A stretch of 25,293 nucleotides of DNA from IMG/VR virus record IMGVR_UViG_3300025732_000245, positions 1 through 25,293 of that record. One strand, given 5' to 3'. The position numbers and the translations under genes were made by a program. Shown here piece by piece: positions 1 through 25,293 of the stretch. Source of the stretch: a virus. The notes under the pieces are model-generated. The model saw only the letters and a list, made by a program, of their open reading frames with translations. It had not been told where the DNA came from and did no database searches. Every line of letters begins with the position of its first letter. Within the stretch, counting starts at the first letter, position 1.

Positions 1-218
1 TTGACGAGGACGAAGTCCGAGAGACAATCAAGAGGCATTTGGTGGTGATGCTTGGGCAGGTAAACTCGGTGAAGGAGTTCTTGGACGTGGTGAGTCGGTT
101 GTCGGATCTTTGCGCTTGGAAGAAGAGCGCGGAGTTGAAGGCGGCGACGGCCACGACGAAGGACGAGATCAAGGAAACCGAGGAGATTGCTCAACTCCGT
201 CGGATGTTGGAGAAGTGA
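1..218 (+). CDS. 3' end of an upstream phage gene, possibly terminase small subunit (partial)
   Basis: The reading frame enters the window open (first whole codon at base 3) and stops at TGA 216-218, giving the last 71 residues of a protein. The visible part is charged and looks helical: it runs from DEDEVRETIKRH through a tryptophan-lysine-lysine segment to an EEIAQLRRMLEK tail. Its position two genes before the terminase large subunit suits a terminase small subunit, but no helix-turn-helix is visible because the N-terminal part is missing. The function is therefore a guess from context. The next gene starts one base after this stop, so the two are probably translated from one message. Confidence 0.55.
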   Translation, partial: DEDEVRETIKRHLVVMLGQVNSVKEFLDVVSRLSDLCAWKKSAELKAATATTKDEIKETEEIAQLRRMLEK

Positions 219-219
219 G

Positions 220-597
220 ATGTACACGGTCACGAATCCGGGTGTGACGGTTGCGGCGACGGTGTTGCCGGCTGACGCTACGGTGCAGGGCGAGATGAAG
301 GCGAATGCGGGAGCGGCGACTTCGACGTTCACCTGTCCTATTTCGTCGGGGGCGTATCAGGTGTTGATTGCCATCGACGTGGCGCAGAACAACGGGCTGA
401 AGATTCGGCCTTATGTGGGCGGCACGACGCCGGGAAACATTTCGGCTCCGGCGGTGGGCACTTGGACGGACGGCATGGCGATTACGCATTCGCGTGCGGA
501 CAACATCGTGATGCTGGCAGATGCGGACAAACCTATTACGGGTTTGTCGGTTTATTGCACCAGCGCCGCCAACGTCATCGTGACTTGGTTTGTGTGA
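220..597 (+). CDS. Small beta-rich protein of unknown function upstream of terminase
   Basis: The ATG at 220 follows the previous stop by one base and has GGAG at 209-212 seven bases upstream, so I prefer it over a TTG at 187 that lies inside the preceding gene. The product has 125 residues. It is rich in Val, Thr, Ala and Gly with alternating hydrophobic residues and few charges, which suggests a beta-sandwich. The C-terminus (VIVTWFV) would be a final strand. No signal peptide, cysteine cluster or catalytic motif is evident. It could be a minor head or fibre-associated protein, but I do not recognise the family. The stop overlaps the terminase start by four bases (GTGA), so the two genes look translationally coupled. 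Confidence 0.7.
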   Translation: MYTVTNPGVTVAATVLPADATVQGEMKANAGAATSTFTCPISSGAYQVLIAIDVAQNNGLKIRPYVGGTTPGNISAPAVGTWTDGMAITHSRADNIVMLADADKPITGLSVYCTSAANVIVTWFV

Positions 598-2141
598 ACC
601 TACCCGATGATCTGAAAAAAGCGTTACGCCAACGGTTCGTCAGTGACTTCACATGGGCCACGCGAACCGTTTTGGGGTACGGGTTTTTTGACGCGCCGAT
701 GCACGATCAGATCGGTGCGTTTGCCTCCAAGGTGTTCGACGCCAAGGAGAAGTTCTCGGTCTTGCTGGCGCCTCGCGGTCACGGCAAATCGAAGCAGGTG
801 ACGGCGGGCTTGCCCGTGTGGTTGTTGTGCCGCAACCCGAATCTGAAAATTCTGATCATCCACGGTTCGGCGGGACTGGCCGAGTCGATTATGTCGGAAG
901 CCGTCGAGCAGTTTGAACAGAACGAATTGCTGCGTGCGTTGTTTCCCGACGTCGTGTGGAAGACGCGCAAGGACGCGCCGAAGTGGAAGGCCGACGAGAT
1001 TATCCTGAAGCGGAAGATCATCGACCATACGCCGAGTTTGGCGGCGACGTCGATGTCGTCCGCGAAGACGGGTCGGCACTTCGATCTGATTATCTGCGAC
1101 GACTTGGTGAACGCGGAGAACACGACGACGCCCGAGCAGATCGATAAGGTGAAGACGTTCGTGAAGACGCTCTCGCCGCTGCTTATGGGCCCGAAGAGTC
1201 GCATCCTGTTGGTCGGTACCCGATGGCATTACGAAGACTGCTACGGGTGGCTGATGGGATCGAACGAGATGCAGAAGATTACGCGGTCGTTGGTGCTGAC
1301 GCCGTTCAACGAGGATGGGTCGCCGGCGTGGCCGAGCAAGCACACACCCGAATCGCTCGACGCCGAGAAGGCCGCGATGGGTCCGTATCTGTTCTCGGCC
1401 AACTATCTGAACAACCCGTCGCCCGACGGGACGATGCTGTTCAACGAGGAACGCATCAATCGGTTCGTTCCGGAATACGACGCGCAGGGACGCATCAAGA
1501 TCCCGGAACGAGCGGATGGACCTCGGTCGGTGTACTACTTCACGGGGACCGACCCGAACGCCGGCATCGACCAGCAACACGATCTCGGGGTCGTGATGAC
1601 GGTCGGGCGCGACGACGAGGGCAACTTTTGGTTGGTGGACGTCAACGGTGGACACCCGACCGTGGACGAGATGATCGCGTGGATCCGCAAACACGTGCAG
1701 TTGTGGAATCCGATGAGTCTGCTGGTGGAGACGGTTGCGTACCAACGGCAGTTGGCGCATTGGATCCGCAAAGACGCCATGTCGAACGGGCTCGTCTATC
1801 CGATCCGAGAGATCGGCTCGGCAGAACGCGGACGCACGCAGAAGTACACCCGTATCCGGGCGCTCGATCCGTTGATCAACGCCGGGAAGTTGTGGGTGCC
1901 GTATGGCAGCCGCTTCGACGACGTTGTCAAGCAAATCGCGCTGTACTCGTCCGCGGCGCGGCACGACGACTACGTCGATACGCTCGCCGATATTTGGCAG
2001 TATGGAACCAACCCGCCGCCGCGTAAGAAGCCGCAGCCGGCAGGCAACCCGTATACGATTGCCGCGTTCACGGATCGCATACTCAACGAAACGAAACGGC
2101 GCGGCATCGCACGCGTCGAAACCACGACGAGGTACCGCTAA
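594..2141 (+). CDS. terL: Terminase large subunit (DNA-packaging ATPase/nuclease)
   Basis: This is the motor that pumps phage DNA into the prohead and cuts it to length. The frame is open further upstream, but a GTG at 594 overlapping the previous TGA as GTGA gives a sensible start and a 515-residue protein, normal for the family. The ATPase half shows a Walker A loop APRGHGKS (about residues 59-66), a Walker B strand DLIICDD (164-170) with the acidic pair, and a coupling motif VGTRWH (207-212). The C-terminal RNase H-like nuclease half shows the expected acidic residues: D320 in TGTDPNAG, E379 in LLVETV, and D458/D459/D462 in HDDYVDTLA. All key residues are present, so it should be active. 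It is followed by the portal gene, its docking partner, with a one-base TAATG overlap. Confidence 0.96.
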   Translation: MNLPDDLKKALRQRFVSDFTWATRTVLGYGFFDAPMHDQIGAFASKVFDAKEKFSVLLAPRGHGKSKQVTAGLPVWLLCRNPNLKILIIHGSAGLAESIMSEAVEQFEQNELLRALFPDVVWKTRKDAPKWKADEIILKRKIIDHTPSLAATSMSSAKTGRHFDLIICDDLVNAENTTTPEQIDKVKTFVKTLSPLLMGPKSRILLVGTRWHYEDCYGWLMGSNEMQKITRSLVLTPFNEDGSPAWPSKHTPESLDAEKAAMGPYLFSANYLNNPSPDGTMLFNEERINRFVPEYDAQGRIKIPERADGPRSVYYFTGTDPNAGIDQQHDLGVVMTVGRDDEGNFWLVDVNGGHPTVDEMIAWIRKHVQLWNPMSLLVETVAYQRQLAHWIRKDAMSNGLVYPIREIGSAERGRTQKYTRIRALDPLINAGKLWVPYGSRFDDVVKQIALYSSAARHDDYVDTLADIWQYGTNPPPRKKPQPAGNPYTIAAFTDRILNETKRRGIARVETTTRYR

Positions 2142-4099
2142 TGGCCTCAGTTTTTAATTCCGAAGCCGCCCAGTTCATCCACGACAACATGAAGGGCAAG
2201 CCTCCGTGGTGGGAGCAGTTGATCGTCGGCTACCAGCGCGAGCGTGATCGGTTCGCCAAGCCGTACTGGGACCTTGCGCGTGAGTGCTACGAGCAAGAAC
2301 AGTTCACGGGATACGCGTATGCGGATCGCTACACGCTTGAACAGGTGCAGCCGCCGCGTGTTTACGGGCTTGTGCATTCGATTGAATCGCAGGTGTACAA
2401 CCGGAACCCGAAGTTCTTCGTGCAGCCGATGACCGCGAAGCAGGAGAAGTTGTCGAAGTTCGCGGAAGACGCGCTCAACACCGAGTGGCTGCGCGATGCG
2501 CGGCTGCAACGTGAAGCGCGGTTGTGTCTGCGCGACACGATTCTGACGGGTTGGGGGTTCATGTTGAGCGGCGTCGAGGGCGATCACGACGCGATGGCGC
2601 GTGCGCGCCGCCGCCGGCAGGCTCTTGCACAGAAGTTGCAGCAGGACCCCGTCCTTCAACAGCAGGTCGGCGAACTCGTCATGCAAATGGAGTCGGCGCG
2701 GGATTCGATCGCCGCGCAGCCGAGCGAGACAACGTTTGAAATGGACGACCGCGTGTGGAAAGGCCGCGTCTGTTCACGACGCGTGTCGCCCGACGACATC
2801 GTGATCGACCCGAATGCGACGTGCCTTGAAGATGCGCGTTGGATCGGACGCGTGATTTACGCGGATTACGAGATGGTCATGGCCGATGACCGGTTCAAGA
2901 ATAAGAGCCGGCTGACGCCGACGTCGGTGTTTATGGGTACGTCGGACAAACCGTGGAAGCGCAACGGTCGTCCGTTCATCAACTCAGGTAAAACGACCGC
3001 CGTGTCCGGGCCCGACGACGTCCCAATGCCGTACAAGTACGTCGAGATCTTTGAGATTTTTGAGCGGCAACCCGACGGCACGTGGGACATGAAGGTGTTC
3101 GCCAAGAACCAAGAGAAGTTCTTGCGCGAAGAGGTCGCGCCGTATGACCTCGGATGCCCCTACAAAATGCTCCGATGGAACGACATCGGGCAGCGCATCT
3201 TCGCGGTGTCGGATATTCAGCCGATTCTTACGCACGTCATCGAAGAACGCGAGATTCGCACGCGCATGCACGACGCATTTATGCGTGCCGCCGTGGATGT
3301 TTATGCGTTCGATCGCTCGATTATGTCCACGGAAGAGGACATTCGTCCGATGACGATGGAAGGCGTCGGATTGATGCTGCCGATCAACGGCATGACCGGA
3401 CGCCCGCTCGATCAGGTCGTCCGATTGCTGCCGCGTAACCCGCAGACCAACGAAGCGATGGCGTACTTGGCGGTCATTGAGCGCAACATCCAAGACGGCA
3501 CCGGCATGGGTGCTAATCAGATGATGCAATCGCTGAAATCCGAGACGTCGGCGACCGAGGCCGCGGAAATCGCACGCAACGCGGGAGCCCGCGGGCAGTC
3601 AAAATACTCGGCGTTCAATGACTTCATCGCGCAGGTCGCGCACGACAGGCTCAAGTTGGCGGCGCAGTTCTACGATGCGGGTATGCTCGCCGTGTTGGCA
3701 GGCCCCGAAGCCGCCGAAATGTGGATTAAGGAAGAGTTCACGACCCCCGATATCCAATGGGGGTTGAACGTGTCTATCGAGGTCGGTTCGATGCAACCTC
3801 GAAACGACACGACCCGCGCTCAGGCGGTCACGACGGCCATTCAGTTGGCCAAGAGCGACCCGGTCGCGGCGCAAATGCTCAACCTTCCGCGGCTGTGGCA
3901 GGAGTTTTTCAAGTTGCTGGGGTTCCAAAACGGTTCGGAATTCCTGCAAGAAATGGCTCCCGATCAGATGTCGCAGATGTATATGCAAGCGGCGCTCATG
4001 GGAATGGGCGGCGCAGCAGGTGGAAGCCCGCCGGGAGGGCCGGCGATGGCGTCCGGCGACGCCGGAATGGCCCAAATGCAAGGAGGTCCGATTGCCTAA
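2141..4099 (+). CDS. Portal (head-tail connector) protein
   Basis: The portal forms the dodecameric ring at one capsid vertex through which DNA is packaged and ejected. The 652-residue length is typical of large podovirus-type portals. Recognisable features are a central segment RRVSPDDIVIDPNATCLEDARW (about 213-235) and a helical segment SETSATEAAEIARNAG (about 467-483) followed by long helices resembling the crown/stem region. The last 40 or so residues are rich in Met, Gly, Ala and Pro and probably flexible. The start ATG shares a base with the terminase stop (TAATG). The 3' end carries the ribosome-binding site of the next gene and overlaps it by eight bases. Family assignment rests on these patterns and on the position between terminase and scaffold/capsid. 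Confidence 0.93.
   Translation: MASVFNSEAAQFIHDNMKGKPPWWEQLIVGYQRERDRFAKPYWDLARECYEQEQFTGYAYADRYTLEQVQPPRVYGLVHSIESQVYNRNPKFFVQPMTAKQEKLSKFAEDALNTEWLRDARLQREARLCLRDTILTGWGFMLSGVEGDHDAMARARRRRQALAQKLQQDPVLQQQVGELVMQMESARDSIAAQPSETTFEMDDRVWKGRVCSRRVSPDDIVIDPNATCLEDARWIGRVIYADYEMVMADDRFKNKSRLTPTSVFMGTSDKPWKRNGRPFINSGKTTAVSGPDDVPMPYKYVEIFEIFERQPDGTWDMKVFAKNQEKFLREEVAPYDLGCPYKMLRWNDIGQRIFAVSDIQPILTHVIEEREIRTRMHDAFMRAAVDVYAFDRSIMSTEEDIRPMTMEGVGLMLPINGMTGRPLDQVVRLLPRNPQTNEAMAYLAVIERNIQDGTGMGANQMMQSLKSETSATEAAEIARNAGARGQSKYSAFNDFIAQVAHDRLKLAAQFYDAGMLAVLAGPEAAEMWIKEEFTTPDIQWGLNVSIEVGSMQPRNDTTRAQAVTTAIQLAKSDPVAAQMLNLPRLWQEFFKLLGFQNGSEFLQEMAPDQMSQMYMQAALMGMGGAAGGSPPGGPAMASGDAGMAQMQGGPIA
4081..4086 (+). 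promoter_or_regulatory. Ribosome-binding site deciding a TTG start
   Basis: A full AGGAGG lies inside the last codons of the portal gene, five bases before a TTG at 4092. No ATG or GTG in the downstream frame has a comparable site, so this element fixes the start of the following gene. Confidence 0.8.
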
Positions 4100-4457
4100 G
4101 AAGAAAAAAAAGAAGCCGTACATCGAGCCCGCATCCGATGGATTTGTTTGGATCCGCACCGGAGAGGGCCGATGGACGCACGTTTCCACCGCCGAACTCG
4201 AGTCCGAAAAAACCGAAAGCGTTGGGCCTTCGGTTCACGATACCGACTACGACGAGCAGCGCTACAAGAACGTCTACGGCGAAAAAATGTTTGCCAACGA
4301 AGACTTGCGTTGCCGAGAAGCCGAAAAATCGTGGTATAACTATTTCAAGGGTACGACTCCCGACGGAAGGTACGTCGAAGGGCCGCGCCCGTTTACGAGC
4401 CGAAAGGAGCGGTTGGAATACTGCCGCCGTTTCGGTTTCACTCCGACGGGAGAATGA
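4092..4457 (+). CDS. Small basic-N-terminus protein of unknown function
   Basis: I place the start at TTG 4092 because of the strong AGGAGG five bases upstream, although the frame is open from further back inside the portal gene. This gives 121 residues. The N-terminus is MPKKKKKKP, encoded over a run of eight adenines (4104-4111). It is followed by a mixed charged, aromatic-rich segment (DGFVWIRTGEGRWTHV) and a C-terminal region with KSWYNYFKGTTPDGRYVEGP and a final basic helix. There are two cysteines and no membrane segment. The lysine cluster could contact DNA or the acidic scaffold, but that is inference. The gene sits between portal and scaffold and overlaps the portal stop by eight bases. 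Family not recognised. Confidence 0.78.
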   Translation: MPKKKKKKPYIEPASDGFVWIRTGEGRWTHVSTAELESEKTESVGPSVHDTDYDEQRYKNVYGEKMFANEDLRCREAEKSWYNYFKGTTPDGRYVEGPRPFTSRKERLEYCRRFGFTPTGE

Positions 4458-4459
4458 CT

Positions 4460-4585
4460 ATGTCGTGTGCAGACTACAAGTTCCCGACCTCTAAGGACCG
4501 GGATTGCAAGACCGTTGCCGCCGGTGCGAAGTTCCGTAGCGTGAAGTCGTTCACGCAGGGCATTGGCGACTACAACAAGAAGTGA
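4460..4585 (+). CDS. 41-residue small protein of unknown function
   Basis: The ATG at 4460 lies two bases after the previous stop, with a GGGAGA purine stretch (4448-4453) about six bases upstream. The frame ends at TGA 4583-4585. The product is 41 residues and basic, starting MSCADYKFPTSKDRDCK and ending SFTQGIGDYNKK, with two cysteines at positions 3 and 16. It fills an otherwise empty 136-base gap between two clear genes and keeps the tight spacing of the cluster, which supports it being real. No family is recognised. It is too short for a confident fold guess. Confidence 0.6.
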   Translation: MSCADYKFPTSKDRDCKTVAAGAKFRSVKSFTQGIGDYNKK

Positions 4586-4593
4586 TTTAACAC

Positions 4594-5517
4594 ATGCCGC
4601 AAAGCGAAGCGCAGCAAGAACGCGTGTCCCCGGAACTCCGTGAGAAGTTCGACGCTGTTTTTGGCAAACCTGAGTTCGGATACGGTGCGGATGCCTCCGC
4701 TACCCAAGCCCCGTCCGACTCAAATGCCGGTGCAGCCTCGGGCGAGCCTCCTACCGGAGCGGATACACAAGACGATGACGCTTTTCTAAAGGCCGATCCG
4801 TCCGACGCACCCGAAATTCAGAAGTTGAAGGCCGATCTTCAAAAGGGTTTCCATCGAAAGATGCAGAAACTCAGCGAAGATGCTCGGCAGAAGGCAGCAG
4901 AAGTCGCGCAAACGGAGCAAAAGGCGCAAGCCTTTGAAGCGTTGATGCGACATCCGGACCCGGGAAGCCTGTTGGCTCAACTCCGTGGCGTTAATCCGAC
5001 GCAAGTCGAGGAAATGCCGCAGATTCCGCGCACCAAGATGCAGATTCCTGCTTCGCTCGCGGATCGTTTTGAGCCGGACACGCTGAACGCCATCCAAGAA
5101 CTGCTTGACCTTCACTACCAGCAGGCCACAACGCAGATTTTGGAGCCCAAACTTCAACCGTACCAGCGTATGGTTGAGGCGTATGGTCAAACTCAATACG
5201 AATCCAAGTGGGACCAACTGAAAAAGGAATTCCCGACCGCCGACAAGTACCGCCGGCAGGCCGAGGAAATCGCAGCCTCCCAGTCTCTCCCGCTGCGTCA
5301 AGCGTTGTTGCTTGCCAGCGATGGAGCGGTGATCTCGGATCGTATGAAAACGGAAGCGGAACAAGTCCGCTCCAAAGAGTTGACCCCCGCCGGCGCTCCG
5401 ACAATGATGACGAAGCCGTCGAGAGGAAGGATTGCCTTGGATCGCGATTCAATCGCACGTCAACTTGCCGGCGAAGCAAAGCGGTTGGGAATTGACTCTC
5501 TTTTCCAACGCTACTAG
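4594..5517 (+). CDS. Capsid scaffolding protein
   Basis: Scaffold proteins direct assembly of the major capsid protein into a prohead and are then removed. This 307-residue product lies immediately before the major capsid gene, the usual place. The first 75 residues are acidic and low in complexity (Ala, Ser, Asp, Glu, Gly). They are followed by a predicted coiled coil (about 77-122, LQKGFHRKMQKLSEDARQ onward) and further long charged helices. A C-terminal basic tail (about 270-307, with KPSRGRIALDRDS and AKRLGIDSLFQRY) resembles the capsid-binding ends of other scaffolds. No protease motif (catalytic Ser/His pair) is seen, so a scaffold-protease fusion is unlikely. Assignment is by composition, length and position. 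Confidence 0.82.
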   Translation: MPQSEAQQERVSPELREKFDAVFGKPEFGYGADASATQAPSDSNAGAASGEPPTGADTQDDDAFLKADPSDAPEIQKLKADLQKGFHRKMQKLSEDARQKAAEVAQTEQKAQAFEALMRHPDPGSLLAQLRGVNPTQVEEMPQIPRTKMQIPASLADRFEPDTLNAIQELLDLHYQQATTQILEPKLQPYQRMVEAYGQTQYESKWDQLKKEFPTADKYRRQAEEIAASQSLPLRQALLLASDGAVISDRMKTEAEQVRSKELTPAGAPTMMTKPSRGRIALDRDSIARQLAGEAKRLGIDSLFQRY

Positions 5518-5522
5518 GAGGT
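5516..5522 (+). promoter_or_regulatory. Strong ribosome-binding site of the major capsid gene
   Basis: AGGAGGT overlaps the last two bases of the scaffold stop codon and sits eight bases before the capsid ATG at 5531. It is one of the best Shine-Dalgarno matches in the window, as expected for the most abundant virion protein. Confidence 0.8.
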
Positions 5523-5530
5523 AGCCAATC

Positions 5531-6682
5531 ATGCCGTTTCCAGCAGTAAGAGATACCGCAAACCTCAACACGCTCTACACGGGCGCGTTTGAGTCTGTGT
5601 CGTCGGGCGTGCAGGACATCGTCTTCAAGGAGACGACCCTGCTCAACATCGCGATGAAGATGGGTATGTATCAGCCGGGCAATTACTCGCACCACCACAT
5701 GGTGCCCGTGATTGACAAGGATGACACGACCGTCGTCTCGTTCACCGGCCTTCAGACGCTGCCTACCGCGGCGACGCAGGGCGCTCGTTCGGCGTACTTC
5801 AACTTCGCCAACTACGCGACCAACGTCACCGTATCGTGGGAAGAGCAGCAGCAGATCCGCTCGCCCCATCAGATCGTCGATCTTATGGAAGCGCGTGCGT
5901 ACAAGGCGTACCGCTCGCTCGGATCGCGCCTCGACCGCGACATGTTTTGGGGTAACACCAGCGACTCCAACAACATCCTCGGTCTTGAGCAGGCGATCTA
6001 CCCGAAGCGCCACAACACGACCGGCGACGTCCTGAAGACGGCGCGTTGGCAGTTGCGTCAGGCCAACAACAACTACGGTGGTGTTGGTCGCGCTAACTTT
6101 ACTGCCGATGGCATCGGTGGTACGGGTTGGGAAAACATGGCTGTTGATATGAACAGCAACACCGGCACCATCTCCACGGGCTTCGGTTCGGACAACACGT
6201 TCGCGCTTGCGAGCGGTGTCCCGAACAAGGCGCTTCGTGGGTTGGCGCACATGTTCCAAATGCTGACGTGGGGCACCACGATGCCCGACCTCATCATTTC
6301 GGCTCCGCAGCCCTACGAAGACTATCAGAACTCGGCGGCGGGATTCCTTCAGTACGTTCGCACCGGCGGCGATCCGCAGGCGGCGGAACTCGGATTCTCG
6401 ACGACGTCGTTCAAGGGTGCCCAATGGGTGCAGACCGACCGTTGCGTGACGTCCGGCGCGATCAACACCAGCGAAATCGCCAGCACGTCGCCGTACATCT
6501 TCCTGCTCAACACTTCGGTGTGCGGTTTGAAGGTGTCCGACAGCGCCGATTTCGAGGCGACCGAGTTTAAGCAGCCGATTGATCAGGCGGGTGCTGTGGC
6601 TCAGATTCTGTGGCGTGGACAACTGATCGTGGAGAACCCGCGCTATTGCGGCGTGATGTTCAACTACGGATCCTCCGTCTGA
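5531..6682 (+). CDS. Major capsid protein
   Basis: This is the main shell subunit, expected to have the HK97 fold. It has 383 residues, in the usual range, with a strong AGGAGGT upstream. The N-terminal arm (PAVRDTANLNTLYTGAFE) precedes an extended beta segment, then a spine-helix-like stretch EEQQQIRSPHQIVDLMEARA (about 98-117) leading into YRSLGSRLDRDMFWGN. After that comes the ILGLEQAIYP pattern seen in several podovirus and siphovirus capsid proteins. The C-terminal part contains PDLIISAPQPYEDYQ and ends NPRYCGVMFNYGSSV. No N-terminal propeptide is obvious, consistent with a separate scaffold. Placement between scaffold and a small beta-rich decoration-like gene strengthens the call. Confidence 0.92.
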   Translation: MPFPAVRDTANLNTLYTGAFESVSSGVQDIVFKETTLLNIAMKMGMYQPGNYSHHHMVPVIDKDDTTVVSFTGLQTLPTAATQGARSAYFNFANYATNVTVSWEEQQQIRSPHQIVDLMEARAYKAYRSLGSRLDRDMFWGNTSDSNNILGLEQAIYPKRHNTTGDVLKTARWQLRQANNNYGGVGRANFTADGIGGTGWENMAVDMNSNTGTISTGFGSDNTFALASGVPNKALRGLAHMFQMLTWGTTMPDLIISAPQPYEDYQNSAAGFLQYVRTGGDPQAAELGFSTTSFKGAQWVQTDRCVTSGAINTSEIASTSPYIFLLNTSVCGLKVSDSADFEATEFKQPIDQAGAVAQILWRGQLIVENPRYCGVMFNYGSSV

Positions 6683-6698
6683 TAGAAAGGACACGACC

Positions 6699-7277
6699 AT
6701 GAGAATCACTCGTCTCAATGGAATTGGGATTTCGAGCGACACGCTTGAAACCACGGAACGCATCGAAGCGATGTTTAACGCGGGAAGCGCTTTGGTGGTT
6801 GGCGAACCGGTTATCATTAACCACGCCAACGCTACGGTGGCTAATCGCGCAAAGACCGTCGTTTCGTCTACGACCGCGGGTGCCGCGCTTGTTGTGGGCA
6901 TCTACGAAGGCATTGGCGGATCGGGCGCGCAAAACGAATCGTTGGCGGCGGCGTCTAAGGCCGTTAACGCCGACGGTACGGTGGCGCTGACCGGACGTGA
7001 AGCGGTGAGCGGCGATGTCGTCATGGTGACGATTTACGGCGAAGCGCGGGCTCGCGTGAATCTCCCGGGCAGCACCCCCGGTCCGGTCAACGACATTGCG
7101 GTGGCTAATCCGTTGACGGCGTCCAAAACCGCCGCTCGACTGGAAAAGTTTACGGCTTTGGCCGGTACCGATGCGGCGGGCTTGATTGCGCCAATGGTCG
7201 CTCTTGAAGCGTCCTCTAACGCGACTGCAAGTGCCATCACCACGCGCTGCGTGCGTGCGTTCGTTCGCCTGCTGTGA
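6699..7277 (+). CDS. Putative capsid decoration (cement) protein
   Basis: The product has 192 residues, starts at ATG 6699 after GAAAGG (6685-6690), and lies directly after the major capsid gene. It is rich in Ala, Val, Gly and Thr and looks all-beta. Segments such as ALVVGEPVIINHA, GAALVVGIYEG and SGDVVMVTIYGEARARV resemble the small beta-barrel head-stabilising proteins (DUF2190-like) found beside capsid genes, where GDxVxVxxxGxA strands recur. No catalytic residues are visible. The role, binding the outside of the shell and stabilising it, is inferred from fold-like pattern and position. Its TGA overlaps the next gene's GTG (GTGA). Confidence 0.62.
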   Translation: MRITRLNGIGISSDTLETTERIEAMFNAGSALVVGEPVIINHANATVANRAKTVVSSTTAGAALVVGIYEGIGGSGAQNESLAAASKAVNADGTVALTGREAVSGDVVMVTIYGEARARVNLPGSTPGPVNDIAVANPLTASKTAARLEKFTALAGTDAAGLIAPMVALEASSNATASAITTRCVRAFVRLL

Positions 7278-7567
7278 GTGAACACGATTTCCATCGGTGC
7301 GCTCAATGTTTGCGCCTTGAGCGTACCGATTGGAGCGTTCAAAGATTTCGCGAAACCGGGGCGGCTTGCATTTGTGGGTCGTCCCGGATTCGCCGTTACT
7401 TTACAGGACTAACTAAATGGGAAAGACTGAAGTTGTTGATGGGGTGGTACGAGGACCGAAGCCTGCTTCGGTACGTCGCGAACGCGGTTGGGTTCCTCCT
7501 TGGGAAGGCCCGACGCGTAATGAATTCCATGTCCGATGGGACCAACGCAAATACGGATTTGTTCTAG
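7274..7567 (+). CDS. Small zinc-ribbon-like protein
   Basis: The GTG at 7274 overlaps the previous stop as GTGA, suggesting coupled translation, since no clear ribosome-binding site precedes it. The product has 97 residues. It carries a CAQC pair (residues 9-12) and a CICG pair (32-34), the CxxC...CxC spacing of a small zinc ribbon, then a basic segment SSRIRRYFTGLTKWERLKLL. Similar short Cys-pair proteins occur in phage head gene clusters, but I cannot name a family. The last 50 codons overlap the next gene in another frame (7417-7567). Either both are translated or this gene's functional part is mainly the first 50-60 residues. It could bind DNA or a structural partner; function unknown. 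Confidence 0.66.
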   Translation: MSEHDFHRCAQCLRLERTDWSVQRFRETGAACICGSSRIRRYFTGLTKWERLKLLMGWYEDRSLLRYVANAVGFLLGKARRVMNSMSDGTNANTDLF

Positions 7568-7899
7568 AATCCGGGGCGGTGAACGTCCTCCAAGAGGAAT
7601 GGAACATCGACTACAAGACCGTGCCTCCGACGGCAACCTCCGTCTCCGGGTCGTTGGAACTGCCGTCCAACACCATCCAAATGACCTACGATGAGGTCTG
7701 CCGGCTGGTCGAGCATTGCCGCGAAACCGGGGATTCCATGCGCCGGGCGTTTGCCAAGACCTATCAGGTTAAATTGAACGGCGAACAAAAGGTCCTGCTC
7801 GCGCACGCGCCCGAGATTTTCGTGAAGCACGAACCTCGGACGTCGTTGGAGCAGATGGTAGAATCTCCCAAGACCGAAGAGTTTTGGAACAGCCTGTGA
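7417..7899 (+). CDS. Unknown protein in the head-tail region
   Basis: The ATG at 7417 is preceded directly by an in-frame TAA, so this is the furthest possible start. AGGA at 7404-7407 lies nine bases upstream. The product has 160 residues, with a basic Trp/Pro-containing N-terminus (RERGWVPPWEGPTRNEFHVRW), a middle strand-like part and a C-terminal half of charged helices (TYDEVCRLVEHCRETGDSMRR). It is soluble-looking with two cysteines about four residues apart. It overlaps the zinc-ribbon gene by 151 bases and is followed nine bases later by the adaptor gene. It may be a minor head or connector protein. No family recognised. Confidence 0.75.
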   Translation: MGKTEVVDGVVRGPKPASVRRERGWVPPWEGPTRNEFHVRWDQRKYGFVLESGAVNVLQEEWNIDYKTVPPTATSVSGSLELPSNTIQMTYDEVCRLVEHCRETGDSMRRAFAKTYQVKLNGEQKVLLAHAPEIFVKHEPRTSLEQMVESPKTEEFWNSL

Positions 7900-7908
7900 G
7901 GTAGTCCG

Positions 7909-8646
7909 ATGGCCGCAGACGAGATTTTGGTTGACACCCTCGTTGATCGGGTTTCGTTTGCGGTCACGAACAACGCAATACCGGACACCGACCTCGATAC
8001 GGAGATCCGATGGGCGCTGAACGAAAAACTGATGGATCTCGTCACGCGCTCCAACCATTGGGGACTTCGGACCGATGGAAGTTTTTCGACGCAAAACGGA
8101 ATCTCGGAATACGCACTTGCCGATGATTTCCATGAGTTGATCGACTCGTCGGTCGTGTTTACGACCAACGATAAGCGCACGATCCTCTACCTGCCCGAAA
8201 CCGACTTTAACGATTTTTGGTTGCAGACCCGTAACTCGTCGGCCCGTCCAACGCACTACTGGGTACGGGCTCGGTCGCCGGCAACCGGCGTGGCAACGAT
8301 CAAACTGTGGCCTACGCCGGTGGCGGTTGACACGATTGCCTACCGCTATCGTGCCATTCCAACTCCGGTGTCCACAACGGTGCGTGGGGCAGGCGATGTC
8401 CTAGACAGGCGCTTTCCCATCGAACACGCACCGACCTTGATTCATGGGGCGGTGACGCATTTCCCCAACTACCTGAACGCTCAGGACCTTTCGTTCCACA
8501 CGCAACTCTACGAGCAAGGCGTGGCGAAGATGAAGTCTAAGGCGAATCCGATCACCGGCCAAGCGTACAATCGTCGCGCCTACGTCGGGCACTCCGGACT
8601 GGCTCCCCGAGCGTGGTGGGGCATTAACCTTACGGGGCCGACGTAA
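7909..8646 (+). CDS. Head-to-tail adaptor protein (T7 gp11-like position)
   Basis: The product has 245 residues with GAGGT six bases before its ATG. Adaptors form a ring under the portal and connect it to the tail nozzle. The N-terminal half is helical with acidic patches (TDLDTEIRWALNEKLMDLV). The rest has the strand pattern seen in many adaptor proteins: ISEYALADDFHEL, then TIKLWPTPVAVDTIAYRYRAIPTP, where a 'LWPxP...YxYRxxP' segment is characteristic. A long C-terminal helix region (FHTQLYEQGVAKMKSKA) follows. It directly precedes the large nozzle-like protein, with a one-base TAATG overlap, matching the gene 11-gene 12 order of T7-type phages. Family by pattern and position only. Confidence 0.78.
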   Translation: MAADEILVDTLVDRVSFAVTNNAIPDTDLDTEIRWALNEKLMDLVTRSNHWGLRTDGSFSTQNGISEYALADDFHELIDSSVVFTTNDKRTILYLPETDFNDFWLQTRNSSARPTHYWVRARSPATGVATIKLWPTPVAVDTIAYRYRAIPTPVSTTVRGAGDVLDRRFPIEHAPTLIHGAVTHFPNYLNAQDLSFHTQLYEQGVAKMKSKANPITGQAYNRRAYVGHSGLAPRAWWGINLTGPT

Positions 8647-11600
8647 TGGCCTCGCAAAAGGTCACGACAACCGTAGATCGCTTCGGCGGGTTCTCGGATC
8701 GCGCAGTTCCCGTAAAGGCGACGCGTATCGAATCTCCCGATGTCGTGAACGTGGATTTTTCGGAACGCGTAGCCAAGCGACGCAATGGCTACACCCGATT
8801 GCACAACAATCGGTTCGGAGACGCGGCGCTGCGACTGATGCCGCGATGGGACACGGGAACGTTTGACGGCCCGTATGGTCGCATTAAAACCCGGTCGTTC
8901 ATGTATCCGGGAACGGGCACCATTGCGTGGTACATCGGCGTTGGCGTGGTGTTGGCAAAGATGCCAAATCCTGCTCAAACCGTGATGTACGTTGCCAGCA
9001 AAGGCTACGGAACCGGCGCGAATCTGCATTGGTCGATTGTTTACGATTCGTCGATTCAAAACGGCGCATCGCAAATTGTTGGCGGTTGGCGTGCCGTATT
9101 TAATGGAACCGGAGATGCGGCGTCGTTGGAGGTCGCGGACGGTCAAAACTCGTCTACGGCCTACGAAACCGCGGTCGGACGATATCGGTTTCTTGAATTG
9201 ACCATCGACGACGCGACCAAAAAACTAGGGTTCTACGTTTACGATGCGGCAGGGACGCTTGTCGGATCGGCGCTCGACGGCGCGGTGTGGGCCGGCACCG
9301 ATTACACGGGGGGCGGAACCAACGAAGACATCACCATCGGCGTCGGAATGGACACGTCCAACACCATCAACTCAAAGTATTTCTCCGGAACGATTGCCGA
9401 GTTGCGGTTGGCGGTTGGAACGTCCAGCAAGCATGCATATATGCAGGGCTTGTATGCATCGAGGTGGTCCAAAGAAATCCCGGACAACCTGATCGCGTCG
9501 GCGCAAAGCGGTGGCGGGTTGTTTGGTTATTACCGGCTTAACGACGCGAGCGCCGACGGGAGGCTGTATGACTCTTCCTCAAACGCCAATCACGGGTCGC
9601 TCCCATTTAGTCCCCCCACTTGGGCCTTTGACGAGAGCGAGGTCGTTGGATCAAGCGGGCTCCAATGGAGGCCCGATCAACTCGCTTACGTCCGGCTCCT
9701 CAATACCGGAGCCAATCCCTCATTCAACACAGTCTTTGCAGGCACCACGACAGGGGCCACTCCCGCCTCGGGCCAGCGTTGGACCGTTAGAGGGGTATGC
9801 GTCCCGAAGTTACCTCCCGGTGCGACTGCTGCCCCTAGAGGCGTCATCCTGTGGTCTGGAATTAGCACAAACCCCCAACCAGTTGCCATCGGCGTCAACC
9901 TAGACGGATCCAACGCCGATAAGTTCCAAGCCATTTACATGGACAACGCGACCGAGCGCAAAATGACGATCACGTCGGTGAACGTGTCGGCGCTTGTTGG
10001 CAAAAAGGTTCGTTTTTCGTTAGATCGCCGCACGGTGTATTCGACGACCGGGACGATTAATCAGGTCATTTTTCAGATTGCGTATGAGACCGGAGTCGGT
10101 ACGCAGGTGGCAATTGCAACGGCAACGCCAATCACCTGCACCAATACGGTTACCACGTGCGATTCATCGTGGTATATCGGCGCAAGGCTGTCGGCTACCG
10201 GCGTTCAAAGCAATGGCACCGTCGGCGTAATCGACACGACGCGAGGTTCGTTTTGCGGAATTATTGACGACGTTCAATTGATTTGGAACGGAACATCGCA
10301 AGGGCCGCAATACGTCGGTATCGGCTCGGACAATCCGAGCAACGCCGGATATATTTTGAACGAGGTGTCGAGTTGGACTTTCTCCAATCCATCGTTTCAA
10401 ACGGTGTTTTATCTCAAGTTCAACGACGGGTACGGCAACAACCCGTTTGTTGAGACGACGACGGCAAACACTTACACCTGCGATATGTTCCCGGCGCAAC
10501 TGGAAGGCTATCGTTGGGACGCCGGCATCGTCGAGCCCTATCAGATTGTGCGACCTCGGGGGTTGTGGGACTACAAAACGTTTCGAGCCAACGGATCAAC
10601 CGAACGCCGCATTTTGGCGGTTGCTGGTTCCGGGCTGTACGAAATCCCCGTTGGCGGTGGCGTAGCCAAACTAGTTGCCTCCGGGTTCTTTAAAAGCACG
10701 GGAAAGGTGTCGTTTGCCCAATACGGCAACAACGTGATCATGGCCGAGCCTAACGGGCAACGGCCTATGATCTATGACGGCAACTCGTTGCGCTTTGCGG
10801 GGATTGCGGCCCCATCCGCACAAGTATCAGCCAGCGCTTCAACTACCGGCGGCACGCTTGCAGCAGGCACGTATTGGGTTTACTACACGTTTGTAAACAC
10901 CGTAACCGGCGACGAAAGCAATCCATCGCCGGGTGTCGCGGTCACGACAACGGGCACTACTGGGGCAATCAATACGGTCGGCATGATGACGTCACCTGAC
11001 CCGCAGGTGAATGCACGACGCATCTACATCACGGGCGTGAACGGGACCGATGGAGCGGTGGCGTATTTGGTAACGACGGTAAACGACAACACCACAATCA
11101 ACTACGGTGACGCTACCAACAAGGCAATTACGGCGGTCCCAACGGGAACGACGATGGAATATTTTGCCAACCACGAAGCGCCTCAAGCAAGCGTTGTCGG
11201 AGTATTTCGAGATGGCACGTTCCTAGGTGGCAACTCGTTGTTCCCGACTCGCCTGTATCGAAGCGCAATCGGTTACCCGACGCGATACGATCCGATTTCT
11301 TTGTACCTCGATCTTGATCTTGATTCGGGAGATCCGATTACGCACATGATTCGCACCAACAATTATTTGCTGGTGTCCATGCGCGACGGAACAGCACGGG
11401 TGTACACGACTGGCGATACCAACGCGCCCTTTGCTTTCGATTTCCTACCGATTAAGCACGGGGCCGTGGGAGCGCAAGCGGCAGCGTATTCCGAATCGAC
11501 CATCTTCTATATGGCCGATGACGATTGCTTCCAAACCGACGGTCAAAACGAGCAGAACATCACGTCTCCCGACAATCCGCTGTATCCGTCGATTCAATAC

Positions 11601-12464
11601 ACAATGCGCGAAGGTTTAAACGACGCGCTAAAAGATGCCGTATCGGTTGCCGTGTATCACCCGCGAAATCAGGTGTGGTTCTGCGTGGCCGCGACGGGAG
11701 CGACATCAAACAGCATGGTGTTGGTGTACGACTCGTCGCAAGGTATTTGGACCAAATACTTGTTGCCTATCGATACAATCCTTCAAAGCGAAAACGAAAA
11801 CGACGCAACTAGGTTGATTGGGGCAGTAAACGGATACGTCTCAACGCTCGACACCGGATCATATGACGGTGTGACGTCGTTGGTGTCGAGTACCGCCACG
11901 TCGGGCACGACAACGTCCGTGACCATTTCCGGCGTGCATTCCGTGGCCAACGGATTGACGCTGCATTTGTTTAACTTTGCAACGGAAACCGTTGTCACGG
12001 GAACGGTCGAATCGGCTACCAACGATGGCACGAATACGACGATTAAGGTCTACGCGTCGTTCGGCCTGACGCCGGCGGCAGGTGACCGCGTCGTCGTAGG
12101 TGGCATCCCTTGGTACATGGATTTGGTGTTTGACTGGGGCAATCCGGGACGCAAAAAGCGGTTGCGTTGGGTCAAGGTTGCCGGCGTGTCGGACAACGAT
12201 GGAAATTTTATTCGGTGTTCGACGTTCCGCGACAAGCCCGGTAGGTCGTTCAGTTTTGTAAACGCCCGCGAATCATGGATTCAATTCCGGACCGAAGATG
12301 CCTATCGCATCATGATGGTTGGTGGTGAATCGCGGTCAGCGCGAATCCGCTTAACCGAAACGTCGAATCCGTTGTTGCTATCGCCGACGCCGTTGCCGTC
12401 TACAGCGGGAACCATTCAGGTAATCCAAGTAGAAGGTGTCGCGGAAATCTTGGACATCGAATGA
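8646..12464 (+). CDS. Tail nozzle/hub protein with two lectin-like (LamG/concanavalin-type) insertions
   Basis: This 1272-residue protein likely forms the distal tail tube or nozzle. The N-terminus (FGGFSDRAVPVKATRIESPD, then VVNVDFSERVAKRRNGY, about 13-50) matches the 'GG...SPDxxNVDF...KRxGY' opening common in phage nozzle/hub proteins. Residues about 650-1000 show beta-propeller-like strands (RRILAVAGSGLYEIP, VIMAEPNGQRPMIYDGNSL), a fibronectin-like segment near 740 (AGTYWVYYTFVNTVTGDESNPS) and the GDPITHMIRTNNYLLVSMRDG segment near 895. The C-terminal 110 residues resemble the closing beta domain of this class. Between about 75 and 560 there are two jelly-roll-like stretches: one ends in SGTIAELRLAVG with GLFGYYRLNDASADG after it, the other ends FCGIIDDVQLIWNG. 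These are LamG/lectin hallmarks and probably bind glycans. Without them the protein would be about 790 residues. Confidence 0.8.
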   Translation: MASQKVTTTVDRFGGFSDRAVPVKATRIESPDVVNVDFSERVAKRRNGYTRLHNNRFGDAALRLMPRWDTGTFDGPYGRIKTRSFMYPGTGTIAWYIGVGVVLAKMPNPAQTVMYVASKGYGTGANLHWSIVYDSSIQNGASQIVGGWRAVFNGTGDAASLEVADGQNSSTAYETAVGRYRFLELTIDDATKKLGFYVYDAAGTLVGSALDGAVWAGTDYTGGGTNEDITIGVGMDTSNTINSKYFSGTIAELRLAVGTSSKHAYMQGLYASRWSKEIPDNLIASAQSGGGLFGYYRLNDASADGRLYDSSSNANHGSLPFSPPTWAFDESEVVGSSGLQWRPDQLAYVRLLNTGANPSFNTVFAGTTTGATPASGQRWTVRGVCVPKLPPGATAAPRGVILWSGISTNPQPVAIGVNLDGSNADKFQAIYMDNATERKMTITSVNVSALVGKKVRFSLDRRTVYSTTGTINQVIFQIAYETGVGTQVAIATATPITCTNTVTTCDSSWYIGARLSATGVQSNGTVGVIDTTRGSFCGIIDDVQLIWNGTSQGPQYVGIGSDNPSNAGYILNEVSSWTFSNPSFQTVFYLKFNDGYGNNPFVETTTANTYTCDMFPAQLEGYRWDAGIVEPYQIVRPRGLWDYKTFRANGSTERRILAVAGSGLYEIPVGGGVAKLVASGFFKSTGKVSFAQYGNNVIMAEPNGQRPMIYDGNSLRFAGIAAPSAQVSASASTTGGTLAAGTYWVYYTFVNTVTGDESNPSPGVAVTTTGTTGAINTVGMMTSPDPQVNARRIYITGVNGTDGAVAYLVTTVNDNTTINYGDATNKAITAVPTGTTMEYFANHEAPQASVVGVFRDGTFLGGNSLFPTRLYRSAIGYPTRYDPISLYLDLDLDSGDPITHMIRTNNYLLVSMRDGTARVYTTGDTNAPFAFDFLPIKHGAVGAQAAAYSESTIFYMADDDCFQTDGQNEQNITSPDNPLYPSIQYTMREGLNDALKDAVSVAVYHPRNQVWFCVAATGATSNSMVLVYDSSQGIWTKYLLPIDTILQSENENDATRLIGAVNGYVSTLDTGSYDGVTSLVSSTATSGTTTSVTISGVHSVANGLTLHLFNFATETVVTGTVESATNDGTNTTIKVYASFGLTPAAGDRVVVGGIPWYMDLVFDWGNPGRKKRLRWVKVAGVSDNDGNFIRCSTFRDKPGRSFSFVNARESWIQFRTEDAYRIMMVGGESRSARIRLTETSNPLLLSPTPLPSTAGTIQVIQVEGVAEILDIE

Positions 12465-12736
12465 CCTTTCAACCAAACGCACAGCATGGGCCTCCGCCCA
12501 AATTGTCGCCGGATGATCGCGCTCTTGAGGCGTGGCTTACCGCGTATTGGCGTTTGCAAATGCATTGGTTTGCAAAGGAGCGTGACCTTGGCGCAGGGTT
12601 GCAGTACGATTCACTTGATCGGAAAACCGTCAAGGTTGCTGATCCCTTGTACATCGACTCCACCGGAGCCATCACCTCGACGGCTGGAGGCGCAGGGCAC
12701 AAAGACGTGATGAAACGCATCGACATCGGAATCTGA
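12461..12736 (+). CDS. Small protein of unknown function between nozzle and fibre
   Basis: The ATG overlaps the nozzle stop as ATGA, indicating translational coupling. The product has 91 residues with a proline-rich N-terminus, a helix with aromatic residues ([20 protein letters not shown]) and a C-terminal part with short strands ([13 protein letters not shown]) ending MKRIDIGI. There are no cysteines and no membrane segment. Its place directly ahead of the collagen-repeat fibre suggests a fibre-attachment or fibre-folding role, but this is only positional inference. No family recognised. Genuine translation is likely given the tight junctions on both sides. Confidence 0.72.
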
Positions 12737-12737
12737 T

Positions 12738-15125
12738 ATGCCAATCGGATTGATGACCACCACGTCGGAGTTGTACGCCAGCCTAGGGGCGGCGGTGACA
12801 ACCAACAATCTTGTCGTCGATGTGTCGTATGGCGACCTCGGCAACAACTCCTACGACCTGAAGCAGCAGAAGGCGACGATCACGGGAACGACCCGAGTCA
12901 AGATCGTCGATGCACCGGCGTCGTCGTCCTACAAGCACAACCTTCGCAACGTCGAATGCGTCAACGTCGATACGGTTGCGGCGACCATCACGATTGAACG
13001 CAACGAAGCCGGAACGTACACGACGCTCGTCAAGGTTACGTTGTCGGTTGGAGACATGCTCGGTCTTGGCGATGACGGTTGGTACGTAATGGACAGCACG
13101 GGCGCACGCAAGGGCGTGGGTCCGACCGGGGCGGTTGGTCCGCAAGGTGCAGTTGGACCAACTGGACCACAAGGCGTTAAGGGCGACACAGGTTCTATCG
13201 GCCCGCAGGGAGCGAAGGGCGACACCGGGGCGCAAGGGCCTCAGGGAGCGAAGGGCGATACCGGGCCGCAAGGCCCGCAAGGTTCAACGGGCGCGACAGG
13301 CCCGCAGGGCGCGAAGGGCGATACGGGGCCGCAAGGCCCTCAAGGTTCAACGGGCGCGACAGGCCCTCAGGGAGCGAAGGGCGATACCGGGCCGCAAGGC
13401 CCTCAAGGTTCAACGGGCGCGACAGGCCCTCAGGGAGCGAAGGGCGATACCGGGCCGCAAGGCCCGCAGGGAGACCCCGGTGCGGTTGGCCCTCAAGGCG
13501 TTAAAGGTGATACTGGGCCGCAGGGATTGACCGGGGCGACTGGCCCTCAAGGCGTTAAAGGTGATACTGGGCCGCAGGGATTGACCGGGGCGACTGGCCC
13601 TCAAGGCGTTAAAGGTGATACCGGGCCGCAGGGGCCGCAGGGTTTGACTGGAGCGCAGGGGCCACAGGGTGATACAGGCCCCCAAGGCCCCGAGGGCGGC
13701 ACGACGACGCTGACCACCAAAGGCGACATTCTCACAAGGGATTCCTCAGCCCTCGCACGCCTTCCCGTAGGAACAAACGGTCAGATTCTTTCCGCTGATT
13801 CAGCGGAAGTTACTGGCCTTAAGTGGGTGGCAAACACGGGCGGTGCGCCAACTGGTGCGTCCTACGTCACGCTCGCAACCGACGCAACGCTTACGTCGGA
13901 ACGAGTCCTAACCGCAGGAACCGGGATTACCATTACGGATGCCGGAGCCGGATCGACCGTTACGATTGCGGCGACCGGAAGCGGCGGCGCACCCACGGGA
14001 GCGTCGTATGTCACCCTCGCCACGGATGCGACGTTGACATCGGAACGTGTCCTGACAGCAGGCACGGGCATCAGCATTACCGATGGTGGCGCAGGTGGCA
14101 ACGTGACGGTGGCCGCTTCAGGATTGGCTACCAACACGCCGTCCTACATCACGCTCGCTAACACAGGCGACCTTACGAACGAGCGTGCGCTTGCCGTGTC
14201 GAGTCCGATTACGGGAACCGACGGCGGCGCAGGAAGCACTTATACGCTTGGACTCAATCAAGCGGCGATCACCCACAACAACCTTGGTGGCCTGACGACT
14301 GGCGATCCGCACACGCAGTACCTGACCAAGGCCACGGTTACGACGGCAGGCGATACGTTGTACGCAACGGGCGCATCAGCGATTACCCGTCTTGGTATCG
14401 GAACGACGGGTCAGGTGCTGACGGTGTCAGGTGGCGTACCGACTTGGGCCACGCCTACGACTGGTGTGACGGCGCACAGCGCGTTGACGGGATTAACCAA
14501 CGACGATCATACGCGATACGTCTTTGTGGATCCGGCTTCTTCCACGCGCAACGTCATCACTCCCGGCGGCGACTTCAAGGCTCTTGTCGTCAAAGGATCG
14601 GTAAGCCAAACCGCAAACCTGATTGAATGTCAATTGAACGGCGGGACGGTAAGATTTGCGGTTGCCTCCACAGGAAACGTTATTGGGTATGGATTTGATT
14701 CATCCAATCGCGCCATCACCAACGTTTCCGACCCGACAGCGGCTCAAGACGCTGCGACCAAAGCGTATGCCGACACCAAGGTCGCGGCCTCGACACTCAC
14801 TACCAAGGGTGACCTCTTGGGAAGGACGGCTTCGGCGGTAACTAGAGTTCCCGTAGGGACAGATGGTTACTTCCTGAAAGCCGACTCTGCAAACGCCAAC
14901 GGTGTATCGTGGGCAACGGCAACCTTCTCGTCTGCGCTCACCACCAAGGGCGACATCTTGGTGCGCGATGCGTCTGCGGATACGCGCTTGCCCGTGGGGA
15001 CAAGCGGCTACATTCTTTCGGCTAATCCATCTACGTCAACTGGACTGGAATGGATTGCTAACTCAGGTGGGGGCGGCGGTGGATCCGTTCCTGACTTTGT
15101 TCTCTTTAATCAGGGGATCATTTAA
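12738..15125 (+). CDS. Collagen-repeat tail fibre protein
   Basis: The 795-residue product begins with a globular beta-rich domain (1-127) that is probably the virion-attachment part. Then come 64 uninterrupted Gly-X-Y triplets (about 128-320), which should form a trimeric collagen-like stalk without hydroxyproline. The distal part (321-795) contains two kinds of repeated segments. Three [19 protein letters not shown]-type units sit near residues 370-500. Four TTKGDIL...LPVGTxGxIL-type units sit near 324, 530, 686 and 733. Both kinds are common in phage fibres. The C-terminus is glycine-rich ([14 protein letters not shown]). It starts at ATG 12738, one base after the previous stop, and its TAA overlaps the next ATG (TAATG). 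The role is host recognition or holding the distal adhesin. Confidence 0.9.
13248..13470. repeat. 63-bp tandem repeats encoding Gly-X-Y units
   Basis: A 63-base unit starting GCGAAGGGCGATACCGGG recurs at 13248, 13311 and 13374, with a partial fourth copy from 13437. Each unit encodes seven collagen triplets ([21 protein letters not shown]). Copies differ at only a few bases, pointing to recent slippage or unequal recombination. Confidence 0.93.
13488..13637. repeat. 54-bp tandem repeats encoding Gly-X-Y units
   Basis: A second unit of 54 bases starting GGCCCTCAAGGCGTTAAAGG recurs at 13488, 13542 and (partly) 13596. Each encodes six triplets ([18 protein letters not shown]). The first two copies are identical or nearly so over the whole unit. 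It follows the 63-base array directly, so the stalk grew by two independent expansions. Confidence 0.92.
13838..14260. repeat. Three protein-level repeats in the distal fibre
   Basis: The first two units encode nearly the same roughly 47 residues ([20 protein letters not shown] and on to VTIAATG/VTVAASG). The third is degenerate ([20 protein letters not shown]). At DNA level the first two differ at many third codon positions while the amino acids are conserved, so they are old repeats held by selection, unlike the young collagen repeats. Confidence 0.8.
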
Positions 15126-15547
15126 TGGCTACGTCTGCTCAATATTCAACAGCACCGACCGTTGAAATTTCTCAAATTTCGACAGCCAACGCTAACCGTG
15201 ATGGAACTGGAACTACCGTAGCAATTGCAACTGGCCCATCCGCAGCACAAGGAAGTGGAGTTGGTAAACGTATTCATTCAATTGTAATTCAAGCAACAGG
15301 AACAACGACAATAGGAATGGTTCGATTTTTTCTGTCAATTGATGGCGGTACAACTAAACGTCTTATTACCGAAGTACCAATTGCGGCAGTAACAGCATCA
15401 GCAACGGTGTCAGCATTTATGATTACTGTTCCTCAACTTGTAAATCTTGTTTTACAAGGCCAAGTTTCCGCATCTTCTTGCATTCTATATGCATCCACAG
15501 AAAAAGCAGAAACCTTTAACATTTTTGTTTTCGGAAGTACCTACTAA
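15125..15547 (+). CDS. AT-rich fibre-associated protein of unknown function
   Basis: The ATG overlaps the fibre stop (TAATG) and the base composition becomes AT-rich right at the start codon. The product has 140 residues, rich in Ser, Thr, Ala and Val and apparently all-beta: an N-terminal ISTANANRDGTGTTVAIATG, a GVGKRIHSIVIQATG strand pair, RFFLSIDGGTTKRLITEVP, and a C-terminal strand TFNIFVFGSTY. The pattern resembles small jelly-roll proteins placed at phage tail tips or on heads. Codon choice (many A/T-ending codons) differs from the upstream genes, suggesting it was acquired as part of a fibre-tip cassette with the next gene. Function inferred only from position. Confidence 0.75.
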   Translation: MATSAQYSTAPTVEISQISTANANRDGTGTTVAIATGPSAAQGSGVGKRIHSIVIQATGTTTIGMVRFFLSIDGGTTKRLITEVPIAAVTASATVSAFMITVPQLVNLVLQGQVSASSCILYASTEKAETFNIFVFGSTY

Positions 15548-16542
15548 TGAACGACGGTCTATTTCAAGGAATTGGGTCGGGGTTCAATGGAAATTTGAAA
15601 CCATGTATTTGGCAGTTTTTTAATACAACTACTTCATCAATTCCATTGTGTACATCCGCAAAATTTTTATCACTTCTTGCACTTGGAGGCGGTGCGGGAG
15701 GCGGTGGTGGGCGTTTTGGCTTAGGTACAAACGCATCGGGGGGTGGTGGTGGAGCAAGTGGAAATGCTTATATCATAGAACGATTTCCAGTAAGTTTTCT
15801 TAATGATATAAATCTTCACAGAATAGATATTGTAATTGGCGCGGGTGGTACTGGCGGTGCAGGTGGGCCTGCGGACAATGCAAGTGGATCCCCGGGAAAC
15901 AGCGGCGGGGTCACTTCTATTACTTTTAAAAATAGTCAGTTGCCTGCTGGTGGAACGGCTTCAACAGCAAGCATTTTAATTGAAGTAGGATCTAATTTAG
16001 GCGGGACTGGCGGCACTACTTCTGCGGGAACCGCCGGAACAGCAACTCAAGTATTAAATGGAAATATTTTAGGCAACGACGGTGGAAACGGAACCTCAAC
16101 TTCAAGTAATTACGTTTCTTCAAATATAAATTTCCCGTCGCGAAGGATTTCAGGAGGAGGAGCCGGAGGATCGGGAAAAGGTCAAAGTACTACTAATTCA
16201 TTTATACTTCCATCTATTCTAGGAATACCTCAAGCGGGAATAAGTTATGGAACTAGTCGCGGTAATAACGGAATCGATGCAAGTGTATATGGGTATCGAT
16301 TGTTTAATTATTTACTGAAATTACCTAAATTTCCAAACTTTTTTGAAGTTATGAATTACCTTCCCGGCGGTGGTGGTGGAGGTCAGGGAGGAAACACTAC
16401 AACAAATACAGCAGGTGGAAATGGTGGAAACGGATATCTAGGATCGGGAGGTGGAGGCGGTGGAGGCGCATCAGGAGTAAAAGGTGGCGATGGTGGTGCG
16501 GGTGGAAATGGTTTTGTTCTTCTTTGTTGGGAGTTTGAATAA
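15547..16542 (+). CDS. Polyglycine-rich adhesin-like protein (probable receptor-binding tip)
   Basis: The product has 331 residues, joined to the previous gene by TAATG. After an N-terminal section with KPCIWQFFNTTTSSIPLCTS it carries a glycine-rich strand set: GGGAGGGGGRFGLG (about 47), IVIGAGGTGGAGG (about 100) and a C-terminal PGGGGGGQGGNTTTNTAGG run from about 274 that ends GGAGGNGFVLLCWEFE. This layout matches 'glycine-rich domain' tail proteins of phages. Polyglycine lattices in the T-even gp38 adhesins are known to display receptor-binding loops. Here the non-glycine stretches between the runs would be those loops. The gene is distinctly AT-rich (line 15781-15840 is 17/60 GC), unlike the rest of the window. 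Receptor binding is inference. Confidence 0.75.
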   Translation: MNDGLFQGIGSGFNGNLKPCIWQFFNTTTSSIPLCTSAKFLSLLALGGGAGGGGGRFGLGTNASGGGGGASGNAYIIERFPVSFLNDINLHRIDIVIGAGGTGGAGGPADNASGSPGNSGGVTSITFKNSQLPAGGTASTASILIEVGSNLGGTGGTTSAGTAGTATQVLNGNILGNDGGNGTSTSSNYVSSNINFPSRRISGGGAGGSGKGQSTTNSFILPSILGIPQAGISYGTSRGNNGIDASVYGYRLFNYLLKLPKFPNFFEVMNYLPGGGGGGQGGNTTTNTAGGNGGNGYLGSGGGGGGGASGVKGGDGGAGGNGFVLLCWEFE

Positions 16543-16727
16543 TGCGATGGGCATTAGTGAACGAGTATTCGGTAGTAGAAAACGTGATCATTTGGGGCGG
16601 TGGGGATCCGTTTTGGGATAACCTCACGCCTGTGCAACTTGGGGACAACGAACCGTGCGCCATCGGCTGGCTCTACGACCCGAACGCCACCCCTAGATTT
16701 ACCGAACCCTCCCCTTCTAATCCCTGA
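16542..16727 (+). CDS. 61-residue fibre-cluster protein
   Basis: The ATG shares a base with the previous stop (TAATG). Base composition returns to the GC-rich norm here. The product has 61 residues: RWALVNEYSVVENVIIWGGGD followed by W, then PCAIGWLYDPNATPRFTEP. This resembles small phage tail proteins with an opening 'YAVVENGxVxNVIxWDG' strand pair and a closing 'IGWxYDG..F' strand, often found beside fibre genes and sometimes called fibre-assembly or tail-associated proteins. The match is by recalled pattern only. It may help fold or cap the preceding adhesin. Confidence 0.7.
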   Translation: MRWALVNEYSVVENVIIWGGGDPFWDNLTPVQLGDNEPCAIGWLYDPNATPRFTEPSPSNP

Positions 16728-16744
16728 TCTGATAACATCGCCGC

Positions 16745-17419
16745 ATGGCTGAAATCGTTGTCGGGCGGGCAGATTGGCGAAACTCCCAACATCTTTGGGA
16801 ATTGCGACTAGCGTATCTTGCTGAGGAGATCGAGCGCGAGCCGAAATTCGCCATCGAAACCCCGGCGCAGATGGCGCGAATGGCGCATCAAACGCATGAG
16901 TTCGTGTTCTCCGACAACCGCGCCATCTTTATGGCGTACCGAGCCGAGGAGCCAATCGGATATTTGATTTTGGAACTCGGAGACTACGTCGGCTTCTACG
17001 AGCGCACGGGCGTTCGCGTGGCCGGGTTCTACGTGATTCCGACCGAACGCAAGGGCGTGGCGGGCCAAAAACTTCTGCGTGCCGGATATGACGCCGTCCG
17101 AAAAAACGGGTATCCTAGAACCCAAGCCGTGGTAACGGTTGGCAACGATGCCATGCGGAACCAACTGGAGCGCAACGGCTACCGGCTCGTTTCGGTTATT
17201 TACGAACGAGAGGAGCGATCCAATGGGAAGCATGACCTCGGGGCAGAAGCAGAGCAAGAAGTTCACGCAGCAAGCGGTGGGAGCCCTAACAGCGGGCCAG
17301 CAGCAAATGCTGTCGAATCCGCTGTTCATGGCGGGGCAACAACTTGCGATGGAGTACGCGAAGAATCCAACGACGTTCAACCCGCAGTTGATCGCACAAC
17401 TGCGAGCGTTGGCGGCTGA
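16745..17419 (+). CDS. GNAT-fold (N-acetyltransferase-like) protein at a T7 gp13-like position
   Basis: The ATG at 16745 lies 17 bases after the previous stop, without a clear ribosome-binding site. The frame gives 224 residues. Residues 1-158 form a GNAT domain: FSDNRAIFMAYRAEEPIGYLILELGDYV (two central strands, written here in part), VAGFYVIPTERKGVAGQ (about 91-108, the acetyl-CoA loop region) and the closing MRNQLERNGYRLVSVIYERE. The loop reads RKGVAG, one glycine short of the usual R/QxxGxG/A, so binding of acetyl-CoA may be weak or lost. As I recall, T7 gp13, an internal virion protein, belongs to the GNAT clan and sits at the same place in gene order. Residues 160-224 are a low-complexity tail that overlaps the next gene by 197 bases. 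Acetyltransferase activity is possible but not shown. Confidence 0.78.
   Translation: MAEIVVGRADWRNSQHLWELRLAYLAEEIEREPKFAIETPAQMARMAHQTHEFVFSDNRAIFMAYRAEEPIGYLILELGDYVGFYERTGVRVAGFYVIPTERKGVAGQKLLRAGYDAVRKNGYPRTQAVVTVGNDAMRNQLERNGYRLVSVIYEREERSNGKHDLGAEAEQEVHAASGGSPNSGPAANAVESAVHGGATTCDGVREESNDVQPAVDRTTASVGG
17211..17215 (+). promoter_or_regulatory. Ribosome-binding site fixing the start at 17223
   Basis: AGGAG lies seven bases before ATG 17223, inside the coding sequence of the GNAT gene. An ATG at 17139 in the same frame has no such site, so 17223 is the better start. Confidence 0.75.
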
Positions 17420-17801
17420 CCAGCAGGCATCGACGGCTCGGGCAACGCAGCAGCAGGTTGCAGAGCGTGCAGGAGCCACAGGGTCGTATCGGTCCGGCAT
17501 GACCGGCGAGATGCAGCGTCGCGTCGCCCAGCAGCAGGGACAGGGCATCGCGGACGCGTATCGGCAAATCGAAACGCAAGCGGCTATGCAGCGTCCGGCG
17601 GATTATCAAAACGCCTTGGCGATGATGAACGCGGTCCTTGGTCCGCAATACCAATGGGACCGTGATATCGCGAATGCTTACGTGGGCGCGGCAGGCAATC
17701 AGGTGTGGCAGCAGGCATCGCCGTGGGCGTCGTTCGGAACTGGCGTCGGAAACATTTTCGGTTCATTGGTAGGCCGCAAACAAGGCTTCTTGGGGATCTG
17801 A
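17223..17801 (+). CDS. Probable internal virion protein (T7 gp14-like position)
   Basis: Starting at ATG 17223 the product has 192 residues, close to the T7 gp14 length of about 196. It is rich in Gln, Ala and Met and mostly helical: GQKQSKKFTQQAVGALTAGQ, a middle segment LRALAADQQASTARATQQQ and a C-terminal NAYVGAAGNQVWQQASPWAS followed by a weakly hydrophobic FGTGVGNIFGSLVG that could touch membrane. Such proteins are stored in the head or core and injected to help form the channel across the host envelope. There is no sequence motif proving this. The call rests on composition, length and position between a GNAT protein and larger coiled-coil proteins. Confidence 0.68.
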   Translation: MGSMTSGQKQSKKFTQQAVGALTAGQQQMLSNPLFMAGQQLAMEYAKNPTTFNPQLIAQLRALAADQQASTARATQQQVAERAGATGSYRSGMTGEMQRRVAQQQGQGIADAYRQIETQAAMQRPADYQNALAMMNAVLGPQYQWDRDIANAYVGAAGNQVWQQASPWASFGTGVGNIFGSLVGRKQGFLGI

Positions 17802-17802
17802 C

Positions 17803-18924
17803 ATGGGCGATTTTGCAGCCGGATTTGCATCGGGCGCGGGTCAGGTATTGCCCGGTGCAATCCAAGACAAGGAACGACGGGCGCAGCAAGAAGAGCAATT
17901 TGGGCAAGAACTAGCATTACGAAACAAAGCGCTTGACCAAGAGGCCGCTCGCAATGCCGCATACATCGCGTTGCTAAATGCTCAAGCCGCAGCGATGACT
18001 CAAGGCACCGCCGCCGGCGCGTTTGAAACCGATCCCGCGGTGATTGAGGCCAAACGCCGTGCTGCGATTGCTGCGGGCCAAAAGGCTGGGGCAGAAGGTG
18101 ACACCGCGCGGGACCGACTTCAAGCGGAACTTGATGCGCTTCGCGCTCAAATCGCCGCGACTCAAGCCGGAAGCGATCTTGCTGGCAAACGATTTGAATT
18201 TGAGAAATCACAATTCGACAAAACGTTTGCTGAACAAACGAAGCGATGGGAAGCCGAACAGGAAAACATTAAAACGGATCGCGCTCTTCGCGACAAATAC
18301 GCCGGCTGGGATTACGAGTTCAAACTTCAAGAATCGGCCTCACGCGGCGTCTTGGCAAACATCCAACGCGAAGCCGCCGAACGTGCTAAGAATGAATTGG
18401 GTCCAGTTGGAAATGCGTTCATTGGGTACCAACTTCAGCAGTTGCAAGCGTCGGGCGTCGAGGTTCAACCCGATCAGTTCCAGCAACTTGTGAATGCCGC
18501 TAGGCAGTTTGACAATCCAAGTGGAACAGGGCGTCCAACTGGAAAAATTAGTTTTGGTTCAAGCATTCCCGGCATTGGCGCAACCGAAACAGCAGCCGTC
18601 CGAGAACTTATTGGCAACATGCCATTGAAGGATGCGATCCCGGCTATTGCTAGCGATCCTGCTCAAGAAATGCTGTTTTGGGGTCGCACTAAAAAGTTGT
18701 TGGTTCCATACGGACGGACGTTTGTGCCAATTTTCGTAGACGCCGCTGACTACGGGGATGCTAAGGCCACCTACGACAAGGCCGTTTCGGACATTCCGAA
18801 GGAGATGCGAACGCCGGAGCAGATCCAGCGAGCGATTTACGAGTATCAGCAACGATACAACATCAAGAGGCAGGTATCTCCAAATCGTTTAGAGCCGTTG
18901 TTCCGAGCGACAGGAGGCATGTAG
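17803..18924 (+). CDS. Probable internal virion protein with coiled coil (T7 gp15-like position)
   Basis: The ATG at 17803 follows the previous stop by one base, with GGGGA at 17792-17796. The product has 373 residues. The N-terminus (MGDFAAGFASGAGQVLPGAI) is small and hydrophobic, followed by about 160 residues of charged Ala/Glu/Gln/Arg-rich helix with coiled-coil character (ERRAQQEEQFGQELALRNKA and on to KRFEFEKSQFDKTFAEQTKR). The C-terminal 130 residues look globular (SIPGIGATETAAVRELIGNM; FWGRTKKLLVPYGRTFVPIF). It is much shorter than T7 gp15 (747 residues), so equivalence is positional only. Likely a packaged ejection protein. Confidence 0.66.
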   Translation: MGDFAAGFASGAGQVLPGAIQDKERRAQQEEQFGQELALRNKALDQEAARNAAYIALLNAQAAAMTQGTAAGAFETDPAVIEAKRRAAIAAGQKAGAEGDTARDRLQAELDALRAQIAATQAGSDLAGKRFEFEKSQFDKTFAEQTKRWEAEQENIKTDRALRDKYAGWDYEFKLQESASRGVLANIQREAAERAKNELGPVGNAFIGYQLQQLQASGVEVQPDQFQQLVNAARQFDNPSGTGRPTGKISFGSSIPGIGATETAAVRELIGNMPLKDAIPAIASDPAQEMLFWGRTKKLLVPYGRTFVPIFVDAADYGDAKATYDKAVSDIPKEMRTPEQIQRAIYEYQQRYNIKRQVSPNRLEPLFRATGGM

Positions 18925-18928
18925 GCAT

Positions 18929-19543
18929 ATGCCCGACCCAATCAATCCCAACACGCCAGCGACGACTGCAAACAACCCAATGGCCTCCGCGCCGTCGTGG
19001 GATCAGTTCGTCAATCAGTATTACCGTGCGCCTCAGCAGGGGATGATCGGTCGGCAGCAGCAAACGCCAACGTTTTTAAATCCGTTTGCCGGGATGGAAA
19101 TGCCATTCGGGCGACTTGGTGGATACAACGACCCAAGTTTGGGATGGGCATCGTTGATTAACTCCGGCTTGTTGAATCAATACGGAATCACCAATGCCGG
19201 CCAGTTCATGAATTATTATCTCAGCCCTCAAGGGAGTGACCGTCGCGCCTCGGGCGTGGACATCATGCAACAGGTCTTCCGCGATTGGCAGTTGCAGCAG
19301 ATGAGGCAACAGCAGCAAGGGCAACCGCAGCAACAACCGACCGAGGCGCAGGCGGTGCAACCGCAGCAGCAAATTTCTCCTGCTCAAGTTTTGTCGGCAT
19401 TCGCTCAGGTTGCGCCAGTTAACAACCCTCCTCCGCTCGGCACCTACGCGTCGCTGCTGGCGGCGATGAACACCCCGACTCCGCCGGCGGCGCAACAAGC
19501 CGATCCGTTGGCTAGTTGGATTATGCAATATCTCCGAGGTTAA
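18929..19543 (+). CDS. Glutamine/proline-rich protein in the ejection-protein cluster
   Basis: The ATG at 18929 follows the previous stop by four bases, with AGGAGG at 18912-18917 somewhat far upstream. The product has 204 residues. The N-terminal 30 residues are Pro/Asn/Ala-rich. A central globular part contains FGRLGGYNDPSLGWASLINS and GITNAGQFMNYYLSPQ, then a poly-glutamine stretch (about 130-155, RQQQQGQPQQQPTEAQ and similar), a Pro-rich linker and a final ADPLASWIMQYLRG. Low-complexity Gln/Pro linkers suggest a flexible protein that unfolds easily, as needed for passage through the portal. No family recognised. The gene is followed two bases after its stop by the giant ejection protein. 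Confidence 0.68.
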   Translation: MPDPINPNTPATTANNPMASAPSWDQFVNQYYRAPQQGMIGRQQQTPTFLNPFAGMEMPFGRLGGYNDPSLGWASLINSGLLNQYGITNAGQFMNYYLSPQGSDRRASGVDIMQQVFRDWQLQQMRQQQQGQPQQQPTEAQAVQPQQQISPAQVLSAFAQVAPVNNPPPLGTYASLLAAMNTPTPPAAQQADPLASWIMQYLRG

Positions 19544-19545
19544 TC

Positions 19546-22500
19546 ATGCCGATTGATCTGCTACGTCGCCAAGCACCATTTGCTCTCCCGCAACTTCCAA
19601 CGTTGCCGACGTTGCAGAACTACGGAACGATGGGAGCAGCGTCCCGAACCGCGGCGGGAGAAACGCCTCCGGATCTTGCTGGGGTTTGGCCAACCCCCGT
19701 AGACATTTCGCGGGCTGAACGCGAACGTGTCGCATCTCAACAACCGTGGTGGGCCAAGGTTTTTGGATCTGTAGACATCCTGCTCGGTGGTCGTGCCATT
19801 CGCGGTGCCATTCGCGGAATGGGGTACAACTCGGAAATCTCACCGCTTGAGGGGTTTCTTCGCGGTCTTCCGGGCACCGACTTTTTCGATGCAAATCTCG
19901 ACACGTCGTTTGCAGATATTCGGAAAGCGTTTGGCGATTACAACGCAGACGAGGGCGCGGGTAATTTTGTCGTCAATCTAGTCGGCGATCTCCTGCTGGA
20001 TCCGACAACGTATTTGATGCCGCTCGGCGCTACGGCGAAGGCGGCTAGCCTAGCCTTGAAGGCCGACAACGTAGCCGTAGATGCTGCGGCAAACGTGCTG
20101 CCGGCGTTGACACGTAAGAATTACGGTCTTGCATCGTCGGCGCTCCGGGCGTCGGGCATGACGCAGGAACAATTGGTGCAAAACGGGCTGAAGGCCGGCA
20201 TGGTTTTTCACATCCCGTTTACGGATTTTTACAAACCAATGGATCTATTTGGGCTCAAATCTATGAGCCTGAATTCCGCAAAAGCCGTAGACAAACTTGG
20301 AACGCTAATCCGAACATCGCCCGTAACCGGCCACCTCGTGCAGGCGTTCGGTGGCGCAAGGGGTCTTGACGCGGAGCAGTACGCGACCTTCAAGGCGTTG
20401 AAGGCAACGTGGAAAAATCGGCAGGACACCATCACGCAGGGATTTTTGATGTCCTTGTCGAAGATGAATCCTCAGTTCCGCGAGCAGTTGTTGCAAGACC
20501 GAGACACTATGGAAGTGTTTAGCGTCCTGCTTGAAACCGGTGGCTTCCAACACCTCGACGACGCGGGAATGCTGGAACACGTCATCACCAATCGCGAATC
20601 GATCTTGCAAGCGATGGAGGTGGCGCGTCGATACGAAACCGACGATGCGTTCAAGCGGCTGATTGACGACGCCCACGGCGGAACGTTCGACATCGGCGCA
20701 TACATGGACGACATCAAAACGCCGGCGTCGCGTCGAACGGGACCGGGCTATCTCGACACGTTGTTGTCCAGCGAACTTGAAGATGCTGCGGTATCCAAAC
20801 AAAAGGACGCGATTCGTAGGCTGCTCGATGTCAAGTTCGGAAACCGTCCCATGCGGTTGTCCGAAAACATGTTGAACAAGATCGACATGGTTCCTCGACC
20901 GGGCGTAGACATTCCGTTTGCTCACAACAAGTTGGCCGAGGTCGTTCCTCCGGAAACGCTCGACGATCTTCTGCCGGATCGCATCGGAATCAATGCGTCC
21001 GGAACTCTTGCCAAACGAGCGCAGGACACGATTCGGTCGGCAGGATTTGAATCTGCCGAGGACCTCAACCTTGCCGCCAACGGTCAGATTTCGTCGCGTG
21101 GTTCGCCAACGGCTGAGATCATTGCCGAGGCGCAACAGGTTCAGAAGCAAGTGGACACGATTATCGAAGCGGATCGGTTGTCGCTACGTGATCCGGCAGC
21201 ATTGCTTGCGCGACGCGGCGAACTGCTTGCTCGCGCCGGCGGGAAAACGCTTGCCGAGGTTGCGGATCGACGTCGCCAATATCAGATTCTTGCGTCGGAC
21301 GCAAAGGCTCGCGGCGACATGGATCTTGCCGGGCGTTACGTGCAAGCGCAGAAGGCGTTTACCCGCGTAGAGACCGAGATTGCCACGCTTGAACGCGAAA
21401 TGGACAATCTTGTGCGCGAGCCTGAATTGGTTCGTTCGCGGTTCCCGGATTACACCGACGACACGATTCAGCGTCAGATCGACGAAATGAAAGGCGTGCT
21501 TGCCGACCGCGTTCCGGTGACCGAAGGCGAGCGGCTAGCCGAGCGCGTAAGCGCGGAAACCCTACGCAAGGCTACCGTCGGGCGCGTGCTGGATTGGCAA
21601 CGCAAGACGTTGGAAGCCGGCACCGACGCCGAACTTGCCACCCTCCGTTTGCGTGCGGACCAACTGACGCAGTTGGACAACCTCGGTCGTCTCGACGACG
21701 CGGGCCGACGGGAACTTACCGCCAACATCAAACAGCAGCGCGATCTGATCCGCGAAGGCAAAAAACTAGGCGGTCGCGATTTGTTCGATGCCGTCGAGGA
21801 AGCCGCAAAAATTCACGTCAAAACAATGCAGGGAGTGCTTCGCGCCGAACGTGCGGCTGGGCTCATGAATCAAGGCATGGAAATGTACCTGCCGCGCATC
21901 ATGAACCCGGCGGTCAGGCAACTGATTAACGAGCGATTTGATTCGGCGATGGAGGCTATGGGAACGGGCGAGGCTGCTCGATCCTTCATGCAGGGACGCA
22001 CGTTCAACGACCTGCTGACCTTGGAAGCCAACATCCTTATGGAAACAGTTGGCTCCAAGATCACCGGGTTTAAGGGTCTCACGGAGTTCCTGCAACTCGA
22101 CGCGCAGGCAGCGGAGCGCACAATTGCTGCGCTGCAAACGGGCAAGATGAAATGGACGGATTTGATCTTTGGCCCGAAGTGGGCCAACAAGGTCATTCGG
22201 CCTCTTGACCCGGATGTTGCAGACTTCTTCATCGCCAATCCTGTCGTTGCGGATTACGCTCGCATCATGTCGTCGGGCAAGGCTATCGGAAAACCGTTGT
22301 TCGTGCAGATGGCTTTCGACGAGAACGGCGGTCTTGTGAAGGGTGCCGCCAGCATGGGCGACACCGAGGGCGTGGCCGAACTGCTACAGGGTTACGATCC
22401 GACGAAGCATCGTATTCTCATTTACGACCCCGAGCAGAACGTCGCCAAGGTAGCAAGCCGCGCCGACGTCATGTCGGACGTAACCGACTACGCCGTCAAC

Positions 22501-25293
22501 GCCCGTCTCGACACGGTCATGCATCAGGTCCGCGAACACGTCGCGGACCGAATCAAGATGGACGGTGTGGTTCCCGAGCAAATCACGACCGAACTTGATA
22601 AAGCGCTGCGGCATGTGGACGAGTTCAAACTCAACGATGCCTACGATTTGTCGCCGCGACCGGACGACACGGTGTTCGACCGCATGGTGAAGATGCGGTT
22701 GGAAAACGTGCGGCAGACCAAACGGAACGCCGGGTTTGCCAGCGAAGTCCGCATCTATGTAGACAACATTTTGCAAAATGCGTCTAAGGCCGATTCTCCG
22801 GAGATGTCGGCGCTTCGCGAGCAGTTGCAATTCGCGCAACGGCAGCACCAAGGATTGCTGGAACGCATTAACGTAGTGCAGAGTCAGGAACTCAAGCAGG
22901 CCGGCGACGAGTTTGTGCCATCGGCCAAACTTGCCGATCTGCTCGACCGCGTAAGCGCGTCGCGGCAGCGCATCCGGGACATGGCCGACGCGCTATTCGA
23001 CATGTCGTCTGCCGAGGCGGTCGGTGCGCCCGTCAAGTTCAAACTCACGCAGCAGCAATCGAAGGTGGTTTCGCGTGGGCTCGCAGACATCATGTCGGAT
23101 CCGAACGTGCAGGCTAAAGCCCGAGAGTTGCACGGCAACTCCATCTTGGCGATGGCTGAACGAAAGCCGCTCGTTGCTCCGGGAGCGGACGTGGCGGCGT
23201 TGATGCGGCAAACCCAAGACGAACTCAAAGTCTTGATTCCGTATGCCGAGGAATGGGGCAAGTTGTCCGCAGCGGCGAAGGCTGAATTCGGCTCAACTGG
23301 TGATATCGTCAACGAGTTGATTGCCGACCGGCAGCGTATGCTGCGCGACCTGCAAAACATGGTGGCAGGTGTAGATGCCAAGCCGCTTGCAGCGGGGAAC
23401 TTGCACCGACGTCAGGTTGCTGCCGAGGTGCGAGCGGCTGCGAACGTTGAAGAATCAGGGTCGTGGTATTCGATGTCCACCGCTACGAGAGGGGTGAACG
23501 ATGTCCGCGAATCCGTCCGGGCGCAGCAGGCCGCGTTGCGAACTGAAAACGCTGCACGCAAGGCTTCGCTCAACGAGGCGAAGAAACAGATCCTTGGCGT
23601 CGTGGGCGCAGGGAAAAAGCAGTTTGCTGTTGATCCTGCGATGCGTGCCGACGAAGCGCGGGCTCTCTTCAGCATGGAAAACGACTTCCATGTCGATTGG
23701 AACTCGCTGCCTCCTGATATTCAAAAGCGTTATCAGGCGAATGCTAAACTTCGTCTCGTAAAGATGGACGCCGACGTTTACGACAACGTCATGCGTCACA
23801 TCAAAGACATCACCGCCCCGGACACGTTGCGATCTAATTCGTTGGTTCGGGTGCTTGATACCCTCCGGTCGTGGTGGTCGCCGGCAACGACGCTCAATCC
23901 GTTGTACGTGCAGACTCGCGCTCGCGACCTCACGCAAAACCTTGGCACGCTAGCCATGTCGGGCAACGTGGATATGGCGTCGTTGGTCGAGGCCAACCGC
24001 ATTTCGGCGGCGGTCGGGCGTGCAATGGAAAACGGCACTTCCATCCGCCAAGAACTCGGCGACGCTACGCTCGAAATCAACGGCGTGCGCCGCTTGCTGG
24101 CGGACGTCGTCGAGGAGTTCCAACTTCACGGGGTTGTTGGGTCGAGTTCGGTGCGCGATGCGTTTGCCGACGACATGTTCCGGTCGTCGCTGTCGCGCCA
24201 AATGCCGACCCGCACTATGGACACGATTGCCGGCTTGCTCGGGTTCAGCACGGAGCATATCGGCACCGGACGGCAGGGTGGAAAGACGATGAAGGAGGTG
24301 GCGGTCGGAATGCTCGACCCCACCTACAACCCGGTCTACCGACTCGACAACCCGGTCGGAAAGTACGGTCGTGGCGTTGCCCGATACGGCGACGACCTCG
24401 GTCGCACGGCTGCGGCGCTGTACGCCCTTCAGCGCGGTATGTCTATCGAAGACGCCGCTGCTCACGCTAAGTCGTGGCTATACGGATCCGGGGAATACTA
24501 CACGTCGGTCGAACGCAACGTCCTGAAGCGGGTGATCCCGTTCTACGGGTTTATGAAGTGGTCTACCGGGGCGGCGGTCAACCTCATGACCCAAAACCCC
24601 AAGTACCTCGGAGCCGTGTCCAAGGTGCGCGACAACGCGTACCGAGCGTTGGGTCTTTCGCAGGCCGACTTGAACGAGGTGACGCCGCAATTCCTTGAGG
24701 ACAACATCGGCGTTCCGATCATCAACACCCCGGACGGACCGCGCTTCGTCACCTTTGGGCAGGTCCTGCCCGTGCAAGCCTTGCAGGACACCACCAACGC
24801 CATTAGGACGGTGTTTAAGGCGTTTGTCGGTCAGGGTGAGGTTTCGGACACGGCAACATACATCGCCCGCAATATGCATCCGGCGCTCAAATTGACCGTC
24901 GAAACGCTGACCAAGCGGGACATGTTCTCGGGCCGACCCCTTGAACGGTTCCCCGGCGAAAAGGTCGAGATGTTCGGGATTCCTATGGACCCGATGAGCC
25001 GGCAGATGTTCCGCAACGTTCGGTACCTCAACGACCTTGACCGTCTCAACATCTTGGATTTGTCGCAGTTCAAGGCGGCGGTCAACGCCGTGCCCCGAGG
25101 GCAGCGACCCGGCGACCGTGCCGCGCTGCCAACGTGGGTTGCCGGCGTTACCGGCTCGTTCTCGCCGATCCCGGTCCGTGCGTATCAGGTGGACATCGAC
25201 GAGGACCTGCGTCGAGCCCGCGGACAGGACGAGCAGGAACTCAACAAACTCAAGGGGTTCATGCGGCAGGCTTTGTACTCGCCCGAGGGTACG
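19546..25293 (+). CDS. Giant virion-internal/ejection protein (partial, stop lies beyond the window)
   Basis: From ATG 19546 (GAGGT at 19536-19540) the frame stays open to the last base: 1916 codons without a stop. Features seen: an N-terminal NFVVNLVGDLLLDPTTYLMP (about 139-158), a pattern common in large phage internal proteins; long Arg/Glu/Ala/Gln-rich helices with coiled-coil character (about 520-760 and 1060-1130); a MYLPRIMNPAVRQLIN segment near 785; the WWSPATTLNPLYVQTRARDL segment near 1443, like the 'ALNPxFxxRNxxGN' motif of such proteins; and ERNVLKRVIPFYGFMKWSTG at 1656-1675, resembling the C-terminal domain of large polyvalent phage proteins. I see no lytic transglycosylase Glu motif, protease triad or polymerase motif. 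Likely role: packaged in the head and injected to build the DNA-transfer channel, as T7 gp16 (about 1318 residues) does. Confidence 0.85.
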   Translation, partial: MPIDLLRRQAPFALPQLPTLPTLQNYGTMGAASRTAAGETPPDLAGVWPTPVDISRAERERVASQQPWWAKVFGSVDILLGGRAIRGAIRGMGYNSEISPLEGFLRGLPGTDFFDANLDTSFADIRKAFGDYNADEGAGNFVVNLVGDLLLDPTTYLMPLGATAKAASLALKADNVAVDAAANVLPALTRKNYGLASSALRASGMTQEQLVQNGLKAGMVFHIPFTDFYKPMDLFGLKSMSLNSAKAVDKLGTLIRTSPVTGHLVQAFGGARGLDAEQYATFKALKATWKNRQDTITQGFLMSLSKMNPQFREQLLQDRDTMEVFSVLLETGGFQHLDDAGMLEHVITNRESILQAMEVARRYETDDAFKRLIDDAHGGTFDIGAYMDDIKTPASRRTGPGYLDTLLSSELEDAAVSKQKDAIRRLLDVKFGNRPMRLSENMLNKIDMVPRPGVDIPFAHNKLAEVVPPETLDDLLPDRIGINASGTLAKRAQDTIRSAGFESAEDLNLAANGQISSRGSPTAEIIAEAQQVQKQVDTIIEADRLSLRDPAALLARRGELLARAGGKTLAEVADRRRQYQILASDAKARGDMDLAGRYVQAQKAFTRVETEIATLEREMDNLVREPELVRSRFPDYTDDTIQRQIDEMKGVLADRVPVTEGERLAERVSAETLRKATVGRVLDWQRKTLEAGTDAELATLRLRADQLTQLDNLGRLDDAGRRELTANIKQQRDLIREGKKLGGRDLFDAVEEAAKIHVKTMQGVLRAERAAGLMNQGMEMYLPRIMNPAVRQLINERFDSAMEAMGTGEAARSFMQGRTFNDLLTLEANILMETVGSKITGFKGLTEFLQLDAQAAERTIAALQTGKMKWTDLIFGPKWANKVIRPLDPDVADFFIANPVVADYARIMSSGKAIGKPLFVQMAFDENGGLVKGAASMGDTEGVAELLQGYDPTKHRILIYDPEQNVAKVASRADVMSDVTDYAVNARLDTVMHQVREHVADRIKMDGVVPEQITTELDKALRHVDEFKLNDAYDLSPRPDDTVFDRMVKMRLENVRQTKRNAGFASEVRIYVDNILQNASKADSPEMSALREQLQFAQRQHQGLLERINVVQSQELKQAGDEFVPSAKLADLLDRVSASRQRIRDMADALFDMSSAEAVGAPVKFKLTQQQSKVVSRGLADIMSDPNVQAKARELHGNSILAMAERKPLVAPGADVAALMRQTQDELKVLIPYAEEWGKLSAAAKAEFGSTGDIVNELIADRQRMLRDLQNMVAGVDAKPLAAGNLHRRQVAAEVRAAANVEESGSWYSMSTATRGVNDVRESVRAQQAALRTENAARKASLNEAKKQILGVVGAGKKQFAVDPAMRADEARALFSMENDFHVDWNSLPPDIQKRYQANAKLRLVKMDADVYDNVMRHIKDITAPDTLRSNSLVRVLDTLRSWWSPATTLNPLYVQTRARDLTQNLGTLAMSGNVDMASLVEANRISAAVGRAMENGTSIRQELGDATLEINGVRRLLADVVEEFQLHGVVGSSSVRDAFADDMFRSSLSRQMPTRTMDTIAGLLGFSTEHIGTGRQGGKTMKEVAVGMLDPTYNPVYRLDNPVGKYGRGVARYGDDLGRTAAALYALQRGMSIEDAAAHAKSWLYGSGEYYTSVERNVLKRVIPFYGFMKWSTGAAVNLMTQNPKYLGAVSKVRDNAYRALGLSQADLNEVTPQFLEDNIGVPIINTPDGPRFVTFGQVLPVQALQDTTNAIRTVFKAFVGQGEVSDTATYIARNMHPALKLTVETLTKRDMFSGRPLERFPGEKVEMFGIPMDPMSRQMFRNVRYLNDLDRLNILDLSQFKAAVNAVPRGQRPGDRAALPTWVAGVTGSFSPIPVRAYQVDIDEDLRRARGQDEQELNKLKGFMRQALYSPEGT

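Follow-up and report, generated by a model that had tools for sequence, protein, structure and literature searches.

A giant protein closing a podoviral virion module: a probable ejected protein with a C-terminal module likely related to that of N4-type virion RNA polymerases

The gene that runs off the end of the window (the whole stretch of DNA analyzed, 25,293 nucleotides) encodes a giant protein that a short-tailed phage probably carries inside its virion and ejects into the host with the DNA. Profile comparisons indicate that its C-terminal ~400 residues are likely to share distant homology with the far C-terminal end (about residues 3177-3450) of N4-type virion RNA polymerases. Among ejected proteins of giant size, those of T7, P22 and N4 have been characterized in detail; the protein described here belongs to a large family that fills the same slot and includes isolates on Arthrobacter, Microbacterium and Cellulosimicrobium.

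Results

The giant gene and its surroundings

Translation of window positions 19546-25293 on the plus strand gave 1,916 residues and zero stops, in agreement with the preliminary description. The window is the entire IMG/VR record, exactly 25,293 bases, and because the record itself terminates inside the gene the frame is open up to the window end. Extension of the contig, which had been proposed as a check, supplied the stop: an IMG/VR scan located the sister contig IMGVR_UViG_3300025848_000068 (42,102 bases; locus label L002), which encodes the 1,916 residues without any difference (100% identity) and carries the stop at L002:15952, making the complete protein 1,983 residues long. The visible part by itself exceeds T7 gp16 (3,957 nt, 1,318 residues) by ~600 residues, as had been stated. 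The start ATG at 19546 lies two bases past the stop of the upstream gene, with a GAGG-like site ahead of it, and the uneven codon-position G+C of the frame (0.64/0.45/0.62, 0.66/0.39/0.71 and 0.63/0.44/0.74 in successive thirds) resembles that of the adjacent genes. Since the two contigs differ in the collagen-like fibre gene (795 aa in the window, 774 aa in the sister contig), an artefact limited to one assembly is unlikely. The frameshift or assembly error that had been considered as a source of the open frame is contradicted by the presence of the same frame in two non-identical assemblies, and the giant open frame is a real gene. The fibre genes themselves (window 12738-15125, L002:3256-5580) are 63 nt (21 codons) apart in length, the giant protein being identical, and the difference reflects either repeat-number variation or repeat assembly.

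The following genes of the window surround the giant.

462..2141, + strand: terminase large subunit (phrog_38, E 1e-90)
2141..4099, + strand: portal / head-tail connector (phrog_332 head-tail adaptor, E 2.1e-6; phrog_1216 portal, E 1e-5)
5531..6682, + strand: major capsid protein (phrog_9953, E 6.3e-28)
8646..12464, + strand: virion structural protein, 1,272 aa (phrog_3287, E 4.5e-11)
12738..15125, + strand: collagen-like tail fibre (PF01391, E 6.9e-28)
16745..17419, + strand: GNAT-type acetyltransferase, inside the virion module (phrog_1249, E 6.5e-9)
17803..18924, + strand: 373-aa protein (position; weak chance-level matches only)
18929..19543, + strand: 204-aa Pro/Gln-rich protein, directly upstream of the giant (position; no family match)
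19546..25293, + strand: giant virion-module protein, residues 1-1916 of 1,983 (open frame; stop from the longer contig)

The terminase resembles those of podoviruses including Pam1, CRP-4 and SIO1, among others, at 22-26%, and a glycine-rich tail protein is also encoded in the virion module upstream of the giant; tblastn with the 1,272-aa structural protein gave no phage match. The 373-aa, 204-aa and giant genes form one block, in which the 373-aa protein is possibly a middle-sized ejection partner and the 204-aa protein possibly a small one, and neither neighbour shows similarity to N4 gp51/gp52 or T7 gp14/gp15. The sister contig continues past the giant with a 79-aa frame, then a holin (phrog_13712, E 1.4e-13), a lipoprotein-like frame and a frame of 1,021 aa, after which genes lie on the minus strand. 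The giant thus closes the virion module, with the lysis genes and one further large frame coming next, before the opposite strand. The 1,021-aa frame (L002:16914-19979), right before the strand switch, has no Pfam match, and its best PHROG match is at E 0.0028.

A family of giants with conserved ends

Searches with the giant against Pfam, NCBIfam and PDB sequences returned no significant match, and those against PHROGs gave matches at chance level only; neither Pfam nor PHROGs has a model for the family itself, and no paper describing it was among those listed in searches of the open-licence literature. By tblastn, a single match was obtained from 50,697 phage records, in a Manatee Spring podovirus; the C-terminal third of the match led to a second relative. 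With a seven-member alignment as query, 29 loci were confirmed among 74 candidate stretches, a count that includes the window's own contig and contigs found earlier. The family is present in about 25 IMG/VR contigs, and since complete members span 951-2,497 aa, 1,983 residues is large without being extreme. A 28-row alignment (A4) was assembled from which L023, L026, L041 and L042 (near-duplicates or fragments), L020 and L030 (second copies of contigs) and L010 and L015 (second copies of the window's own contig) were left out.

Further searching added DS1, Shocker and eight Arthrobacter records, Jasmine among these, so that the isolates in the family comprise Arthrobacter phage Jasmine (gp29), Microbacterium phage Shocker (gp37) and Cellulosimicrobium phage DS1. 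The giants of DS1, Shocker and Jasmine stand outside the core profile and match it at E 4.5e-49, 8.9e-44 and 1e-21, respectively; all three, the ones tested, match both the N-terminal and the C-terminal profiles. Their mutual identity is about 25-32% over the C-terminal third, they occupy the same gene position as the giant here, with endolysin or peptidase genes next, and they are annotated merely as hypothetical. Electron microscopy shows Jasmine to be a podovirus, its tail measuring 10.3 nm, and its authors assign the virion genes to 11-29, of which the giant, gene 29, is the last (PMC5513430).

The strand switches within three ORFs of the giant at 18 of the 20 IMG/VR loci for which a downstream ORF is listed (29 loci, less three not indexed and six ending at or just after the giant), a count based on mechanically called ORFs and containing some near-duplicate loci. 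L011 and L039 are the exceptions, the L011 giant preceding more plus-strand genes. A scan of genome contigs gave one relative among 29 candidate stretches, a 2,375-aa protein in a MAG named Clostridium. This member (L057:3701-10828, from a cattle cecum bin) is the last gene on the plus strand before the coding strand changes, and its contig is probably a phage contig. At another locus, a peptidoglycan-binding domain (PF01471, E 8.7e-7) is encoded two genes upstream of the giant (L033:5563-6306).

Conservation is concentrated in the following parts of the giant.

19960..20019, + strand: N-terminal family motif, residues 139-158, DPTTY region (N-terminal profile)
23737..24966, + strand: C-terminal core module, residues 1398-1807 (leave-one-out profile; alignment to N4-type C-termini)
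23872..23949, + strand: core motif, residues 1443-1468, tlNP...RN/qN (alignment A5)
24511..24570, + strand: core motif, residues 1656-1675, K..iPFYGFM (alignment A5)
24871..24942, + strand: core motif, residues 1776-1799, P..k..vE.....mFsgrpl (alignments A2 and A5)

An N-terminal profile built without the giant found its residues 120-191 at E 2.3e-7, around the family motif GF..D..lDPttY. The core profile, made from the family members other than the giant (27 in all), found residues 1398-1807 at E 6.3e-37, compared with E 0.52 for the best of 200 shuffles and E 0.0037 for the reversed sequence. Across the family, the three core motifs take the forms tl.P(GF)h.RN/qN, K..iPF(Y/W)(T/G)FM and P..(e).tg...F(t/s)g.p; in the second of these, all 26 rows of A5 share K, P, F and M. 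The segments that the preliminary description had singled out near residues 139-158, 1443-1468 and 1656-1675 coincide with the most conserved motifs of the family. AAA_16 matches occur in three of 28 members and are probably due to chance; two Walker-like stretches were found by pattern search just past the N-terminal motif.

Relation of the core to N4-type virion RNA polymerases

In a single hhalign comparison, the family core and the C-termini of eight polymerases aligned with a probability of 90.4, a score of 58 and an E of 1.4e-6, the family's PF(Y)(T/G)FM...NP stretch being placed on the polymerases' WFYNFK...NP. Scores in the controls were at most 23.9 for 200 column shuffles, 18.8 for the reversed alignment and 15.6 for an unrelated alignment (the family's own N-terminal region), and removal of the giant from the family alignment left a probability of 78.7 and a score of 49.6. 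When the target set held just those eight C-termini, the family core profile found every one of them, at E 1.9e-6 to 2.2e-3. When it held 1,252 ORFs, the best four matches outside the family were polymerases (E 3e-4 to 1.7e-3), as was the fifth (E 0.016), and the other three, at 0.091, 0.35 and, for N4 itself, 0.78, lay among chance matches. The reverse search, with a polymerase profile against the giant, gave nothing at E <= 10. On these comparisons, we regard homology between the family core and the polymerase C-terminus as likely; for the giant taken by itself, the proposed relation is carried by the family.

Structure predictions, from which GenBank phages were left out, were of poor confidence for both the core (mean pLDDT 56.6) and the shortest relative (L024, 951 aa; 55.6), and they carry less weight for the N4 relation than the sequence comparisons. 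VIA-align of the core model against the PDB placed residues 3214-3500 of N4 vRNAP (9pnr) at the top, with Z 4.6 and 194 residues aligned at an rmsd of 5.9, ahead of a runner-up with Z 3.7 and just 66 residues aligned, although by the tool's own caution a Z at such levels may reflect common arrangement alone. Foldseek of the core model on the PDB gave no match at E <= 0.001, and N4 was not among its best 50; the PDB search with the L024 model gave helical look-alikes only, N4 not being among the matches listed. Against BFVD, the low-confidence core model gave 17 matches at E <= 0.001, four of them named as LPD-containing and ten unnamed. Names with "large polyvalent protein associated domain" made up 12 of the best 50 matches listed, LPD38 appeared by number at rank 24 (E 2.7e-3), and two virion RNA polymerases appeared at E 0.11 and 0.16.

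The gene order around the polymerases is similar. In N4, gp52 (150 aa), gp51 (644 aa) and gp50 (3,500 aa) are followed by opposite-strand genes, which seven other virion RNA polymerase genes also meet, and N4-type gp50 (DEV gp71), as the giant does, comes last in the virion operon, preceded by one small and one middle-sized gene. DEV gp71 and N4 gp50 are described as ejection proteins in the T7 gp16 slot (PMC10925440, PMC12633501). The likeness covers ~250 C-terminal residues by profile comparison; the giant has 1,983 residues versus 3,500 for gp50, its neighbours are not recognisably gp51 and gp52, and unlike gp50 it has no recognised polymerase domain and no HExxH metallopeptidase-like motif in its 1,983 residues. 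Homology to a replication protein, which the preliminary description had weighed as evidence against its reading, concerns here the polymerases' C-terminal module and not the polymerase domain.

Discussion

Nature of the giant

The analysis shows the gene, its full extent, the family, the gene context and the sequence relation of the C-terminal module; we infer virion association, ejection and the role of each part of the giant. The earlier "ejection-type" label draws indirect support from the podoviral virion module, the gene slot, the isolated podovirus relatives and the relatedness of the C-terminus to that of the N4 virion RNA polymerase, which is known to be ejected. The same slot and related C-terminus would also suit a divergent virion RNA polymerase whose middle is recognised by no model. 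We consider that exceedingly improbable, as the N4 polymerase domain and C-terminal region take ~1,100 and ~1,400 residues (PMC5512222) and the giant is shorter overall, and as searches of Pfam and PHROGs at E <= 0.05 gave no polymerase match for any of 28 members. A purely structural protein (core, scaffold or tape-measure-like) retained in the particle would fit the position in the virion module, the helical composition and a weak match of one relative to tape-measure phrog_1538 (E 3e-4). Podovirus relatives whose tail measures about 10 nm, such as Jasmine, need no tape measure, however, and that particular function was rejected on this ground; the variable length of the family (951-2,497 aa) and the relation to the C-terminus of an ejected polymerase make retention in the particle quite unlikely.

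Compatible with an ejected giant, and in our view unlikely, is a polyvalent effector carrier whose main task would be to bring in one or more enzymatic or toxin-like domains concealed in the middle region, with ends for delivery. It is in two relatives, L021 and L025, that such content is suggested, by a YYHGS...GPGVY(S/T)TD stretch and, in L025, by a match to PF18760 (ART-PolyVal) at E 0.0058, which lies under the curated cut-off (17.8 versus 31.2 bits); the LPD-named proteins among the BFVD matches point the same way. The giant itself lacks any significant Pfam, NCBIfam, PHROG or PDB-sequence match as well as HExxH, so the statement in the preliminary description that it has no recognised enzyme domain stands, and the suggestion there that effector domains are carried finds support for these two relatives only, through an ADP-ribosyltransferase-like insert, and none for the giant. 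The ADP-ribosyltransferase-like stretch falls in the middle region, at residues 371-470 of L021 and 357-460 of L025. GtgE (Pfam, E 0.13), a RatA-like protein (NCBIfam, E 0.025) and phrog_4442 (E 0.022) were matched at chance level.

Proposed course of delivery

As an ejected internal protein, the giant would be made late in infection, loaded into the phage head and expelled into the host along with the DNA, which by gene slot would make it the counterpart of T7 gp16 and N4 gp50. The helical C-terminal module of ~400 residues, common to these giants, may have a common job, most likely virion loading or docking, or else passage or refolding at ejection. A loading or delivery role is suggested by analogy with N4 gp50, in which the C-terminal region is required for encapsidation and the N-terminal region serves injection (PMC5512222). 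The N-terminal motif region (about residues 120-190), the second conserved element, may contact the ejection channel or membrane, and the long middle would be a variable, helical payload or spacer, with cargo domains in some relatives.

Several observations count against a T7-style model. Some family members belong to phages of Gram-positive hosts, in which, to our knowledge, T7-style trans-envelope channels are not expected; the neighbours are unlike known channel proteins; and a simple hydropathy scan (1.4 over 19 residues) found no transmembrane segment in the giant or in the 373-aa and 204-aa proteins, whereas T7-type gp14 and gp16 have predicted ones. The likeness to T7 gp16 and P22 gp16 lies in the slot after two smaller genes and in a large, helical, fast-evolving protein; the giant is 1.5 times the size of T7 gp16, with no sequence relation detected and no lytic domain.

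Tentatively, the C-terminal module could be a portable virion-loading and delivery domain common to N4 polymerases, LPD38 giants and this podovirus family, with cargo exchanged between conserved ends. The cargo might then be the polymerase in N4, the ADP-ribosyltransferase-like domain in L021 and L025 and the helical middle here, an assignment we hold with the same reserve, and the domain, on an equally provisional view, would span phages of Gram-negative and Gram-positive hosts. If true, this would assign a function to part of the N4 polymerase C2 subdomain, described as without structural homologue (PMC12633501). A delivery domain of this kind would be testable as a small portable fragment, and the variable middles would be a place to seek proteins acting first in the host.

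Comparison with other giants

The nearest experimental parallel is gp69 of Burkholderia podovirus JC1, a 4,515-aa protein with LPD38 at residues 4195-4401, for which 51 unique peptides were obtained from purified virions by mass spectrometry and whose gene is the last on the plus strand, a minus-strand gene coming next (PMC9144972). LPD38 giants of this kind, like the giant here, close the virion module. Unlike them, the giant has no PF18857 (LPD38) match and lacks DarB, LT and LPD3 parts, and the several disparate catalytic domains in one chain that characterize them were not recognised in it. PF18857 matched none of 28 members at E <= 0.05, nor any of seven at E <= 1, and the giant is therefore not filed under LPD38; a PF18857 search of genome records (0 of 15) is uninformative by itself because its controls were equally silent.

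The giants of Cluster EK and Burro (>4,400 aa) are also giant proteins of an actinobacterial podovirus, and Burro virions hold a ~250-kDa protein (PMC7302621); their gene lies before the portal gene, and they have no profile match to the family. Kinship with T7 gp16, with the Burro/ArMaWen giants or with gp39 of Roseobacter phage CRP-4 was rejected, no profile match being found. In CRP-4, Pam1 and JC1, annotated acetyltransferases precede large proteins, as the GNAT-type gene does here.
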